Source of the DNA: Nocardioides luteus
GTDB lineage: Bacteria; Actinomycetota; Actinomycetes; Propionibacteriales; Nocardioidaceae
Assembly: GCF_000960475.2 (NCBI RefSeq)
Contig: NZ_JZDQ02000022.1
Coordinates: forward strand, 1-64,000
Direction of reading: 5' to 3'
Length of the DNA stretch: 64,000 bases
A program made the translations under genes and the position numbers. Below the pieces are notes generated by a model. That model was not told the origin of the DNA. It made no database searches and saw only the letters and a program-made list of their open reading frames with translations. Numbering within the stretch: the stretch's first letter is position 1; every line of letters begins with the position of its first letter. Below are positions 1 through 64,000 of this stretch, piece by piece.

Positions 1-939
1 CGCCCCGTCCAGCGCGTGCGAGACACCTACCGCCGTTACTGGTACGCCTACGCGATGGTCGCGCCCGTCGTGATCGTCCTCGGCGTGCTGGTCGGCTACC
101 CACTCCTGCGCGGCTTCTACCTGACCCTGACCGACGCCAACAGCCTCAACTCGGCACGCACCATCGGCGTCAACACCATCGACGCGACGTACAAGTTCAT
201 CGGTCTGGACAACTACGCCGAGATCCTGTGGGGCCCGTCGGCCTACGACCGCTTCTGGTCCCACTTCGTGTGGACCATCGTCTGGACCGTCACCTGTGTC
301 GTCCTGCACTACGCGATCGGCCTCGGACTGGCGCTGCTCCTCAACCAGCGGCTGCGCGGACGCGTGGCGTACCGGCTCCTGCTGATCCTGCCGTGGGCGG
401 TGCCGACCTTCGTGACCGTCTTCGCCTGGCGGATCATGCTGGCCGACGCTGGCGTCATCAACTCGATGCTGAACACCATCGGGCTCGTCGAGCCGCAGTG
501 GCTCGAGGACCCGACCTGGCAGCGTACGGCCGCGATCATGGTCAACACCTGGTGCGGCGTGCCGTTCATGATGCTCTCCCTGCTCGGCGGGCTGCAGTCG
601 ATCGACGAGAACCTCTACGAGGCCGCCGAGATCGACGGCGCCAACGCCTGGCAACGGTTCCGGCACGTCACCCTGCCGGGGCTGTCCTCGGTGAGCTCGA
701 CCGTCGTCCTGCTCGGCGTGATCTGGACCTTCAACCAGTTCGCGATCATCTTCCTGCTCTTCGGCAACACCGCGCCGGACGCGCAGATCCTGGTCACCTG
801 GGCCTACCGACTCGGCTTCGGGCAGCAGCCTCGTGACTTCGCCATGTCCGCGGCGTACGGCGTCCTGCTGCTCGCGATCCTGATCGTCTTCACGTCCTTC
901 TACTACCGGTGGTTGAAACGCAATGACCAGCTCGCCTAG
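1..939 (+). CDS. Sugar ABC transporter permease, MalF type (5' end may be cut by window)
   Basis: Inner-membrane permease of a carbohydrate ABC importer of the MalF/CUT1 group. The frame is open to the left window edge; a GTG at 16 would give 307 residues, but the true start may lie outside. About six hydrophobic segments are visible. The EAA loop that docks the ATPase is clear (EAAEIDGA, from about residue 202 counted from 16). It overlaps the next permease by 17 bp and precedes a GH13 glucosidase, so alpha-glucosides are the likely cargo; a binding protein gene would be expected just upstream. Substrate is inferred from context only. Confidence 0.9.
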   Translation, partial: RPVQRVRDTYRRYWYAYAMVAPVVIVLGVLVGYPLLRGFYLTLTDANSLNSARTIGVNTIDATYKFIGLDNYAEILWGPSAYDRFWSHFVWTIVWTVTCVVLHYAIGLGLALLLNQRLRGRVAYRLLLILPWAVPTFVTVFAWRIMLADAGVINSMLNTIGLVEPQWLEDPTWQRTAAIMVNTWCGVPFMMLSLLGGLQSIDENLYEAAEIDGANAWQRFRHVTLPGLSSVSSTVVLLGVIWTFNQFAIIFLLFGNTAPDAQILVTWAYRLGFGQQPRDFAMSAAYGVLLLAILIVFTSFYYRWLKRNDQLA

Positions 940-1798
940 CACCTACGCGCCCCGTCAGCAGCGCCGACGCGGCGACCTCGGCCCGGTCGGACGCGCGGGT
1001 ACGCACGTGACGCTCGCCGTGGCATCGCTGATCGCGCTGTTCCCGATCGTCTGGCTCGTCTACCTGTCCCTGGGACCGGACAAGGACGACTACCTCCACC
1101 CCGGCGGCATCTTCGCGAAGGCGACGCTGGACAACTACTCGTTCGTGCTGACCAACACCGAGTTCTTCAACTGGCTGTGGTCGACGCTCGTGGTCGCCGG
1201 TGGCACGACCCTGTTCGGCGTGATGTCGGCGGCGACGACCGGCTACGCGGTCTCCCGGATGCGGTTCCCGGGCCACCGGGCGCTGATGTGGGTCCTGCTG
1301 CTGACGCAGGCGTTCCCGATCGCGGTGCTGATCGTGCCGATGTACGAGATCTTCTCCCAGCTCCATCTGGTCGACAACCGGTTCGGCCTGGTCCTGGTCA
1401 ACTGCACCACGATCGTCCCCTACTGCTCGTGGCTGCTGAAGGGCTACTTCGACACCATCCCGGTCGAGCTCGACGAGGCCGGCATGATCGACGGGCTCAC
1501 CCCGTTCGGTACGTTCTGGCGGCTGATCCTGCCGCTGGCCCGCCCCGGCCTGGCGGTGGCCGCGTTCTACGCCTTCATCACCGCCTTCGCCGAGGTCGCG
1601 TTCGCCTCGACGTTCCTGCTCGACGACTCGAAGTACACCTTCGCGGTCGGGCTGCAGAGCTTTATCAGCGAGCACGACGCGCAGTGGAACCTGATGGCCG
1701 CCACCGCCGTGCTCATCGCCATCCCCGTGACCGTCTTCTTCTACCTCGTCCAACGACACGTCGTCACCGGTCTGACAGCCGGCGGCGTCAAGGGCTGA
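923..1798 (+). CDS. Sugar ABC transporter permease, MalG type
   Basis: Second permease subunit of the CUT1 sugar importer, 291 residues, with six predicted membrane segments. The EAA-type loop (DEAGMIDG) begins near residue 185. The ATG lies inside the last codons of the preceding permease, indicating translational coupling. The glucosidase gene follows after 14 bp in the same operon. No ATPase gene is in view; many actinobacteria use a shared MsiK-like ATPase for such importers, so its absence here is not odd. Confidence 0.92.
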   Translation: MTSSPSTYAPRQQRRRGDLGPVGRAGTHVTLAVASLIALFPIVWLVYLSLGPDKDDYLHPGGIFAKATLDNYSFVLTNTEFFNWLWSTLVVAGGTTLFGVMSAATTGYAVSRMRFPGHRALMWVLLLTQAFPIAVLIVPMYEIFSQLHLVDNRFGLVLVNCTTIVPYCSWLLKGYFDTIPVELDEAGMIDGLTPFGTFWRLILPLARPGLAVAAFYAFITAFAEVAFASTFLLDDSKYTFAVGLQSFISEHDAQWNLMAATAVLIAIPVTVFFYLVQRHVVTGLTAGGVKG

Positions 1799-1812
1799 AA
1801 GGTTCTTCTCTC

Positions 1813-3423
1813 ATGAACACCGAATGGTGGCGCGACGCCGTCATCTACCAGGTCTACCCGCGCAGCTTCGCCGACAGCGACGGCGACGGCACCGGCGACC
1901 TTCCCGGGATTCGGTCACGGCTCCCCTACCTCCGCTCGCTGGGCGTGGATGCGGTCTGGCTGAGCCCGTTCTACGCCTCGCCGCAGGCCGACGGGGGCTA
2001 CGACGTCTCCGACTACCGTGCGGTCGACCCGCGCTACGGGACGCTCGACGACGCCCGCGCACTGATCTCTTCTGCCCACGAGCTCGGGCTCAAGATCATC
2101 GCCGACATCGTCCCCAACCACTCCTCCGACCAGCACGAGTGGTTCCAGCAGGCGCTGGCGGAAGGTCCCGGGTCGCCGATGCGCTCGCGCTACCACTTCC
2201 TGCCCGGACGCGGGCCGGACGGCTCGGAGCCACCCAACGACTGGGACTCGATCTTCGGCGGTCCCGCCTGGACCCGGGTCCCCGACGGCGAGTGGTATCT
2301 CCACCTCTTCGCCCCCGAGCAGCCCGACTTCAACTGGAACTCCCCCGAGGTCGCCGCCGAGTTCCTGGACATCCTGCGGTTCTGGCTCGACCTCGGCATC
2401 GACGGCTTCCGCATCGACGTCGCCCACGGCCTGGTCAAGGCCGAGGGCCTGCCGTCGATCGGTCACTCCGACCAGCTCCACCTGCTCGGCAACGACGTGA
2501 TGCCGTTCTTCGACCAGGACGGCGTCCACGAGATCTACCGGACGTGGCGGAAGGTGCTGTCGGACTATCCCGGACGGATCTTCGTCGCCGAGGCGTGGAC
2601 CCCGACCGTGGCGCGGTCGGCCAACTACGTACGCCCCGACGAGCTGCACCAGGCCTTCAACTTCGAGTACCTCGACACCGCCTGGGACGCCGCCGCGCTG
2701 CGCAAGGTCATCGACAGCTCCCTGGACGCGATGCGCCCGGTCGGCGCTCCGGCGACCTGGGTGCTCTCCAACCACGACGTCACCCGGCATGCGACCCGGT
2801 TCGCCAACCCTCCGGGGTCGGGGACCCAGATCCGTACGCCTGGTGACCGCGCTCTGGGGCTCCGGCGAGCTCGCGCGGCGACGCTGCTCATGCTCGCGCT
2901 CCCGGGGTCGGCGTACGTCTACCAGGGCGAGGAGCTCGGCCTCCCCGACGTCACCGACCTGCCCGACGAGGTCCGCCAGGACCCGTCCTTCCACCGTGCC
3001 AACGGCCAGGACGGGTTCCGCGACGGCTGCCGCGTGCCGCTGCCGTGGACCCGGACGGGTACGTCCTACGGCTTCGGCGACGGCGGCTCCTGGCTGCCCC
3101 AGCCCGACTCGTGGGGCGAGCTGAGCGTCGAGGCGCAGACCGGAGTCGAGGGCTCCACCCTCGAGCTCTACCGCTCGGCGCTGAAGATCCGGCGCGAGAC
3201 CCCCGGCCTCGGCGCCGGCGACGCCGTCACCTGGCACGACGAGGCCCCCGCCGGGGTGCTCTGGTTCGAGCGCTCTGGTTTCGTCTGCACCGTCAACACC
3301 ACCAAGGAGCCCGTACGCATCGCAGCACCTGGTGACGTACTCCTCTCCTCCTCGGGCCCCATGCCCGTCACCGACGGCGCCGCCGACCTCCCCGGCGACA
3401 CGACCGTCTGGTGGCAGATCTAG
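1813..3423 (+). CDS. GH13 alpha-glucosidase / oligo-1,6-glucosidase type
   Basis: Cytoplasmic alpha-glucosidase, 536 residues, starting at the ATG at 1813 with AAAGG about 12 nt upstream. The open frame extends further upstream but that part overlaps the permease. The N-terminus WWRDAVIYQVYPRSF is typical of the GH13 oligo-1,6-glucosidase/alpha-glucosidase group. The catalytic triad is visible: nucleophile D202 in GFRIDVAH, acid/base E260 in VAEAW, and D322 in SNHD. Placement behind two CUT1 permeases suggests hydrolysis of imported maltose, trehalose, sucrose-like or isomalto-oligosaccharides; the exact linkage cannot be read from sequence. The stop codon directly abuts a 21-bp repeat array. 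Confidence 0.93.
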   Translation: MNTEWWRDAVIYQVYPRSFADSDGDGTGDLPGIRSRLPYLRSLGVDAVWLSPFYASPQADGGYDVSDYRAVDPRYGTLDDARALISSAHELGLKIIADIVPNHSSDQHEWFQQALAEGPGSPMRSRYHFLPGRGPDGSEPPNDWDSIFGGPAWTRVPDGEWYLHLFAPEQPDFNWNSPEVAAEFLDILRFWLDLGIDGFRIDVAHGLVKAEGLPSIGHSDQLHLLGNDVMPFFDQDGVHEIYRTWRKVLSDYPGRIFVAEAWTPTVARSANYVRPDELHQAFNFEYLDTAWDAAALRKVIDSSLDAMRPVGAPATWVLSNHDVTRHATRFANPPGSGTQIRTPGDRALGLRRARAATLLMLALPGSAYVYQGEELGLPDVTDLPDEVRQDPSFHRANGQDGFRDGCRVPLPWTRTGTSYGFGDGGSWLPQPDSWGELSVEAQTGVEGSTLELYRSALKIRRETPGLGAGDAVTWHDEAPAGVLWFERSGFVCTVNTTKEPVRIAAPGDVLLSSSGPMPVTDGAADLPGDTTVWWQI

Positions 3424-3518
3424 CCGAGAAGTCACCCCCGTCGGCCGAGTGGGCACATCCGTGCCGACTCGGCCGACGTACGTGACGCCTCGGCCGACGG
3501 GGCTGACGCCTCGGCAGG
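3423..3518. repeat. 21-bp inverted tandem repeat array at convergent gene ends
   Basis: One forward unit (3423-3443), a second diverged forward unit from 3444, then reverse-orientation units at 3470-3490 and 3491-3511 and a partial at 3512. Reverse units begin CGGCCGACG and end TGACGCCT, each exactly 21 bp. The centre also forms a near-perfect hairpin (GGCCGAGTGGGCA against TGCCGACTCGGCC). The array fills the whole gap between the glucosidase stop and the convergent methyltransferase stop, so a bidirectional terminator role is plausible. Confidence 0.85.
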
Positions 3519-4322
3519 CTAGCGGCGGGCGGTGACGTAGCAGGCGACGGCGGTGGCCGCGGCGACGTTGAGGGAGTCGATGCCGGCGGACATCGGGATG
3601 ATGGCGCGGCGGTCGGCGGCCTGCTGCCAGCGTGGGGAGAGGCCGTGGCCCTCGGAGCCGAGGACGAGGGCGACCTTGTCGACGCCTTCGACGGCCTTCT
3701 CGATGTCGACGGCGTCGTCGGCCAGGGTCAGCGCGACGGTGGTGAAGCCGGCGGCGGAGAGGGACGGGAGCGCTTCGTACCAGTCCGGGAGGCGGGTCCA
3801 CGGGAGCGCGAAGACCGCACCCATCGCGACCTTGATCGAGCGCCGGTAGAGCGGGTCGGCGCAGCGGGGAGCCAGCAGGACGGCGTCGAACCCGAGCGCC
3901 GCGCCGGACCGGAAGATCGCGCCGACGTTGGTGTGGTCGACGATGTCCTCGAGCACCAGCACCGAACGAGCGCCGGCCAGGACCGACTCCACCGACGGCA
4001 GCGGTCGCCGCTCCATCGACGCCAGCGCACCGCGGTGCACGTGGAACCCGGTCACCTGCTCCGCGGCCTGCTCGCTCATCACGTAGCACGGCGCATCGGT
4101 CGACTCGAGCACGTCGGCGAGCCCGTCGAGCCACTTCGGCGCCATCAGGAACGAGCGCGGCTCGAACCCGCCGGTCACGGCGCGGCGTACGACCTTCTCG
4201 CCTTCGGCCAGGAACAGCCCCTCCGAGGACTCGAGGGACTTACGCAGCTCGACGTCGCGCAGGTCGCGGTAGTCGGCGAGCCGGGCGTCGGCGGGGTCGG
4301 AGATCTCGATCAGGGTGGCCAT
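3519..4322 (-). CDS. SpoU/TrmH-family RNA 2'-O-ribose methyltransferase
   Basis: SAM-dependent RNA ribose methyltransferase of the SPOUT class, 267 residues. The three SpoU motifs are present: NVGAIFRSGAALG, VLGSEGHGLS and IPMSAGIDSLNVAAAT, the last forming the trefoil-knot SAM site. An N-terminal substrate-binding region (about residues 1-95) precedes the catalytic domain. The start at 4322 (MATLIEIS) is preferred over in-frame codons further upstream that give a low-complexity leader. The target (a tRNA or 23S rRNA position) cannot be assigned. Its end is convergent with the glucosidase across a repeat array. Confidence 0.92.
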   Translation of the reverse strand: MATLIEISDPADARLADYRDLRDVELRKSLESSEGLFLAEGEKVVRRAVTGGFEPRSFLMAPKWLDGLADVLESTDAPCYVMSEQAAEQVTGFHVHRGALASMERRPLPSVESVLAGARSVLVLEDIVDHTNVGAIFRSGAALGFDAVLLAPRCADPLYRRSIKVAMGAVFALPWTRLPDWYEALPSLSAAGFTTVALTLADDAVDIEKAVEGVDKVALVLGSEGHGLSPRWQQAADRRAIIPMSAGIDSLNVAAATAVACYVTARR

Positions 4323-4388
4323 GAGGGGTCCAGCGTAGGTCTGGGCCGGACTCCCCCACACATCCGTACGTCTCCCCACCCGTGGGTG

Positions 4389-4418
4389 GCTTCCCCACGC
4401 ACCGGAGGGTGGGGAAGC
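4389..4418. terminator. Hairpin between cysG-like gene and SpoU gene
   Basis: Perfect 10-bp inverted repeat: GCTTCCCCAC at 4389-4398 and GTGGGGAAGC at 4409-4418, with a 10-nt loop. It lies between the end of the upstream siroheme gene (4436) and the start of the SpoU gene (4322), both on the minus strand. Further GTGGGG copies flank it. It could terminate the upstream transcript or act in the SpoU leader; there is no U-tract. Confidence 0.5.
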
Positions 4419-4435
4419 TCCACCCGAGTGGGGAA

Positions 4436-5674
4436 CTACGCCGGCGCCGAGAAGGAGTCGGGGTGGGCGACGCGGACGACCTCGCCGATGACGATGATCG
4501 CGGGGGGCTGGACGTTCTCGTCGGCCAAGGTCTTCTCGAGGGTCTCGAGGGTCGCCAGGACCGTACGCTCCGTGGGCATCGTGCCGTCGCAGATGATCGC
4601 GACCGGGGTCGAGCCGGCGCGTCCCCCGTCCATCAGGGCGGTCGCGATCGCGGGGGCGTTCTGGACGGCCATGAGGAGGACGAGGGTGCCGCCGAGCTGG
4701 GCCACGGCCGGCCAGTTGGTCAGCGAGGTCGGGTCGCTCGGCGGGACGTGGCCGGAGATGACGGTGAACTCGTGGGCGACGCCGCGGTGGGTCACCGGGA
4801 TCCCGGCGACGCCGGGGACGGTCACCGGCGAGGTCAGACCGGGGATGACGTGGACCGGCACGCCGGCCTCGCGGCAGGCCAGCACCTCCTCGAAGCCACG
4901 GCCGAAGATGAAGTTGTCGCCGCCCTTGAAGCGCGCGACGGCCTTCCCCTCCTTGGCCGCCTCGACGATGATCCGGTTGATCTCCTCCTGCTGGGCCGAA
5001 CGCCCGCGGGGCAGCTTGGCGACGTCGACCAGCTCGACGTCGGCGGGCAGCTCGGAGAGCAGCTCGCGCGGCGCCAGGCGGTCGGCGACGACGATGTCGG
5101 CCTCCATGAGCGCCTTGCGGCCGGCGACCGAGATCAGCCCGGGGTCACCCGGACCTCCACCGACCAGGGTCACACCGGGCACCCGCTGGCGCTCGTGCGG
5201 AGCGATCAGGTCGCCGGAGCGCAGGCCGTCGAGGATCCGGTCGCGTACGCCCGCCGAGCGTCGCGGGTCGCGGTTCGCCAGCACGGCGACGGTGAGGTCG
5301 CCGTCCTGCCCGGTCGCCGGGGTCCAGGCGGTGGCCCGCGTGCCGTCGTCGGAGCGTACGCAGAAGATCCGTCTCTCCTCGGCAGCGGCCGAGACCTCCT
5401 CGTTGACGTCGGCGTTCTGGGTCGCGGCGATGACGTACCACGCGCCGTCGAGCACCGAAGCGGTGAAACGCTCCGAGCGCCAGGTGATCTCGCCCGAGCC
5501 GAGCAGCCCTTCCAAGGCGGGGGTCAGCGACGGCGAGACGACCTCGACCCGCGCCCCTGCGGCGATCAGCGCCGGCACGCGCCGCTGCGCCACCCGGCCA
5601 CCACCCACGACGACCACCCGACGACCCTCGAGGATGAGGCCGGCGGGATAGGGAACGGCATGCTCAGAACTCAT
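4436..5674 (-). CDS. cysG: Siroheme synthase / uroporphyrinogen-III C-methyltransferase (CysG-like fusion)
   Basis: Two-domain tetrapyrrole enzyme, 412 residues. The N-terminal part (1-160) is a precorrin-2 dehydrogenase/ferrochelatase domain with a Rossmann glycine motif GGGRVA at 24-29. The C-terminal part (from about 167) is a SAM-dependent uroporphyrinogen-III methyltransferase with VTLVGGGPGDPGL and a later FKGGDNFIFGRG motif. The pathway makes siroheme for sulfite or nitrite reductase, or precorrin-2 for cobalamin. The start at 5674 (MSSEHAVPY) is chosen because the frame further upstream runs antisense to the PEBP gene. It is divergent from that gene across 69 bp. Confidence 0.93.
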   Translation of the reverse strand: MSSEHAVPYPAGLILEGRRVVVVGGGRVAQRRVPALIAAGARVEVVSPSLTPALEGLLGSGEITWRSERFTASVLDGAWYVIAATQNADVNEEVSAAAEERRIFCVRSDDGTRATAWTPATGQDGDLTVAVLANRDPRRSAGVRDRILDGLRSGDLIAPHERQRVPGVTLVGGGPGDPGLISVAGRKALMEADIVVADRLAPRELLSELPADVELVDVAKLPRGRSAQQEEINRIIVEAAKEGKAVARFKGGDNFIFGRGFEEVLACREAGVPVHVIPGLTSPVTVPGVAGIPVTHRGVAHEFTVISGHVPPSDPTSLTNWPAVAQLGGTLVLLMAVQNAPAIATALMDGGRAGSTPVAIICDGTMPTERTVLATLETLEKTLADENVQPPAIIVIGEVVRVAHPDSFSAPA

Positions 5675-5743
5675 GGGTACATCCTCGCCCAACACCGCAC
5701 CACGTCCTGACAACGGGTCGATTCGCGGACTACGTTGGTGGCC

Positions 5744-6271
5744 ATGGCACTCGATCGCCCGGTGAAGCCGGATCCCTACTCGCTCATGCCCGCCCTCCCC
5801 TCCTTCACGCTGACCAGCCAGGACGTGACCGACGGCCAGCCGCTGAAGCAGGATCAGGTCTACGACGGCGGCAACACCTCCCCGCAGCTCAGCTGGAGCG
5901 GCGCGCCGGAGGGGACGAAGTCGTACGTCATCACCTGCTTCGACCCCGACGCGCCCACGCCGAGCGGCTTCTGGCACTGGGCCCTGGTCGACGTCCCCGC
6001 CGACGTGACCGAGCTCCCGGCGGGCGCCGGTGCGGCGGACGCCGAGCTTCCGGGCAAGGCGTTCCACGTCGCGAGCGACTTCGGCACCAAGGACTTCGGC
6101 GGCGCCGCTCCCCCGGCCGGCGACCAGGTCCACCGCTACTACTTCGTCGTCCACGCCGTCGGCGAGGAGACGCTGGGCGTGGACGACGGGGTCACCCCGG
6201 CGGTCGTCTCGTTCAACCTGGCCTTCAAGGCGCTGGCCCGCGCCGTCGTGGTGGGCACCTACCAGCACTGA
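5744..6271 (+). CDS. YbhB/YbcL-family PEBP protein (Raf kinase inhibitor-like)
   Basis: Small cytosolic protein of the phosphatidylethanolamine-binding fold, 175 residues, close to the usual bacterial length. The signature DPDAP (67-71) followed by the FWHW stretch lines the anion-binding pocket; a later His-rich strand ([10 protein letters not shown]) fits the family. The start at 5744 is chosen over a GTG at 5735. Bacterial members have no settled function. It is monocistronic, divergent from the CysG-like gene and convergent with a response regulator across a strong hairpin. Confidence 0.9.
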
Positions 6272-6272
6272 G

Positions 6273-6314
6273 CTCCGGCGGTGGGAGCCCCCGGGCTCCC
6301 ACCGTCAGCCGGAG
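6273..6314. terminator. Bidirectional hairpin terminator
   Basis: A 12-bp perfect stem (6279-6290 CGGTGGGAGCCC with 6293-6304 GGGCTCCCACCG) and 2-nt loop, extended by outer arms CTCCGG (6273-6278) and CCGGAG (6309-6314) with a 4-nt bulge. It starts 2 bp after the PEBP stop and contains the stop of the convergent response regulator, so it can serve both genes. Confidence 0.85.
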
Positions 6315-6982
6315 GCGAGATGGGTCAGCAGCGTCGGCGTGCGCCGGTGCTCGATGTCTCCGGAGAGACCGAGCGCGAGGAAGATCTCGCTCAGGCACCG
6401 CTCGAACTGCCGTCGGCCACTGAAGAGCCTGCTGATGATCGCGCGCTCGGGGAACCCTGCCTGAACCAGGCCCAGCACCTCGCTCTGCCGCATCGTCAGC
6501 CTCGCCATCGCCTCGGCATCGGCGTCCGGTGACGCCGCGACCATCCGGGTGATGACCTCCGGGTCGACGACGACCTCACCCGACGCCACCCGCCCGACGA
6601 CGTCGAGGAAGTGCGGGATGGTGCGTACGCGGGACTTGCGCAGGTAGCCGAGACCGCCGGTGCCGGCGCTGGCGAAGACCGGGGCCGCGTACGCCGTGTC
6701 GAGGGAGTCCGCGAGCACGACGATGCCCATCTCCGGCACCTTCTCGTGCAGCCGGACCGCGGCCCGGATCCCCTCGTCGCCAGGGCCCTCCTCGACGGGG
6801 CCCAGACGGGCGTCGGTGATCACCAGCGTGGGCAGCGTGTCGGTGGCCGCCTGGATGAGCGCCTCCGCGTCGCCGGCGTCGCCCACGACCTGGTAGCCAC
6901 CACGCGCGAGCAGAGTCGTGAGTCCAGCACGGAGTAGAGGCGACTCGTCGGCAACGACGACGCTCGGCTCATAGCTGGGCAC
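6305..6982 (-). CDS. LuxR/NarL-type response regulator, orphan
   Basis: Two-domain DNA-binding response regulator, 225 residues, GTG start. Receiver domain about 1-125: acidic pocket D12-E13, phosphoacceptor D57 in VITDARL, and a conserved Lys in YLRKS. The C-terminal part (from about 165) is a helix-turn-helix region (MTMRQSEVLGLVQAG) resembling LuxR/NarL but with an atypical recognition stretch (SGRRQFERCLSEIF). No histidine kinase is adjacent, so the partner and targets are unknown. Its stop lies inside the terminator shared with the PEBP gene. Confidence 0.82.
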   Translation of the reverse strand: MPSYEPSVVVADESPLLRAGLTTLLARGGYQVVGDAGDAEALIQAATDTLPTLVITDARLGPVEEGPGDEGIRAAVRLHEKVPEMGIVVLADSLDTAYAAPVFASAGTGGLGYLRKSRVRTIPHFLDVVGRVASGEVVVDPEVITRMVAASPDADAEAMARLTMRQSEVLGLVQAGFPERAIISRLFSGRRQFERCLSEIFLALGLSGDIEHRRTPTLLTHLASG

Positions 6983-7099
6983 AACGGCTCCGCTCGGTGT
7001 TGGGGGCAGCGGTCGAGACGCATTCTGTCGTACTCGACGGCAAACCCTCGGTATCTCGCGTCCGTGTTCGCATCGACCCCCGGAGCAACGGCCCCGGGA

Positions 7100-7744
7100 T
7101 CAGAACTCCGGCGGCCCCTCGGAGGCCCGCTTGAGCAGGGTCTCGAAGGAGGTCGGGTTGGCGAACTCGTCCTCGACCAGCGTCCGGTGCGGCGCGGGGG
7201 TGGGCGTGCCTCCGCCGACCGCCAGCAGGGCGGCCAGCTCGGCGGCGGCGCGGTCGACCCGCTTGGGGAGCTCCGGGCCACCGGCGAAGTCGTCGGTGGC
7301 GGCGAAGACCCCGGTCGGGACGACCACGGCGTGCAGGTAGGCGAAGAGCGGGCGCAGCGCGTGCTCGAGCACCAGCGAGTGCCGGGCGGTGCCGGCTGTC
7401 GCGGCGATCAGGACCGGCTTGGCGTCGAGGACGCCCTGCTCGAGGACGTCGAAGAACGTCTTGAACAGGCCCGAGTAGGAGGCCGAGAAGACCGGCGTGA
7501 CCGCGATGACGCCGTCGGCGCGACGTACGTGGTCGATGGCCGTCTGCAGCGCCGGCTTGGCGAAGCCGGTGAGCAGGTTGTCGGTCAGCTCGTGCGCCAG
7601 GCCGCGCAGCTCGATGTGCTCGACTTCGATCTCGGCGCCCCGGGCCTGGACGGCCCGGGTCGTCGCCTCGCCGAGCATGTCGGCGAGCAGCTTGGTCGAG
7701 GACGGGACCGAGAGCCCCGCCGAGACCACCACGATCCGGGTCAC
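7100..7744 (-). CDS. NADPH-dependent FMN reductase (CE1759 family)
   Basis: Flavodoxin-like NAD(P)H:FMN reductase, 214 residues. The N-terminus RIVVVSAGLSVPSSTKLLADML is the phosphate-binding loop of the family, and PVFSASYSGLFKTFFDVLEQG forms the conserved mid-region contact. The GTG start overlaps the stop of the flavin monooxygenase gene (7741-7744), so the two are coupled. It presumably supplies reduced FMN to that partner. The pair matches the CE1758/CE1759 arrangement common in actinobacteria, whose substrate is not known. Confidence 0.9.
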   Translation of the reverse strand: MTRIVVVSAGLSVPSSTKLLADMLGEATTRAVQARGAEIEVEHIELRGLAHELTDNLLTGFAKPALQTAIDHVRRADGVIAVTPVFSASYSGLFKTFFDVLEQGVLDAKPVLIAATAGTARHSLVLEHALRPLFAYLHAVVVPTGVFAATDDFAGGPELPKRVDRAAAELAALLAVGGGTPTPAPHRTLVEDEFANPTSFETLLKRASEGPPEF

Positions 7745-8922
7745 AGCTCCCCCTCGAGCACCTTGGCGACCTCCGGGTCGTGGATGTCGCGGTCGGACGA
7801 GCCGGTGGCGGAGTCGGCCTCGGCGTAGACGGTGGAGTCCTTGGCGCCGCCGGCCTTCTCCACCAGGGAGGCGTGGGTCGGGGCGTCCGGGACACCCGGC
7901 TTGCGCAGCTTCTCGAACTCCGCGCGCAGGGTCGGGAGGATCTCGCCGTAGAGGTCGAGCTGCTCCAGCACGGTCTTCAGCGGCAGCCCGGCGTGGTCGA
8001 GCAGGAAGAGCTGGCGCTGGTAGTCGCCGACGTACTCACGGAACGAGAGGGTCCGCTCGATGACCTGCTGCGGCGAGCCGACGGTCAGCGGCGTGGCCTC
8101 GCTGAAGTCCTCCAGCGAGGGGCCGTGGCCGTAGACCGGGGCGTTGTCGAAGTAGGGCCGGAACTCGTTGATCGCGTCCTGGGAGTTGGGCCGCATGAAG
8201 AACTGCCCACCCAGCCCGACGATCGCCTGGTCGGCGGTGCCGTGGCCGTAGTGCTCGAAGCGCTGCCGGTAGAGCTGCACCATCTGCTTGGTGTGCGAGG
8301 CCGGCCAGAAGATGTGGTTGTGGAAGAAGCCGTCGCCATAGTACGCAGCTTGCTCGGCGATCTCCGGCGAGCGGATCGAGCCGTGCCAGACGAACGGCGC
8401 GACGCCGTCCAGCGGCCGCGGCGTCGAGGTGTAGCCCTGCAGCGGCGTACGGAACCGGCCGGACCAGTCGACGACGTCCTCGCTCCACAGCCGGCGCAGC
8501 AGGGCGTAGTTCTCGATCGCCAGGTTGATGCCCTGGCGGATGTCCTTGCCGAACCAGGGGTAGACCGGGCCGGTGTTGCCGCGGCCCATCATCAGGTCGA
8601 CGCGGCCGTCGGTGAGGTGCTGGATCTTGGCGTAGTCCTCCGCGATCAGCACCGGGTCGGTGGTGGTGATCAGCGTGGTCGCGGTGCTCAGGATGATGTT
8701 CTCGGTCTGGGCACCGATGTAGGCCAGCGTCGCGGTCGGGTTGGAGGCGATGAACGGCGGGTTGTGGTGCTCACCCGTCGCGAAGACGTCCAGGCCCACC
8801 TCCTCGGCGTGCTTGGCGATCTCGACGGTGGCCTTGATCCGCTCGTGCTCCGTCGGGGTCTTGCCGGTCGTCGGGTCCATGGTCACGTCACCGACGGTGA
8901 AGATGCCGAACTGCATACCCAT
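7741..8922 (-). CDS. LLM-class flavin-dependent monooxygenase (CE1758 family)
   Basis: Luciferase-like TIM-barrel oxidoreductase using FMNH2 or F420-type flavin, 393 residues. Family features include MQFGIFTVGDVT at the N-terminus, TGEHHNPPF and the LMMGRGNTGPVYPWFG segment. The C-terminal tail (after about 340) is polar and probably disordered. A GGGG-containing ribosome site lies about 10 nt upstream; a second in-frame ATG at 8916 is possible. It is first gene of a two-gene operon with its FMN reductase. The substrate is unknown; oxidative degradation or detoxification is the usual guess. Confidence 0.9.
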   Translation of the reverse strand: MGMQFGIFTVGDVTMDPTTGKTPTEHERIKATVEIAKHAEEVGLDVFATGEHHNPPFIASNPTATLAYIGAQTENIILSTATTLITTTDPVLIAEDYAKIQHLTDGRVDLMMGRGNTGPVYPWFGKDIRQGINLAIENYALLRRLWSEDVVDWSGRFRTPLQGYTSTPRPLDGVAPFVWHGSIRSPEIAEQAAYYGDGFFHNHIFWPASHTKQMVQLYRQRFEHYGHGTADQAIVGLGGQFFMRPNSQDAINEFRPYFDNAPVYGHGPSLEDFSEATPLTVGSPQQVIERTLSFREYVGDYQRQLFLLDHAGLPLKTVLEQLDLYGEILPTLRAEFEKLRKPGVPDAPTHASLVEKAGGAKDSTVYAEADSATGSSDRDIHDPEVAKVLEGEL

Positions 8923-9054
8923 TTGTTCACTGCCCCTTTCGTGGTCCTGCCACGATAGTTGAAATCCGAACTACTCGGCAAACAGTTGCTGCATCAACGT
9001 TATTCCAGGAAACCCCGTGGCGTACGCAGCCCCTCCTGTGCCAACGTACGTCAG
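8923..9054. promoter_or_regulatory. Divergent promoter region
   Basis: A 132-bp gap between the minus-strand LLM monooxygenase operon and the plus-strand ABC-2 exporter operon. It is less GC-rich than its surroundings and holds a short GTGG-TCCTG-CCAC inverted repeat near 8941-8953. No convincing -35/-10 pair could be fixed by eye; the location alone supports promoters in both directions. Confidence 0.45.
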
Positions 9055-9876
9055 GTGTCCGGGGCGTTCCATGCACAGCTGAGTCTGTATGCCGCGATCG
9101 CCACCCGCTCGTTCCGCCGCTACTCCACCTACACCGCGGCGACGCTCGCCGGGATCTTCACCAACTCGGTCTTCGGGATCATCCTCAGCTTCGCCTATCT
9201 GGCCCTGTGGGAGCAGAACCCGTCGGCCGGTGGCTACGGGGCCGAGCAGGCGGTCACCTTCGTCTGGATCGGGCAGGCGCTGCTGATGACCATCGCGCTG
9301 TGGAGCGGCGGCTCGACCGACGACCTCGCCGAGCGGATCCGCACCGGGGACATCGCCGTCGACCTCTACCGTCCGGTCAGCGTCCTCGGCTGGTATCTCG
9401 CCGCCGACCTCGGTCGCGGGCTCTACCACTTCGCGACCCGGGGCGTGGCGCCGACGATCGTGGGCGCGCTGCTCTTCGGGCTGGTCCTGCCCTCCCCCGC
9501 CGGCGCGGCCGGGTTCCTGGTCAGCGTCGCCCTCGCCGTCGTGGTCAGCTTCGCGGTCCGGTTCCTCTTCGCCGCCAGCGCGTTCTGGCTCCTGGACGCG
9601 ACCGGGCCGCGGGTGCTGCTCAGCGTGCTGGCCACCTTCTTCAGCGGGCTGACCCTGCCGCTCAACCTCTTCCCGGACGGTCTGCGCCAGGTCGCGCTGG
9701 CACTGCCGTTCGCCTCCTACGTCCAGACCCCCGCCGACATCTGGCTGGGCCGCCACAGCGGGCCCGACCTGCTCGCCGCGATCGGGCTGCAGGTCGCCTG
9801 GGCGGTCCTCCTGCTGGGGGCGTGCGCGCTCGTGCTGCGGGCCGCGACCCGGAAGGTGGTGGTCCAAGGTGGTTGA
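9055..9876 (+). CDS. ABC-2 type transporter permease (first subunit)
   Basis: Integral membrane subunit of an ABC-2 exporter, about 273 residues from the GTG at 9055; the start is uncertain because the frame stays open to 8959. Around six hydrophobic segments are seen, with the typical SIRRYS-like amphipathic entry (ATRSFRRYSTYTAAT) and a RTGDIAVDLYRPV segment characteristic of the ABC2_membrane_6 group. The stop overlaps the second permease by 8 bp and an ATPase follows, forming a complete two-permease exporter. Cargo unknown; the adjacent acyltransferase/glycosyltransferase genes make a lipid or glycoside plausible. Confidence 0.85.
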   Translation: MSGAFHAQLSLYAAIATRSFRRYSTYTAATLAGIFTNSVFGIILSFAYLALWEQNPSAGGYGAEQAVTFVWIGQALLMTIALWSGGSTDDLAERIRTGDIAVDLYRPVSVLGWYLAADLGRGLYHFATRGVAPTIVGALLFGLVLPSPAGAAGFLVSVALAVVVSFAVRFLFAASAFWLLDATGPRVLLSVLATFFSGLTLPLNLFPDGLRQVALALPFASYVQTPADIWLGRHSGPDLLAAIGLQVAWAVLLLGACALVLRAATRKVVVQGG

Positions 9877-10675
9877 GGTCGCTCACGCGGTCCGCGCCTA
9901 CTGGCTCATCGCGGCGCTGTGGATCCGGGCCTCGATGGCCTACCCGCTCTCGTTCTGGACGATGACGGTCGGCGGTGTGCTGATCACGTTCCTCGACTTC
10001 GTCGCGATCTGGCTGATGTTCAGCCACCTCGACAGCTACGGCGGCTTCACGCTGCGCGAGATCGGCCTGCTCTACGGAGTCACCTCGATCTCGTTCCGTC
10101 TCGCCGACATGCTGGTCGGGAGCGTGGAGAAGATCGGCCAGAAGGTACGCAGCGGGGATCTCGACGCGATGATGACCAAGCCGGTCCCGGTGCTGGCGCA
10201 GCTGTGCGCCGACCGGTTCGAGCTGCGCCGGCTCGGCCAGATCGCCCAGAGCGTCGCGGTCTTCGGATGGGCGGCCCCGATCGTGGAGTGGAACCCGCAG
10301 CGGCTGGCCGTGCTCGCGATGGCGCTCGTGTCGGGCGTGGTCATCTACTTCTGCGTGTTCGTGGCCTTCTCGACGATCCAGTTCTGGACCACCGACGCCT
10401 CGGAGTTCGCGAACGCCTTCACCTACGGCGGGAACACGATCATGCAGTACCCGATGACGATCTTCCCGCTGGAGGTCGTCCGGTCCCTCACCTACCTGCT
10501 GCCGCTGACGTTCGTGAACTGGTATCCGTGCCTGTTCCTGCTCGGGCTCCACGACCCGTTCGGCGCACCGGGCTGGTTCCGCTTCGCATCGCCCCTGGCC
10601 GCCCTGGTGCTGGTCGGCGTGACCACGCTGGTGTGGCGTCAGGGGCTTCGCCGCTACCGATCCACAGGGAGCTGA
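9869..10675 (+). CDS. ABC-2 type transporter permease (second subunit)
   Basis: Second membrane subunit, 268 residues, GTG start overlapping the preceding stop. It has about six hydrophobic segments and shares with the first subunit the LREIGLLYGVTSISFRLADM and VRSGDLDAMMTKPVPV segments (compare RTGDIAVDLYRPV in the partner), which identifies the pair as heterodimeric ABC2_membrane_6 permeases. The ATPase gene begins 5 bp after its stop. Function beyond export cannot be read from the sequence. Confidence 0.87.
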   Translation: MVEVAHAVRAYWLIAALWIRASMAYPLSFWTMTVGGVLITFLDFVAIWLMFSHLDSYGGFTLREIGLLYGVTSISFRLADMLVGSVEKIGQKVRSGDLDAMMTKPVPVLAQLCADRFELRRLGQIAQSVAVFGWAAPIVEWNPQRLAVLAMALVSGVVIYFCVFVAFSTIQFWTTDASEFANAFTYGGNTIMQYPMTIFPLEVVRSLTYLLPLTFVNWYPCLFLLGLHDPFGAPGWFRFASPLAALVLVGVTTLVWRQGLRRYRSTGS

Positions 10676-10680
10676 TCTCG

Positions 10681-11628
10681 TTGTCGTTGATCGAGGTGCG
10701 GGACCTGTCCCGCGAGTTCACCATCCGCAAGCGTGTGGGTGTCGTGAGGCGTACGTCGGTGGTGAAGCGGGCCGTCCACGACCTCTCCTTCGAGATCGAC
10801 GCCGGCGAGATGGTCGGCTACATCGGCCCCAACGGCGCTGGGAAGTCGACGACCATCAAGATGCTCACCGGCATCCTGGTGCCCTCCGGCGGGTCGGCGA
10901 TCGTCGCCGGGCTGGAGCCGGCCCGCCAGCGCCGCGAGCTGGCCCGGCGGATCGGCGTGGTCTTCGGGCAGCGTACGTCGCTGTGGTGGGACCTTCCGCT
11001 GCGCGACTCCTTCGAGCTGCTGCGGCGGATCTACCGGATCCCGGACCAGACCTTCCAGCGCAACCTCGACGACCACGTCGCGCTGCTGGACCTCGGCGAC
11101 CTGATGGACACGCCCGTGCGGCAGCTCAGCCTGGGGCAGCGGATGCGTGGCGACATCGCCGCCGCCCTGCTCCACGACCCCGAGATCCTCTACCTCGACG
11201 AGCCGACGATCGGGCTCGACGTGATCTCCAAGGGGCGGCTGCGGGAGTTCCTGCGCGCCCTCAACCACGAGCGCGGCACCACCCTGATGCTCACCACCCA
11301 CGACCTGCAGGACATCGAGGCGCTCTGCGACCGGGTCATCGTGATCGACCACGGCACCGCCGTCTTCGACGGCCCGCTGTCCTCGCTGCGCCTCAACGGC
11401 GACGCCTCCCGCACGCTCGTCGTCGACCTCGTCGACGAGGCACCGGCGATCTCCGTCGAAGGGGCTCAGGTGGTGAAGGTCGAAGGCCCGCGCCAGTGGC
11501 TCTCGTTCCCGGCCGGCGCCTCCGCTGCTCCCCTGGTCGCGCAGGTCGCGGCTGCGTACGACGTCGCCGACCTGTCGATCCACGAGCCGGCCATCGAGGA
11601 CGTCATCCGCACGCTGTACGGAGGGTGA
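10681..11628 (+). CDS. ABC-2 exporter ATP-binding protein (NatA-like)
   Basis: ATPase of the exporter, 315 residues. Walker A GPNGAGKST at 49-57, signature LSLGQRMR at 149-156 and Walker B YLDEPTIGLD at 171-180 are all intact, followed by the H-loop TTHD. A TTG at 10681 is the likely start, because GGGAG lies 9 nt upstream and no ATG fits; a GTG at 10696 is the alternative. The long N-terminal insert (FTIRKRVGVVRRTSVVKRAV) is typical for ATPases paired with ABC2_membrane_6 permeases. It ends the operon before a 50-bp palindrome. Confidence 0.9.
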   Translation: MSLIEVRDLSREFTIRKRVGVVRRTSVVKRAVHDLSFEIDAGEMVGYIGPNGAGKSTTIKMLTGILVPSGGSAIVAGLEPARQRRELARRIGVVFGQRTSLWWDLPLRDSFELLRRIYRIPDQTFQRNLDDHVALLDLGDLMDTPVRQLSLGQRMRGDIAAALLHDPEILYLDEPTIGLDVISKGRLREFLRALNHERGTTLMLTTHDLQDIEALCDRVIVIDHGTAVFDGPLSSLRLNGDASRTLVVDLVDEAPAISVEGAQVVKVEGPRQWLSFPAGASAAPLVAQVAAAYDVADLSIHEPAIEDVIRTLYGG

Positions 11629-11660
11629 GGGCACCGTGGGGAGTCGGTTCGCTGCCTTTC

Positions 11661-11710
11661 ACTAGACGATGACACTTCGTGAAGCGCTTCACGAAGTGTC
11701 ATCGTCTAGT
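11661..11710. terminator. 50-bp perfect palindrome between convergent operons
   Basis: Two 25-bp arms (11661-11685 and 11686-11710) are exact reverse complements with no spacer; the centre reads GAAGCGCTTC. With one mismatch the symmetry extends to about 11655-11716. Its GC content (near 46%) is far below the surroundings. It lies between the ends of the exporter operon (11628) and the acyltransferase operon (11738), so a bidirectional terminator is the simplest reading. There is no U-tract on either strand. Confidence 0.8.
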
Positions 11711-11737
11711 AAAAGGTCGGGACCTGCGCCGGCCCGG

Positions 11738-13108
11738 TCACTCGATCCGGAGGACGGCGAGGTCGTCGGGCTGACGGGAGAGGTCGACGAGGGTGTGGCG
11801 GAGGCGGTCGAGGAGGGACTCGACGGACGACGCGGCCACCGACGTGTCGGGGTAGCGGATCCGGACGGCGAGGCCCGAGTGGGTGCGGGAGAACCAGATC
11901 TGGACGTCGTCGGCCTGGGTGGAGGCCGAGATGTGCTGGGCGTCGCGGTCGAGGTGGGCCGAGCCGCCGGGGACGTGGCGGTAGTCGACCCAGGAGACGA
12001 CGAAGACGTCGCTGCGGGTCTGCACCAGCGGCTCGGTGAGCGAGCCGAGGACCTGGTCGAGGGGCACCGAGCCGAGGCGTACGCCATGACGGACGGCGTC
12101 GCCGGCCTCGGCCAGGCCCACGTCGGTGAGCGAGGCGGGGACGGTGAGCGGGACGGTGGTCGTGTACCAGCCGATCGAGCGGGCCAGGGGGCCTGTGGAG
12201 CGGGTGGAGACCGGTGCCATCGTGTCCAGGCGGTCACCGCCGCCGAGGTCGGCGACCGCGGTGGCGAGGGCGGCCAGGACGGCGGCGTACGTCGAGGCGC
12301 CGCTGTTGCGGGCGCGCGCGCCGATGCGGTCCATCAGGCCGGCGTCGGCGAGCGGAGCCACCGCGGTGGCCTGGGCGGCCCGCTTTCCCGGCTCGAGGCC
12401 GAGCGGCAGCGGAAAGGTCGGCAGCCGGTGGCCGCGGCCAGCGAGGAACTCGCCCCAGCCACGGAGCAGCGGGTCGTCATCAGCGACCCGCGCGGGACCG
12501 TCGGCACCCTGCGAGACGGCTTCGAGGAACGAGGTCACCGGAGGCAGCGAGGGCGCCTCGCCACCCTCGGTGAAGGCGGCGTAGAGGGTGGCGAGCTCCT
12601 CGACCGCGACCGCGACGGAGTGGGCGTCGCAGTGCAGGTGGTCCATGCCGAGGACGATCGTGGAGCGGTCGGGACGGGAGATCGCGGCGGGCAGGAAGGC
12701 GGGATAGCCGAACGGCCCGCACCGCTCGTCGAGCGCGCCGTGCAGCGCCTCGCGGGTCTCCTCGACCGTCGTGGTGTGACCGACGGTGGCCACCGACCAG
12801 GTCAGGGTGCCGGGGTGGTGGCGACGCGCCCGCGGCCCGTCGGAGCCGGCGACGACCTCGAGCTGCAGGCTGCCGTGGCGGGCGAGGAACGCGCGCCAGG
12901 TGCGGGAGAGGGCGACCGGCTCGATCGGGCCGTCGACGTCGAAGGCGGCCGCCAGCCAGACGGTCGGCGCCCCGGCCATCGCACCGGCGAGGTGGTTGCG
13001 CTGGTTGAGCGAGAGCTCGGCCGGCGCGCCGTGCGGCGGGGCCGAGAGATCCCAGCGCAGCAGCGTGCCCGGCCGGGGCTCCCACAGGTCAGCGGTCGTG
13101 ACCAGCAT
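11738..13108 (-). CDS. Condensation/PapA-superfamily acyltransferase A
   Basis: Stand-alone CoA- or carrier-dependent acyltransferase of the BAHD/condensation fold, 456 residues. The active-site motif reads H157-L-H-C-D161 followed by AHS, so catalytic His and structural Asp are present but the usual Gly after Asp is Ala. Later IGWYTTTVPLTV resembles the latch-region strand found in PapA and NRPS condensation proteins. It overlaps the upstream paralogue by 20 bp and is the last gene of a three-acyltransferase operon. Acceptor and acyl donor are unknown. Confidence 0.82.
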   Translation of the reverse strand: MLVTTADLWEPRPGTLLRWDLSAPPHGAPAELSLNQRNHLAGAMAGAPTVWLAAAFDVDGPIEPVALSRTWRAFLARHGSLQLEVVAGSDGPRARRHHPGTLTWSVATVGHTTTVEETREALHGALDERCGPFGYPAFLPAAISRPDRSTIVLGMDHLHCDAHSVAVAVEELATLYAAFTEGGEAPSLPPVTSFLEAVSQGADGPARVADDDPLLRGWGEFLAGRGHRLPTFPLPLGLEPGKRAAQATAVAPLADAGLMDRIGARARNSGASTYAAVLAALATAVADLGGGDRLDTMAPVSTRSTGPLARSIGWYTTTVPLTVPASLTDVGLAEAGDAVRHGVRLGSVPLDQVLGSLTEPLVQTRSDVFVVSWVDYRHVPGGSAHLDRDAQHISASTQADDVQIWFSRTHSGLAVRIRYPDTSVAASSVESLLDRLRHTLVDLSRQPDDLAVLRIE

Positions 13109-14546
13109 GTCCGGTCCCGATGATCTGGTCGGCGTCGACGGGGCACACCGGCAGACCGAGGTCGGCGAGCACGTCGCGGAGCGCCTCGACGTAGGTCACC
13201 ACGGCCCTCCCGCCCTGCTCGGTGTCGGGGCTCTGGGTGGCCACCTCGAAGCGATCGGCGAAGCGGTTGACCCACAGGCTCGCGTTCGCGGTACGTCCCT
13301 CGCCGGTGAAGTGCAGCCCGGTGTCGAACGGCTCGGTGCCGGCGCCGGGGAACTTGCGTACGTCGAGGTAGGAGACCATCTGCGGGCTCGCCAGCTCGGT
13401 CGGCGCCAGCACCCCGCCGGCGACCATCGCGCCCAGCGGCACGTGCACCGGGGTGCGGGCCAGGTCGCGGGCGGTCCCGAAGGCCTTCTCCGCGGCGAGC
13501 ACCGTCTCCGCGAACACGGTCTCCTCGACTGTGGGCCCGAGTTGCATCGAGACGGGTGCGAAGTTGCAGAACCAGCCGTGCGACATCGCGGTCTGCTGCG
13601 TCCGGGTGCCCAGCACGGTGATCCCGAGGTAGTCCGAGCTGCCGGTCAGGCGCTGCTCGGCGTGGGCCAGGAGCGCGAAGACACCGCTGGTGAACCTTCC
13701 CCCGGCGGAGCGACACAGCGACTCGAGGGCGTCCACCGCCTCACCCTCCAGCGCGGTCCATCGGCGGACGCGGACCGGGGCGGTCTCCCCCGGGTCCAGC
13801 CCCAGCGGCACCGGGAACCGCGGCAGCCGCCCGCCGTGGCGCGAGACGATGTCGGCCCACTCGCGCACCGCCGGTGTCTCCGCGTCGCACGTCGCGGCGA
13901 GCTGCTGCTCGGCCGCTGCGTACGCCACGAAGCTGTCGGCCTCGGGCAGGGGCTCGGTCTCGGCGCCGAGCGCCGCGGCATAGGCGGCCCCGAGCTCGGC
14001 CGGGACCATCAGCTGCGAGGCGCCGTCGGTGAAGGCGTGGTCGCAGCCCCAGAAGTAGGTGAAGCCGTCCTCGCGCACGATCGCGCCGAGGAGGAACGGC
14101 GCCCAGGAGTCGGGGCGGCACTGCTCGTCCCACAGACCGACCAGGAGCTCCTGCCAGCCACCGGACCAGTCGGCCGGCTCCTCGACCTCGACGGCCTCGA
14201 AGGCGAGCGCCTCGGCCGGCACCAGGTGCCGCACCGGCACTGATCCCGAGAGGTCGAACCAGGTCCGCAGCCCCTCGTGGCGGCCCACGAACGAGGTCAG
14301 CGCCTCCGCATAGGCATCGGCCGAGAAGGCGCCAGAGAACTCACCGGCGGTGCCGGTCCAGGCGCGGTGGACGCCGCCGGCGGCCACCTTCGCGCGGTAG
14401 GCGTTGAGGTGGTCGGCCTGCAGGAACGAGGGCGCGCCCGGCGAGACCGGCGCGGCGTCGGCCGCAGCCTGGCACTCGGCGGTCGGCCGCAGCACGATCA
14501 CCCGGCCGGGCGCCGGAGCCAGATCGGCGAGCGGCCCGATCCTCAT
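13089..14546 (-). CDS. Condensation/PapA-superfamily acyltransferase B
   Basis: Second acyltransferase of the operon, 485 residues. The HxxxDG motif is canonical: H170-A-F-T-D174-G, followed by ASQL. The C-terminal half has HGWFCNFAPVSMQL, equivalent to IGWYTTTVPLTV in the neighbour. It is coupled to both neighbours (ATGA overlap at 14543-14546, 20-bp overlap at 13089-13108), which argues that the three products act together. No NRPS adenylation or carrier domains are nearby, so it is not part of a modular synthetase in view. Confidence 0.83.
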   Translation of the reverse strand: MRIGPLADLAPAPGRVIVLRPTAECQAAADAAPVSPGAPSFLQADHLNAYRAKVAAGGVHRAWTGTAGEFSGAFSADAYAEALTSFVGRHEGLRTWFDLSGSVPVRHLVPAEALAFEAVEVEEPADWSGGWQELLVGLWDEQCRPDSWAPFLLGAIVREDGFTYFWGCDHAFTDGASQLMVPAELGAAYAAALGAETEPLPEADSFVAYAAAEQQLAATCDAETPAVREWADIVSRHGGRLPRFPVPLGLDPGETAPVRVRRWTALEGEAVDALESLCRSAGGRFTSGVFALLAHAEQRLTGSSDYLGITVLGTRTQQTAMSHGWFCNFAPVSMQLGPTVEETVFAETVLAAEKAFGTARDLARTPVHVPLGAMVAGGVLAPTELASPQMVSYLDVRKFPGAGTEPFDTGLHFTGEGRTANASLWVNRFADRFEVATQSPDTEQGGRAVVTYVEALRDVLADLGLPVCPVDADQIIGTGHAGHDR

Positions 14547-15928
14547 GCCGTGCCCTCGAGCGCGGCGGCCTCGGGCTGCGCGATCTCGTCGAAGAGGTCG
14601 CTCATCCCGCCGATCAGGTCGCGCACGACCCGCTCGGCGGCGACGGTCTCCGGGTAGCGCGTGGAGACGTTGAGACCGTCCCGGTCGCGCACGAGCCAGA
14701 GGTAGACCTCGTCGTCGGCGCGGACGGGGGCCCGCAGCGTACGGGCGTCCCAGCCGTTCCAGCGTTCGGCGCCGGCGATGAAGCGGGTGTCCACGAAGGT
14801 GACCACGAAATGCGGAGCATCCGAGACACCGAGCAGGTCGGCGACCCGCGCGAACGGCTGCGGGACCAGGGGCTTCGACTCGGCCAGCGCGGTCTGGACG
14901 CGGGCAGCGACCTCGGCCAGGGTCGTCGCTCCGGTGATGTCGAGGGTGACCGGGACGAGACCGACGTACCAGCCGACGGCGGTGGCGTGCTCAGCGGTGT
15001 AACGGGTGTGCATGGGCGCCACGAAGCGCATCCGCTCCACACCGTGCTGGGCCCGCAGGACGTACGCCATCGCGCCCATCATCCCGGCCTGGAACGAGAC
15101 ACCCGCGCTCTTGCACAGCTCCGCGAGGGCCCGGGCCTGGCAGGGGTCGCCGAGCCACTGCGACAGGCTGGCCTGCGGCAGCGGCGAGGCCGAGGCGGGT
15201 ACGTCGGTGATGCCCGGGACCGGGAAGTCGGCGAACCGGAGCCGGCCGTCGGGACCGGTCAGCCAGTCGCGCCAGACCCGCACTGACTCGCTCTCCAGCG
15301 ACATCGCCTCTCCGGTGACCCGCTCGTCGGCGGCGTGGTCGATGTGGCTGCCGGTGGTGACGACCGCCAGGTCCGCGAACGACTCACCGGCCAGAGCCCG
15401 CTCGTAGAGCGTGGCGATCTCCTCGAACCAGAGCAGCTGGGAGTAGGCGTCCATGACGCCGTGGTCGGCGCCGAAGACCAGGGTGAAGCCGTCGGCGTCG
15501 GCCACCGTCGCGAAGACGACGTAGGGCCAGGCCGTGGGGTCGATGTGGTCGGCGAGGAAGTCCGAGAGGCAGCCCCGGGCGTCGTCGCCGTCGAAACGGC
15601 CGAGCGCCGTGGTGGCCACCGACACGTCCTCGGGGGCGAGCGCGCGGCGCCGCCGGCCCGCCGGGGTCTCCTCGACGGTCCCGCGCAGCGCCTCGTGGCG
15701 TCCGATCCAGGCCCGGAGCGCCAGGTCGAGCGCCGTCACGTCGAGCTGTCCCGTCAACCGCATGATCGATCCGATCCAGGATCCTGCCTCGGCGGTGTCG
15801 AGGTGCAGCTCGTGGTTGTGGGACAGCCGGCGGTCGTCGTCGACCCAGGCGCTCGGCTCCGCCGTGGGGATCCACGCGGTCACCTCGCCCGGGGGGACGT
15901 CGTACGCGGACAGCTCGGTGTACTCCAT
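14543..15928 (-). CDS. Condensation/PapA-superfamily acyltransferase C
   Basis: First gene of the minus-strand acyltransferase operon, 461 residues from the ATG at 15928 (MEYTELSAYDVPPGEV). An in-frame ATG at 15964 would add a Pro-rich leader and cannot be excluded. The motif is H156-G-V-M-D160-A, again with Ala instead of Gly. The VGWYVGLVPVTLDI strand aligns with those of the two downstream paralogues. The promoter should lie in the 314-bp gap shared with a divergent acyltransferase. Biochemical role unknown. Confidence 0.8.
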   Translation of the reverse strand: MEYTELSAYDVPPGEVTAWIPTAEPSAWVDDDRRLSHNHELHLDTAEAGSWIGSIMRLTGQLDVTALDLALRAWIGRHEALRGTVEETPAGRRRRALAPEDVSVATTALGRFDGDDARGCLSDFLADHIDPTAWPYVVFATVADADGFTLVFGADHGVMDAYSQLLWFEEIATLYERALAGESFADLAVVTTGSHIDHAADERVTGEAMSLESESVRVWRDWLTGPDGRLRFADFPVPGITDVPASASPLPQASLSQWLGDPCQARALAELCKSAGVSFQAGMMGAMAYVLRAQHGVERMRFVAPMHTRYTAEHATAVGWYVGLVPVTLDITGATTLAEVAARVQTALAESKPLVPQPFARVADLLGVSDAPHFVVTFVDTRFIAGAERWNGWDARTLRAPVRADDEVYLWLVRDRDGLNVSTRYPETVAAERVVRDLIGGMSDLFDEIAQPEAAALEGTA

Positions 15929-16242
15929 CGGAGGTGGAGTTCCTCTCTGAGGTGGGGGGCTCATTGCGGCACAACGCCAAGTCGGGGACCCGAACGAACC
16001 TCAAGAACGCCGTAGCCCGAGAAGGCGACCCGCCTGCGACGACAGCGATGTCGTCCCATGTCGCGGCCTATTGTGCACACAGGTGCGGACCCGAATTCGA
16101 CTGCCCCCGGACGTGGGAATCGCCACACATCTTTATTGCCCCGGGGGGTTTACATGACGTATCGACTCCGATTGACTCCTCCCTCTGCGCGCGCTCCTGC
16201 CCCGCCTTGCCCGGCTGCCCGCTCTATCTCGAGGACTCCCCC
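15929..16242. promoter_or_regulatory. Divergent promoter region of the acyltransferase cluster
   Basis: A 314-bp stretch with no supportable gene, between the start of the three-acyltransferase operon (minus) and the plus-strand acyltransferase at 16243. It contains an 8-bp palindrome TGTGCACA at 16072-16079 and a lower-GC tract around 16125-16180. Either could be part of regulator or promoter sites, but no definite promoter motif was recognised. Confidence 0.45.
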
Positions 16243-17592
16243 ATGCCAGCTGCCACCCGTGCACCGATCGACAACTCCGGCCGCCTCCAGTTCGCCGACG
16301 ATCTCTTCGCCCGGCGCCACCGCGGCCTCGGGAGCCCGATCGCCAACCAGTGGATCTGGCGGCTCAACAGCCCCTACGACGCCGACCGGCTGCGCCACAT
16401 CGCGGCCGGCCTGGCCGAGGGTGGGCTGTCGCGACAGCTGCACCGGGCGAGGTTCCCCGGGGCCCGCGACCTGTGGACCAACGCCGACCGTGAGTCGATC
16501 GAGCTCTACGAGGAGCTCCTTCCGGTCGCCGAGCTCACCGACTGGCTCCAGGAGCGCCACAGCGACCACCTCGACCCGCACGAGGGCCTGACCTACCGGC
16601 TCACCGCGATCAACCTCGACGACGGCACCTCGGTCGTCTCGATGCTGCTGGCCCACGCCGTCGGCGACGGCGGCTCGGTGCTCGACGCGGTGTGCCGTGC
16701 CGCCCGCGGCGAACCGCTGCGGCTCCCGGAAGCCCCCGCCAGGGGCTGGCACCGGCTCCGCGCCGAGGCCGCCGACTCCCGAGACCAGTGGCGCGCCGTT
16801 CGCGAATGGACCAAGGCCCGCCGCCGGGCGAAGAAGGACGGCACCGCCGCCCTGGCCACCAAGGCGCCCCGCGTCTACCCGGAGGCCACGCCGAACCCCG
16901 AGCCGGAGGCGTGGCGGATGCCGCGGATGATCACCGAGTTCGACACCGAGACGATGACGAAGATCGCCGCCGAGCACGGCGGCTCGACCAACGCCTGGTT
17001 CATCAACGTGGTCGCCGACCTGCTCGTCCGCATCGACCACGTCCCGGTCGACCGGGGCGACGTCCCGGTCTCGCTGCCGATGAGCGACTTCCAGCCCGGG
17101 GACGTACGCGCCAACTCGACGCGCGTGGCCATGGTCGAGGTGCCTCGCGACGTGCTCGACCGGCGCGACCTCGCCGCGATCAAGAAGCTCTCCAAGGCGG
17201 CCTACATCCGCCTCGGGCAGGCCGGGCCGGGGCTGGTCCCGGTGCCGCTGGCGATGATGCAGATGCTGCCCGACGCGGTGCTCGACAGGCTCCCGCAGCC
17301 GCCCGCCGCGGCCTGCATGGCCTCCAACCTGCCCCAGCTCCCCGACGACTACCGCTTCGCGATGGGCGAGGACGTACGCCTCGTGGCCGGCCTCGCCGGC
17401 TACCAGAACGCGACCGCCCAGGACGCCTACGACGTCGGCGGCGGGATCATCGCCTGGCTGATCCAGTCGGGGCCGCGTACGACGCTGAACCTGGTCGCCG
17501 CCGAGCCGGACCGCGTGCCCGACCTGGACTTCCTGAAGACGCTGGTCCTCGAGGAGCTCGGCTCGTGGGGTCTGACCGTCGAGGTGTGGTGA
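16243..17592 (+). CDS. WS/DGAT-PapA-like acyltransferase D
   Basis: Acyltransferase of the HxxxDG superfamily, 449 residues. The motif is H138-A-V-G-D142-GGS. The C-terminal half has MASNLPQLPDDYRFAMG and ends LEELGSWGLTVEVW, closely parallel to the SNLGRPDPDF and YGRWGLVPSFW regions of the acyltransferase at 18932, so the two are paralogues. GAGGA lies about 9 nt before the ATG at 16243, which is preferred to upstream in-frame starts. It reads away from the three-gene acyltransferase operon and converges on a glycosyltransferase gene 35 bp away. Confidence 0.8.
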   Translation: MPAATRAPIDNSGRLQFADDLFARRHRGLGSPIANQWIWRLNSPYDADRLRHIAAGLAEGGLSRQLHRARFPGARDLWTNADRESIELYEELLPVAELTDWLQERHSDHLDPHEGLTYRLTAINLDDGTSVVSMLLAHAVGDGGSVLDAVCRAARGEPLRLPEAPARGWHRLRAEAADSRDQWRAVREWTKARRRAKKDGTAALATKAPRVYPEATPNPEPEAWRMPRMITEFDTETMTKIAAEHGGSTNAWFINVVADLLVRIDHVPVDRGDVPVSLPMSDFQPGDVRANSTRVAMVEVPRDVLDRRDLAAIKKLSKAAYIRLGQAGPGLVPVPLAMMQMLPDAVLDRLPQPPAAACMASNLPQLPDDYRFAMGEDVRLVAGLAGYQNATAQDAYDVGGGIIAWLIQSGPRTTLNLVAAEPDRVPDLDFLKTLVLEELGSWGLTVEVW

Positions 17593-17627
17593 CTCCCTCG
17601 GCTGTGCACATTGCTTCGGGCTTCGCT

Positions 17628-18893
17628 TCAGCGGGCTCGTTCGAGCGCGTCGGCGGCCCGGGCCACCGCGACCTCGGGCGTGATCAGCAGCGGTGCGACC
17701 TCGGCGGCCCGCTCCCGCACCTGCGGCATCAGCACCGAGCCGAGCGCCTCTCGGAGCCGGTCGCGGTCCAGGCGGGCGGCCCGGAACGAGGTGCCGACGC
17801 CGAGGTCACCGAGCAGACGGCCCCAGACGGGCTGGTCGGCCGAGTACCACCCGACCACGCTCGGGATCCCCGCCCGCAGCACCGCGGCCGTGGTGCCCGC
17901 CCCGCCGTGGTGGACGGCGGCGACGCACCGCGGCAGCACCGCGGCATGGTCGACGGCACCCACGAGACGTACGTGGTCGGGGACCTCGACCTCGAAGGAG
18001 TTCCAGCCGCTGCTGACGAGCGCGCGCAGGCCGAGGTCCGCGGTCGCGGCGGCGACCTCGGCCACCAGCCGGGCCGGATCGGCCACCGGCATCGACCCGA
18101 AGCCGACGTAGACCGGCGGATAGCCCTCCGCGAGCCAGTCGCCGAGGTCGTCGCCACCGGACTCGTTCGGCGCGGTCTCCCCCAGCCGGAGCCGGTCGGC
18201 CTCGCTCAGCGCCAGGAACCCGGCGAACGGACTCTGGATGCCCCACTCCCGCCTCAGCCCGGGGACGAGCAGCGGGTCGTAGGCCTGCACCTCGACAGCG
18301 CCACGGGCGCGGAGCCGGGTCTGGAGCGCGCTGCGGGCGGGCGGCAGGCCGAGCGCGGTCCGCTGGGTGTTCTCGGCCTCGCGGGTCAGCTCCCAGCGCA
18401 TCTGCATGCCGACGTCCCACGCCTTCTGCTGGACCGCCTCGGGTCCGGGCACGACCTTGACCGACCGGTTGGAGCGGACCGGGAAGTAGTGCAGCGCCGC
18501 GAACCCGGCGCCGATCCGCTCCGCGAGGGCCGAGCCGACCTCCTGCCCGAGCAGACCCGCGACGACCACGTCGGCGCTGCCGCGCTCCCCTGCCAGCGAG
18601 ACCAGGTCGGCGCGGAAGTCGTCCCAGCCGTGCGCGGAGACCGCGCGCACCGCCCGGACCCGGGTGCGAGGATTGGCCGAGCGCATCTCCTCGCGCACCA
18701 GGCTCGAGGCGAGCAGCGCACCGCTGTCAGGGCCGACAGCATGCGGGTCCAGCTCCAGCCGCGCGGCCAGCGGCACCAGGTTGGGCGCGACCCCGACGGT
18801 GACCTCGTGGCCGCGACGGCGCAGCTCGAGGGCCACGGCGAGCGCCGGCTGCACGTCGCCGCGGCTGCCCATCAACCCGAAGACGAACCGCAT
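17628..18893 (-). CDS. MGT-family (GT1) glycosyltransferase
   Basis: UDP/TDP-sugar dependent glycosyltransferase of the GT-B fold, 421 residues. The N-terminus MRFVFGLMGSRGDVQP is the acceptor-domain start seen in sterol glucosyltransferase and mycobacterial rhamnosyltransferase relatives. The donor-site motif HHGGAGTT spans 328-335, preceded by YVGFGSMP (262-269) and followed by DQPVWG. The ATG at 18893 is chosen because it matches the family start exactly. It sits between acyltransferases D and E, 38 bp from the divergent start of E, so it probably glycosylates a lipid or polyketide-like acceptor that the acyltransferases also modify. Confidence 0.88.
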   Translation of the reverse strand: MRFVFGLMGSRGDVQPALAVALELRRRGHEVTVGVAPNLVPLAARLELDPHAVGPDSGALLASSLVREEMRSANPRTRVRAVRAVSAHGWDDFRADLVSLAGERGSADVVVAGLLGQEVGSALAERIGAGFAALHYFPVRSNRSVKVVPGPEAVQQKAWDVGMQMRWELTREAENTQRTALGLPPARSALQTRLRARGAVEVQAYDPLLVPGLRREWGIQSPFAGFLALSEADRLRLGETAPNESGGDDLGDWLAEGYPPVYVGFGSMPVADPARLVAEVAAATADLGLRALVSSGWNSFEVEVPDHVRLVGAVDHAAVLPRCVAAVHHGGAGTTAAVLRAGIPSVVGWYSADQPVWGRLLGDLGVGTSFRAARLDRDRLREALGSVLMPQVRERAAEVAPLLITPEVAVARAADALERAR

Positions 18894-18931
18894 CGCGTCC
18901 CAGAATCCCCCAACGACAGGACCCAGACCAC

Positions 18932-20350
18932 ATGCCCGAGCCTGTGATGCTGCCCTCACTCCCGCCCGCAAGCCCCGGCGCCCGCCCGGCGCCGTTCGCT
19001 CCCGAGCGCACCAACCGGCTGACGTACGACGACGAGGTCTTCCTCCGCTCCGCGACCGTGATCGGGGTCCCGGTCGTGGGCCAGACCGCGTGGCGCTTCC
19101 CGGCAGAGATCCCGGTGGAGGCGGTCCAGGGGGTCGTCGACGAGCTGGCCAAGGGCCCGCTCAACCGCCTCGTCGTACGCCCGAAGGTGATCGGCGCGCG
19201 CTCGCGCTGGGTGCCGGCGACGACGGCCGAGCCGGTCCGCCTGCACCCCGACCGGATCAAGCCCGACCAGGTGATGGCCTGGCTCGACACGACCACCGAC
19301 GAGGTGCCGTTCGACCCGGTCAAGGGACCCCTGTGGGCGTTCTTCATGGCCTACACCACCGACGGCGGCACGGTGGTGACCTACAACGCCTCGCACATCG
19401 TCTGCGACGGCGGGATGAAGCTCGGTGCCCTGATCGCGGCCGTACGCCGCCAGCCCCTGCCCCGGCTCCCCTTCGACGACCCCGCGGCGACCGAGGTCAC
19501 CCGGAAGGACGACCGTCGCGACGCCCGGGCGATGGCGCGCGCCGCGGCCGGTGGCCTCCGGGCGGCCCGCAGGGCCGGGAAGCCGCCGGTCCTGGAGGCC
19601 CAGTCCTCCGAGAAGCGGCCGGTGCCGCCCCCGCAGCCCGACGACCACGTCGTCCACGAGGTGGCCTTCGCCGGCGCGGACTGCCCGGTCTCGGAGTGGA
19701 ACGCGGCCGTCGAGCGCGCCGGCGGCACCTCCAACACCCTGCAGATCGCGCTCTCGGTCGAGGTGCTCCTCGCGGCCGGGATCGTCCGCCCCGGTGAGCC
19801 GGTGAAGATGTCGCTGCCCGTCTCGCTGCGCGGCGAGGGCGATCTGCGCTCCAACGCCACCTCGGGCGTCTCGATCGCGGTCGAGACCGAGCTGCGCGAC
19901 GGGGTCGGCCGGGTCACCGACCTGGCCCACATCCGGGAGCGGTCGAAGAGGGAGTTCTCCGCCCTGTTCAAGGGCACCCGCCCGGACCCGATCGCCCACA
20001 TCGCCCCGCTGGCGCAGATGATCCCGGACCGCGTCGCCAAGCCCCTGCTCAAGAACGTCGTCACTCCGCTTGGCCTGGCCTCCAACCTGGGCCGCCCCGA
20101 CCCCGACTTCATCGCGCCCTTCGGCGTGGCCGCCGACGCGATCGTCTTCCGCGGCCTCGCGCTGGGCGCGACCCGCGGCGAGCTGCGCCGGATGCGGGGC
20201 GGGGTCACCTCGTGGTGGTGCGAGACCGGCGAGACGTGCACCTTCGGCATCCGTGCGCTCGACCCCGACGCGGTCCCCGACTCCGAGCGGCTGAAGGAGA
20301 TCGTGACCGACGTCTACGGACGTTGGGGCCTGGTCCCTTCCTTCTGGTGA
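18932..20350 (+). CDS. WS/DGAT-PapA-like acyltransferase E
   Basis: Fifth HxxxDG acyltransferase of the cluster, 472 residues, with H155-I-V-C-D159-GGM as active-site motif. It is paralogous to acyltransferase D in the C-terminal half (ASNLGRPDPDF; WGLVPSFW). The first 30 residues are Pro/Ala-rich and probably disordered. It is followed after 12 bp by an alpha/beta hydrolase in the same direction, so the two are likely co-transcribed. Substrate not identifiable. Confidence 0.8.
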   Translation: MPEPVMLPSLPPASPGARPAPFAPERTNRLTYDDEVFLRSATVIGVPVVGQTAWRFPAEIPVEAVQGVVDELAKGPLNRLVVRPKVIGARSRWVPATTAEPVRLHPDRIKPDQVMAWLDTTTDEVPFDPVKGPLWAFFMAYTTDGGTVVTYNASHIVCDGGMKLGALIAAVRRQPLPRLPFDDPAATEVTRKDDRRDARAMARAAAGGLRAARRAGKPPVLEAQSSEKRPVPPPQPDDHVVHEVAFAGADCPVSEWNAAVERAGGTSNTLQIALSVEVLLAAGIVRPGEPVKMSLPVSLRGEGDLRSNATSGVSIAVETELRDGVGRVTDLAHIRERSKREFSALFKGTRPDPIAHIAPLAQMIPDRVAKPLLKNVVTPLGLASNLGRPDPDFIAPFGVAADAIVFRGLALGATRGELRRMRGGVTSWWCETGETCTFGIRALDPDAVPDSERLKEIVTDVYGRWGLVPSFW

Positions 20351-20362
20351 GAAGATGCCGTC

Positions 20363-21316
20363 ATGACGATCGACGTACTCGGTGAGCCCTACACCGTCGA
20401 GACCATCGAGCTCGCGGACGACTTCGAGGGCACCGTCGTGGCCACGCTGGTCAAGCGCTCTGCCGACCTTGGGCACGACGGCGACGCGAAGGGCGCCGTG
20501 CTCTACGTGCACGGCTTCTCGGACTACTTCTTCCAGAAGGAGTACGCCGAGTGGTGGACCGCGCGCGGCTACGACTTCTACGGCCTCGACCTGCGCAAGT
20601 ACGGCCGGTCCCTGCGCGAGCACCAGTCGGGGACGTACGTCGGCGATCTGTCGGAGTACTTCGACGAGATCGACGCCGCCTGGGAGCGGATCACCGAGCG
20701 CGACGGCCACTCCAAGGTCATGCTCAGCGCCCACTCCACCGGCGGCCTGACCACCTCGCTGTGGGCCGACGACCGCCAGCCCGACGCCCTGGCCGGGATG
20801 GTCCTCAACTCCCCGTGGCTCGACCTGCAGGGCTCGTTCCTGCTGCGCGAGATCGCCACGCCGGTGGTGCGCCGGATCGGCCACCGGGCGCCGATGCGCG
20901 AGCTCGGCCGCGACGTGAGCGGCTTCTACACCATGTCGCTCCACGTCCAGCACGACGGCGAGTGGGAGTTCGACCTCGGCCTCAAGCCGGTCGGTTCCTA
21001 CCCGATCCGGCTCGGCTGGCTCAAGGCGATCCGCGACGGCCACGCCCGGCTCCACCGGGGCCTCGACGTGAAGGCCCCGGTGCTGGTGCTCTCCTCGGAC
21101 CGCTCCAGCAAGCCCAAGGAGATGGGCGAGCTCGTCCACTCGACCGACATCGTGCTCGACGTGCGCCAGATCCGCCGCTGGTCGACCGCGATCGGCAGCC
21201 ACGTCACCTACGTCGCCGTCCCCGGCGCGAAGCACGACGTGATCCTGTCGCGCCCTGAGGTCCGCAAGCAGGCCTACGCCGAGATCGAGCGCTGGCTGGC
21301 CGCCTACGGCGTCTGA
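20363..21316 (+). CDS. Alpha/beta hydrolase (serine aminopeptidase S33 / monoacylglycerol lipase-like)
   Basis: Cytosolic alpha/beta-fold hydrolase, 317 residues. The nucleophile elbow is S125 in SAHSTGG, the oxyanion HGF lies at 50-52 and the catalytic His is probably H291 in GAKHD. The family includes lysophospholipases and monoacylglycerol lipases. Being co-directional and 12 bp behind an acyltransferase, it may remove or transfer acyl groups on the same product. No signal peptide is seen. Confidence 0.87.
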   Translation: MTIDVLGEPYTVETIELADDFEGTVVATLVKRSADLGHDGDAKGAVLYVHGFSDYFFQKEYAEWWTARGYDFYGLDLRKYGRSLREHQSGTYVGDLSEYFDEIDAAWERITERDGHSKVMLSAHSTGGLTTSLWADDRQPDALAGMVLNSPWLDLQGSFLLREIATPVVRRIGHRAPMRELGRDVSGFYTMSLHVQHDGEWEFDLGLKPVGSYPIRLGWLKAIRDGHARLHRGLDVKAPVLVLSSDRSSKPKEMGELVHSTDIVLDVRQIRRWSTAIGSHVTYVAVPGAKHDVILSRPEVRKQAYAEIERWLAAYGV

Positions 21317-21323
21317 CGCCCCC

Positions 21324-22853
21324 TCAGTCGAGGGTGGTCTTCGGCCCCTTGAACCAGGTGCGGGCCGAGACCGCCCACCAGATCCCGAGGACGACCAGCG
21401 AGCCAACGGTGAGGACCGGTGCGTAGTTGACCGACTCCCAGGAGAAGTCGTCACTGGTGATCCAGCCGGACGGCACGAACGGCAGGATGAAGTAGACCGA
21501 GATGACCGCGATCTCGGCGACCGCGACCAGGTTGAGCCACTTGTAGTGCCGGCCGAGGGTCCACTGCCCGGTCTCGAAGGAGTCGCCGGCCTTCCAGCGC
21601 AGGAAGATCGGGATCGCGAAGGCGAGGTAGAGCCCGATCACCGCGACCGAGGTGATCGCGTAGAAGGCCAGCGGGATCCCACCGACGCCCCACAGCGCCG
21701 GCAGGGTGATGACCGCGCCGACGACCGCCACCAGCAGCACGGCGTTGACCGGGACCTTCCGGGCTTCGTTGACCTTGGCCCACAGCGAGGAGCCGGGCAC
21801 CGCGCCGTCGCGGGCGAAGGCGTACGTCATCCGGGAGGCGCTGGTCAGGCAGGCGGTGGTGCAGAAGAGCTGCCCGGCGGTCGAGACCAGCAGCACCACG
21901 AAGTGCCACGAGGTGGGCAGCGCCTGGCCGAAGATCACGTCGACCGCGCCACCGCCCTCGCTCACCCCGTCGGGGTCCTGAACGGCGAAGAGGAACGCCA
22001 GCAGCAGGACGTACCCGCCGACCGCGGAGTAGAAGATCGAGCGCCAGATCCCCTTGGCGGCACCGTCGGCGGCGCCCTGGGTCTCCTCGGAGAGGTGCGC
22101 GGAGGCGTCGAAGCCGGTGATCGTGTACTGCGTCAGCAGGAACCCGAGCGGGAGCACCAGGAACCAGTACTTCGCGTCGGCGTAGCCGGAGTTGTTGATC
22201 CGCTCGGTGAAGACGTAGGTGAAGCTCTGGTGGTGGTCCGGGACGAGGACCAGCACCAGGACCACGACCGCGGCGCCGGCGACGTGCCACCACACCGAGA
22301 TGTTGTTGATGACGGCGAGCAAGTGGCTGGAGAAGATGTTGGCGAGCGCGGCCAGCACCAGGATGACCAGGAAGATCGCGTAGACGCGGCCCAGCGAGTA
22401 GCCCTCCGCCCAGCCCTCGCTCAGCGTCGAGAGTGTCAGGTCGAGGAAGGTCGCGGCGCCGTACGCCACGCTCGCGGTCACCGCGAGCAGCCCGATCAGG
22501 TTCAGCCACCCGGTGAAGAAGCCCGCCGCCGGTCCGCCGAGCTTGGCCGCCCACCAGTAGATCCCACCCGAGGTCGGGTACGCCGAGACCAGCTCCGACA
22601 TCGTGAAGCCGATGATCAGGATGAAGCCGGCGATGATCGGCCAGCCCCACGAGATGGCCACCGGTCCGCCGTTGTTCCACGCCTGGCCGAAGGTCGTGAA
22701 GCAGCCGGCGAGGATCGAGATGATCGAGAACGAGATGGCGAAGTTCGAGAACCCCGACCAGGTGCGGGCCAGCTCCTGCTTGTAGCCGAGCTTGGCCAGA
22801 TGTGCTTCGTCGTCGAGATGGACAAGCTCGACGGTTTCGTGTGCCTCGGGCAT
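21324..22853 (-). CDS. APC-family amino acid/amine permease, probable ethanolamine permease
   Basis: Twelve-helix permease of the amino acid-polyamine-organocation superfamily, 509 residues, with the APC signature region FSNFAISFSIISILAG and YPTSGGIYWW. It lies 40 bp downstream of eutC on the same strand, so ethanolamine uptake is the natural inference, although APC substrate cannot be told from sequence alone. A polar C-terminus follows the last helix. Its end is only 7 bp from the convergent hydrolase stop, with no hairpin between. Confidence 0.85.
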   Translation of the reverse strand: MPEAHETVELVHLDDEAHLAKLGYKQELARTWSGFSNFAISFSIISILAGCFTTFGQAWNNGGPVAISWGWPIIAGFILIIGFTMSELVSAYPTSGGIYWWAAKLGGPAAGFFTGWLNLIGLLAVTASVAYGAATFLDLTLSTLSEGWAEGYSLGRVYAIFLVILVLAALANIFSSHLLAVINNISVWWHVAGAAVVVLVLVLVPDHHQSFTYVFTERINNSGYADAKYWFLVLPLGFLLTQYTITGFDASAHLSEETQGAADGAAKGIWRSIFYSAVGGYVLLLAFLFAVQDPDGVSEGGGAVDVIFGQALPTSWHFVVLLVSTAGQLFCTTACLTSASRMTYAFARDGAVPGSSLWAKVNEARKVPVNAVLLVAVVGAVITLPALWGVGGIPLAFYAITSVAVIGLYLAFAIPIFLRWKAGDSFETGQWTLGRHYKWLNLVAVAEIAVISVYFILPFVPSGWITSDDFSWESVNYAPVLTVGSLVVLGIWWAVSARTWFKGPKTTLD

Positions 22854-22893
22854 GGCACGCCTCCGGATCTCGTGGGGGTGGATGATCGTGAGG

Positions 22894-23652
22894 CTAGGAA
22901 TCGTGCGTGGCGGCCGTCGTCGCGTCAGGTAACAGCCCTGTGAAAGATCCGTCCTTGAGCGCCACCCCGGTCGCGCCGAGCTCGCGGGCGCCGGCGACCA
23001 GGCTCACGATGGTGCGCGCCGCCGTCGCATGGTCCAGTCCGTGGGGCGGGCGGATGTTGGAGACGCAGTTGCGGGCCGAGTCGAGGACGCCGGGCCGCGG
23101 GTCCCAGGTGAGGTAGGCGCCCAGCGAGTCGCTCGAGGAGAGCCCCGGCCGCTCGCCGATCAGCACCAGCACCAGCCGTGCGCCGAGCGCTTGGCCGATG
23201 TGGTCGCCCAGCGCCACCCGGGCCTGGGTGGCGACCACCGGTGCGGCGACGGTCATCGTGCTGTCGAGGAGCGGGAGCAGGTGCTCCAGGAGCGGCACCG
23301 CGTGCTGGGCCACGGCCTCGGCGGAGAGCCCGTCGGCGACGACGAGAGCGAGGTCGGCCGCGTCCTGCCCGAGCTCCAGGTCGGCGCCGGGCACACGACC
23401 CAGGTCCGGCCGGGTCAGGTACGTCGCGCGGTCCGGGGCGGCGGAGGCGACCACCAGCGGCGTACCCAGCCCCAGCCCGCCGAGCGCCTCGACGAGCGCG
23501 TCGACGTCGAGCGGGAGGTGGACCGCGTCGCGCGCGGCCGCGTGGGCGGCTCCGAAGGCCAGGACCTCGGAGGTCGGGACGGCGTTGCCGGCCCGGCCCA
23601 GCCCGATCCGCGCCGGCGTAGCGCGCCGCAGCGGCTCCCAGAACGCGCTCAT
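22894..23652 (-). CDS. eutC: Ethanolamine ammonia-lyase small subunit
   Basis: Light chain of adenosylcobalamin-dependent ethanolamine ammonia-lyase, which converts ethanolamine to acetaldehyde and ammonia; 252 residues. Recognisable EutC segments include RIGLGRAGNAVPT, DLALVVADGLSAEAV and SLGAYLTWDPRPG, followed by RNCVSNIRPPHGL. The ATG at 23652 overlaps the eutB stop by 4 bp. The open frame extends further upstream but that part is antisense shadow within eutB. No eutA reactivase or microcompartment shell gene is in the window. Confidence 0.93.
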   Translation of the reverse strand: MSAFWEPLRRATPARIGLGRAGNAVPTSEVLAFGAAHAAARDAVHLPLDVDALVEALGGLGLGTPLVVASAAPDRATYLTRPDLGRVPGADLELGQDAADLALVVADGLSAEAVAQHAVPLLEHLLPLLDSTMTVAAPVVATQARVALGDHIGQALGARLVLVLIGERPGLSSSDSLGAYLTWDPRPGVLDSARNCVSNIRPPHGLDHATAARTIVSLVAGARELGATGVALKDGSFTGLLPDATTAATHDS

Positions 23653-25049
23653 CGGGCCAGCTCCTTCAGCACCGTCGCGGCCGGGTCGATGTCGCGTACG
23701 GAACCGTCGGCGTCGAGCAGGCCGACGGTGGCCAACCACTCCTCGAACTCCGGCGCCGGGCGTTTGCCGAGGACCTGGCGGGCGTAGAGGGCGTCGTGGA
23801 AGGAGGTCGACTGGTAGCCGAGCATCACGTCGTCGGCGCCCGGCACGGCCATGACGTACGTGCAGCCGGCGACGCCGAGCAGGGTCAGCAGGGTGTCCAT
23901 GTCGTCGGAGTCGGCCTCGGCGTGGTTGGTGTAGCAGACGTCGACGCCCATCGGCACGCCGAGCAGCTTGCCGCAGAAGTGGTCCTCGAGCCCGGCGCGG
24001 ACGATCTGCTTGCCGTCGTAGAGGTACTCGGGGCCGATGAAGCCGACCACCGTGTTGACCAGGAACGGCCGGAAGGCCCGGGCCACGCCGTACGCCCGTG
24101 CCTCCAGGGTCTGCTGGTCGACCGGCCGCCCACCGGTGCCGAGGTGGGCGTCGGCGGAGAGCGCCGACCCCTGGCCGGTCTCGAAGTACATCACCTCGTC
24201 GCCGACCGTGCCGCGCCCCAGCGACCGGGCCGCCTCGTCGGCCTCCGCCAGCATCGCCAAGGTCACCCCGAACCCCTCGTTGGCGCCCTGGGTGCCGCCG
24301 ATCGACTGGAACGGCAGGTCGACCGGCAGTCCGGCCTCGATCAGGTCGATCGTCGTGGTGACGTGCGTCAGGACGCAGCTCTGTGTCGGGATCTCGTAGC
24401 AGAGACGTACGTCGTCGAGCAGCCGCAGCAGGTCGGCGACCGTGCCCGGGTTGTCGGAGGCGGGGTTGATCCCGATCAGCGCATCACCGGAGCCGAGGAG
24501 CAGTCCGTCCAGGATCGAGGCCGCGACGGCGGCCGGGTCGTCGGTGGGATGGTTCGGCTGAAGCCGGGTCGACAGCCGTCCCCGCAGGCCCATCGTCGTG
24601 CGGAAGCCGGTCACCACCTCGGTGGCCGCGGCCACCGCGATCAGGTCCTGGTTGCGCATGATCTTGGAGACCGCCGCCACCATCTCAGGGGTCAGGCCCG
24701 GCGCCACGGCGGTGAGCAGCGCGGTGTCGCGGCGCGCGGCGGCGTCGAGCAGCCACTCCCGGAACGCTCCCACGGTCAGGCCGCTGACCGGGGCGAACGC
24801 CTCCTTGTCGTGCGTGTCCAGGATCAGCCGGGTGACGTCGTCGGACTCCGCCGGAACCACCTGCTCCTCGAGGAAGACACTCAGCGGCAGGTCGGCGAGC
24901 ACCATCCGAGCCGCCATCCGCTCGGTGTCGGACCGCGCCGCGCACCCGGCGAGGACGTCCCCGGAGCGCAGCGGCGTCGCCCGCGCCAGCACCTCCACCA
25001 GACCGTCGAACTCGAAGCCGTGCCCGTGGAGACTGTGCCGGTAGCGCAT
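23649..25049 (-). CDS. eutB: Ethanolamine ammonia-lyase large subunit
   Basis: Catalytic heavy chain with the adenosylcobalamin TIM barrel, 466 residues, the normal length. Conserved stretches include LTPEMVAAVSKIMRNQDLI, LQPNHPTDDP, GINPASDNP, MYFETGQGSALSA and GVDVCYTNHAEADSDD. The start at 25049 (MRYRHSLHG) matches family starts; the open frame upstream is non-homologous. It heads an eutB-eutC-permease operon. No B12-box was found in the 179-bp leader. Acetaldehyde would be handled by enzymes outside the window. Confidence 0.95.
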   Translation of the reverse strand: MRYRHSLHGHGFEFDGLVEVLARATPLRSGDVLAGCAARSDTERMAARMVLADLPLSVFLEEQVVPAESDDVTRLILDTHDKEAFAPVSGLTVGAFREWLLDAAARRDTALLTAVAPGLTPEMVAAVSKIMRNQDLIAVAAATEVVTGFRTTMGLRGRLSTRLQPNHPTDDPAAVAASILDGLLLGSGDALIGINPASDNPGTVADLLRLLDDVRLCYEIPTQSCVLTHVTTTIDLIEAGLPVDLPFQSIGGTQGANEGFGVTLAMLAEADEAARSLGRGTVGDEVMYFETGQGSALSADAHLGTGGRPVDQQTLEARAYGVARAFRPFLVNTVVGFIGPEYLYDGKQIVRAGLEDHFCGKLLGVPMGVDVCYTNHAEADSDDMDTLLTLLGVAGCTYVMAVPGADDVMLGYQSTSFHDALYARQVLGKRPAPEFEEWLATVGLLDADGSVRDIDPAATVLKELAR

Positions 25050-25228
25050 GGGATCAACCGTAGAGCCGCAATATTTCGACGGTGTGAGACCTGACCGGCG
25101 TATGTGCACCGCGAGCCCGGGTACCAGGGTCGGCGCTGGGCAAGGCCGCCTGAAGGCCGAGCTCGCACGCGTGACTGCTCTCGCCGGGTGACCGTCGTCC
25201 CCCGGCCCGAATCGATCTGGAGGCTCTG

Positions 25229-25786
25229 ATGACACAGGAACTGATCGGCGCCAGGGTCGCGATCCTCGCCGCGGACGGCGTGGAACGCATCGAGCTCGAG
25301 CAACCCCGCGAGGCGCTCACGGCCGCCGGCGCGCAGACCCAGCTGCTGTCGGTCCACGACGACGAGATCCAGGCCCGTGAGAACGACCTGAACGCAGCGG
25401 GCACCGTCACCGTCGACGGTCTGGTCGCGGACGCTTCCGTCACCGACTTCGACGCGTTGCTGCTTCCCGGCGGGACGGTGAACCCGGACCAGCTTCGGGT
25501 CGACCCCGACGCGGTCGCCTTCGTCCGTGACTTCGTGAACAGCGGAAAGCCGGTGGCCAGCATCTGCCACGGCCCCTGGACGCTGGTCGAGGCCGGCGTG
25601 GTCGAGGGTCGCACCCTGACGTCCTTCCCGAGCATCCGTACCGACCTGCGCAATGCCGGCGCGGAGGTTGTCGATCAGGACGTGGTGGTCGACGGCAACC
25701 TGATCACCAGCCGCTCCCCCGATGACCTGCCTGCGTTCTGCGACACGATCGTGGCCGAGTTCGGGGCAGCACGCGCGGCCCGATGA
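25229..25786 (+). CDS. PfpI/DJ-1-family protein (type 1 glutamine amidotransferase-like)
   Basis: DJ-1/PfpI superfamily, 185 residues. The nucleophile elbow carries C113 with H114 in SICHGPW, and an acidic residue near residue 19-24 (VERIELEQP) completes the usual triad region. A clear GGAGG precedes the ATG. Members act as deglycases, stress proteins or hydrolases. Its stop overlaps the start of an FAD oxidase (ATGA at 25783), so the two are coupled. It is divergent from eutB. Confidence 0.88.
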   Translation: MTQELIGARVAILAADGVERIELEQPREALTAAGAQTQLLSVHDDEIQARENDLNAAGTVTVDGLVADASVTDFDALLLPGGTVNPDQLRVDPDAVAFVRDFVNSGKPVASICHGPWTLVEAGVVEGRTLTSFPSIRTDLRNAGAEVVDQDVVVDGNLITSRSPDDLPAFCDTIVAEFGAARAAR

Positions 25787-26886
25787 CCGGCTCGCCCGAG
25801 GTCGCGGTGGTCGGGGGCGGGATCGTCGGCCTCTCGACCGCCTACGCGTTGCGCGAGCAGGGCGTCTCGGTGCGGCTGTACGAGACCGGCCTGCCCGGTC
25901 ACGGCCAGTCCGCAGGCGAGTCGCGGATCTTCCGGCACGCGCACGACGACCCGCGGCTCGTCGCGTTCGCGCGCGAGAGCCGCGGGGTGTGGGCCGAGTG
26001 GGCCGAACGGTTCGGCGTCGAGCTGGTCTCGTCCGACGGTGCGGTCGCGATCGGCGAGAGCGCGCTCGCGCGGCTCCGTGTGCTCGACCGCGTCGGCGGC
26101 GTGGCCGCGCGCGCGATCGGCCCGGACGAGCTGGCCGAGCGGATGCCGCTGCTCGCGGGGTATGCCGGACCGGCGATGCTGGACGAGGCCGGCGGCGCGA
26201 TCCGTACGCGCGCGGCCATCGAGGCGCTCACGGATCAGCTCGGCGACGCCGTGGTGACCGGCGAGGTGGTCTCGATCGAGCCCCGCGGCAGCGACGGGGT
26301 CGAGGTACGCAGCGTCACCGACCGCGCCGTCTACTCGAAGGTGATCGTGTGCGCCGGCCGTGAGACCGCGCGCCTCGCCCGGAGCGTCGGCCTCTCGTTG
26401 CCGGTCCGCCTGGCCGCCCACGTACGGCTGACCTTCGACGTGAAGGGCGCCGCCCCGGCACGCGTCGCGTGCCTGCAGGACGGCAGCGGCGAGTTCGGCG
26501 AGGTCAGCGTCTATGCGACGCCGCTGCCCGGCAACAGCCGCTACGCGGTCGGACTCAGCGAGACCGTCGGCGTACGCGACGACGGGACGTTCATCGACCC
26601 GGCGGCGATTCGTTCACTGGACGAACGTGCACGCGCGTACGTCGCACGGGCGCTGCCCGGCCTCGACCCGGAGCCGCGTGAGTTCGTCCACTGCTGGGTG
26701 ACCGATCTCCCCTGGAGCGAAGACGGCGTGGCCGTCTGGGAGGCCGGTCGCATCCTCTTCGTCGCCGGCCACAACCTCTTCAAGCAGGCACCAGCGCTGG
26801 GTCGTGCCCTGGCCCGGGCCGCGACCGGCGACGGCCTCGCCGCCGAGCTCGCGCCCGAGGCGCAGCTCGGCCGACCCCGGGACTAG
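25783..26886 (+). CDS. FAD-dependent amine oxidoreductase (DAO family)
   Basis: D-amino-acid-oxidase-fold enzyme resembling sarcosine or N-methyltryptophan oxidases, 367 residues. The N-terminal dinucleotide motif VAVVGGGIVGLSTAYALREQG occupies about 7-27, and the C-terminal FAD-contact segment is GRILFVAGHNLFKQAPALG. The ESRIFRHAH segment near residue 47 is typical of monomeric sarcosine oxidases. The substrate is probably a small secondary or primary amine. The ATG lies in the stop of the PfpI-like gene; a BCCT transporter follows after 170 bp. Confidence 0.88.
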   Translation: MTGSPEVAVVGGGIVGLSTAYALREQGVSVRLYETGLPGHGQSAGESRIFRHAHDDPRLVAFARESRGVWAEWAERFGVELVSSDGAVAIGESALARLRVLDRVGGVAARAIGPDELAERMPLLAGYAGPAMLDEAGGAIRTRAAIEALTDQLGDAVVTGEVVSIEPRGSDGVEVRSVTDRAVYSKVIVCAGRETARLARSVGLSLPVRLAAHVRLTFDVKGAAPARVACLQDGSGEFGEVSVYATPLPGNSRYAVGLSETVGVRDDGTFIDPAAIRSLDERARAYVARALPGLDPEPREFVHCWVTDLPWSEDGVAVWEAGRILFVAGHNLFKQAPALGRALARAATGDGLAAELAPEAQLGRPRD

Positions 26887-27056
26887 CTTCCGGCGACCAC
26901 GGCGACCCACGGCACCCGAACAACACGCGAACCAGCTCGACACGGTCGGTCCAGGACTCGTTGTCAATCGGTGGCGCTGCCACCCCGGTGAACAGAAGGC
27001 AAAGACAGTGCGCGTTAGGGTGCTGTGGTCCCGAACTCAACCGGAAGGACAACAGT

Positions 27057-28847
27057 GTGACTTCTGAGAAGAAGACAGACAGTCCGAAACATTCCGACCA
27101 TCACAGCTCCTCGGCCCTCATCAAATCGCCCACGGGCGAGGTCGTTCCCCACCCCGCGCTGGACCTGCCGATCTCGAGCGAACAGGAACAACGCAAGGGA
27201 ATCGACTGGGTCGTCTTCGGCGTGGCCGCCATCTTGGCGATCGCCTTCATGGCGTGGGGTTTCATCAACACCGATGGACTCAGCAAGGCCTCGGGCGACG
27301 CGCTCGGGTGGGTGCTGGGCAAGGCCGGCTGGTTCTTCGTCCTGACCGCCAGCGGCTTCGTGGTCTATATCGTGTGGCTTGCGGTCAGCAAGTACGGCAA
27401 CATCCCCTTGGGTCGCGACGACGAGAAGCCGGAGTTCAAGACGGCCTCGTGGGTCGCGATGATGTTCAGCGCCGGCATGGGCATCGGTCTGATGTTCTAC
27501 GGCGTGAGCGAGCCGCTCACCCACTTCGTCAACCCGCCACCCGGCACCGGCGAGGCCGGGAACCCGGAGGCCATCCAGCACGCGATGGCGACCACGATGT
27601 TCCACTGGACGCTGCACCCGTGGGCGATCTATGCGGTCGTCGGCCTTGCGATCGGCTACGGCGCCTACCGCAAGGGTCGGGTCAGCCTGATCTCGTCGGC
27701 CTTCACCGCCCTCCTGGGCAAGAAGACCGTCGAAGGGCCCACAGGCAAGGCGATCGACATCTTCGCGATCTTTGCGACCCTCTTCGGCTCGGCGACCTCG
27801 CTCGGCACGGGTGCCTACCAGATCTCGAGTGGCCTGCAGATCGTCGCGGGTCTCGGTGACGTCGGAAACGGCGTGCTGATCGGGATCATCACGGTTCTGA
27901 CCGTCTGCTTCGTCATCTCGGCGGTCACCGGTGTTGCCAAGGGCATCCAGTGGCTCTCCAACATCAACATGGTGCTGGCGCTGCTCCTGGCGCTCTTCCT
28001 GTTCGTGGTCGGCCCGACGGTCTTCATCCTCGACCTGATCCCGACCTCGCTCGGCACCTACGTCGGCGACCTCGCCCAGATGTCGGCCCGCACCGGCGCC
28101 GAGGGCTCCGCGACCTCCGACTGGCTCGGCACCTGGACCATCTTCTACTGGGCCTGGTGGATCTCCTGGACCCCGTTCGTCGGCATGTTCATCGCCCGGA
28201 TCTCGCGAGGACGTACGATCCGGCAGTTCGTCGCCGGGGTGCTGCTCGTACCCAGCGTCGTCAGCGTGGTCTGGTTCTGCATCATGGGTGGCACCGCGAT
28301 CGACCTGCAGCGCGACGGCATCGACATCGTCGGTGACGGCGCCGCAGAGTCCCAGCTGTTCACGACGCTGGAGCAGTTCCCGCTGGCGACCGTGATGAGC
28401 ATCCTGGTCATGGTGCTGGTGGCGATCTTCTTCGTCTCGGGCGCCGATGCGGCCTCGATCGTGATGGGCACGCTCTCCGAGCGCGGAGCAGAGGAACCCA
28501 AGCGGCTCACCGTGATCTTCTGGGGCGTCGCGACCGGTGTCGTGGCCGTCCTCGGGCTGATCGCGGGCGGAGAGAGCGCCCTGACCGGCTTGCAGACCAT
28601 CACGATCGTGGCGGCGCTGCCGTTCACGGTGATCATGGTCGGCCTGGTGATCTCGCTGCAGAAGGATCTGCAGACCGACCCGCTGATCGTGCGTGGACAG
28701 TACGCCGCGGAGGCGGTCGAGCAGGCCGTCATCACCGGTGTCACCGAGCACGGCGACGACTTCGCGCTCGCGGTCATCGAGGACGACCACAGCAACGTAA
28801 GCAACGGGAGCGGACCCACCGGGGTCGTTCCGGTCGACAAGGCCTGA
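27057..28847 (+). CDS. BCCT-family betaine/choline/carnitine transporter
   Basis: Sodium- or proton-coupled transporter of quaternary amines, 596 residues with 12 membrane helices. Family hallmarks are GMGIGLMFYGVSEPLTHF and the aromatic stretch TWTIFYWAWWISWTP (359-373) followed by FIARISRGRTIR. A polar N-terminus of about 50 residues and a C-terminal tail after helix 12 may sense osmolarity. The GTG at 27057 is preceded by GGAAGGA. The neighbouring amine oxidase and ethanolamine lyase suggest a choline/betaine/ethanolamine theme. Confidence 0.93.
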   Translation: MTSEKKTDSPKHSDHHSSSALIKSPTGEVVPHPALDLPISSEQEQRKGIDWVVFGVAAILAIAFMAWGFINTDGLSKASGDALGWVLGKAGWFFVLTASGFVVYIVWLAVSKYGNIPLGRDDEKPEFKTASWVAMMFSAGMGIGLMFYGVSEPLTHFVNPPPGTGEAGNPEAIQHAMATTMFHWTLHPWAIYAVVGLAIGYGAYRKGRVSLISSAFTALLGKKTVEGPTGKAIDIFAIFATLFGSATSLGTGAYQISSGLQIVAGLGDVGNGVLIGIITVLTVCFVISAVTGVAKGIQWLSNINMVLALLLALFLFVVGPTVFILDLIPTSLGTYVGDLAQMSARTGAEGSATSDWLGTWTIFYWAWWISWTPFVGMFIARISRGRTIRQFVAGVLLVPSVVSVVWFCIMGGTAIDLQRDGIDIVGDGAAESQLFTTLEQFPLATVMSILVMVLVAIFFVSGADAASIVMGTLSERGAEEPKRLTVIFWGVATGVVAVLGLIAGGESALTGLQTITIVAALPFTVIMVGLVISLQKDLQTDPLIVRGQYAAEAVEQAVITGVTEHGDDFALAVIEDDHSNVSNGSGPTGVVPVDKA

Positions 28848-28864
28848 TCCGCAGGTCCGAGACG

Positions 28865-28895
28865 TGATGGCGGGGTCCTGTGGACCCCGCCATCA
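28865..28895. terminator. Bidirectional hairpin terminator
   Basis: A 14-bp perfect stem (28865-28878 with 28882-28895) and a TGT loop. The right arm contains the TGA of the convergent nitroreductase gene (28893-28895), and the left arm lies 17 bp after the BCCT stop, so both transcripts can end here. Confidence 0.88.
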
Positions 28896-29561
28896 GTCAT
28901 GTGTCAGCGGCGTCCCGGCGTACCTCTCCAGGGTGACGAACTCCTCGACCGGCTGCCGGCGCAGCTTGGTGAGCTGCTTGACGGGCTTGCCCAGCGGCAC
29001 GACGGCCGCGACGGCGTAGCCCTCGGGGGCGCCGAGCAGCTCGAGGAGCGCCGGCTCCTCGGCGACCGCCATCGTCGTCATCACGCCGCCGAACCCCTCG
29101 TTGCGCGCGGCCAGCAGCGTGTTCCACACCAGCGGATAGACCGAGGCACCGGAGACGACACCGACCCGGTCCAGCTCGGAGTCGATGGAGGCGACCAGGC
29201 CGAGGTCGACGAGGAAGACGAGCACCACCGCAGCGGTACGCAACGGCTCGGTCATCCCCCGCGGCACCCGGGTCTCGGCGATCTGCTCCTCGGTCACCGC
29301 CGTCGGATGCACCGTGTTCCAGGGCATCTCCCCCGCCCGCTGCTGCGCGAGGTAGCGACGGGCACCCGTCGCGGTCAGCTCGGCCAGCCGCTCGCGGGTC
29401 TCCTGGCTGCGTACGACCACGACGTGCGCGCCCTGCCGGTTGCCGCCGGAGGGCGCGAACCGGGCGTTGTCGAGGATCCGCGCGAGGACCTCGTCGGGCA
29501 GCGGGTCGTCGGTGAAGTCGCGTACGGCATGGGTGGTTCGCATCGCGTCGTAGAGCTCCAT
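28893..29561 (-). CDS. Nitroreductase-family oxidoreductase
   Basis: FMN-dependent nitroreductase fold, 222 residues. The N-terminus MRTTHAVRDFTDDPLPDEVL and RFAPSGGNRQGAHVVVV contain the FMN-phosphate Arg and Ser/Asn positions of the family; RNEGFGGVMTTM is the conserved central contact. It is monocistronic and convergent with the BCCT gene. Physiological substrate unknown. The stop codon is embedded in the terminator stem. Confidence 0.9.
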   Translation of the reverse strand: MELYDAMRTTHAVRDFTDDPLPDEVLARILDNARFAPSGGNRQGAHVVVVRSQETRERLAELTATGARRYLAQQRAGEMPWNTVHPTAVTEEQIAETRVPRGMTEPLRTAAVVLVFLVDLGLVASIDSELDRVGVVSGASVYPLVWNTLLAARNEGFGGVMTTMAVAEEPALLELLGAPEGYAVAAVVPLGKPVKQLTKLRRQPVEEFVTLERYAGTPLTHD

Positions 29562-29605
29562 GCCGACTATCTCAGCAGAGTCATCCCATCAGACCGCGCC
29601 GGGAC

Positions 29606-30367
29606 TCAGTTCACGAGGAAGGCCACCAGGGCGGTGATGCCGACGACGACGATCACGCCGCGGAGCACGTTGGGCGGGAGCCGGCGGCCGATCCTCGCGC
29701 CGAGCAGGCCACCGAGCGTCGCGCCGACCGCGATCAGCGCGGCGATCTGCCAGTCGACGTCGGCCACGAGGGCGAAGAGCAGCCCGGAGATGCCGTTGGC
29801 GATCGCGACCAGGATGTTCTTGAGCGCGTTGAGCCGCTGCAGCGACTCGGCGACCCCGATGCCGATGATCGCGATCATCAGCACGCCCTGAGCAGCACCG
29901 AAGTAGCCACCGTAGACGCCGAGCAACGCGATCGCCGGCCACACCCACCAGCGCTCGCTCCCGTCGTCGGGAGCCTCGCCGTGGCGCCTGGCGACCCACC
30001 GGGAGATGCGTGGGCCGGTGATCACCAGGACCACGCCGAGCCCGATCAGCACCGGGACGATCGCCTCGAACGCACCGGCCGGGAGCACCAGCAGCAGGAT
30101 CCCGCCGACGGCGCCACCGATGAGGGCGGCGAGGCCGAGCCGGAGGATCCGCCCGCGCTGCCCGGCGAGCTCCCGACGGTAGCCCCAGGCGCCGGCCAGC
30201 GAGCCCGGGACGAGGCCGATGGTGTTGGACACGTTGGCGACGACCGGAGGTACGCCGAAGGCCAGCAGCGTCGGGAACGTGATCAGCGTCCCGGAACCGA
30301 CGGCGGCGTTGATGGTGCCCGCCCCCACCCCGGCGATCAGGATGAGGGCGGACTCGAGCGGACCCAC
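29606..30367 (-). CDS. TauE/SafE-family membrane permease
   Basis: Probable sulfite/sulfonate or related anion exporter, 253 residues with about eight hydrophobic segments. The duplicated family signature appears as GVGAGTINAAVGSGTLITFPTL near the N-terminus and GVYGGYFGAAQGVLMI in the second half. The GTG start directly follows the stop of the SPFH gene (zero spacing), so it is in the NfeD-SPFH-TauE operon. Substrate not determinable. Confidence 0.9.
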   Translation of the reverse strand: MGPLESALILIAGVGAGTINAAVGSGTLITFPTLLAFGVPPVVANVSNTIGLVPGSLAGAWGYRRELAGQRGRILRLGLAALIGGAVGGILLLVLPAGAFEAIVPVLIGLGVVLVITGPRISRWVARRHGEAPDDGSERWWVWPAIALLGVYGGYFGAAQGVLMIAIIGIGVAESLQRLNALKNILVAIANGISGLLFALVADVDWQIAALIAVGATLGGLLGARIGRRLPPNVLRGVIVVVGITALVAFLVN

Positions 30368-31459
30368 CTAGACGGTCGGCTCGGCGGGCGGCTCTGCGGG
30401 CGTCGGCCGGTTGGGGGCCTCCGCCTCCTTGGCCTCGGCGAGCGCCTCCTCGACGGCCGCGGCCGCGGAGGAGGACTTCTCGAGGTCGAGCGTCGGCTCG
30501 GCCGAGCCCATGTCGACACGCTTGAGCGGGCCCTCGACCTCGTCCGGGATGCCCTTGAGGCTGTTCATCGTCGAGCCGAGACCTTCCAGCGCGGCGCCGA
30601 TCTCGCTCGGGATGATCCACACCTTGTTGGCGTCGCCCTCGGCGATCTTCGGCATCATCTGGAGGTACTGGTAGGCCAGCAGCGACTGGTCCGGGCGGCC
30701 GTCGTGGATCGCCTGGAAGACGGTCTGGATGGCCTGGCCCTCACCCTGGGCGCGCAGGATCGCGGCCTCACGGTCGGCCTGCGCGGCGAGGATCTGCGAC
30801 TCGCGCTGACCCTCGGCGTTGAGGATGGCGGACTGCTTGTTTCCCTCCGCGGAGAGGATCGCGGACTGACGCTGACCCTCCGCGGTGAGGATCGCGGCGC
30901 GCTTGTCGCGGTCGGCGCGCATCTGCTTCTCCATCGCGTCCTTGATGGACATGGGCGGGTCGATCGACTTGATCTCGACGCGCTTGACCTTGATGCCCCA
31001 GCGGCCGGTGGCCTCGTCGAGGACGATCGAGAGGCCGGAGTTGATCTGCTCGCGGCTGGTCAGCGTCTCCTCGAGGGTCATGCCGCCGACGATGTTGCGC
31101 AGGGTGGTCATGGTGAGCTGCTCGACGGCCTGGATGTAGTTGGCGATCTCGTAGGTCGCCGCCACCGGGTCGTTGACCTGGAAGTAGATGACCGTGTCGA
31201 TCGAGACGGTCAGGTTGTCCTCGGTGATCACCGGCTGCGGCGCGAACGCGACGACCTGCTCACGCATGTCGATCATGTAGCGCACCTTGTCGACGAACGG
31301 GATCACCGCGTTCAGGCCGGGGTCGCGCTTCGACTGGAACTTGCCGAAGCGCTCCACGATGCCGACCCGCGCCTGCGGGATGATCTTGATCGTCTTGGCC
31401 AGCGTGGTGATCACCAGCACCGCCAAGATGACCAGAAGGGCCAGGATGATGCCACCCAT
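30368..31459 (-). CDS. SPFH/Band-7 protein (QmcA/HflK-like)
   Basis: Membrane-anchored prohibitin-domain scaffold, 363 residues. One N-terminal helix (about 2-20) precedes the Band-7 domain (IIPQARVGIVERFGKF through IDPPMSI), followed by a long Ala/Glu/Gln coiled coil with repeated AEGQRQSAIL/AEGNKQSAIL units. The ATG at 31459 is favoured over a TTG two codons earlier. It sits downstream of an NfeD gene, the classic SPFH-NfeD pairing that organises membrane microdomains and quality-control proteases. The C-terminal tail is Ala/Pro-rich. Confidence 0.92.
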   Translation of the reverse strand: MGGIILALLVILAVLVITTLAKTIKIIPQARVGIVERFGKFQSKRDPGLNAVIPFVDKVRYMIDMREQVVAFAPQPVITEDNLTVSIDTVIYFQVNDPVAATYEIANYIQAVEQLTMTTLRNIVGGMTLEETLTSREQINSGLSIVLDEATGRWGIKVKRVEIKSIDPPMSIKDAMEKQMRADRDKRAAILTAEGQRQSAILSAEGNKQSAILNAEGQRESQILAAQADREAAILRAQGEGQAIQTVFQAIHDGRPDQSLLAYQYLQMMPKIAEGDANKVWIIPSEIGAALEGLGSTMNSLKGIPDEVEGPLKRVDMGSAEPTLDLEKSSSAAAAVEEALAEAKEAEAPNRPTPAEPPAEPTV

Positions 31460-31506
31460 TGCCAATCAGTCCTTGTCTAGGTTAGTTGCGTCAGGTTGCC
31501 CGGAAA

Positions 31507-31968
31507 CTACGGAGTCCCGAGCTCCGGAAGAGGATGGACGTACGCCGTCGCTCCTCTGATCTCGAGCACCTCGACCGGCGTGCCGGCCGCGATCACGAGC
31601 GTCTCGTCGTAGGGCTGAGCGGTCCAGAGCTCGCCCTCGAGCTTGAGCTGCCCAGGCTTGTGGGCGCTGATCTCGACGGTCGAGACCGCCTGGACGCCGA
31701 TCAGCTTCTGCGCGCCGATCTGGATCTCCGGGCCGTTGTGGAGCCGCCTGGCCAGCCCCGGGCGTACGACCGCGAGCATGGAGACCGAGACCACCAGCGC
31801 GACGATCGCCTGGATCACGAAGCTGTCGGTGAACGCGCCGGTCACCGCGCCCGCGAAGGCACCGGTGGCGAGCATCAGCAGGATCAGGTCGAGGCTGAAG
31901 AGCTCTCCGACGACGAGCAGCGCTCCGAGTGCCGTCCAGATCGCCCAGTCCCACTCCTGCCAGTCCAT
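31507..31968 (-). CDS. NfeD-family membrane protein
   Basis: Short NfeD (NfeD1b type), 153 residues: two to three helices (about 8-75) and a C-terminal OB-fold domain (about 85-150, QKLIGVQAVSTVEI to GTPVEVLEIRGATAYV). It partners SPFH proteins such as the one encoded 47 bp downstream. No protease domain is fused. Role in membrane-domain organisation is by family. Confidence 0.9.
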   Translation of the reverse strand: MDWQEWDWAIWTALGALLVVGELFSLDLILLMLATGAFAGAVTGAFTDSFVIQAIVALVVSVSMLAVVRPGLARRLHNGPEIQIGAQKLIGVQAVSTVEISAHKPGQLKLEGELWTAQPYDETLVIAAGTPVEVLEIRGATAYVHPLPELGTP

Positions 31969-31989
31969 GGCGTCACCCTATCCAGGTGA

Positions 31990-32005
31990 CCCCACCGAGG
32001 TGGGG
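31990..32005. terminator. Short hairpin between ABC ATPase gene and NfeD operon
   Basis: CCCCAC (31990-31995) pairs with GTGGGG (32000-32005) across a CGAG tetraloop. It lies in the 89-bp gap between the stop of the minus-strand ABC ATPase gene (32058) and the nfeD start. It may end the upstream transcript; the stem is short, so confidence is limited. Confidence 0.4.
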
Positions 32006-32057
32006 ATGTTTCCGTACCGGCTTTCTAACGGTTTCTTTACCGAGCGTGTCTGCCGGG

Positions 32058-32855
32058 CTACCGGGTGTGACGGGCGCGGCGCTTGGCCCAGTAACGGCCC
32101 TCGCTCGTCTCGAGCTCGAGCGGCATGCCGAAGGTCTTGGAGAGGTTGGCCGCGGTCAGGGTGTCCTGGATGAGCCCCTGGGCGGTGATCCGGCCGGACC
32201 GCATCATCAGGACGTGGCTGAAGCCCGGCGGGATCTCCTCGACGTGGTGGGAGACGAGCACCGTCGCCGGGCTGTCGGGGTCATAGGCCAGCGTCGACAG
32301 GGTCGAGACGAGGTCCTCGCGACCACCCAGGTCGAGCCCGGCGGCCGGCTCGTCGAGGAGCAGCATCTCGGGGTCGACCATCAGCGCACGCGCCAGCTGG
32401 ACGCGCTTGCGCTCGCCCTCGGACAGGGTGCCGAACCGCCGCTCGCCGAGGTGCTTGATGCCGACCTCGATCAGCAGCTCCTGGGCGCGGTCGTGGTCGA
32501 GGTCGTCGTAGTGCTCGCGCCAGCGCCCGACGACGCCGTAGGACGCGCTCACCACGACGTCACGGACGAGCTCGTGGCGCGGGATGCGGTCGGCGAGCGC
32601 CGCGGAGGTGAGACCGATGCGCGGGCGCAGCTCGAAGACGTCGATGCGGCCGATCTGCTCGCCGAGGATCTTCACGACGCCCGAGGTCGGGTGGAGCTGG
32701 GCGGCCGCGGTCTGGAGCAGCGTGGTCTTGCCGGCGCCGTTGTGGCCCAGGATGACCCAGCGTTCATCCTCCTCGACCACCCAGCTCACAGAGTCGAGAA
32801 GGGCGTTGCCCCCGCGGCGTACGGTGACGTCGGTGAACTCCAGCACGGCTGCCAT
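32058..32855 (-). CDS. Stand-alone ABC transporter ATP-binding protein
   Basis: Single ABC ATPase, 265 residues. Walker A GHNGAGKTT, signature LSEGERKRV and Walker B MLLLDEPAAGLD are intact, with a C-terminal variable region ending in basic residues. No permease is adjacent, as in the YlmA/ModF-like group of soluble ABC proteins. It is divergent from the gene at 32909. Partner and role unknown. Confidence 0.88.
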   Translation of the reverse strand: MAAVLEFTDVTVRRGGNALLDSVSWVVEEDERWVILGHNGAGKTTLLQTAAAQLHPTSGVVKILGEQIGRIDVFELRPRIGLTSAALADRIPRHELVRDVVVSASYGVVGRWREHYDDLDHDRAQELLIEVGIKHLGERRFGTLSEGERKRVQLARALMVDPEMLLLDEPAAGLDLGGREDLVSTLSTLAYDPDSPATVLVSHHVEEIPPGFSHVLMMRSGRITAQGLIQDTLTAANLSKTFGMPLELETSEGRYWAKRRARHTR

Positions 32856-32908
32856 GGCGGCAAATCTATCGGGAGGGGTCGGTGGGCCCGGGGATAGGGT
32901 GGGAAGCT

Positions 32909-33709
32909 GTGAGTGTCGAGGATTCGGAGCTTGATCCGGTGTCGGTGGAGACCACCCCTGAGGCGCTGCGGCTGGCGTGGTGGGTGACGGCGTGGCTGCG
33001 GGGTGAGGCGGTCACCGACCTGGTGCTCGACGCGGTGATCGGGCCCGACGCGACCCACACCGTCAGCGGGCTCGCCGCGCTCGGGCTCGGTGGCGCCGAG
33101 GGAGTGGCGGACACGTTCGTGAGCGGGATGGGGCGGCTGCGTACGGAGGGGGCGACCGGCGTCGGGGTGGCCTTCCCAGCCGAGGGCGACCCGGTCGGGC
33201 TGGGCGGCCCCAGGGCGTTCAACGACGCCGCGCTCGAGGCCGGTGAGGCGGTGGTGGTCTCGACGAGCTCGACCACCGGGGTCTGGATCGGGCTCGTACC
33301 GGTCCGTGTCGGTGCGGTGATCGAGTGGCAGGCGTACGCCGCCCAGCGCCGTCAGCTCCCCGATGTCGGCGAGGCCGACCGGGCCCTCCGGCTCGCCCTG
33401 AGCGAGTCCGCGACCGCGCTCGCCGAGCTCGACGTCGCCCGGTGGCGGCCAGAGGTCGCCGACTGGCTGATGAACCTGCGCCACCGGCCCTCGCTGGCGG
33501 GCGCGCCCGGGGTGCCGGCGCGGTGCGTGGAGCTCGCGGCCCGTGGCGTACAGGCCCGGGAGATCGTCGCGGTGGCGCTGGAGGACGAGGGCGGCGCCGT
33601 CTCCGCCTCGGAGATGTTCCGTCGGCGAGAGGCGCTGGTCGGCCTCGACCGGGCCGCTCGGCGGGCGCTCACCGCGGCGGGGTCGCCCGAGGTGTGGCCG
33701 CCGAACTGA
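32909..33709 (+). CDS. Conserved hypothetical protein upstream of serB
   Basis: Unrecognised protein of 266 residues, GTG start at 32909. It is soluble, Ala/Val/Glu-rich, with an alpha/beta first half (about 1-150) and a helical C-terminal half (MFRRREALVGLDRAARRAL). No catalytic motif, signal peptide or membrane segment is seen. It is co-directional with serB, 34 bp apart, so the two may be co-transcribed; that is the only functional hint. Confidence 0.7.
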   Translation: MSVEDSELDPVSVETTPEALRLAWWVTAWLRGEAVTDLVLDAVIGPDATHTVSGLAALGLGGAEGVADTFVSGMGRLRTEGATGVGVAFPAEGDPVGLGGPRAFNDAALEAGEAVVVSTSSTTGVWIGLVPVRVGAVIEWQAYAAQRRQLPDVGEADRALRLALSESATALAELDVARWRPEVADWLMNLRHRPSLAGAPGVPARCVELAARGVQAREIVAVALEDEGGAVSASEMFRRREALVGLDRAARRALTAAGSPEVWPPN

Positions 33710-33743
33710 GACGCAGACCCCGGCTCCACTATCCTTGGCGGCG

Positions 33744-34988
33744 ATGACCGAGGAATTCGACGCGCTCGAGCGCCGTCCCGACACTCTGCTGATCACCCTC
33801 GCCGGAAACGACCGACCCGGGCTGACCTCGGCCACCCTGGCAACCCTCGCGCTCGCGGGGGTCGACGTCGTCGATCTGGAGCAGATCGTGCTCCGGGCCC
33901 GGCTCGTGCTCGGACTGCTGGTGACCGCGCCCGCCGACGCCGCCAGCACCGACGCGCTCAAGCACGCGATCGAGGAGACCGCCCACGCCCTCGACATGAC
34001 CGTCGAGATCGAGGAGGGCGTCGGCGACACCCCGCGCGAGCCCTCCGACCGTGCCCGGGTGACCGTGCTCGGGCTGCCGCTGAAGGCGGCCGCGCTCGCC
34101 TCCGTGACGCGCACCATCGCCTCGGCTGGCGGCAACATCGACCGGATCATCCGGCTGGCCCGCTACCCGGTCACCGCCTTCGACCTGCACGTGAGCGGGG
34201 CCTCGCCCGAGGAGCTGCGGGTGACCCTTTCCGCCGAGGCCGCCGCCCAGGGCGTCGACATCGCGGTACAGCCCGCCAACCTCGTCCGCCGCGGCATGCG
34301 CCTGATCGTCATGGACGTCGACTCGACGCTGATCGACGGCGAGGTGATCGAGATGATCGCCGCGCACGCGGGCTACGAGAAGGAGGTCGCCTCGGTCACC
34401 GAGGCGGCGATGCGCGGCGAGCTCGACTTCGAGGAGTCGCTCCGGGCACGCGTGAAGTACCTGAAGGGTGTCCCCGCCACCGCGCTGGACGAGGTCTACG
34501 CCGGGCTGCAGCTCAATCCCGGCGCCCGGACGATGGTCCGCACCCTGCGCCGCCTCGGCTACCGCTTCGCCATCGTCTCGGGCGGGTTCTCGCAGATCAC
34601 CGACCGGCTGGCGGCCGACCTCGGCATCCACTACGCCCGCGCCAACGAGCTCGAGATCGTCGACGGGGTCCTCACCGGTGAGGTGGTCGGCGAGGTCGTC
34701 GACCGCGCCGGCAAGGCCCGCGCGCTGCGCGAGTTCGCCGCCGAGATCGGTATCCCCGAGGCCGCCACCGTCGCCATCGGCGACGGCGCCAACGACCTCG
34801 ACATGCTCGCCGCCGCCGGCCTCGGGATCGCCTACAACGCCAAGCCCGCCGTCCGCTCCGCCGCCGGCACCGCCATCAACGTCCCCTACCTCGACACCAT
34901 CATGTATCTCCTCGGGATCTCCCGCGAGGAGATCGAGGCCGCCGACGCCGAAGCCGGCATCGTCACCCCCGCCCCGCCGCTCCTCTGA
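33744..34988 (+). CDS. serB: Phosphoserine phosphatase with N-terminal ACT domains
   Basis: Last enzyme of serine biosynthesis, hydrolysing O-phosphoserine; 414 residues. Two ACT-type regulatory domains occupy about 14-90 and 104-178. The HAD phosphatase follows with D191-V-D193-ST (motif I), VSGGF (motif II), a Lys in DRAGKARAL (motif III) and IGDGANDLDM (motif IV). ACT domains suggest feedback by serine. The stop lies 6 bp before a long 21-bp repeat array. Confidence 0.95.
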   Translation: MTEEFDALERRPDTLLITLAGNDRPGLTSATLATLALAGVDVVDLEQIVLRARLVLGLLVTAPADAASTDALKHAIEETAHALDMTVEIEEGVGDTPREPSDRARVTVLGLPLKAAALASVTRTIASAGGNIDRIIRLARYPVTAFDLHVSGASPEELRVTLSAEAAAQGVDIAVQPANLVRRGMRLIVMDVDSTLIDGEVIEMIAAHAGYEKEVASVTEAAMRGELDFEESLRARVKYLKGVPATALDEVYAGLQLNPGARTMVRTLRRLGYRFAIVSGGFSQITDRLAADLGIHYARANELEIVDGVLTGEVVGEVVDRAGKARALREFAAEIGIPEAATVAIGDGANDLDMLAAAGLGIAYNAKPAVRSAAGTAINVPYLDTIMYLLGISREEIEAADAEAGIVTPAPPLL

Positions 34989-34994
34989 GGCCCT

Positions 34995-35352
34995 GCCGAG
35001 GCGTCAGGTAGGTCGGCCGAGGCGTCAGGTAGGTCGGGCGAAGCGTCACGTACGTCGGGCGAGACGTCACCTACGTCGGGCGAGACGTCACCTACGTCGG
35101 GCGAAGCGTCACGCGAGTGCCGTCTCGACCGACCTGAATGACGTCTCGGCCGACGTACGTGACGTCTCGGCCGCCCCATCTCAGACTCAGCCCGCGTACC
35201 CGCCCCAACCGATCTGTCGAGGCGTCACGTACGTCGGCCGAGTTGGCGGCAGTGTGACGTCTCGAGCGACGTACGTGACGTCTCGGCCGACGCGGTTGAC
35301 GTCTCGGCCGACGCGGCTGACGCCTCGGCCGACGCGGGTGACCTCTCGGCGC
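34995..35352. repeat. Large 21-bp inverted tandem repeat array between serB and sixA-like gene
   Basis: Fills the whole 364-bp gap between two convergent genes. Forward units at 34995, 35016, 35037, 35058 and 35079 (two identical pairs) and a partial at 35100; reverse units at 35126 and 35147 and a partial at 35168; then a second module with a forward unit at 35216 and a diverged one at 35237, and reverse units at 35263, 35284, 35305 and 35326. Each unit is exactly 21 bp. Forward units read like GCCGAGGCGTCA then a GTA-GTC tail; reverse units like CGGCCGACG then TGACGTCT. Two large hairpins can form. No gene is supported here. Confidence 0.9.
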
Positions 35353-35859
35353 TCAGCCCCGGGCCACGTGGAAGGCGGTGACGGAGGCCTCGGCCTCGTC
35401 GAGCTCGGACCAGTCGCCGTCGTAGGTGAGGACGGCGACGGCGGCGGTGGGGAAGCCGAGGGCGAGCTCGTTGCCGGCCTCGTCGTCACCCTCACCGTCG
35501 TCGAGGAGCTGCACGAGCGAGAACATGGTGGGGTTGTGGCCGATCACGACGACCGTCGAGAGGCCGTCATCGATGTCACGGATGAGGTCGAGGGCGGTGG
35601 AGGTGCCCGCGGCGTACAGACCTTGGTCGTACTCCGCCAGCGTCAGGTCCCACGACGCCCCGACGGCGACGTCCTCCCAGGTCTGGGTGGTGCGGTCGGC
35701 TGCCGAGACCAGCGCGTAGTCCGGGACCACGCCCTGCTCGGCCAACCACTCCCCCGCCGCGACCGCGTCGGCGTGGCCGCGGTCGGTCAGCTGGCGCTCG
35801 TAGTCGGTGGGTGCCGACGACTCCGCCTTGGCGTGCCGCATGATGACAAGGGTCCGCAT
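35353..35859 (-). CDS. SixA-like histidine phosphatase
   Basis: Short histidine-phosphatase superfamily member, 168 residues. The catalytic RHAK lies at 8-11 (MRTLVIMRHAK) and the second active-site His in VVVIGHNP. Length and LTDRGHADAVAAGEWL match the SixA group that dephosphorylates phosphohistidine in bacteria. The stop is flush with the repeat array. FabI follows upstream by 17 bp on the same strand, so co-transcription behind fabG-fabI is likely. Confidence 0.9.
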   Translation of the reverse strand: MRTLVIMRHAKAESSAPTDYERQLTDRGHADAVAAGEWLAEQGVVPDYALVSAADRTTQTWEDVAVGASWDLTLAEYDQGLYAAGTSTALDLIRDIDDGLSTVVVIGHNPTMFSLVQLLDDGEGDDEAGNELALGFPTAAVAVLTYDGDWSELDEAEASVTAFHVARG

Positions 35860-35876
35860 GCGGCAACCCTATGGCC

Positions 35877-36650
35877 TCACGCTCCCAGCGAGTGATAGCC
35901 CCCGTCGACATGGATGATCTCGCCGGTGGTCGCCGGGAAGAAGTCCGAGATCAGCGCGCAGACGGCCTTGGCGGTCGGACCCTGGTCGGTGTTGTCCCAG
36001 CCCAGCGGCGCGCGCGTGCCCCAGCCCTCGTCGAGCTCCTCGAAGCCCGGGATCGCCTTGGCGGCGAGCGTCTTGAGCGGCCCCGCGGAGACGAGGTTGC
36101 AGCGGATCCCGTCGGGACCGAGGTCGCGGGCGAGGTAGCGCGAGGTCGACTCGAGGGCGGCCTTGGCGACACCCATCCAGTCGTACGCCGGCCATGCGAT
36201 CGTCGCGTCGAAGGTCAGCCCCACGATCGACGAGCCGGAGCCGAGCAGCGGGCGGGTAGCCATGGCCAGCGACTTGAGCGAGTAGGCGCTGACCTGGACG
36301 GCCTGGGAGACGTCGTCCCAGGGGCCGTCGAGGAACTTGCCGCCGAGGAGCGTCTCGGGGTTGCCGTACGCGATCGAGTGCACGACCCCGTCGAGCCGCT
36401 CGACGCCCTCGGCACGGAGCGCGTCGGCGAGGCCGTCGAGGTGCTCCTGGTTGGTCACGTCGAGGTCGAGGACCGGCGGCTCCTCGGGGAGCCGCTTCGC
36501 GATCCGCTTGGTGATCGACAGCGCACGGCCGAAGTTGGAGATCAGGACGCGGGCGCCCTGCTCCTGGGCGACCTTGGCCACCGCGAAACCGATCGAGGAG
36601 TCCATCGTGACCCCCGCGACGAGAACAGTCTTGCCGTCCAACAAACCCAT
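35877..36650 (-). CDS. fabI: Enoyl-ACP reductase (NADH), InhA/FabI type
   Basis: NADH-dependent enoyl-ACP reductase of type II fatty-acid synthesis, 257 residues. It starts MGLLDGKTVLVAGV and has the dinucleotide-site SSIGFAVAKVA. The catalytic pair is Y156 and K163 in AYDWMGVAKAA, the same spacing as in InhA. It directly follows fabG (2-bp gap), the mabA-inhA order of actinobacteria. The ATG at 36650 is chosen as it matches the family N-terminus. Confidence 0.95.
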   Translation of the reverse strand: MGLLDGKTVLVAGVTMDSSIGFAVAKVAQEQGARVLISNFGRALSITKRIAKRLPEEPPVLDLDVTNQEHLDGLADALRAEGVERLDGVVHSIAYGNPETLLGGKFLDGPWDDVSQAVQVSAYSLKSLAMATRPLLGSGSSIVGLTFDATIAWPAYDWMGVAKAALESTSRYLARDLGPDGIRCNLVSAGPLKTLAAKAIPGFEELDEGWGTRAPLGWDNTDQGPTAKAVCALISDFFPATTGEIIHVDGGYHSLGA

Positions 36651-36652
36651 GA

Positions 36653-37393
36653 TCAGTGCCCCATTCCAAGTCCGCCGTCGACCGGGATGACGGCCCCGGT
36701 CACATAACCCGCATCTGCCAACCACGTCACGGCCGAGGCCACCTCGTCCGGCGTCGCGTAGCGCGCCAGCGGGACCCGGTCCGTGATCGCCTTCTGCTGC
36801 TCATCGGTGAGCACCGCAGTCATCTCGGTCTCCACGAAACCCGGCGCGACCACGTTGGCGGTGATCCCCCGCGAGCCGAGCTCGCGAGCGAGCGAACGGG
36901 CCATGCCGACCAGCCCGGCCTTCGAGGCCGCGTAGTTGACCTGGCCCGGGTTGCCCATCAGCCCCACGACCGAGGAGATGAAGATGATCCGCCCGCGGCG
37001 CAGCCGCAGCATCCCCTTCGAGGCGCGCTTGGCGAGCCGGAAGGAGGCGGTCAGGTTGGTGTCGATCACCGAGGTGAAGTCGTCCTCCGACATCCGGAGC
37101 ACGAGGGTGTCCTTCGTGATCCCGGCATTGGCGACGAGGACCTCGACGGGTCCGTGGGCGGCCTCGGCGGCGGCGTACGCCTCCTCGACGGCAGCGGGGT
37201 CGGTGATGTCGCACACCAGGTCCAGGGCGCCCTCAGGCGCCCCGCCCTTGCGGGACGTCACGGCCACCTTGTCGCCGTTGGCCACGAAGGCCTCCGCGAT
37301 CGCCCGGCCGATGCCACGGCTGCCGCCGGTGACGAGCACCGAGCGGGGAGTCCGCGCTGGACTCTGCGTTGTGGGGTTTTCACTGTCAGTCAC
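36653..37393 (-). CDS. fabG: 3-oxoacyl-ACP reductase
   Basis: Short-chain dehydrogenase of fatty-acid elongation, 246 residues from the GTG at 37393, which gives nearly the MabA length; longer in-frame starts add non-conserved sequence. Cofactor motif GGSRGIGR (23-30), NANAG-equivalent ANAG (88-91), catalytic S140/S141, Y154 and K158 (NYAASK) are present. It is the first gene of the fabG-fabI-sixA-like operon and is divergent from the DUF3099 gene across 140 bp. Confidence 0.95.
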   Translation of the reverse strand: MTDSENPTTQSPARTPRSVLVTGGSRGIGRAIAEAFVANGDKVAVTSRKGGAPEGALDLVCDITDPAAVEEAYAAAEAAHGPVEVLVANAGITKDTLVLRMSEDDFTSVIDTNLTASFRLAKRASKGMLRLRRGRIIFISSVVGLMGNPGQVNYAASKAGLVGMARSLARELGSRGITANVVAPGFVETEMTAVLTDEQQKAITDRVPLARYATPDEVASAVTWLADAGYVTGAVIPVDGGLGMGH

Positions 37394-37533
37394 AGGCGCG
37401 ACGGTAGCGATTACTTCGGCGTACGACCAATGCCTTGGATTTGCTTGTGAGAACCCTCCAACGCCGCTCGGAGCGCCCCTGTTGGGACCACACCATTGAC
37501 CGATGCTCATCGGCCACGACCTAGACTGGCGGT

Positions 37534-37860
37534 ATGTCCAAGGCGCAACCGATCAGGATCACGACGGCCGGGCGCAGCCGCGCCGAGGACATCGCGATCC
37601 GTCAGAAGCGCTATGCCATCTCGATGTCGATCCGCTCGCTGTGCTTCATCGGTGCCGTGATCGCCGGTCTGGCCGGGATCGGCTGGCTGTGGCCGATCCT
37701 CATCGTGGCGGCCCTGATCCTGCCCTACATCGCGGTCGTGATGGCCAACGCCACCAACACGAAGAGCGACGAGATGAATCTGATGGACTCGCCCTACGGC
37801 CCCCGCCAGCTCTCCAGCGGCCGCGAGCAGCAGCTCAACGAGAAGCGCGAGGACGACTGA
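37534..37860 (+). CDS. DUF3099 membrane protein
   Basis: Small actinobacterial protein, 108 residues, with two hydrophobic helices (about 36-52 and 54-71) between a basic N-terminus (QPIRITTAGRSRAEDIAIRQ) and a polar C-terminus (KREDD). The pattern, including IRQKRYAISM, is that of DUF3099. Function unknown. Its stop overlaps the next ATG by one base (ATGA type), so the two are coupled. Confidence 0.85.
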   Translation: MSKAQPIRITTAGRSRAEDIAIRQKRYAISMSIRSLCFIGAVIAGLAGIGWLWPILIVAALILPYIAVVMANATNTKSDEMNLMDSPYGPRQLSSGREQQLNEKREDD

Positions 37861-38063
37861 TGGGCGCGCTCGACTCCGACCTGTGCTCGGCGAAGGGCTG
37901 CCAGGACCCCGGAACCTGGGAGCTGCAGTGGAACAATCCGAAGATCCACACGCCCGAGCGGCGTAAGATCTGGCTCGCGTGCGAGGCGCACAAGGAGTCG
38001 CTGAGCGACTTCCTGGGCGCGCGTGGGTTCCTCAAGGACGTCGTCGCCCATCAGCTGTCCTGA
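37860..38063 (+). CDS. Small Cys-containing conserved protein
   Basis: A 67-residue protein with a possible metal site: C-x4-C in LCSAKGC and CEAH in WLACEAHKESLSDFL. The sequence is well conserved in style (GTWELQWNNPKIH) among actinobacteria as a small hypothetical protein. It starts at the stop of the DUF3099 gene and is followed 15 bp later by a nucleoside hydrolase. Function unknown; a zinc-ribbon-like fold is a guess. Confidence 0.75.
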   Translation: MGALDSDLCSAKGCQDPGTWELQWNNPKIHTPERRKIWLACEAHKESLSDFLGARGFLKDVVAHQLS

Positions 38064-38078
38064 CAGAGAGGTCGTGCG

Positions 38079-39017
38079 ATGAAGCCGATCCCGGTGCTCC
38101 TCGACTGCGACCCCGGCCACGACGACGCCATCGCGATCCTGCTGGCGCTGGGCAGCCCTGCCGTCGACCTGCTCGGCATCACCACCACGTTCGGCAACTG
38201 CCGGGTCGACAAGGCGACCTACAACGCCCAGCGGATCCTGGCCCTGGCGCAGCGCCCCGACGTACCCGTCGCCTCCGGAGCCGCCGCGCCGCTGGCCGGC
38301 GAGGCCCACATCGGCGACTTCATCCACGGCGCGACCGGGATCGATGGCCCCGACCTGCCCGAGCCGCTCGCTCCCGCGGTCGAGCTCGGCGCGGTCGAGT
38401 TCCTGCGTACGTCGCTCCTGGCCGCACCCGCGCCCGTCACCGTCGTCGCCACCGGACCGATCACCAACGTCGCGCTGCTGCTGCGCGACCATCCCGAGGT
38501 CGGTGACCGGATCGCCGAGATCGTGTTCATGGGCGGTTCGATCGAGCGTGGCAACACCACCCCGGCGGCCGAGTTCAACGCCTACGCCGACCCCGAGGCC
38601 CTCGACGTCGTCCTCACCAGCGGGCTTCCGATCCGGATGGTCGGGCTCAACCTGTCCCACCAGGCGCTGGCCACCCCGGAAGTGGTCGCGCGGATGCGGG
38701 CCATGAACCACCCCGTCGGCCGGGCCTGCGCCGACCTGATGGGCTTCTTCGGCGGCACCTACTCCGACGTCTTCGACTTCGCCGCTCCCCCGGTCCACGA
38801 CCCCTGCACCATCGCCGCCCTCATCGACCCCGGCCTGATCACCTGGCACAAGTCGTTCGTCGCCGTCGAGACCGAAGGCCGCTGGACCCGCGGCGCCACC
38901 GTCGTCGACCTCCACGACCGCCTCGGCGAGCCGCCCAACGTCCAGGTCGGGATGACGCTCGACGTCGACGGGTACTGGGAGCTCGTCCTGGACGCGTTGG
39001 AGCGCGTTGGGTCCTGA
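38079..39017 (+). CDS. Inosine-uridine preferring nucleoside hydrolase
   Basis: N-ribohydrolase cleaving nucleosides to base and ribose, 312 residues. The calcium-binding signature DCDPGHDD sits at 9-16, with the family segments GITTTFGN, VATGPITNVALLL, MGGSIERGNTTPAAEFN and a C-terminal HDP. AGAGAGG precedes the ATG. It is the end of a three-gene run and is convergent with moaA across a 21-bp array. Confidence 0.94.
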   Translation: MKPIPVLLDCDPGHDDAIAILLALGSPAVDLLGITTTFGNCRVDKATYNAQRILALAQRPDVPVASGAAAPLAGEAHIGDFIHGATGIDGPDLPEPLAPAVELGAVEFLRTSLLAAPAPVTVVATGPITNVALLLRDHPEVGDRIAEIVFMGGSIERGNTTPAAEFNAYADPEALDVVLTSGLPIRMVGLNLSHQALATPEVVARMRAMNHPVGRACADLMGFFGGTYSDVFDFAAPPVHDPCTIAALIDPGLITWHKSFVAVETEGRWTRGATVVDLHDRLGEPPNVQVGMTLDVDGYWELVLDALERVGS

Positions 39018-39029
39018 CGGGCCTCACCC

Positions 39030-39129
39030 GCCGAGGCGTCAGGTACGTCGCGCGAGGCGTCACTCCGGTCGGCCGAGAGGGCATCGCGGTGACGCCTCGG
39101 CCGACGGGAGTGACGCCTCGACGGAAAGG
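39030..39129. repeat. 21-bp inverted tandem repeat array between nucleoside hydrolase and moaA
   Basis: Forward units at 39030-39050 and 39051-39071, a diverged turn from 39072, a reverse unit at 39098-39118 and a partial from 39119 that runs to the moaA stop (39130). Unit length, sequence (GCCGAGGCGTCA and TGACGCCT cores) and inverted layout match the arrays near 3.4 and 35 kb. Confidence 0.88.
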
Positions 39130-40149
39130 TCAGCCGCCGATCGCGGACATCGGACGGTCGGGCTGCAGGAAGCCGAGATCGTCGATGCCGTGACCCGCGC
39201 GCTTGCCGGCCATCGCGGTGACCCACCTCGCGGCGAGATCGCCGTCGGAGGCGCCGGCACGGAGCGGCGTACGCAGGTCCGACTCGGAGCGCGCGAACAG
39301 GCAGTCGCGCACCTGCCCGTCGGCGGTGAGGCGGACCCGGTCGCAGTCCCCGCAGAACGGGCGGGTGACGGAGGCGATGATGCCGACCTTGGCGGGACCG
39401 CCGTCGACGTAGAAGAGCTCGGCCGGGGCGCTGCCACGGGGCTCCTCGGCGGGGGTCAGCTCGAAGGCCGTGGAGAGCGCCGCGAGGGTCTCGTCGGCGG
39501 TCACCATGGTGTCGCGCGACCACCCGTGCTGGGCGTCGAGGGGCATCTGCTCGATGAAGCGCAGCTCGTAGCCCCGCTCGAGCGACCAGCCCAGCAGCTC
39601 GGCGGCCTGGTCGTCGTTGACGCCCCGCAGCAGGACGGCGTTGATCTTGATCGGGCCCAGACCGGCATCCGCGGCGGCCTCCAGACCGGCGACCACGTCC
39701 GCCAGCCGGTCGCGCCGGGTGATCTCCGCGAAGGTGTCGGGCCGGATCGAGTCGAGCGAGACGTTGACCCGGTCGAGCCCGGCCTCCGCCAGCGAGCCCG
39801 CCATCTTGGCCAGACCGAGCGCGTTCGTCGTGATCGACAGCTCTGCGTCGGGAGCGACCTCGCGGGTGCGGGCGACGATCGAGACCAGCCCACGCCGCAC
39901 CAGCGGCTCGCCACCGGTGAACCGCACCTCCTGGACACCGAGCCGACCGGTGGCGACGCCGATCAGCCGCACCACCTCGTCGTCGGTGAGCACCTCGTCG
40001 CCGGGCAGCCAGTCGAGGCCCTCGGGCGGCATGCAATAGGTGCACCGCAGGTTGCAGCGGTCGGTCAGAGAGACCCGCAGATCGGTCGCGACCCGGCCGA
40101 ACCGGTCGACGAGCCTCTGCTGGGTCTGATCTGTCGGGGAGGCGGTCAT
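39130..40149 (-). CDS. moaA: GTP 3',8-cyclase (molybdenum cofactor)
   Basis: Radical-SAM enzyme for the first step of molybdopterin synthesis, 339 residues from the ATG at 40149 (a GTG one codon earlier is possible). The first cluster cysteines are C32, C36 and C39 in RCNLRCTYCM; the C-terminal cluster is CGDCDRVRL with a further Cys in VRDCLF. Ends with a normal MoaA tail apart from the GG usually needed for activation (SAIGG is present). No other mo- gene is adjacent. Confidence 0.95.
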   Translation of the reverse strand: MTASPTDQTQQRLVDRFGRVATDLRVSLTDRCNLRCTYCMPPEGLDWLPGDEVLTDDEVVRLIGVATGRLGVQEVRFTGGEPLVRRGLVSIVARTREVAPDAELSITTNALGLAKMAGSLAEAGLDRVNVSLDSIRPDTFAEITRRDRLADVVAGLEAAADAGLGPIKINAVLLRGVNDDQAAELLGWSLERGYELRFIEQMPLDAQHGWSRDTMVTADETLAALSTAFELTPAEEPRGSAPAELFYVDGGPAKVGIIASVTRPFCGDCDRVRLTADGQVRDCLFARSESDLRTPLRAGASDGDLAARWVTAMAGKRAGHGIDDLGFLQPDRPMSAIGG

Positions 40150-40215
40150 CACACCAGTCTAGGCAGCCGCGACCCGGAACGTGAGCAGCGACCGCATGCC
40201 AGTTAGTCTCATACG

Positions 40216-41103
40216 GTGAGTTCGTTCCGTTTCCTGCTCAGCCGTCGCTGGGCCGGTTTCACGGTCTTCGTGCTGATCCTGGCCTACGGCACCTGGTGGC
40301 TCGGCGAGTGGCAGTTCGACCGTCTCGCCGACCGGAAGGCCAGCAACCAGATCGTCCGGACCAACGAGCACGCCGATCCCGTACCCGTCCAGGATGTTCT
40401 GTCCACCGGCGACAAGGTGGCCGAGAAGGACGAGTGGCGGCGGGTGACCGCAACCGGGACGTACGCGGTCGACGACACGATCATCTGGCGCTACCGCACC
40501 CCCGACGAGGAGAAGGGCGTCGACATCGTCGTCCCGCTGGTGCTCGACGACGGCACCGCGGTGCTGGTCGACCGCGGCTGGGTGCAGACCGAGTCGCAGG
40601 AGAAGTTCGACGACGTCCCCGCGCCACCGGCCGGCGAGGTCACGATCAGCGGCTGGGTGCGCGCCGACGGCACCGGCGACTCCACCGACGTCGCCCAGGT
40701 CGACGGCTACCACGCCACCCGGGCGCTCTCCTCGGCGCAGGTCGCGAAGGTGGTCGACGAGCCGCTGCTGACCGGCTGGCTCCACCTCGACACCGAGTCC
40801 CCCGAGCCGGCCACGCGGCTGCGCAAGGCCGATCTCCCCGAGCTCGACAACGGCCCCCACTTCTTCTACGGGCTGCAGTGGTGGTTCTTCGGCATCCTCG
40901 CGGTCGCCGGGTTCTTCTACCTGATGTACGACGAGCGGCGTACGCAGAGCCGGGGCGAGCCGGCATCGGACGAGGACACTCCGACCGGTGACGAGAAGAC
41001 CGACGAGCGGGCCCGCAAGAAGGCCGCCAAGCTCGCCCAGAAGCAGGCCGTGAAGGCGGCCTACCAGGCTGCGTACGAGAAGGAGCGCAGCGGGAAGAGC
41101 TGA
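40216..41103 (+). CDS. SURF1-family cytochrome oxidase assembly protein
   Basis: Membrane protein of the SURF1 family that aids haem a3 insertion into cytochrome c oxidase, 295 residues, GTG start. Helix one is at about 12-30 (AGFTVFVLILAYGTWWLGEWQ) and helix two near 217-236 (FYGLQWWFFGILAVAGFFYL); between them is the extracytoplasmic domain with GTY and VLVDRGWV motifs. The tail is Lys/Ala-rich. It is convergent with the ABC exporter gene 4 bp away. Confidence 0.92.
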   Translation: MSSFRFLLSRRWAGFTVFVLILAYGTWWLGEWQFDRLADRKASNQIVRTNEHADPVPVQDVLSTGDKVAEKDEWRRVTATGTYAVDDTIIWRYRTPDEEKGVDIVVPLVLDDGTAVLVDRGWVQTESQEKFDDVPAPPAGEVTISGWVRADGTGDSTDVAQVDGYHATRALSSAQVAKVVDEPLLTGWLHLDTESPEPATRLRKADLPELDNGPHFFYGLQWWFFGILAVAGFFYLMYDERRTQSRGEPASDEDTPTGDEKTDERARKKAAKLAQKQAVKAAYQAAYEKERSGKS

Positions 41104-41107
41104 CCGC

Positions 41108-43000
41108 CTAGCGCCGGAACTGCGTCTCGTACAGCTCCGCGTAGAGCCCGCCGTCGGCGAGCAGCGACTCGTGGGTGCCGGACTCGACGACCCGGCCGGC
41201 CTCGATCACGAGGATGCGGTCCGCGGCTCGGATGGTGGAGAGCCGGTGGGCGATGACGATCGAGGTACGTCCCGCCAGCGCGGCGTCCAGGGCGGTCTGC
41301 ACCGCGGCCTCGGACTCGGAGTCGAGGTGGGCGGTGGCCTCGTCGAGCACCACGATGTGGGGAGCCTTGAGCAGCAGCCGGGCGATCGCGAGCCGCTGAC
41401 GCTCGCCGCCGGAGAGGCGGTAGCCGCGGTCACCGACGACGGTGTCGAGACCGTCCGGCAGGCCCTTGATGACCCCGGCGACCTGGGCCGCCTCCAGGGC
41501 CGCCCAGATCTCGTCGTCGGAGGCGCCGGGGCGGGCGTAGAGCAGGTTGCCGCGCACGGTGTCGTGGAACATGTGGGCGTCCTGGGTGACGTAGCCGACC
41601 GCGGCCTCGAGCGACTCCAGGGTCACGTCGCGGACGTCGAGACCACCGACCTCGACCGCGCCGGAGCGTACGTCGTAGAGCCGCGCGATCAGGTGGGTGA
41701 TCGTCGACTTCCCGGCGCCCGAAGGGCCGACCAGGGCGACCATCTCACCCGGTTCGGCCACGAAGTCGATGTCGGAGAGCACCTCGCGCACCTCGCGGCT
41801 CTCCGGCCTCGCGATCGTCTCCAGGGAGGCGAGCGAGACCTCGTCGGCACGCGGGTAGGTGAAGGCGACGTGACGGAACCGCACCGACGCGGCGTCCGCC
41901 GGCACCTCGGCAGCGTCCGGCTTCTCCTTGATCAGCGAAGGCAGGTCGAGGACCTCGAAGACGCGGTCGAAGCTGACCAGCGCGGTCATCACGTCGATGC
42001 GTACGTTGGAGAGCGCCTGCAGCGGCCCCAGCAGCCTCACCAGCAACAGACCGAGCGCGGTCAGGGTGCCGAGCGTGACGTCGCCACGGATGACCAGCCA
42101 GCCGCCGAAGCCGTAGACCAGGGCGGTGGCCAGCGCCGGGACCATCTGCATCGTCGCCCCGAACAGGCGGGTCAGCAGCGCGATCCGGATCCCCAGGCGG
42201 CGTACGACGTCGGCACGCTGCGCGAACGCGGCGTCCTCCTCCTCGCGGCGGCCGAAGAGCTTGAGCAGCAGGGCGCCGCCGACGTTGAACCGCTCGGTCA
42301 TCGTGGTGGCCAGCGCCGCGTTGCCGTCCATCTGCTCGCGGGTCAGGCCGGCCAGCCGGCGCCCCACCCAGCGCGAGGTCAGGAACAGGATCGGGAACAG
42401 CGCGACGCACATCAGCGTCACCTGCCACGACAGCACGAGCATCGCTGCGCCGACCACGACGAGGGAGATCATGTTGGAGACGCTGTTGGACAGCGTCGAG
42501 GTGAAGGCCCGTTGCGCGCCGAGCACGTCGGTGTTGAGCCGGCTCACCAACGCACCGGTCTGCGCCCGGGTGAAGAAGGCCAGCGACTGTCGCTGGACGT
42601 GCCCGAAGACCTGGGTGCGGAGGTCGAAGATGAGACCCTCGCCGATGCGTGTGGAGAGCCATCCGGAGACGATCCCGAATCCCATGTCGATCACGGCCAC
42701 CAGTGCCATCGCCGCGGCCACCCAGATGACCACCGAGAGGTCCTTCTGGAGCACCCCGTCGTCGATGAGTCGCTGGGTCAGCAGCGGGGTCACCACCACG
42801 ATCGCCGCGTCGAAGACGGTGAACAGCAGGAAGGCGGTGATCAGCGCGCGGTGGGGCCTCGCGTAGGAGACGACGCGCTTCAGGGTGCCCTTCGGCAACC
42901 CGCGCTGGAGAACCGTACGGTCGGCGCGCAGGTTGCGCATGATCCCGCCGCCGCCCATCGCCCCGCCGGACGCACCGAAGCCTGGACCCATTTGTGACAC
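41108..43000 (-). CDS. ABC exporter, fused permease-ATPase (MsbA/MDR type)
   Basis: Half-transporter exporter, 630 residues: a six-helix transmembrane domain (about 45-330) and a nucleotide-binding domain with Walker A GPSGAGKST, signature LSGGERQR and Walker B IVVLDEATAHLD. The GTG at 43000 or the ATG three codons later may start it. The N-terminus is Gly-rich (GFGASGGAMGGGG). Likely a homodimer exporting drugs or lipids; substrate unknown. Divergent from the conservon across 220 bp. Confidence 0.92.
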   Translation of the reverse strand: MSQMGPGFGASGGAMGGGGIMRNLRADRTVLQRGLPKGTLKRVVSYARPHRALITAFLLFTVFDAAIVVVTPLLTQRLIDDGVLQKDLSVVIWVAAAMALVAVIDMGFGIVSGWLSTRIGEGLIFDLRTQVFGHVQRQSLAFFTRAQTGALVSRLNTDVLGAQRAFTSTLSNSVSNMISLVVVGAAMLVLSWQVTLMCVALFPILFLTSRWVGRRLAGLTREQMDGNAALATTMTERFNVGGALLLKLFGRREEEDAAFAQRADVVRRLGIRIALLTRLFGATMQMVPALATALVYGFGGWLVIRGDVTLGTLTALGLLLVRLLGPLQALSNVRIDVMTALVSFDRVFEVLDLPSLIKEKPDAAEVPADAASVRFRHVAFTYPRADEVSLASLETIARPESREVREVLSDIDFVAEPGEMVALVGPSGAGKSTITHLIARLYDVRSGAVEVGGLDVRDVTLESLEAAVGYVTQDAHMFHDTVRGNLLYARPGASDDEIWAALEAAQVAGVIKGLPDGLDTVVGDRGYRLSGGERQRLAIARLLLKAPHIVVLDEATAHLDSESEAAVQTALDAALAGRTSIVIAHRLSTIRAADRILVIEAGRVVESGTHESLLADGGLYAELYETQFRR

Positions 43001-43220
43001 CCCGTCACCTTAGTCGCCCGGTCACGTACGGCTGCGCCTAGGATGCACCGTCGAAATATGGTCAAAATCACCCGGATCAGGTGACCAAGCGCTCTGTTGG
43101 TGGTATGAAGTGGAGCGCGTGTGTGCGCCGGTCTCCGGGGGCTGGATCAGGTTTCGTCCAAACCGCCCGGAACCCGCGGGTCCATGCCCTGACTGCTCGC
43201 CCCCACACCAGGTGCCCCAC

Positions 43221-44807
43221 ATGACCCGACCATTCCTGGTCCGGCTCCACCGAGCCGGTCCATGGTTCTGCAGTACCGCGATCCTCCTCTTCGTCGCCCT
43301 CTCCCCCGTCATCTTCGTCACCGCCTCCGGCGACGAGTGGCTCTGGCGCTGGCTCCTCGCCGGCGTACCGGTCGTCGCGCTCACCCTCTGGCTCACCGCG
43401 ATGGCCTACGACCGCACCCCGGCCGAGGCGTCAGCCCGGTCGGCCGAGAAGTCGGGTACGCCGGCCGAAGCGTCAGCTACGTCGGCCGACTTGGCATCGA
43501 CTGACGCGTCGAACGACGCAAGTGACGTTTCGGCCGTCGTAGGTGACGGCTCAGCCGACGCAAGTGACGCCTCGGCCGACGTGCCTGACGGCTCGGCCGA
43601 CGTACGTGACAGCTCGGCCGACGTAGCCGACGCCTCGGCAGGGGTGGACGGGCGGCGCGGGGAGGCCGGGATGCGGGTGGCGGTGCTGTCGCTGTCTCGC
43701 AAAGTGCAGGCGTCGGCGCACCGGATCCAGGAGGAGTCGACGCGGATGGTGGCCAAGTTCCCGGCCGAGCCGGATGTGCTCGAGGCGGGGATGCGGGTCG
43801 ACCACGCGGCGGCGCAGCAGGCGCGGCTGGCGCAGAGCATCGCCACGCTGTGCGGGGAGCAGCCCGGACAGCACTGGCGTGACCCGCTCGCGATCGCGGA
43901 CGTCGTACGCGGCGCGGCCGGCCGGATCACCGCCTACCGCCGGGTCCGGGTGGAGGGCGACCCGCCGGTCGCGGTCCAGGGCGCCCACGTCGAGCCGCTG
44001 ATCCACCTCGTCGCCGAGCTCCTCGCCAACGCGACCCAGTCCTCGCCGCCGGCGACGGAGGTGCTGGTCACGATCCGTTCCGTACGCCGCGGGGCGGCCC
44101 TCGAGATCGACGACGCGGGCGTCGGCATGGACGAGACCAACCTGGCCTGGATGCGGGAGATCGCCTCCGGCACCCGGCAGGTGCGCCTGCAGGACCTCGG
44201 CGAGATACCGCAGACCGGCCTCGCGGTGGTCGGCACCTACGTACGCCGCCACGGTTTCCGCGTGGACCTGACCGAGTCGGTCCACGGCGGCCTGCGGGTC
44301 GCCGTCCTCGTGCCCGAGGCGATGACGACCCCGCTGACCCCGGCCGTGCCCGCGCCGGTCGGGCCGCGTACGCCGCCCTCGATCCCGGTCCCGCCCTCGA
44401 CCCCGGTTCCTGCCTCGCTCCTGGCCCAGGCTCCGAAGGCACCGCCCGCCTCGACGACGCCGGCCTGGCCGGTCCACAACGCCGCCAAGGCACCCGATCC
44501 GATTCCCGGGCGTAACGAGCCTTCGTTGTTCACCTCCGACGGCCTGCCGCAGCGCCGTTCGAAGCGCGGCCAGCGTTTCGCGACCGGCCATCAGCAGGCC
44601 GTGAGCCAGCCCATCCCGGCGCGCCCAGAGCCGACCGCCGAGCAGGCCGGCGCGTGGATGAGCAGCTTCCTCAGCACCCCGGCCACCCCGGCGACCGGCA
44701 CCACCATCCCACCCGTCAACGACCGCCAGAACGACCGCCAGAACGACCGCACCACCGCGGAGACCGATGCCGCACCCGAGAACCACTGGAGGAACCATGA
44801 CCGATGA
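43221..44807 (+). CDS. cvnA: Conservon histidine-kinase-like sensor (CvnA type)
   Basis: Membrane sensor ATPase heading a conservon, 528 residues from the ATG at 43221. Two helices lie at about 16-35 and 43-61. Residues about 68-142 form a low-complexity Ala/Ser/Asp linker made of 7-residue repeats (SADVxDx) encoded by the 21-bp repeat family. A dimerisation-like helix follows, then an HATPase domain (N-box ELLANATQ, G-box IDDAGVGMD). The C-terminus is long and Pro-rich. In Streptomyces, CvnA-D form a membrane complex resembling GPCR/G-protein signalling. The last 11 bp overlap cvnB. Confidence 0.9.
   Translation: MTRPFLVRLHRAGPWFCSTAILLFVALSPVIFVTASGDEWLWRWLLAGVPVVALTLWLTAMAYDRTPAEASARSAEKSGTPAEASATSADLASTDASNDASDVSAVVGDGSADASDASADVPDGSADVRDSSADVADASAGVDGRRGEAGMRVAVLSLSRKVQASAHRIQEESTRMVAKFPAEPDVLEAGMRVDHAAAQQARLAQSIATLCGEQPGQHWRDPLAIADVVRGAAGRITAYRRVRVEGDPPVAVQGAHVEPLIHLVAELLANATQSSPPATEVLVTIRSVRRGAALEIDDAGVGMDETNLAWMREIASGTRQVRLQDLGEIPQTGLAVVGTYVRRHGFRVDLTESVHGGLRVAVLVPEAMTTPLTPAVPAPVGPRTPPSIPVPPSTPVPASLLAQAPKAPPASTTPAWPVHNAAKAPDPIPGRNEPSLFTSDGLPQRRSKRGQRFATGHQQAVSQPIPARPEPTAEQAGAWMSSFLSTPATPATGTTIPPVNDRQNDRQNDRTTAETDAAPENHWRNHDR
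43422..43644. repeat. 21-bp inverted repeat array inside cvnA, in frame
   Basis: Three forward units (43422, 43443, 43464), a diverged turn from 43485, then six reverse units (43510, 43531, 43552, 43573, 43594, 43615) and a partial from 43636. All are 21 bp, so each adds seven codons and the reading frame is preserved. The sequence and forward-then-reverse layout match the intergenic arrays. Confidence 0.9.
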
Positions 44808-45183
44808 GAACAGCTGGATGCTGGAGCTGGTCGCGGGAGTACGCGGCGTACGTCATGTCGTGGTCCTCTCCGCCGACGGCCTCGTCCGGGTCCGCACGAG
44901 CCACACGCCGCGCGAGGAGGCCGACAAGCTCGCCGCGGCGTGCGCCGGCCTGACCTCGCTCGGCCACGGGATCAGCCGCCAGTTCGGCGTCGACGCCCAT
45001 CCTCGGCAAGTGATGGTCGAGTTCAACGGCGGCTTCCTGTTCATCCGTGGCGCCGGCGACGGCTCCCGCCTCGCGGTGGTCACCGAGATGAGCATCGACC
45101 CGGCGCTGGTCGCCCAGCAGATGCAGGCGACCGTCCTGATGATCGGGGAGCGCGCGATGAGCACCCCGAGGCGCTCGTTCTGA
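44797..45183 (+). CDS. cvnB: Roadblock/LC7-domain protein (CvnB type)
   Basis: Roadblock/LC7 fold, 128 residues, the putative GTPase-activating or scaffold subunit of the conservon. LELVAGVRGVRHVVVLSADGL and GGFLFIRGAGDGSRLAVV fit the family strands. GGAGGA lies 6 nt before the ATG. The start is within cvnA and cvnC begins 4 bp after the stop, so expression is tightly coupled. Confidence 0.93.
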   Translation: MTDENSWMLELVAGVRGVRHVVVLSADGLVRVRTSHTPREEADKLAAACAGLTSLGHGISRQFGVDAHPRQVMVEFNGGFLFIRGAGDGSRLAVVTEMSIDPALVAQQMQATVLMIGERAMSTPRRSF

Positions 45184-45187
45184 GTCG

Positions 45188-45544
45188 ATGCCCGGCGCCC
45201 GCGAAGACGACTACGTCGACCACCCGATCCGGTCCTACGTCCGGACGGGCGGCCGTGCCCGGCCGACCCACCGGCTGACGCCGGCGACGCTGCTGATCGG
45301 CCACACCGACCCGGCTTCCACGTCGGTGGGCCGGCAGGAGCGCGAGGTCCTCTCCCAGTGCCTCGGCGTGATCTCGATGGCCGAGATCGCCGTCCATCTC
45401 GGCCAGCCGGTCAGCGTCCTCGCGGTGATCGCCTCGGACATGATCGACGCCGGCCTGATCGGCGTACGCCCCGACAGCGACACCGCCACCGGCCCCTCCC
45501 GCGAAACCCTTCAGAAGGTCCTGCATGCTCTCAACCACCTCTGA
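45188..45544 (+). CDS. cvnC: DUF742 protein (CvnC type)
   Basis: Conservon third component, 118 residues. The DUF742 pattern is clear: IRSYVRTGGRARPTH, then a winged-helix-like region (VGRQEREVLSQCLGVISMAEIAVHL...PVSVLAVIASDMIDAGLI) in which the helix normally carries SVAEIAAHL. It overlaps cvnD by 20 bp. It may bind DNA or the GTPase; not settled for the family. Confidence 0.93.
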   Translation: MPGAREDDYVDHPIRSYVRTGGRARPTHRLTPATLLIGHTDPASTSVGRQEREVLSQCLGVISMAEIAVHLGQPVSVLAVIASDMIDAGLIGVRPDSDTATGPSRETLQKVLHALNHL

Positions 45545-46112
45545 CGACAACCACTACCTGGCCCCCACCGTCGTCGAGTCGGTCAAGATCCTGGTGGTCG
45601 GCTCCTTCGGGGTCGGCAAGACCACGCTGATCGGCTCGGTCAGCGAGATCGACCCGCTCCGCACCGAGGAGACGATCACCGAGGCCAGCGAGGGGATCGA
45701 CGCGGTCGATTCCACCCCGGAGAAGACGACCACCACGGTCGCGATGGACTTCGGCCGGATCACCCTGACCGACGAGATCGCGCTCTACCTGTTCGGCACC
45801 CCCGGCCAGCGCCGCTTCTGGGACCTGTGGTCCGGCCTCGCCGAGGGCGCCGCCGGCGCCCTGGTCCTGGTCGACACCCGGCGTCTCGAGGACTCCTTCG
45901 AGGTGCTGGACCAGCTCGAGACACGTACGTCCCTGCCGTTCGTGGTCGCCATCAACCAGTTCCCGGGCGCGCCGAACTACGAGCCCGAGCAGATCCGCAC
46001 GGCGCTCGACCTCGACGACGAGACGCCGATCGTGGTGTGCAACGCCAAGAACCGCAACGCCTGCGTCCGCGCGCTCGCCGCTCTCGTGCGCCACGCCCTG
46101 AAGACGCACTGA
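45525..46112 (+). CDS. cvnD: Conservon small GTP-binding protein (CvnD type)
   Basis: Ras-like GTPase of the bacterial conservon group, 195 residues. G1 P-loop GSFGVGKTT (26-34), G3 FGTPGQRRFWDLW and a degenerate G4 (AINQF in place of NKxD) are visible, the last being usual for this group. The N-terminus (about 1-18) is polar. It is fourth gene of the operon; the P450 starts 14 bp later. Confidence 0.94.
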   Translation: MLSTTSDDNHYLAPTVVESVKILVVGSFGVGKTTLIGSVSEIDPLRTEETITEASEGIDAVDSTPEKTTTTVAMDFGRITLTDEIALYLFGTPGQRRFWDLWSGLAEGAAGALVLVDTRRLEDSFEVLDQLETRTSLPFVVAINQFPGAPNYEPEQIRTALDLDDETPIVVCNAKNRNACVRALAALVRHALKTH

Positions 46113-46126
46113 TCCGCCATCGACCG

Positions 46127-47386
46127 ATGAAAACAGGCCACCCGATGACCCCGATGACCCCCACCCGCACCGTACGTCTCGCCGACCTCACCGATCTCGT
46201 CCATGCGCCCGACACCGTCGGCCCGCGGGCGCGGGAGGTGCACGCACGGCTCCGGGCCGAGTGGGGTCCGGTGGCCCCGGGCGAGCTCTCCCCCGGCGTA
46301 CGCGTCTGGTTCGCGATGGGCTATGCCGAGTTCAGCGAGGTCATCCGCAACGAGGAGGTCTTCTCCCGCAACGGCGACAACTGGAGCGCGGTGCAGGAGG
46401 GCAAGATCCTGCCGGACATGCCGATCTACCCGTTCGTGACCACGCGGCAGAACTCCTTCCACAACGACGGCGAGCTCCGCCGGCGGCTGCGTTCGCCCGT
46501 GGACCGAGCCCTCTCCCGAGTCGACGAGCACGGCTACGCCGCCCAGGTACGCGGCATCTGCAACGACCTCGTCGACGACATGCTCGAGCGGGGTGAGGCC
46601 GACCTGGTCCAGGACTACGCCGTGCTGATCCCGCTGCTCTCGGTCGCGGCGATGTTCGGCATGGGCCAGGAGGTCGGCGACTCCATGCGCAAGGCGGCCC
46701 ACAAGGTCCTCGGCGGTGGTCAGCTCGCCCAGGAGGGGGTCATCGAGCTCGCCGTCGAGATCGTCGACCACATCGCCAAGCGCCGCAGGGAACCCCAGGA
46801 CGACCTCACCTCCCACCTGATCGACGACCCCGGCCTGTGGGACGACAACGAGGTCATGGAGGCGATGATCGTGATGATCATCGCCGGCAACGAGCTGACG
46901 ATCGCGACGATCACCCAGACGCTGCTGCTGATGCTCTCCGACGAGCGGTTCGCCGGCCGGTTGCGCGGCGGGCGGCTCGACGTCGACCAGGCGATCGAGG
47001 AGGTGATGTGGCGCGACCCGCCCTGCTACAACATCACCCCGCGCTTCGCGCTGCGCGACGTCGAGCTCGGCGGTCAGCTGATCCGCAAGGGTGACGCCGT
47101 GGTGCCGTGCATCGCGGCCGCCAACCTCGACCCGGTGATGACCGGCGACGACCCCTGGCTCGAGATCGGCAACCGCGCCCACATGTCGTGGAGCGCCGGC
47201 CCGCACGCCTGCCCGGCCATGCGGCCGGGCACGATCATCGTCCAGGCAGCCGTACGCACCGTCCTGGAGCGCCTCCCCGAGGTCACCCTCGCGGTGCCGG
47301 CCGACCGGGTCGAGCGCAACACCGACTCGCTCTCCTACCGCTACCCGACCTCGATGCCGGTCAGGTTCGTCCGCACCCTGACCTGA
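46127..47386 (+). CDS. cvnE: Cytochrome P450, conservon type (CYP157-like), K-helix lacks ExxR
   Basis: P450 encoded at the end of the conservon, 419 residues. Haem ligand C362 sits in SWSAGPHACPAM. The I-helix reads AGNELT (253-258) where AGxxTT is usual, so the oxygen-activating Thr position is altered. In the K-helix the expected ExxR is replaced by EEVMW (291-295) followed by R296, recalling the CYP157 family of Streptomyces, known to lack ExxR. The start at 46127 is one of two close ATGs (46145 is the other). Reaction unknown; it may act as a redox or ligand sensor for the conservon. Confidence 0.92.
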   Translation: MKTGHPMTPMTPTRTVRLADLTDLVHAPDTVGPRAREVHARLRAEWGPVAPGELSPGVRVWFAMGYAEFSEVIRNEEVFSRNGDNWSAVQEGKILPDMPIYPFVTTRQNSFHNDGELRRRLRSPVDRALSRVDEHGYAAQVRGICNDLVDDMLERGEADLVQDYAVLIPLLSVAAMFGMGQEVGDSMRKAAHKVLGGGQLAQEGVIELAVEIVDHIAKRRREPQDDLTSHLIDDPGLWDDNEVMEAMIVMIIAGNELTIATITQTLLLMLSDERFAGRLRGGRLDVDQAIEEVMWRDPPCYNITPRFALRDVELGGQLIRKGDAVVPCIAAANLDPVMTGDDPWLEIGNRAHMSWSAGPHACPAMRPGTIIVQAAVRTVLERLPEVTLAVPADRVERNTDSLSYRYPTSMPVRFVRTLT

Positions 47387-47389
47387 GGC

Positions 47390-48988
<1,599 letters not shown>

Positions 48989-49051
48989 TACCGTCACTAG
49001 TGTATGGGCGGGGCACTCGGCTCCACACATCACCACCTCCAGGGGGACAAG

Positions 49052-50008
49052 ATGCGGTTCAACCCGAAGGCCAGACTCGACACCAGCCGGACGTCCGGCG
49101 GCGGTGGCGGTGGCGGGTTCGGCGGCGGAGGTGGCGCCCGCATCCCGATCCCCGGTGGCAAGGCGAGCGGCGGGATCGGCACCGTCATCGTGCTGCTGAT
49201 CTTCTTCCTCATCACCCAGTGCACCGGCGTCGGACCCCAGGTCCTCGGCGACGGCAGCGGCTCGACGTCGGTCGGCACCGGCACCTTCGGCGGCCTCCAG
49301 GCGGCCGACGGCGGCGAGACCGGCGACTTCGGCTCCTGCAAGACCGGCGAGGACGCCAACAACGACGAGAACTGCGCGTTCGTCGCTCTGGAGAACTCGC
49401 TGACCGGCTACTGGGACTCCCAGCCCGACCTCGCCGGCCGGTTCCAGCCCGAGCAGTCCGTGGTGATCTTCGCCGACCAGGTCCAGACCGGTGGCTGCGG
49501 CTCCGCGTCGAGCGCGGTCGGGCCGTTCTACTGCCCCTCCGACCAGACCATCTACCTCGACCCGACCTTCTTCGACTCCATCTTCGAGCAGCTCGGCGGC
49601 AAGGACACCACCTTCGTACGCGCCTACGTGCTCGCCCACGAGTACGGCCACCACATCCAGAACCTGCTCGGCACCATGGGCCAGGTCCGCACCCAGCAGG
49701 GCCCCGACTCCGACGCCGTCCGCCTGGAGCTGCAGGCCGACTGCTACGCCGGGATGTGGACCGCCGCCGCCGAGGGCGACGGGTTCATCGTGGACATCAC
49801 CGACCAGGACATCTCCGAGGGCATCTCCGCCGCCAAGACCGTCGGCGACGACCACATCCAGGCAAAGACCACCGGCCGCGTGGACACCTCGCAGTACACC
49901 CACGGCTCCTCCGAGCAGCGGATCGCCTGGTTCCAGAAGGGCATGACCACCCCCGACTCCATCGCGGGCTGCGACACGTTCAAGGCGCGGGATCTCGACC
50001 GGCCGTAG
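49052..50008 (+). CDS. Neutral zinc metallopeptidase, YpfJ/KPN_02809 family
   Basis: Membrane-anchored putative zinc peptidase, 318 residues. A Gly-rich cytosolic N-terminus (16-28) is followed by one helix (about 43-57) and an extracytoplasmic domain with the zinc motif H196-E-Y-G-H200-H. Two Cys pairs (C96/C108, C149/C161) could form disulfides. AGGGGG precedes the ATG. Peptidase activity has not been shown for much of this family. A double hairpin follows the stop. Confidence 0.9.
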   Translation: MRFNPKARLDTSRTSGGGGGGGFGGGGGARIPIPGGKASGGIGTVIVLLIFFLITQCTGVGPQVLGDGSGSTSVGTGTFGGLQAADGGETGDFGSCKTGEDANNDENCAFVALENSLTGYWDSQPDLAGRFQPEQSVVIFADQVQTGGCGSASSAVGPFYCPSDQTIYLDPTFFDSIFEQLGGKDTTFVRAYVLAHEYGHHIQNLLGTMGQVRTQQGPDSDAVRLELQADCYAGMWTAAAEGDGFIVDITDQDISEGISAAKTVGDDHIQAKTTGRVDTSQYTHGSSEQRIAWFQKGMTTPDSIAGCDTFKARDLDRP

Positions 50009-50016
50009 AGGTGGGA

Positions 50017-50080
50017 GGGATACCCGGTGAACCGGGTATCCCTGCACTTCTCAGGCATTGCAACACCTGAGAAGTGCAGG
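50017..50080. terminator. Two consecutive perfect hairpins
   Basis: First stem 12 bp: 50017-50028 with 50031-50042, 2-nt loop. Second stem 15 bp: 50041-50055 with 50066-50080, 10-nt loop. The two share 2 bp. They lie 8 bp after the metallopeptidase stop and 45 bp before the convergent kinase-like gene stop (50126), fitting bidirectional termination. Confidence 0.8.
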
Positions 50081-50125
50081 AATCGCCTGAGCCGTGTTGC
50101 GGATGTGACCCCTGGGGCCGAGAGC

Positions 50126-51037
50126 TCACATCTCGAGCAGCGCCTCCACCAGCGGCGCCTGCTTCTGCAGCGTCCGCAGATGCGGCGCGACGGCCGGATG
50201 GCGGAACTTCGCGAGCAGCGGGCCCTCGCCCGGCGTGACCCGGCTCAGCGCCCACTCGGCCCGGCTCAGCGCGGTGTAGACCGCACTGATCTGGGCACCG
50301 AGGGTCGCCTCCTCGCGGGTCGCGATGCCGGGCGGCAACCCCAGGACGTACGCCTCCAGCAGCGGCTCGAACGACTCCCGGGCGTGCAGCAGGTAGAGCC
50401 CGAGGTCGCCGCCGACCGGACCATGACCGAGGCTCGACCAGTCGATCGCGATCAGCCGTTCGCCGTCCTCGGTGCGGCCGAGGAGGTTCTGCGGCGCGGG
50501 GTCGCCGTGCTGGGCGACCTGGGGAAGCTGGTCGAGGAGGTCGGTGAAGCGACCGCGGCGCTCCCACAGGGTGTGGGCGATGTCCGCGGCGGTCGTACGC
50601 ATCATGGTCGGCCAGCCGCCGTTGTACTCCACCCGGGCGATCCGGTCGCGGAACTGGTCGCGCGCCAGCCAGCGCGCCTCGCCGAGGTCCGCGCCGGCGA
50701 AGCGACCCATCGACAGGGCCGCGAAGAGTCCTGAGTTGGCGGCGTCCTCGACCCAGTCGGTGGTCAGCGTGATGCCCTCGTCGTCCTCGGCGACGCTCGT
50801 GCGGGGACCGATCATGCCCGGAGTGTCGTCGACCAGGCCGGTGGCGGCGACGTCGGCGGCCCGCCGCCAGTAGGCGAAGTGTCGCCGGCGGCTCAGCTCC
50901 GCCGGATCGTACGCCCCGGGCTCTCCGAGCCGCTTGACCACGACCGGCTCCTCGCCCACAGCCGTGCGCCAGACCCCCAGCGTGGAGGGTCCGGTGCCTC
51001 CGGGAAGGACGAGCCACCCGGGGTCGGGCTGCCACAT
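50126..51037 (-). CDS. APH/choline-kinase-like phosphotransferase
   Basis: Protein-kinase-like phosphotransferase of the aminoglycoside phosphotransferase fold, 303 residues. The catalytic loop H177-G-D179-PAPQN184 and the metal-binding D199 (IAIDW) are intact; an N-lobe Lys appears in VVVKRLG. Such chromosomal members usually act on small alcohols or sugars rather than antibiotics. Monocistronic, divergent from the gene at 51081 by 43 bp. Confidence 0.87.
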   Translation of the reverse strand: MWQPDPGWLVLPGGTGPSTLGVWRTAVGEEPVVVKRLGEPGAYDPAELSRRRHFAYWRRAADVAATGLVDDTPGMIGPRTSVAEDDEGITLTTDWVEDAANSGLFAALSMGRFAGADLGEARWLARDQFRDRIARVEYNGGWPTMMRTTAADIAHTLWERRGRFTDLLDQLPQVAQHGDPAPQNLLGRTEDGERLIAIDWSSLGHGPVGGDLGLYLLHARESFEPLLEAYVLGLPPGIATREEATLGAQISAVYTALSRAEWALSRVTPGEGPLLAKFRHPAVAPHLRTLQKQAPLVEALLEM

Positions 51038-51080
51038 ACGAATGACGGTATCCCAGGGAGTCGGGATATCGTGGCAATCG

Positions 51081-51509
51081 ATGTCCGAGACTGACTACTG
51101 CGAGCTGTGTGACCTGCCGAAGTCACAGTGCATCCACGGGCGGCCCCCGGCCCCGCCGGCTCCGACTCCGGTGAAGAAGGCGACCACCCGGGTGCGCAAG
51201 ACCACGACGAGCGCCGCGGCCTCGGCCCCGAAGGTCGTCACCAAGTCCGCTCCCCGCAAGTGGACCCCGCCGGCCGCCTTCGCGCCGCTCATCCTCGAGA
51301 TCCTGGAGGCCGCGGGCGGCTCGATGTCCGCCGACGCCGTCCTCGACGAGCTCGAGAGCCAGCTGGCCGACCAGCTCCTCGCCGGCGACTTCGAGACCAC
51401 TCCGGAGGGCGAGCTCCGCTGGCGCTACGCGGCGCGACGCGCCCGCCAGAAGCTCCTCACCGAGGGCCTGATGACCAAGGGCGCGCCAGGGGTCTGGCAG
51501 CTTCCCTGA
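51081..51509 (+). CDS. Small conserved protein with Cys cluster and winged-helix-like C-terminus
   Basis: A 142-residue protein. The N-terminus has a possible zinc cluster (CELCDLPKSQCIHG), followed by a Pro/Thr/Lys-rich linker (about 22-60) and a C-terminal domain (about 65-142) resembling the N-terminal winged helix of Mrr-type proteins (PLILEILEAAGGSMSADAVL...RRARQKLLTEGLM). DNA binding is plausible. It ends 9 bp from the convergent acVLRF1 gene. Confidence 0.75.
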   Translation: MSETDYCELCDLPKSQCIHGRPPAPPAPTPVKKATTRVRKTTTSAAASAPKVVTKSAPRKWTPPAAFAPLILEILEAAGGSMSADAVLDELESQLADQLLAGDFETTPEGELRWRYAARRARQKLLTEGLMTKGAPGVWQLP

Positions 51510-51518
51510 CCTCGGGCC

Positions 51519-52133
51519 TCACCCGTCGGCGTTGAGGACCTCGATCCGCACCTTCTGGGCGTCCTCGATGGCCTGGTCGAGCACCGCGCGGTTGGGGTCC
51601 TGGACCGGGAGCCACGGCCCGGCGACGGTGAGCGCCTGGAGGCGTCGGTCCTCGAGCACGTCGTCGACGCCACCGTGGTCACCGCCCGTGACGAGGGGTC
51701 CGGTGAGCCCCTCGAGGATCCTGGCCGCGTGCTCGGCGGCCGCCTCGTAGGCCGCACTGGCCTGGTTGGCCCGGCGCCGTGCGAAGCGCTGCTGGCTCCA
51801 GCCGCCGGCCTTGGTCTTCCCCTGGACGTGCCGCCGCCCGATCTTGTGATCGGCGATCTCGCTGCCGCTCAGCCGGGCGATCGCAAAACCGCCCTTGCGC
51901 ACCAGCAGGATGCCCCACTCCTGCGGCGCCGCCGAGGCACTGATGAACGCCTCGATCTCGGCCGGCCCGGCGTACGACTTCTCGAACGGCAGCGCCGCGA
52001 TGAACGAGGAGCCGTCGGCGGCTGCGCCGGTCAGGGCACCGGAGTCGACCGCGAGCCGGGTCTCGCCGTGGCGGGCGGCGAAGTTGTCGACCCAGCGCTG
52101 GATCCGAGCGACCGGGACGGCAACGTTGGGCAT
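51519..52133 (-). CDS. acVLRF1: actinobacterial Vms1-like release factor / peptidyl-tRNA hydrolase
   Basis: VLRF1-domain protein, 204 residues. The signature region GKTKAGGWSQQRFARRR (105-121) carries the GxxQ motif in which the Gln takes the place of the GGQ Gln of release factors. The actinobacterial family (acVLRF1) is related to yeast Vms1 and human ANKZF1, which release nascent chains from stalled 60S ribosomes. It therefore probably acts in ribosome rescue. Single gene; the following OmpA gene is 50 bp upstream on the same strand. Confidence 0.85.
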   Translation of the reverse strand: MPNVAVPVARIQRWVDNFAARHGETRLAVDSGALTGAAADGSSFIAALPFEKSYAGPAEIEAFISASAAPQEWGILLVRKGGFAIARLSGSEIADHKIGRRHVQGKTKAGGWSQQRFARRRANQASAAYEAAAEHAARILEGLTGPLVTGGDHGGVDDVLEDRRLQALTVAGPWLPVQDPNRAVLDQAIEDAQKVRIEVLNADG

Positions 52134-52183
52134 GGCCGTACGTTACCGTCCCGGTCGACACGGAGCCGATCAGTTCGTCCGGA

Positions 52184-52954
52184 TCAGTTGGTGATGACGA
52201 ACTCGACGCGTCGGTTGCGCGCGTCCGGCTTGCCAGGGACGATCGGGCGGGTCTCGCCGTAGCCCTTCGAGGAGAGCCGGTCGGCCTCGACCCCCAGGCT
52301 CACCAAGGTGTCCAGGACCCGCTTGGCCCGGCGTTCGCTCAGGTCCTGGGTGTGCGCGAGCATCCCGGTGATGTCGGCGTGACCTTCGATCCGTACCGTG
52401 ACGTCCGGATGGTCGGTCAGCGTCGCCGCCAGCGCCTTGACCACACCGAGCCCGGCGCTGGTCAGTACGTCGCTGTTGTGCTCGAAGCCGATCGACCGGA
52501 ACCTGTCCAGCTCGGCCTGCGCCGCCTCGCGCTGCTCTGCGGCCGGGGTCGGCGACGCTTCCGCGGTGGGCTCCTCCGACACCGACGGCTCGGGCTCCGC
52601 GGTCGCCTCGGCCTCGTCGGCCTCGTCGGCCTCGTCGGGATCGGTGGCGCTTGCGTCCTCACCGGTGACCGCACCGTCCGGGCCGAAGGCCTGGACGACG
52701 CGTACGCCGCTGACGTCCTCGACGAGCGCACCGGCCTCGACCGCAGCGCCCTCGGTCTTCGCGGTGACCTCGCCGTCGCGCCCGGTGAAGGCGACCTCCA
52801 CGTCGTCGAGCCCGGCCTCGGACAGGGCGGCGGCCGCCTTGTCGGCCAGCTTGTCCTCGACCCGCTCGCGGAAGACCGTGTCCTGGACCGCGGTGAGCCC
52901 GCCGAGCAGGACCACGCCGACGATCACGGGCAGGACGATGCGGCGCAGCTTCAT
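52184..52954 (-). CDS. OmpA-domain envelope protein with BON-like domain (ArfA-like)
   Basis: Exported or membrane-anchored protein, 256 residues. An N-terminal helix (about 4-22) is followed by a BON-like domain (about 28-90), an acidic Glu/Ala/Pro linker (100-145) and a C-terminal OmpA domain (about 150-256) with VRIEGHADITG and LSERRAKRVLDTLVSLG that would bind peptidoglycan. The arrangement recalls mycobacterial OmpATb (ArfA). The ATG overlaps the stop of the upstream HhH protein (52951-52954). Confidence 0.87.
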   Translation of the reverse strand: MKLRRIVLPVIVGVVLLGGLTAVQDTVFRERVEDKLADKAAAALSEAGLDDVEVAFTGRDGEVTAKTEGAAVEAGALVEDVSGVRVVQAFGPDGAVTGEDASATDPDEADEADEAEATAEPEPSVSEEPTAEASPTPAAEQREAAQAELDRFRSIGFEHNSDVLTSAGLGVVKALAATLTDHPDVTVRIEGHADITGMLAHTQDLSERRAKRVLDTLVSLGVEADRLSSKGYGETRPIVPGKPDARNRRVEFVITN

Positions 52955-53883
52955 GCCTTCGCCCCGGAGGCGTCGTCCTCGGCGGCTTCGACAGCGGCGA
53001 CCTCGGCCGCGTCCTCGGCCAGCGCCTCGGCCTTGTCCTCGGCGTCGGTGATCTCGTCGACGTCAGCGAAGTCGACCTTCTCGTTGAACTTCACGCTGCG
53101 GTCCTGACCGCCGACCAGATAGTCCTGGTACTCCTTCAGCCCGTCCTCGTCACCATCGGCGAGGAACTGCGCCTGGCGCGCCCACGAGCTCGCCGACGGC
53201 GCGAACCGCACGCCCTCCGCCTTGATCGCCGCGCGGAGCTCGTCCTCCGTGGCGCTGGCGACACTGGCGTACGTCGCATAGCCCTGGGCCTTCAGCGCGG
53301 CGTCGATCTTCGGGCCGATGCCCTCGATCCGCTTGAGGTCCTGCGGCTCCTGCTCCTGCTGCGCCGCCTCACGCGCGACGGACTCCGCCTCGGCGACGAC
53401 CGCGGCCTCGGCCGTGACCTCGGGCTCGACCTCGGCCGTGGCCTCGACCTCGGGCTCGACCTGGGTCGCCGGCTCGGACTCCGGCTCGGGCTCCGGCTCG
53501 GTCTCCGGCTCGGTCTCCGGCTCGATCTCGGTCTCCGGCTCGGACGCGGCCGTGTCCTCCGACTCGGCTCGGGCAACGGGGACCGCAGCGGCCTCGACCT
53601 CGGCCTCGACCTCGGACTCGACCTCGGACTCGACCTCGGACTCGACCTCGGACTCGACCTCGGACTCGACCTCGGACTCGACCTCGGACACAGCCTCGGA
53701 CACAGCCTCGGGCTCGCCCTCGGACTCCGAGGTGGTGTCGACCTTCGGCGCCGCGATGTCCGCCGACTCCTCGACGACGGCGGTGCGCTTGCTGCGGCGG
53801 CCCCAGATCAGCCAGCCGACGAGCAGTCCGATCGCGAACGCGACCAGGATGAATACCAAGCTCTGGGCGATGAACCAGCCCAT
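52951..53883 (-). CDS. Single-pass membrane protein with acidic repeat and helix-hairpin-helix domain
   Basis: A 310-residue protein: one helix (about 5-27), then a long acidic low-complexity region (about 40-185) with tandem SEVE units and EPET repeats, then a helix-hairpin-helix motif in LKRIEGIGPKIDAALKAQGY, a DUF4332-like region and an acidic tail. HhH domains usually bind DNA, yet here one is tethered to the membrane and coupled to an OmpA protein. Function unknown. The 12-bp DNA repeat underlying SEVE is prone to length change. Confidence 0.8.
   Translation of the reverse strand: MGWFIAQSLVFILVAFAIGLLVGWLIWGRRSKRTAVVEESADIAAPKVDTTSESEGEPEAVSEAVSEVESEVESEVESEVESEVESEVESEVEAEVEAAAVPVARAESEDTAASEPETEIEPETEPETEPEPEPESEPATQVEPEVEATAEVEPEVTAEAAVVAEAESVAREAAQQEQEPQDLKRIEGIGPKIDAALKAQGYATYASVASATEDELRAAIKAEGVRFAPSASSWARQAQFLADGDEDGLKEYQDYLVGGQDRSVKFNEKVDFADVDEITDAEDKAEALAEDAAEVAAVEAAEDDASGAKA
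53611..53706. repeat. 12-bp coding tandem repeat (SEVE units)
   Basis: Six perfect copies of CTCGGACTCGAC (53611-53682) followed by two identical diverged copies CTCGGACACAGC (53683-53706), read on the plus strand. On the coding strand they give SEVE and SEAV repeats in the acidic region of the HhH protein. Copy number changes keep frame. Confidence 0.9.
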
Positions 53884-54112
53884 GAGGAACCTCCAGATGA
53901 CTTGCGGTGTGTGAGAGAGAACCGGCCTCTGGCACCGAACGACGGGCGCGCTGGAACGGACCACCGCAAGTCGCCCCGCAGACCGCCGAACTCGGCCGAA
54001 CGCGCGGACGCTCCCACATATCCGCATGGCAGGGAAAGACCCGCCACGCGATGGCTACCGATCCGTTGCCGAACTGTCGCTCAGACCAGGACGAACAGCC
54101 ACGAGAACACCC

Positions 54113-54469
54113 TCACAGCCCGCGCACCAGGCGTTCCGGCGCGATGTGCCGATAGGCGTCCTCACAGACCTCGGCGACCTCGGACCAGTCGACGTCACCA
54201 TCGAGCCGCATACCGATCCAGCCCCGCCCACCGACGTAGGGAGGGACGAAGAAGCGCTCGGGATCGGCACCGACCACCTCGTCCTGCACCCCCGCGGCAG
54301 CGGCCGCCCACAGATGCGGCTCGTCGCGCCCGTGATGCCCGTGCGGCCACAGCATCACGAACTGCTTCCTCACGAAGAACCCCGGTGCACCATGGCTGAC
54401 CCGCTCAGCACTCTCCGGGAACCGGAGACAGATCTCCCGGACCCGGTCGGTCAGCTGCTGCGGTGTCAC
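54113..54469 (-). CDS. MmcQ/YjbR-family protein
   Basis: A 118-residue protein of the CyaY-like MmcQ/YjbR fold, GTG start. ICLRFPESAERVSHGAPGFFV and PPYVGGRGWIGMRLDGDVDW are typical. Members are small predicted DNA-binding proteins without settled role. The start lies 10 bp after the stop of the ASCH gene, so they form an operon. Confidence 0.87.
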   Translation of the reverse strand: MTPQQLTDRVREICLRFPESAERVSHGAPGFFVRKQFVMLWPHGHHGRDEPHLWAAAAAGVQDEVVGADPERFFVPPYVGGRGWIGMRLDGDVDWSEVAEVCEDAYRHIAPERLVRGL

Positions 54470-54479
54470 TCGGGCTCGT

Positions 54480-55028
54480 TCACTCAGGCTTGGGCCAGAT
54501 GAGCTCGAAGCGCTCCAGGACGACGGGCATGTCCTCGGCGAAACCGCGGTCGTGACCGGCCTCCTCGGAGAAGAAGCGGCGATGGACCTCGCGCCAGTGC
54601 TCCAGGGTGCCGTCGCCCTCCCCCTCGGCCCGAGCGTGCTCCTCGGAGACCTCGTCGAAGGGCACCACGTCGACCGCGGTCGTCACGACGAGAGCCCGCG
54701 GGTGCCCGTCGCCGTCGAGCACGATCCCCAGGGTGCCGACGGTCGGGATCGGCTCCTCGGCGGCCTCGTAGTCCCACAGGGCCGAGGCGGTCGCCGTCTT
54801 CACACCCTCGAGGACGAGCTCGAGGAGCTCGTTGGACTGCTCCGGCGTACCGCCGAAGGCCCAGGCCGGCGGCTGCAGCGCCTCCAGCGGCGACGCGCCG
54901 AAGTAACCAGGTGCGGCGCTGAGGTGGGCATGGTGCTTCACGTCCTCCCAGAACGCGGCGACCTCAGCCTCCTGCTGCGAGTCGGAGACAGGTGCTTCAG
55001 GCGCAGGGGTCACGGCGTCGTCGCTCAT
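54480..55028 (-). CDS. ASCH-domain protein
   Basis: A 182-residue protein from the ATG at 55028. The ASCH fold is indicated by GVKTATASALWDYEAAEEPIP and VVTTAVDVVPFDEV, with the late HWREVHRRFF and VLERFELIWP strands. ASCH proteins are RNA-binding or ribonuclease-like regulators in some bacteria. It lies 25 bp downstream of the acetyltransferase gene and 10 bp upstream of the YjbR-like gene, all minus strand. Confidence 0.87.
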   Translation of the reverse strand: MSDDAVTPAPEAPVSDSQQEAEVAAFWEDVKHHAHLSAAPGYFGASPLEALQPPAWAFGGTPEQSNELLELVLEGVKTATASALWDYEAAEEPIPTVGTLGIVLDGDGHPRALVVTTAVDVVPFDEVSEEHARAEGEGDGTLEHWREVHRRFFSEEAGHDRGFAEDMPVVLERFELIWPKPE

Positions 55029-55053
55029 AGGCGACACTCAATCACAGTTGGCG

Positions 55054-55899
55054 CTAGCCGTGCCGGGACTCCACGGAGGTACGCGGCGCGGCGGATCGTG
55101 CCGTCACCAGCCGGCCCTCGACGTGCCAGCCGAGGCCGGCGTAGAGCGGCTCGCCCATCTCGCTGGCGACCAGGAGGCCGCGGACCGCGCCGGCCTCGCG
55201 AGCGGCCGAGGCGAGCAGGCTCATCACCGCGCCGCCGAGACCGCGGCGTCGGTGGTCGGGGTCGGTCTGGATGCGGTCGGCGACGGCGTCGGCGCCGATG
55301 ACGGCGATCGTTCCGCCTGCCGCCGTGGTCTCACCCGAGCGGACGGTCACCGTGATGATGCCGCCGTCGCGCTCCACCTCGGCGCGGTAGCCCTCCGGAA
55401 GCTCCCGGACCTCGTGCGTGGCGAGGTCGATCGACATCAGCGCCTCCTCGGCCTCGTTGGGGGTCAGGCCGCCCTCGAGGAACCACGGACGTACGCCGGC
55501 GGGCGACTCGGTCACCACCGACAACCATGCCTCGGGCGTGGCCCGCACCGCGTCGACGAGCCCGGCGAGCGTGTCCGCCTCGTCGGTCGCCACCCACTCG
55601 ACGCTCCGTCCCGGCTCCCCCACCTCGACGCGTACGCCGCCGGCCACCGCGGCGGGCCGCGGCAAGCCCCGCGCGTAGGCCCAGCCCCGGGCCCACCGGG
55701 AGACCGTGTCCGGGAGATCAGCGGCATCGGCGGCCGCGGCGAGGGCGGCCTGACGGCCGCGGTACCACTCGCTCAGGACCGTCATGACCAGCATCACGAA
55801 GGCCAGCGCGATGGCGCGAAGGTCCAGTGACACGAACCCGACGACCGTCAGCGCAACCGCGACGACGTACCCGAACCACATCCGCCGAGGAGCCTCCAC
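55054..55899 (-). CDS. GNAT acetyltransferase with N-terminal membrane hairpin
   Basis: About 281 residues from a GTG at 55899; an ATG at 55881 is equally possible. Two hydrophobic helices (about 8-42) precede a soluble region and a C-terminal GNAT domain whose acetyl-CoA loop is DPDHRRRGLGGAVMSLLASAA. The frame stays open upstream, but that part is shadow of the next gene. A membrane-anchored GNAT is uncommon; the acceptor is unknown. Confidence 0.78.
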   Translation of the reverse strand: MEAPRRMWFGYVVAVALTVVGFVSLDLRAIALAFVMLVMTVLSEWYRGRQAALAAAADAADLPDTVSRWARGWAYARGLPRPAAVAGGVRVEVGEPGRSVEWVATDEADTLAGLVDAVRATPEAWLSVVTESPAGVRPWFLEGGLTPNEAEEALMSIDLATHEVRELPEGYRAEVERDGGIITVTVRSGETTAAGGTIAVIGADAVADRIQTDPDHRRRGLGGAVMSLLASAAREAGAVRGLLVASEMGEPLYAGLGWHVEGRLVTARSAAPRTSVESRHG

Positions 55900-55910
55900 G
55901 CCGACCGACC

Positions 55911-56549
55911 CTACCCGGCCCGGCCGACCCGCTCCCGCAGCGTCGCCACCCCCGGCCCGTCCAGATCCGCCAGCGCGACCGCACGACCGGAGAGCGCCAT
56001 CGCCAGCGCCTCGCTGGGACCGGAGACCTCCGCTCCCTCGCCCCACGACCAGTCCTGGTCGCTCGCGCGCAGCGCGAGCCCGTCGAGCCGGCCGGCCGGA
56101 ACCACCCCGAGCGAGGCCTGCTTGGTGGGCAGCCAGTCGAGCACCGCACGCCAGTCCTCGAGCGGGACGTCGGTGTCGAGCCCGAGCGGCCGGGCGCAGT
56201 CGCGCAGGTGGATGCAGTGGTCGGTGAACTGGCCCATCGGGCCGACGCCGGGCGCCGGCACCCGCTTCCCGGCGTACGTCCTGAGCAGACCGGTCAGCTC
56301 CGCGACCGGCCGCCGCGCCTGCTCCTCGGCGATCGCGGCGGAGGCGCGGTCGATGGAGCCGCCGGCCCGCAACGTACGCCACAGCAGCCGTCCGATCCCG
56401 ACCGAGAACGGCATCGCGCTGTGCCCCAGCACCTCCCTCACCGTCCAGGCCGAGCAGAGGCTCGGCGTCTCCAGCTGTGACTCGTCGAGGCCGTCGAAGA
56501 AGTCGGCGAGCAGGCGGCGGTTGGCTGCGGTGCGGGCGGCTACGTCCAT
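55911..56549 (-). CDS. Mycothiol-dependent maleylpyruvate-isomerase-family protein (DinB fold)
   Basis: Four-helix DinB/MDMPI family protein, 212 residues. Possible metal ligands are His in LGHSA and the two His in DHCIHLRD. The family uses mycothiol, the actinobacterial thiol, in several isomerases and transferases; many members have no known substrate. Located 12 bp downstream of the symporter stop and upstream of the GNAT gene. Confidence 0.87.
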   Translation of the reverse strand: MDVAARTAANRRLLADFFDGLDESQLETPSLCSAWTVREVLGHSAMPFSVGIGRLLWRTLRAGGSIDRASAAIAEEQARRPVAELTGLLRTYAGKRVPAPGVGPMGQFTDHCIHLRDCARPLGLDTDVPLEDWRAVLDWLPTKQASLGVVPAGRLDGLALRASDQDWSWGEGAEVSGPSEALAMALSGRAVALADLDGPGVATLRERVGRAG

Positions 56550-56561
56550 GCCGCCATCGTG

Positions 56562-57830
56562 TCAGGCCGCGGCCTCCTCCGGGACCGGCTCGACGGCCGA
56601 CTTCGTCCCGGCGTAGACGTCCCGGTCGATCTCACCGGCACCGTGGGCGACCAGCAGCGCGACCATGGTGTCGCCGTTGACGTTGAGGAACGTACGCAGG
56701 ATCCCGGTGAACCAGTCGACGGCGATCAGCAGCCCGGCGGCCTCGATGGGCAGGTCCAGCGACGTGGCCAGGAAGATCGCGACGACCGGGAACCCGCCGG
56801 GCACCGTGATCGTGCCGATGTTGAGCAGCACCGCGAGCGCCATGCCGAGAGCGATGTCTCCGGGCGAGAGCGAGACGCCGGAGGCCTGGGCGATGAAGAG
56901 CACCACGATCGTGTAGTTGAGGACCGCGCCGCACGAGCCCATCGTCATCCCCAGGCAGAGGGTGAAGTCGGCGACCCGCTTCGAGATCCCGAACTTCTCG
57001 ACCGCGTTCTTCAGCACCGTCGGGAAGGTGACCGCCGAGGAGGTCGTGGTGACGGCCACGACGGTCTGCTCGGCGAGCTTGGCCGGCATGAGCAGCGGGT
57101 TGAGCCGGGTGACGGCGACGACCACGACCAGGTAGAGAGCGGAGATGATCACCACCCCGGCCAGGGTCGCGCCGAGGTAGGCGAGGGCGGTGGTGACCAC
57201 CGCGAAGCCGACGCGGCCGGCGAGATCCGCGAGGAGGCAGAAGACCCCGATCGGGGCCAGCAGCATGACGTACCTGATCATCAGCAGGACGATCGCCTGG
57301 ACCTGCTCGAAGAACGGGAGCACCACGGTCGGGCCGTTCACGGCGGTGTAGCGGTTGAGCGCGAGGCCGAAGAGCAGGGCGAAGACGATGATCGGCACCA
57401 TCGCGCCGGTGGCCATCGCCTCGACCACGTTGGTCGACACGAAGCCGGTCACCGTCTGCTGCCACCCGACCGCGGTCTCCGCGGCCGAGTCGGTCAGCGC
57501 CGGGTCGAGCGCGCCGTCGTAGCGCATCCCCGTGCCCGGCTGGATCAGCTCCGCGAGCCCCCAGCCGACGAAGGCGGCGACCACCGCGAAGCCCAGCATC
57601 CAGCCGAAGGTCGCACCCGCCATCCTGCCCGCCCCGGCACCGGTCATCGCGCCCGTCGCGACGATCACCGACGAGGCCACCAGCGGGACGATCGACATCT
57701 GGATCAGCCGGATGAAGATGTCACCGACGAACTTGAGGTTCGCCGCCCACTCCCCCACCACCAGGCCGAAGACGATGCCGGCGATCGCGCCGACGAGGAT
57801 CAGGACGGCTGGGGACTTCAGGACCTTCAT
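56562..57830 (-). CDS. Dicarboxylate/amino acid:cation symporter (DAACS, GltP-like)
   Basis: Glutamate-transporter-fold symporter, 422 residues. The two re-entrant hairpins show as TTTSSAVTFPTVL (Ser-rich HP1) and NIGTITVPGGFPVVAI (HP2 region), and helix 8 as DWFTGILRTFLNVNGDT with the substrate-binding Asp/Arg/Asn. A strong GGAGGAG precedes the ATG at 57830. Transports C4-dicarboxylates or acidic/neutral amino acids. Divergent from the whiB leader by 124 bp. Confidence 0.93.
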   Translation of the reverse strand: MKVLKSPAVLILVGAIAGIVFGLVVGEWAANLKFVGDIFIRLIQMSIVPLVASSVIVATGAMTGAGAGRMAGATFGWMLGFAVVAAFVGWGLAELIQPGTGMRYDGALDPALTDSAAETAVGWQQTVTGFVSTNVVEAMATGAMVPIIVFALLFGLALNRYTAVNGPTVVLPFFEQVQAIVLLMIRYVMLLAPIGVFCLLADLAGRVGFAVVTTALAYLGATLAGVVIISALYLVVVVAVTRLNPLLMPAKLAEQTVVAVTTTSSAVTFPTVLKNAVEKFGISKRVADFTLCLGMTMGSCGAVLNYTIVVLFIAQASGVSLSPGDIALGMALAVLLNIGTITVPGGFPVVAIFLATSLDLPIEAAGLLIAVDWFTGILRTFLNVNGDTMVALLVAHGAGEIDRDVYAGTKSAVEPVPEEAAA

Positions 57831-57954
57831 CGGGTCTCCTCCTACGTCGGGGACGGCGGTCTCCCGGACGCTAACGAGGCCGCGTACGCCACGGGTTAAG
57901 CCGCCGTCACCGGCACGTTTCCGCCGACAAACCAGTGGTAGGGCGCAGGGCGGG

Positions 57955-58056
57955 ATGAATACCATGGTTGTCATGCGCGAGACGACGATCTGCAAGACCC
58001 CGGGCCGGCCGGTCCTGGGCGTGGATTTTGTGCGCACGGAGCCGCATCAGGCGTAG
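57955..58056 (+). CDS. Leader small ORF upstream of whiB
   Basis: A 33-codon ORF from the ATG at 57955 (alternative starts at 57964 and 57973), followed by an intrinsic terminator and then a whiB gene. The peptide has no recognisable domain. Position and layout resemble the ribosome-mediated attenuation leaders described for whiB7/wblC, so its translation, not its product, may matter. Expression is inferred only. Confidence 0.5.
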   Translation: MNTMVVMRETTICKTPGRPVLGVDFVRTEPHQA

Positions 58057-58075
58057 GTGCTCAGTCGCACCCACC

Positions 58076-58110
58076 AGGGCCGCTCCGATCGACGGGGGCG
58101 GCCCTTTCTC
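58076..58110 (+). terminator. Intrinsic terminator in the whiB leader
   Basis: AGGGCCGC (58076-58083) pairs with GCGGCCCT (58098-58105); three inner pairs including one G-U lengthen the stem to 11, with an 8-nt loop, followed by TTCTC. It lies 20 bp after the small-ORF stop and 36 bp before the whiB ATG, where it would block whiB unless read through. Confidence 0.75.
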
Positions 58111-58145
58111 ATGTCCAGCAGCAGCATCACCAGGAGGTGAACGAG

Positions 58146-58487
58146 ATGGAGATCATCACACTTTTCGGAGACGGCAACAGCTCCAAGACCTATGAGCTGA
58201 CGCTGAAGCACCCGACTCCCCAGACCGACGAGTGGGCCTGCGTGGGCGAGGACCCGGAGCTCTTTCACCCCGACGACCTCGCCCAGCTCGCCGAAGCCCA
58301 GGAGGTCTGCGCGGACTGCCCGATGCGCCAGACCTGCCTCGATCTCGGCGTCGCCCGCCGGGAGTGGGGCGTGTGGGGCGGTGTCCTGCTGGAGAGCGGC
58401 AGACCCCGGGACACTCCCAGGATCGCCGGGAGAAAGCCCTACAAGCGCAGCCAGGAAGCGATCGCTCGCGCCCGCAGGATCGCCTGA
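58146..58487 (+). CDS. WhiB-family iron-sulfur transcriptional regulator
   Basis: WhiB-like protein, 113 residues. Four cluster-binding Cys are visible (WAC, then EVCADC and QTC), followed by the WGVWGG turn that contacts the sigma factor. The C-terminus has a single GRP (SGRPRDTP) and a basic tail (AGRKPYKRSQEAIARARRIA), weaker than the RGRP AT-hook of true WhiB7. AGGAGGTGA fixes the ATG at 58146. The leader small ORF and terminator point to attenuation control. Confidence 0.92.
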   Translation: MEIITLFGDGNSSKTYELTLKHPTPQTDEWACVGEDPELFHPDDLAQLAEAQEVCADCPMRQTCLDLGVARREWGVWGGVLLESGRPRDTPRIAGRKPYKRSQEAIARARRIA

Positions 58488-58504
58488 AGCACCGGGCGCG
58501 TCAC

Positions 58505-58600
58505 GCCGAGTCGGCTCATCGTGACCAGAAATGCCGCCGAGTCGGCTCGTCATGACGAGCCGACTCGGCAGGTTTGGACGTCAGAACGCGCCGACTCGGC
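58505..58600. repeat. 31-bp inverted repeat array with 34-bp perfect palindrome
   Basis: Forward 31-bp unit 58505-58535, a second forward half meeting a reverse half as a perfect 34-bp palindrome (58536-58569), and a reverse 31-bp unit (58570-58600). Units begin GCCGAGTCGG and contain TGAC, echoing the 21-bp family. It fills most of the gap between convergent whiB (ends 58487) and ald (ends 58620), so termination for both is likely. Confidence 0.8.
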
Positions 58601-58619
58601 CTCAGACCGGTCAGGCCAG

Positions 58620-59735
58620 TCAGGCCAGGACGGTCTCCAGCGCGACCGCGTCGATCCCGACCGCCTCGCCCACCGGGGCGTTGGTCAGCTCGCCGGCGTG
58701 GGTGTTGAGACCCTTGGCGAGCGCGGCATCGTCGCGCAGGGCCTGGGCCCAGCCCTTGTTGGCCAGCGCGACCGCGTACGGCATGGTCGCATTCGTCAAC
58801 GCATAGGTCGAGGTGTTCGGCACCGCACCCGGCATGTTCGCCACGCAGTAGAACGTGGAGTTGTGGACCTGATAGGTCGGCTCCGCATGGGTGGTGGCGT
58901 GGGAGTCCTCGAAACACCCACCCTGATCGATCGCGATATCGACCAGCACCGAACCCGGCTTCATCCGCGAGACCAGATCGTTGGAGACCAGCTTCGGCGC
59001 CGCCGCGCCGGGGATCAGCACGGCGCCGATGACCAGGTCGGCCTGCAGCACCTGCTCCTCGAGCGCGAGCTTGTTCGACGCCAGCCCGTGGACCTGGTTG
59101 GAGTAGCGCCAAAACGACATCCGCAGCTTCTCCAGGTCGGTGTCCAGCAGAGTGACATCCGCGCCCATCCCGAGCGCGATGTTGGCGGCGTTCTGGCCGG
59201 AGACACCCGCACCGATGATCACCACCTTGGCGTTGGCCACACCACCGACACCACCCATCAGGGTGCCCCGGCCACCCTGGGCCTTGAGGAGGTTGTAGGC
59301 ACCCACCTGCGGCGCCAGACACCCGGCCACCTCCGACATCGGGTACAGCAACGGCAGCGCCCGGTTGGCCAGCTCGACCGTCTCATACGCGATCGCGGTG
59401 ACCTTCTTCGCCAACAACTCCTGCGTCAACGGCTTGTCCGCGGCCAGGTGAAGGTAAGTGAACAGGGTCAGGCCTTCCCGCAGACGGTGGTACTCCTCCG
59501 CCACGGGCTCCTTGACCTTCAGGACCATCTCGGCGTTGCCCCAGGTCTCATCGGCGTCGCCCAGGATCTTGGCGCCCACCGCGGCATACTCGCCATCCGA
59601 GATCGAGGAGCCGACACCGGCGCCGGCCTCGACGAAGACCTCGTGGCCGTTGGCCACCAGCTCGTGAACACCCGAGGGGGTGATCGCCACCCGGTACTCG
59701 TGGTTCTTGACTTCCTTGGGAACGCCGATTCTCAT
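58620..59735 (-). CDS. ald: Alanine dehydrogenase
   Basis: NAD-dependent L-alanine dehydrogenase, 371 residues, the standard length. N-terminus MRIGVPKEVKNHEYRVA with R15, catalytic K75 (LKVKEP) and H96 (YLHLAAD), the nucleotide loop IIGAGVSGQNAA and the later DIAIDQGGCFE are all present. Interconverts alanine and pyruvate/ammonia. A divergent Lrp/AsnC gene 68 bp away is the likely regulator, as with ald-aldR in mycobacteria. Confidence 0.96.
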   Translation of the reverse strand: MRIGVPKEVKNHEYRVAITPSGVHELVANGHEVFVEAGAGVGSSISDGEYAAVGAKILGDADETWGNAEMVLKVKEPVAEEYHRLREGLTLFTYLHLAADKPLTQELLAKKVTAIAYETVELANRALPLLYPMSEVAGCLAPQVGAYNLLKAQGGRGTLMGGVGGVANAKVVIIGAGVSGQNAANIALGMGADVTLLDTDLEKLRMSFWRYSNQVHGLASNKLALEEQVLQADLVIGAVLIPGAAAPKLVSNDLVSRMKPGSVLVDIAIDQGGCFEDSHATTHAEPTYQVHNSTFYCVANMPGAVPNTSTYALTNATMPYAVALANKGWAQALRDDAALAKGLNTHAGELTNAPVGEAVGIDAVALETVLA

Positions 59736-59762
59736 GGCACAACTGTGGACATGATGTTCGGT

Positions 59763-59783
59763 TCAGCGCCATAGATTCGCTGA
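59763..59783. promoter_or_regulatory. Candidate Lrp/AldR operator between ald and its regulator
   Basis: An inverted repeat TCAGCG (59763-59768) and CGCTGA (59778-59783) with a 9-nt AT-richer spacer lies midway in the 68-bp ald/lrp gap. Lrp-family proteins bind such dyads upstream of ald in related bacteria. The assignment rests on position and symmetry only. Confidence 0.5.
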
Positions 59784-59803
59784 TAATTCTCTAGGATCGG
59801 TGT

Positions 59804-60355
59804 ATGACATCGCGATCTTCGGAATCCCGCCCGATCCGCGCGGGCCGATCGAACAATGTTCGGGCACCGCGCAGCGGGTTGGAGCGGCGGACGGTCGAGC
59901 GTCCGCCGCTGGACGACATCGATCACATCCTGCTGGCGGAGCTCTCGATCGATGCCCGGATCCCGAACAACGCACTCGCGGCGAAGGCCGGCATCGCGCC
60001 CTCGACCTGTCTGACGCGGATCCGAGCGCTGCGCGAGCGCGGCGTGATCCGCGGCTTTCACGCCGACATCGACCCCGCTCTGGCCGGCCGGCCGCTCCAG
60101 GCGATGGTGGCCGTACGGATCCAGCCGAACGCCAGGAGCAGGCTCGACCCGTTCCTCTGGGATCTCTCGGAGCTGCCGGGGGTGCTCAACGCCTTCCTGC
60201 TCGGCGGCACCTACGACTTCTTCGTCCACGTCGCCGCACCGGACTCCACAGCGCTCAACGACTTCGTGGTCGAGCACCTGAGCAGCAACCCGGATGTCGC
60301 CCTCACCGAGACGAGCCTGATCTTCCAGCACGCCCGCTCGCCACGGTTCGCGTAA
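59804..60355 (+). CDS. Lrp/AsnC-family regulator, probable AldR
   Basis: Feast/famine regulator, 183 residues. A basic N-terminal extension (1-34) precedes the HTH (DDIDHILLAELSIDARI...LAAKAGIAPSTCLTRIRALRERGVI) and the RAM ligand domain (about 95-175). Divergent from ald, so it likely activates or represses ald in response to alanine. Its last 53 bp overlap the end of the convergent GH32 gene, an unusually long tail-to-tail overlap. Confidence 0.92.
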   Translation: MTSRSSESRPIRAGRSNNVRAPRSGLERRTVERPPLDDIDHILLAELSIDARIPNNALAAKAGIAPSTCLTRIRALRERGVIRGFHADIDPALAGRPLQAMVAVRIQPNARSRLDPFLWDLSELPGVLNAFLLGGTYDFFVHVAAPDSTALNDFVVEHLSSNPDVALTETSLIFQHARSPRFA

Positions 60356-61574
60356 GCGTCCACGTGCGGGACTCGCCCTGGGTCGGCATGATCTGCCGAA
60401 CCGGCTCGATCGCGCCTCCGAGCAGACCGTCCACGGAGGCGATCTCGATGACAGGGCCGTCGACGACGACGCGTACCGATCCCTGGGTCCACGGCATCTG
60501 CACGCTCTTCTGGCCCGGACGATCGAGCCGGAGGATGCCGTCGCGGACCGACACGACGGCACTCTCCGCCTCCTGGGACCTGAGGACCAGGAGGTCCCCG
60601 TCAGGCGCCGGATCCCACAGCATGTCGAAGGTGCTGTCGGCCGTCCCACCCGGCCCGCGGCGACCGTTCACGTCCGGGTGGGGCTCCGCGACCAGCCGGT
60701 CCCCGTGGACCGAGAGGACGTACGGAAGGCTCAGGCAGCTGGCCCAGCCTTCGGCAGGATCGCTGACCCCGCGCATCCAGAACATCAGGCACGGGCGCCC
60801 CTCCCGGTCGCGGAAGAACGACGGTGCGTAGTAGCTGTCACCGAAGCTGAGCTGACCCCACGAGTCCGCCTCGAAGCGCCCCTCGACGAGCTGCCCGATC
60901 CCGTAGCCCGCATGGTGGAGGACGTCGTCGTCCCAGATCGAGCTGACCATGATCCAGCGGCCCTCGATCTCGAAGAACTGGGGGCACTCCCACAGGGCGC
61001 CCGTCCAGACCGGCTCGGTCTCGCCGGTCGACCGCGACACCGCCACACCGTCGTAGTCCCAGTGCTCGAGGTCGGCCGAGGTGTAGGTGAGCGCCATGGC
61101 GAGACCGACGCTGTCGGCGGCGCCCACGAACATCCGCCAGCCCTCGCCGTCGCGCATCACGAACGGGTCCCGGTAGGCGATCAGGTCGAGGCCGGCCGGG
61201 GCCTCGATCAGTACGTCGCCCTTGGCCCAGGTCGTCCAGGAGTCGTCCTCGGGCGTGGCCACCCTGATCCGGCCGATGCCGATGCCGGGCTGGACCACCG
61301 AGGTGTAGAGGATGCGCGTCGATCCGTCGTCGTGGCGGACCAGGCTTCCGGTCCAGATGCCGTCGTCGCCCTCGCCCGGCGCGAGCGCGACCGGGCGATG
61401 CTCCCAGGCGAGCAGGTCGCCACCGACGGCGTGCCCCCAGTGGCAGTTCGGCGCCCAGACCGTGCTGTTCGGGACGTACTGGTGGAAGAGGTGGTAGACG
61501 CCGTCGTGGAACGTGATGCCGTGCGGGTCGTTGATCCAGCCGGACGCCGCGGTGAAGTGGAGGATCGGTCGCAC
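60303..61574 (-). CDS. GH32 glycoside hydrolase (beta-fructosidase)
   Basis: Glycoside hydrolase family 32, 423 residues. Five-bladed propeller motifs: nucleophile D16 in WINDPHG, RDP at 135-137 and acid/base E196 in WECPQFF. The GTG at 61574 begins at the stop of the GH172 gene, so they are coupled. No signal peptide is seen, suggesting cytosolic action on imported fructose-containing oligosaccharides. The C-terminal sandwich is short. Linkage specificity (inulin, levan, sucrose) unknown. Confidence 0.9.
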   Translation of the reverse strand: MRPILHFTAASGWINDPHGITFHDGVYHLFHQYVPNSTVWAPNCHWGHAVGGDLLAWEHRPVALAPGEGDDGIWTGSLVRHDDGSTRILYTSVVQPGIGIGRIRVATPEDDSWTTWAKGDVLIEAPAGLDLIAYRDPFVMRDGEGWRMFVGAADSVGLAMALTYTSADLEHWDYDGVAVSRSTGETEPVWTGALWECPQFFEIEGRWIMVSSIWDDDVLHHAGYGIGQLVEGRFEADSWGQLSFGDSYYAPSFFRDREGRPCLMFWMRGVSDPAEGWASCLSLPYVLSVHGDRLVAEPHPDVNGRRGPGGTADSTFDMLWDPAPDGDLLVLRSQEAESAVVSVRDGILRLDRPGQKSVQMPWTQGSVRVVVDGPVIEIASVDGLLGGAIEPVRQIMPTQGESRTWTLTRTVASGRAGRSGSSR

Positions 61575-61575
61575 G

Positions 61576-62928
61576 TCAGTTCCGCCCGTCGTACTCGCGC
61601 CGGATCTGACGAGCCTGATCGCGGTTGCCCTGCTCCCAGGCGTCGACCTCGAGCCGGCGCTCCTCACGGAGCGCGTCCCGTCTGGAGACGAACGCCGCCA
61701 TCCTCTCCGCCGCGGCTTCGCGGGCCGCGCGCTGGTCGGCGTTCAGCGGCGGGAGCGGAGCCTCGATGACGCGATCGACCGGTCGGAGCGGAAGCCGGTC
61801 CTCGACCTCCGGCACCGTCAGAGTCGGCGACGGGAGCGTCTGGTACCAGTACGCCGTCGAGGACCAGTCGTCGGAGAGGTGGTTCCCGTGGCCGTGCTCG
61901 AAGGTCACCTTGATCCGCTTCTCGAACCGGATCGGGTCGACGAGGTGGAAGCGATAGCTGTGGTGGAACCCGGGCACGTCCTCCTCGTGCACGATCGTCC
62001 CGTTGAAGTTGTACGCGTTGTGCTGCATGCCCCACGCGTGACCGAAGTAGTCCTCCATGCCGGTGCCGTGGAGGCTCGGGGGCCAGGTGTCGTCGTCGAT
62101 GAAGATCATGTCGTCGCCCTCCCCCCACCACGACCCCTGGAAGTGGCGCACCGCGACGTTGCAGCCCACGTAGTGACCCCGGCCGGTGGTCTCGAGCGCG
62201 ACATAGTTGTCGGCGCCGGTGAGGTTCGGGATGGTCGTCTCGATGCTGTTCGCCTGAAGGTCCGGACCCCAGCCCACGTTGGGCAACGAGCGCCGCCAGT
62301 GAGCGTGGAAGTACACGGTGTCGTCGGGCAGCGGGTCCGGCGAGAGCTCGTAGTCGATGTAGAAGTACTGCAGGTAGGGAATGTCGTTCTGGTTCTCGAC
62401 GACCACCCGGGCACGGTGCGCGAACGGCATCCGGAAGTAGCTGTTGAACGCGGCGCTGCCGCCGAACGTGTGCAGCTCGGCCTCCTTCGCCGACACCGAG
62501 AGAGGCAGGGAGTCATAGCTGCCGCTGAGCGAGTTCATCAACCCGAAGAAGTCGCCGAGCGGCGCGATCACGCTCGGCGTCTCCTGGTCGTCCCAGTAGA
62601 TCTTGAGCAGGATCTTCCGGTAGTAGTCGGGATCCACGACCTCCCAGCTGACGCCGAGCGCGTTGTGGATCTCGAGCATCGGCACGCCGACCACCTCGGG
62701 GGCGATCTGTCCTGGTCCGGGCTGGATCCTGCAGGACTGCGTCATCCAGATATGGGTGATCGCCCCTGGGCCCTCGATGTCCGCAAGAGTCCGCTCCTCT
62801 CCGGGCATCACGATCCAGTTGTCGCGATTGCGGCCGGTCTGGTCGAAGCTCGAGGCCCGCGCGCTGCGCCCCGGACGTGCGCGGGTGAGATCGCCGAGGA
62901 GGCCGCTGGAGGTGGATGGCGCACTCAT
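61576..62928 (-). CDS. GH172 (former DUF2961) glycosidase, putative difructose-anhydride or furanosidase enzyme
   Basis: DUF2961/GH172 protein, 450 residues. E270 in SWWGEGDD and E292 in HGTGMEDYFG are the conserved acidic pair of the family, which contains alpha-D-fructofuranosidase/difructose dianhydride I enzymes and D-arabinofuranosidases. The adjacent GH32 beta-fructosidase favours the fructan side. The polar C-terminal helix (from about 400) is unusual. A LacI regulator is divergent. No secretion signal is visible. Confidence 0.87.
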   Translation of the reverse strand: MSAPSTSSGLLGDLTRARPGRSARASSFDQTGRNRDNWIVMPGEERTLADIEGPGAITHIWMTQSCRIQPGPGQIAPEVVGVPMLEIHNALGVSWEVVDPDYYRKILLKIYWDDQETPSVIAPLGDFFGLMNSLSGSYDSLPLSVSAKEAELHTFGGSAAFNSYFRMPFAHRARVVVENQNDIPYLQYFYIDYELSPDPLPDDTVYFHAHWRRSLPNVGWGPDLQANSIETTIPNLTGADNYVALETTGRGHYVGCNVAVRHFQGSWWGEGDDMIFIDDDTWPPSLHGTGMEDYFGHAWGMQHNAYNFNGTIVHEEDVPGFHHSYRFHLVDPIRFEKRIKVTFEHGHGNHLSDDWSSTAYWYQTLPSPTLTVPEVEDRLPLRPVDRVIEAPLPPLNADQRAAREAAAERMAAFVSRRDALREERRLEVDAWEQGNRDQARQIRREYDGRN

Positions 62929-62969
62929 GGTTGTCCTTTCACTGCGTCCGGGTGGGGCCCGAACGTCAT

Positions 62970-63002
62970 CGAAACGTTTGCGTCTAGCGAGTGGATGCTA
63001 GA
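62970..63002. promoter_or_regulatory. Candidate LacI-family operator and dyad in the GH172/lacI gap
   Basis: CGAAACGTTTGCG begins at 62970, with an 8-bp palindromic core AAACGTTT, the form many LacI/PurR-type regulators bind. A second dyad TCTAGC (62983-62988) and GCTAGA (62997-63002) follows. Both lie just upstream of the GH172 start (62928) in the 169-bp divergent region, well placed for repression. Confidence 0.55.
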
Positions 63003-63097
63003 GCCAGTCGCGCATCCGGCGCAATGGGCGCTAACCTGCAAAATCCCGGATGCCATCCGAGTGCAGCCGGACAGGAAAACGATTGATTGGGGAACGA

Positions 63098-64000
63098 ATG
63101 GCTACGATCGTCGAGGTCGCGCGACTTGCCGGCGTGTCCACATCGACGGTGTCGCACGTGCTCAACGACACGCGCAACGTCGAGCCGAGCACCCGCGCCA
63201 AGGTGATGGCCGCGATCGAGAAGACCGGCTATCGCCAGGACGCCGTCGCACGCGCCATGCGCCGCGCGCGCACCGACAGCATCGGGCTGGTCGTCTCCGA
63301 TGCCGGCGAACCCGCCTTCGCCGAGATGGTCCACGGCGTCGAGCACGCCGCGGCAGCCCGGGGACTGACCCTGGTGCTCGCCAACTCCGCCGAGGACCCC
63401 GTACGAGAGGAACGTGCCGTCAACACGCTGCTGTCGCGCCGCGTCGACGGGCTGATCATCGCGCGGTGCGCCGCGTCGAGCGCCGCCGTCTCCTCGCGCC
63501 TCGAGTCCGAATCACCTCGCCCGGTGGTGCTGCTGGACCGGGTCTTCGACAACTCGCCCCACGACCAGGTGGGCGCCGACAACCGCGAGTCGATGCGCAG
63601 ACTCGTCGAGCACCTGCAGGCGGCCGGCCACCGCCGATTCCTCCTCGTCGCAGGAGACCAGCGCGTTCCCACGCTCGTCGAGCGCTTCCGCGGGTTCCGC
63701 GACGCGATCCGCGACGCAGATCTGCCACAGCAGGTCGTGGTGGACGCGGTCGACATGGCAGAGGTACGAGAGAAGGTCGCCGCAGCGCTCGAGCAGGGCG
63801 ACGCCACCTGCGTGATCGCATCGAGCACACCCCTCGCGGTCGCGACGCTCGAGTGTCTCCGCGACGCCGGCCTGACCACGCCCGAGCAGATCGCGTTCGC
63901 AGCCTTCGACGGCTTCAGCCACTCCGACCTCTTCCGCCCGACCATCACGACGGTTCGACAGCCCGCGTTCGAGATGGGTGCGGCAGCGGTCTCGCTGCTG
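63098..64000 (+). CDS. LacI-family transcriptional regulator (3' end cut by window)
   Basis: LacI/GalR regulator, at least 301 residues, running off the right edge with no stop. HTH ATIVEVARLAGVSTSTVSHV is followed by hinge-region VARAMRRARTDSIGLVV and the periplasmic-binding-like ligand domain (LLSRRVDGLII, FAAFDGFSHSDLF). GGGGAACGA lies before the ATG at 63098. Being divergent from GH172-GH32, it is the probable sugar-responsive repressor of that operon. Confidence 0.93.
   Translation, partial: MATIVEVARLAGVSTSTVSHVLNDTRNVEPSTRAKVMAAIEKTGYRQDAVARAMRRARTDSIGLVVSDAGEPAFAEMVHGVEHAAAARGLTLVLANSAEDPVREERAVNTLLSRRVDGLIIARCAASSAAVSSRLESESPRPVVLLDRVFDNSPHDQVGADNRESMRRLVEHLQAAGHRRFLLVAGDQRVPTLVERFRGFRDAIRDADLPQQVVVDAVDMAEVREKVAAALEQGDATCVIASSTPLAVATLECLRDAGLTTPEQIAFAAFDGFSHSDLFRPTITTVRQPAFEMGAAAVSLL

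What the first reader, a model, noticed from the sequence alone, without database searches (positions are those of the whole stretch)
43422..43644. The same 21-bp inverted array lies in frame inside cvnA and encodes a 7-residue repeat linker
Three forward and six reverse 21-bp units in the coding region produce SADVxDx-type repeats between the membrane hairpin and the kinase-like domain. Because 21 is a multiple of 3, insertion or expansion keeps frame. This suggests the repeat can invade coding sequence, as described for some REP-like and RPE elements, giving a low-complexity linker of about 75 residues.
Basis: partly seen in the sequence, partly recalled or inferred. Interest (0 to 1): 0.8.

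Follow-up and report, generated by a model that had tools for sequence, protein, structure and literature searches.

The report
Inverted 21-bp repeat inside cvnA
A short inverted DNA repeat that usually sits between converging genes in one group of Nocardioides bacteria also lies in frame inside several of their genes, including a signalling gene, and some related species carry a differently spelled repeat at the very same places.

Summary
Window 43422-43639 has three forward units, a 29-bp hairpin cap and six reverse 21-bp units, in frame in cvnA. It is one copy of a genome-wide family: 46 clusters were examined, mostly forward units, 29/30-bp cap, reverse units. The usual site is the gap between converging genes (unselected 464 kb: 10 of 34 convergent gaps, 2 of 142 tandem, 0 of 56 divergent). 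Seven clusters lie inside six genes. The family is abundant in 8 of 215 Nocardioides genomes.

Insertion into coding DNA is supported for an Lhr-like helicase: two outgroups empty, nine of nine related genomes filled. It is not shown for cvnA: all 10 orthologues have a linker; seven carry this repeat, two another 21-bp inverted array (family B) in the same frame, one neither. The Lhr slot holds A, B, an A/C mixture or an unrelated palindrome, by species.

Frame depends on the cap as well as on 21 = 3x7: with the forward arm in frame 0, a 30-bp cap would bring TGA into the reverse arm; coding copies have 29 bp.

Best reading: a REP/RPE-like element, new variant, mobiliser unknown.

The parts
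43221..44807 (+). cvnA: sensor-kinase-like first gene of a conservon operon, 528 aa
   Evidence: ORF; Pfam HATPase_c E=1.1e-9; the name follows gene order and the description of conservons in an abstract listed
43422..43484 (+). forward arm, three 21-bp family-A units, reading frame 0 (AEASxxS type)
43485..43513 (.). 29-bp hairpin cap between the arms
   Evidence: 30 bp in 21 of 29 non-coding arrays
43514..43639 (-). reverse arm, six 21-bp family-A units, sense frame 2 (DxxDxSA type)
43992..44318 (+). HATPase_c domain of CvnA, residues 258-366
44767..45183 (+). cvnB, Roadblock/LC7
   Evidence: Pfam Robl_LC7 E=2.7e-20
45188..45544 (+). cvnC, DUF742
   Evidence: Pfam E=5.1e-18
45525..46112 (+). 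cvnD, small GTPase-like
   Evidence: Pfam ATP_bind_1 E=3.6e-30
46127..47386 (+). cytochrome P450 next to the conservon
   Evidence: Pfam p450 E=5.1e-8
3423..3515 (.). sibling family-A array filling a convergent gap (one forward, two reverse units)
34995..35350 (.). sibling family-A double array filling a convergent gap almost from stop to stop
39030..39122 (.). sibling family-A array in the convergent gap beside the ORF at 39130-40152

Best explanation
The cvnA repeat is one copy of an interspersed palindromic element of one group of Nocardioides that resembles REP/BIME and Rickettsia palindromic (RPE) elements. Shown: a typical copy is a run of 21-bp units, a 29/30-bp hairpin cap and an inverted run of units; in the own genome the usual site is the gap between converging genes, often filled almost from stop codon to stop codon; some copies lie in frame inside genes; at several sites the occupying repeat family differs between species. 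Inferred: in convergent gaps it acts as a two-way 3'-end hairpin or terminator; it spreads by copying into gaps and permissive protein linkers or loops; arms grow and shrink by tandem duplication; in coding copies selection keeps a frame combination without stops. In cvnA it gives a variable, probably disordered 7-residue-repeat spacer between the N-terminal hydrophobic segments and the kinase-like domain, tolerated rather than required in sequence.
For: 46 array clusters in the own genome, sampled from one DNA search. Unselected 464-kb scan: units in 10 of 34 convergent gaps of >=30 nt, 2 of 142 tandem, 0 of 56 divergent (Fisher p 1.1e-6 and 2.3e-5). Strong stems in 27 of 34 convergent gaps, 20 of 142 tandem, 2 of 56 divergent. 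Restriction: 28-135 exact cores in each of 8 Nocardioides genomes, 0-2 in the other 207 of 215; the only matches to a longer pattern among 391 genomes drawn from the order are three of those eight. Lhr site empty in 2 outgroups, filled in 9 of 9 related genomes; the best WH2_Lhr stretch starts at profile position 52 just after the array. Caps are 29 bp in 5 of 5 coding arrays with a canonical cap against 7 of 29 non-coding ones (p 0.003). Unit number differs among cvnA orthologues. RNA fold z -10.35 and -8.44.
Against: Facing units do not co-vary: identity at variable positions is 0.48 for facing pairs, 0.47 for non-facing pairs of the same site, 0.55 between sites, and arms of one site are less alike than in all 3000 permutations; the two halves of the cap match no better than between sites (9.0 against 8.97 of 12). 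This speaks against selection for exact pairing. In G147 family A is hardly concentrated in convergent gaps (2 of 28 against 4 of 126 tandem). No Y1/RAYT-type transposase in the own genome; no mobiliser found; target duplications were not tested. No empty orthologue for cvnA. Terminator activity is untested. Gene context comes from a gene caller written here.
Confidence: 0.6

Rival explanations
1. Local origin: the cvnA linker grew in place by slippage of a low-complexity coding repeat and only resembles the intergenic arrays by chance or composition.
For: Linkers of signalling proteins can grow by slippage (general knowledge); G001 has an Ala/Pro/Thr/Glu-rich linker without an array.
Against: Same 21-bp unit, same inverted order and same kind of cap as dozens of intergenic copies; a genome-wide consensus is not expected from local slippage.
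Confidence: 0.1
2. Signal sequence with dialects: the units are recognition sites of a trans-acting factor (for example DNA uptake, as with Neisseria DUS, or a chromosome-organising protein), and sites change spelling in concert when the factor changes.
For: Families A, B and C share period, start (GCCGA) and register but differ elsewhere, and differ in number between species. Inverted pairs linked to terminators, two dialects in one genome and a UGA in one frame are described for DUS (PMC3630211, abstract and passages). A ComEC-type protein is encoded.
Against: 345 units (score >=10, singles included) in the 42 stretches taken, mostly tandem, not thousands of single sites; only 2 of 16 clusters in the 464-kb sample are single units. 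The ComEC family rings in 10 of 14 control genomes, so it says little. No receptor known.
Confidence: 0.12
3. Protein-level function: the 7-residue repeat is a selected spacer of CvnA, and the DNA repeat is kept for the peptide.
For: A linker is present in all 10 orthologues, and the arrays that could be read use a stop-free frame combination.
Against: The sequence is different in G147/G217 (AESVEVA / PTSADSA) and in G001; measured lengths range from 58 to 97 residues; the same DNA repeat makes other peptides in other frames (PTGVTSR in the PdxR-like gene).
Confidence: 0.15

Closest known systems
REP / BIME elements, including CGTC-tagged REPs without a known transposase (PMC3733652; abstract and passages seen)
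   Same: Short palindromic repeats, often paired in opposite orientation, mostly between unidirectional or converging genes, some inside genes; the CGTC group is said to lack a dedicated transposase.
   Different: Here tandem 21-bp units in each arm with a fixed cap; no Y1/RAYT in this genome; the words Nocardioides and Actinobacteria do not occur in that paper's main text.
Rickettsia palindromic elements (RPE)
   Same: REP-like palindromes inserted in frame within genes (one sentence in PMC3733652; original papers not read).
   Different: RPE copies are single palindromes (recalled); here multi-unit arrays with variable unit number, mainly intergenic, with other families at the same site in other species.
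DNA uptake sequence dialects of Neisseriaceae (PMC3630211; abstract and passages seen)
   Same: Genome-wide repeat whose spelling differs by lineage, inverted pairs linked to terminators, copies in permissive sites, stop codon in one frame of most dialects.
   Different: Tens of multi-unit arrays instead of thousands of short sites; no evidence on uptake here.
Palindromic amphipathic repeat coding sequence (PMC2996958; title and start of abstract in a search listing only)
   Same: A palindromic DNA repeat that codes a repeat in proteins.
   Different: Not compared by sequence; described there as distributed among other bacteria and eukaryotic microbes.
Mycobacterial interspersed repetitive units (recalled, no call)
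   Same: Actinobacterial tandem arrays of variable number near gene ends.
   Different: Not inverted arrays with a hairpin cap (recalled).

Membership tests
REP/BIME elements | many dispersed copies of a short palindromic unit | tested here: met
   115 exact cores in the own genome; 46 clusters examined
REP/BIME elements | mostly extragenic, downstream of genes | tested here: met
   own genome: 10/34 convergent, 2/142 tandem, 0/56 divergent gaps; in G147 weaker, 2/28 and 4/126
REP/BIME elements | cognate REP-associated tyrosine transposase (Y1_Tnp) in the genome (GTAG class) | tested here: not met
   0 matches for PF01797 in the own genome, 97.9% complete; the control rang in 5 of 14 genomes
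REP/BIME elements | GTAG or CGTC tag, unpaired, at one end of the palindrome | not tested
   CGTC occurs in the unit, but its place relative to a hairpin foot was not examined
Rickettsia palindromic elements | in-frame insertion in genes, empty in relatives | tested here: met
   Lhr: empty in G149 and G063, filled in 9 of 9 related genomes; not met for cvnA
Rickettsia palindromic elements | sequence homology to an RPE family | not tested
   no RPE sequence was compared
Rfam RNA families | match above gathering score | tested here: not met
   0 matches in window 30000-50000
DNA uptake sequence | enhances transformation through a receptor | not testable with these tools
   needs an experiment; only a ComEC-type gene was found
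Conservon operon | kinase-like, roadblock, unknown-domain and small GTPase genes together | tested here: met
   Pfam HATPase_c, Robl_LC7, DUF742, ATP_bind_1 in this order; definition from an abstract listed

The most novel reading that the evidence does not exclude
Permissive positions in proteins (cvnA linker, Lhr WH2 region, CydDC and AtuA interdomain linkers) are exchangeable slots: whole palindromic repeat families (A, B, C and an unrelated fourth one) replace each other there in frame, tending to follow the family that is common in each genome, through an unidentified copying process such as ectopic conversion between arrays or a dedicated trans-acting factor.
Probability: 0.3. Interest if true: 0.78.

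Novelty: new variant of a known kind. Interest (0 to 1): 0.6.

Why it matters
It gives a case in Actinomycetota of an interspersed hairpin repeat that lies inside genes and stays in frame, with an insertion that can be placed on the branch leading to one group (Lhr) and with relatives that carry a different repeat at the same site. That makes it possible to ask how bacterial repeat families spread and turn over, and how much of bacterial linker sequence is tolerated repeat DNA rather than selected protein. It also warns that the linker of this CvnA should not be read as a conserved functional motif.

Tried and rejected
RAYT/Y1 transposase as mobiliser: none found in the own genome. Known RNA family: none in Rfam at gathering score for 30-50 kb. 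Covariation of the two arms as proof of a selected hairpin: tested and not found; the arms are even less alike than in permutations. AlphaFold model of CvnA with five close orthologues: mean pLDDT 36, not usable. Recombination of flanks as the cause of the family switch at cvnA: G147 and G217 flanks are 93-94% identical to the own gene on both sides, close to the regional average of 92-93%, so no clear sign. The species tree is weakly resolved (one node 0.604): the protein tree pairs G147 with the own genome (0.999), nucleotide identity pairs G147 with G217 (94.3% against 93.2%), so switches were not counted. Search with L128:11640-11980 used wrong coordinates (it hit the neighbouring gene) and its result was used only to place the neighbouring gap in three other genomes. 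Literature: no paper held both 'Nocardioides' and 'interspersed repeat' or 'Nocardioides', 'tandem repeat' and 'palindromic'; searches on in-frame palindromic elements, uptake dialects, conservons, RPE and convergent terminators gave the listings. This covers only that library and those words.

Full report
What is there. The window is from a Nocardioides genome (5.76 Mb, 86 contigs; named relatives). cvnA runs from 43221 to 44807 and is followed by Roadblock, DUF742, GTPase-like and P450 genes, that is a conservon operon. Between two hydrophobic N-terminal stretches (read from the sequence; no membrane predictor was run) and the HATPase_c domain (residues 258-366) lie three forward 21-bp units (43422-43484), 29 bp (43485-43513) and six reverse units (43514-43639).

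Family. Searching the own genome with this array gave 106 matches. I fetched 38 further places and scored units with a position weight matrix (345 units at score >=10 in 42 stretches, singles included). The gap is itself hairpin-like: a stretch like unit positions 1-12, a 5-6 nt loop, and a stretch like their reverse complement. Consensus unit: GCCGAGRCGTCASNYMSGTCG. The cvnA array folds as one long hairpin (z -10.35); the double array at 34989-35352 also folds strongly (z -8.44).

Where it sits. In the sampled places, 19 clusters lie between converging genes, 12 between tandem genes, 1 between diverging genes, 7 inside genes, and 7 at contig ends where a neighbour is missing (46 in all). In 14 of the 19 convergent cases the array ends within 12 nt of both genes. 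Because that sample was chosen by similarity, I also scanned 464 kb of the own genome without selection: units occur in 10 of 34 convergent gaps of at least 30 nt (58 convergent pairs), 2 of 142 tandem gaps (317 pairs) and 0 of 56 divergent gaps (57 pairs) (Fisher p 1.1e-6 and 2.3e-5). In G001 the counts are 6 of 32, 2 of 104 and 0 of 52; in G147, where family A is rarer, 2 of 28, 4 of 126 and 0 of 67, so the bias is not seen clearly there. The window's other three arrays (3423-3515, 34995-35350, 39030-39122) are all in convergent gaps. Convergent gaps in general are rich in strong stems (own genome 27 of 34, against 20 of 142 tandem and 2 of 56 divergent), so a two-way terminator role is likely but untested.

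Distribution. The core TCGGCCGAGRCGTCA occurs 28-135 times in each of 8 of 215 Nocardioides genomes and 0-2 times in the other 207; the backwards control is 0-1. Among 391 genomes drawn from the order the only matches to a longer pattern are in three of those eight. I call these eight plus G001 'the group' from shared gene order and 84-96% protein identity over 17 genes; that they form a single branch was not tested with outgroups.

Coding copies. Seven clusters lie in six genes: cvnA, an Lhr-like helicase, CydDC (twice), an AtuA-like protein, a PdxR/MocR-like regulator, and the C-terminal tail of a protein without a Pfam match. Frames: in cvnA, Lhr, the larger CydDC array and the tail protein the forward arm is in frame 0 and the reverse arm in frame 2, joined by a 29-bp cap. 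With a 30-bp cap the reverse arm would read CGA CGN NNN TGA. The smaller CydDC array has the forward arm in frame 1 and the reverse arm in frame 0, and its reverse unit has CGA in place of TGA. Caps are 29 bp in 5 of 5 coding arrays with a canonical cap, against 7 of 29 non-coding ones (21 have 30 bp, one 27) (Fisher p 0.003). The AtuA array has a 19-bp gap and the PdxR array only reverse units; they are not in that count. The six cvnA orthologues with family A and a readable cap (own one included) have 29 bp.

Orthologues of cvnA. Ten were seen: own, G001, G014 (N. turkmenicus), G061 (N. albus), G126, G147, G176 (MAG-46), G217, G218 (sp. YR527) and N. luteus (partly masked). Seven have family A, with 3+6 (own), 3+2 (G014), 5+3 (G218), 3+4 (G176), 4+3 (G061), 3+5 (G126) and, in N. 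luteus, at least 4+5 units. G147 and G217 have a different 21-bp inverted array, family B (consensus GCCGAGTCCGTAGTTGTGGCG), in the same frame, reading AESVEVA ... PTSADSA; in G147 it starts at the same residue. G001 has an Ala/Pro/Thr/Glu-rich linker with one unit-like stretch. No empty orthologue was found, so insertion at this gene is not proved.

Empty and exchanged sites elsewhere. In the Lhr-like helicase, G149 and G063 (Nocardioides outside the group) have 10 and 11 residues where the own gene has 84; nine of nine genomes of the group have an insert, next to or inside the WH2_Lhr domain. The insert is family A in five, three A-scoring and one C-scoring unit in G001, family B in G217, and in G147 and G014 a palindrome unrelated to these that recurs elsewhere in G147. 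The CydDC linker holds family B in G147, G217 and G014, family C in G001, and A in four others at DNA level; G176 was seen only as an A-type peptide. In CydDC, AtuA and PdxR the outgroups have other linker sequences, and the AtuA outgroup matches are only about 44-50% identical, so those sites do not prove insertion. AtuA is A-type in seven, B-scoring in G061, not measured at DNA level in G001. Convergent gap 34989-35352 holds A in the own genome, G014, G061, G126, G176 and G218, B in G217, mainly C in G001, and only 32 nt without units in G147; gap 39018-39129 holds A in five of the eight genomes with a gap, B in G217, one B unit in G147, mainly C in G001, and is absent in G014, where the two stop codons overlap. 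Genome-wide, B cores number 35 in G217, 18 in G147, 16 in G176, 12 in G014, 6 in G061, 3 in G218, 2 in the own genome, 0 in G126 and G001; outside the group only G118 has any (3).

How it probably works. The pattern fits a REP/RPE-like element: dispersed palindromes, mostly at gene ends, tolerated in frame in linkers and loops. Adjacent units of one arm resemble each other (0.67 at variable positions) more than forward and reverse units of different sites (0.55), which fits growth by tandem duplication. The two arms of one site are less alike than expected (0 of 3000 permutations as low); I have no proven explanation, but long perfect palindromes are known to be unstable (recalled). The way copies spread is unknown: no Y1/RAYT transposase in the own genome.

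Limits. Gene context rests on a simple gene caller written here. Phylogeny is weakly resolved. A, B and C share GCCGA and the 21-bp register, so B and C may be diverged relatives of A rather than replacements from elsewhere; only the palindrome in Lhr of G147 and G014 is clearly unrelated. The C matrix also scores many A units. At a lower score cut-off, 17 of 113 units in the own genome and 13 of 56 in G001 score as B only. The AlphaFold model was not usable.

Noticed in passing
window 58488-58619: Another hairpin repeat (CGCCGAGTCGGCTC...GAGCCGACTCGGC) fills a convergent gap; its motif CGAGTCGGCTC occurs 48 times in 359 kb of G001 and 11 times in 464 kb of the own genome.
   Followed up: partly
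L201 (G147) and L203 (G014), Lhr gene; G147 C1 near 1,328,877: A palindrome unrelated to the 21-bp families (GTGTCGAGACCAACAC ... GTGTTGGTCTCGAC) sits in frame in Lhr; its 14-nt motif occurs 10 times at six places in 439 kb of G147, once in G001, not in 464 kb of the own genome.
   Followed up: partly
own genome, 34 capped arrays: The two arms of one array differ from each other more than expected by permutation, mainly at unit positions 15-17.
   Followed up: partly
L199, 450-629 (G117): The convergent gap matching window 34989-35352 holds a different tandem hairpin of 43 bp in a Nocardioides outside the group.
   Followed up: no
own genome contig ends (L007, L014, L029, L031, L032, L036, L042): Seven array clusters lie at contig ends, so the arrays may break the assembly and counts are lower bounds.
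   Followed up: no
window 53387-53727 and 30778-30906: Other tandem repeats with different periods (12-36 bp, and 33/66 bp), not examined further.
   Followed up: no
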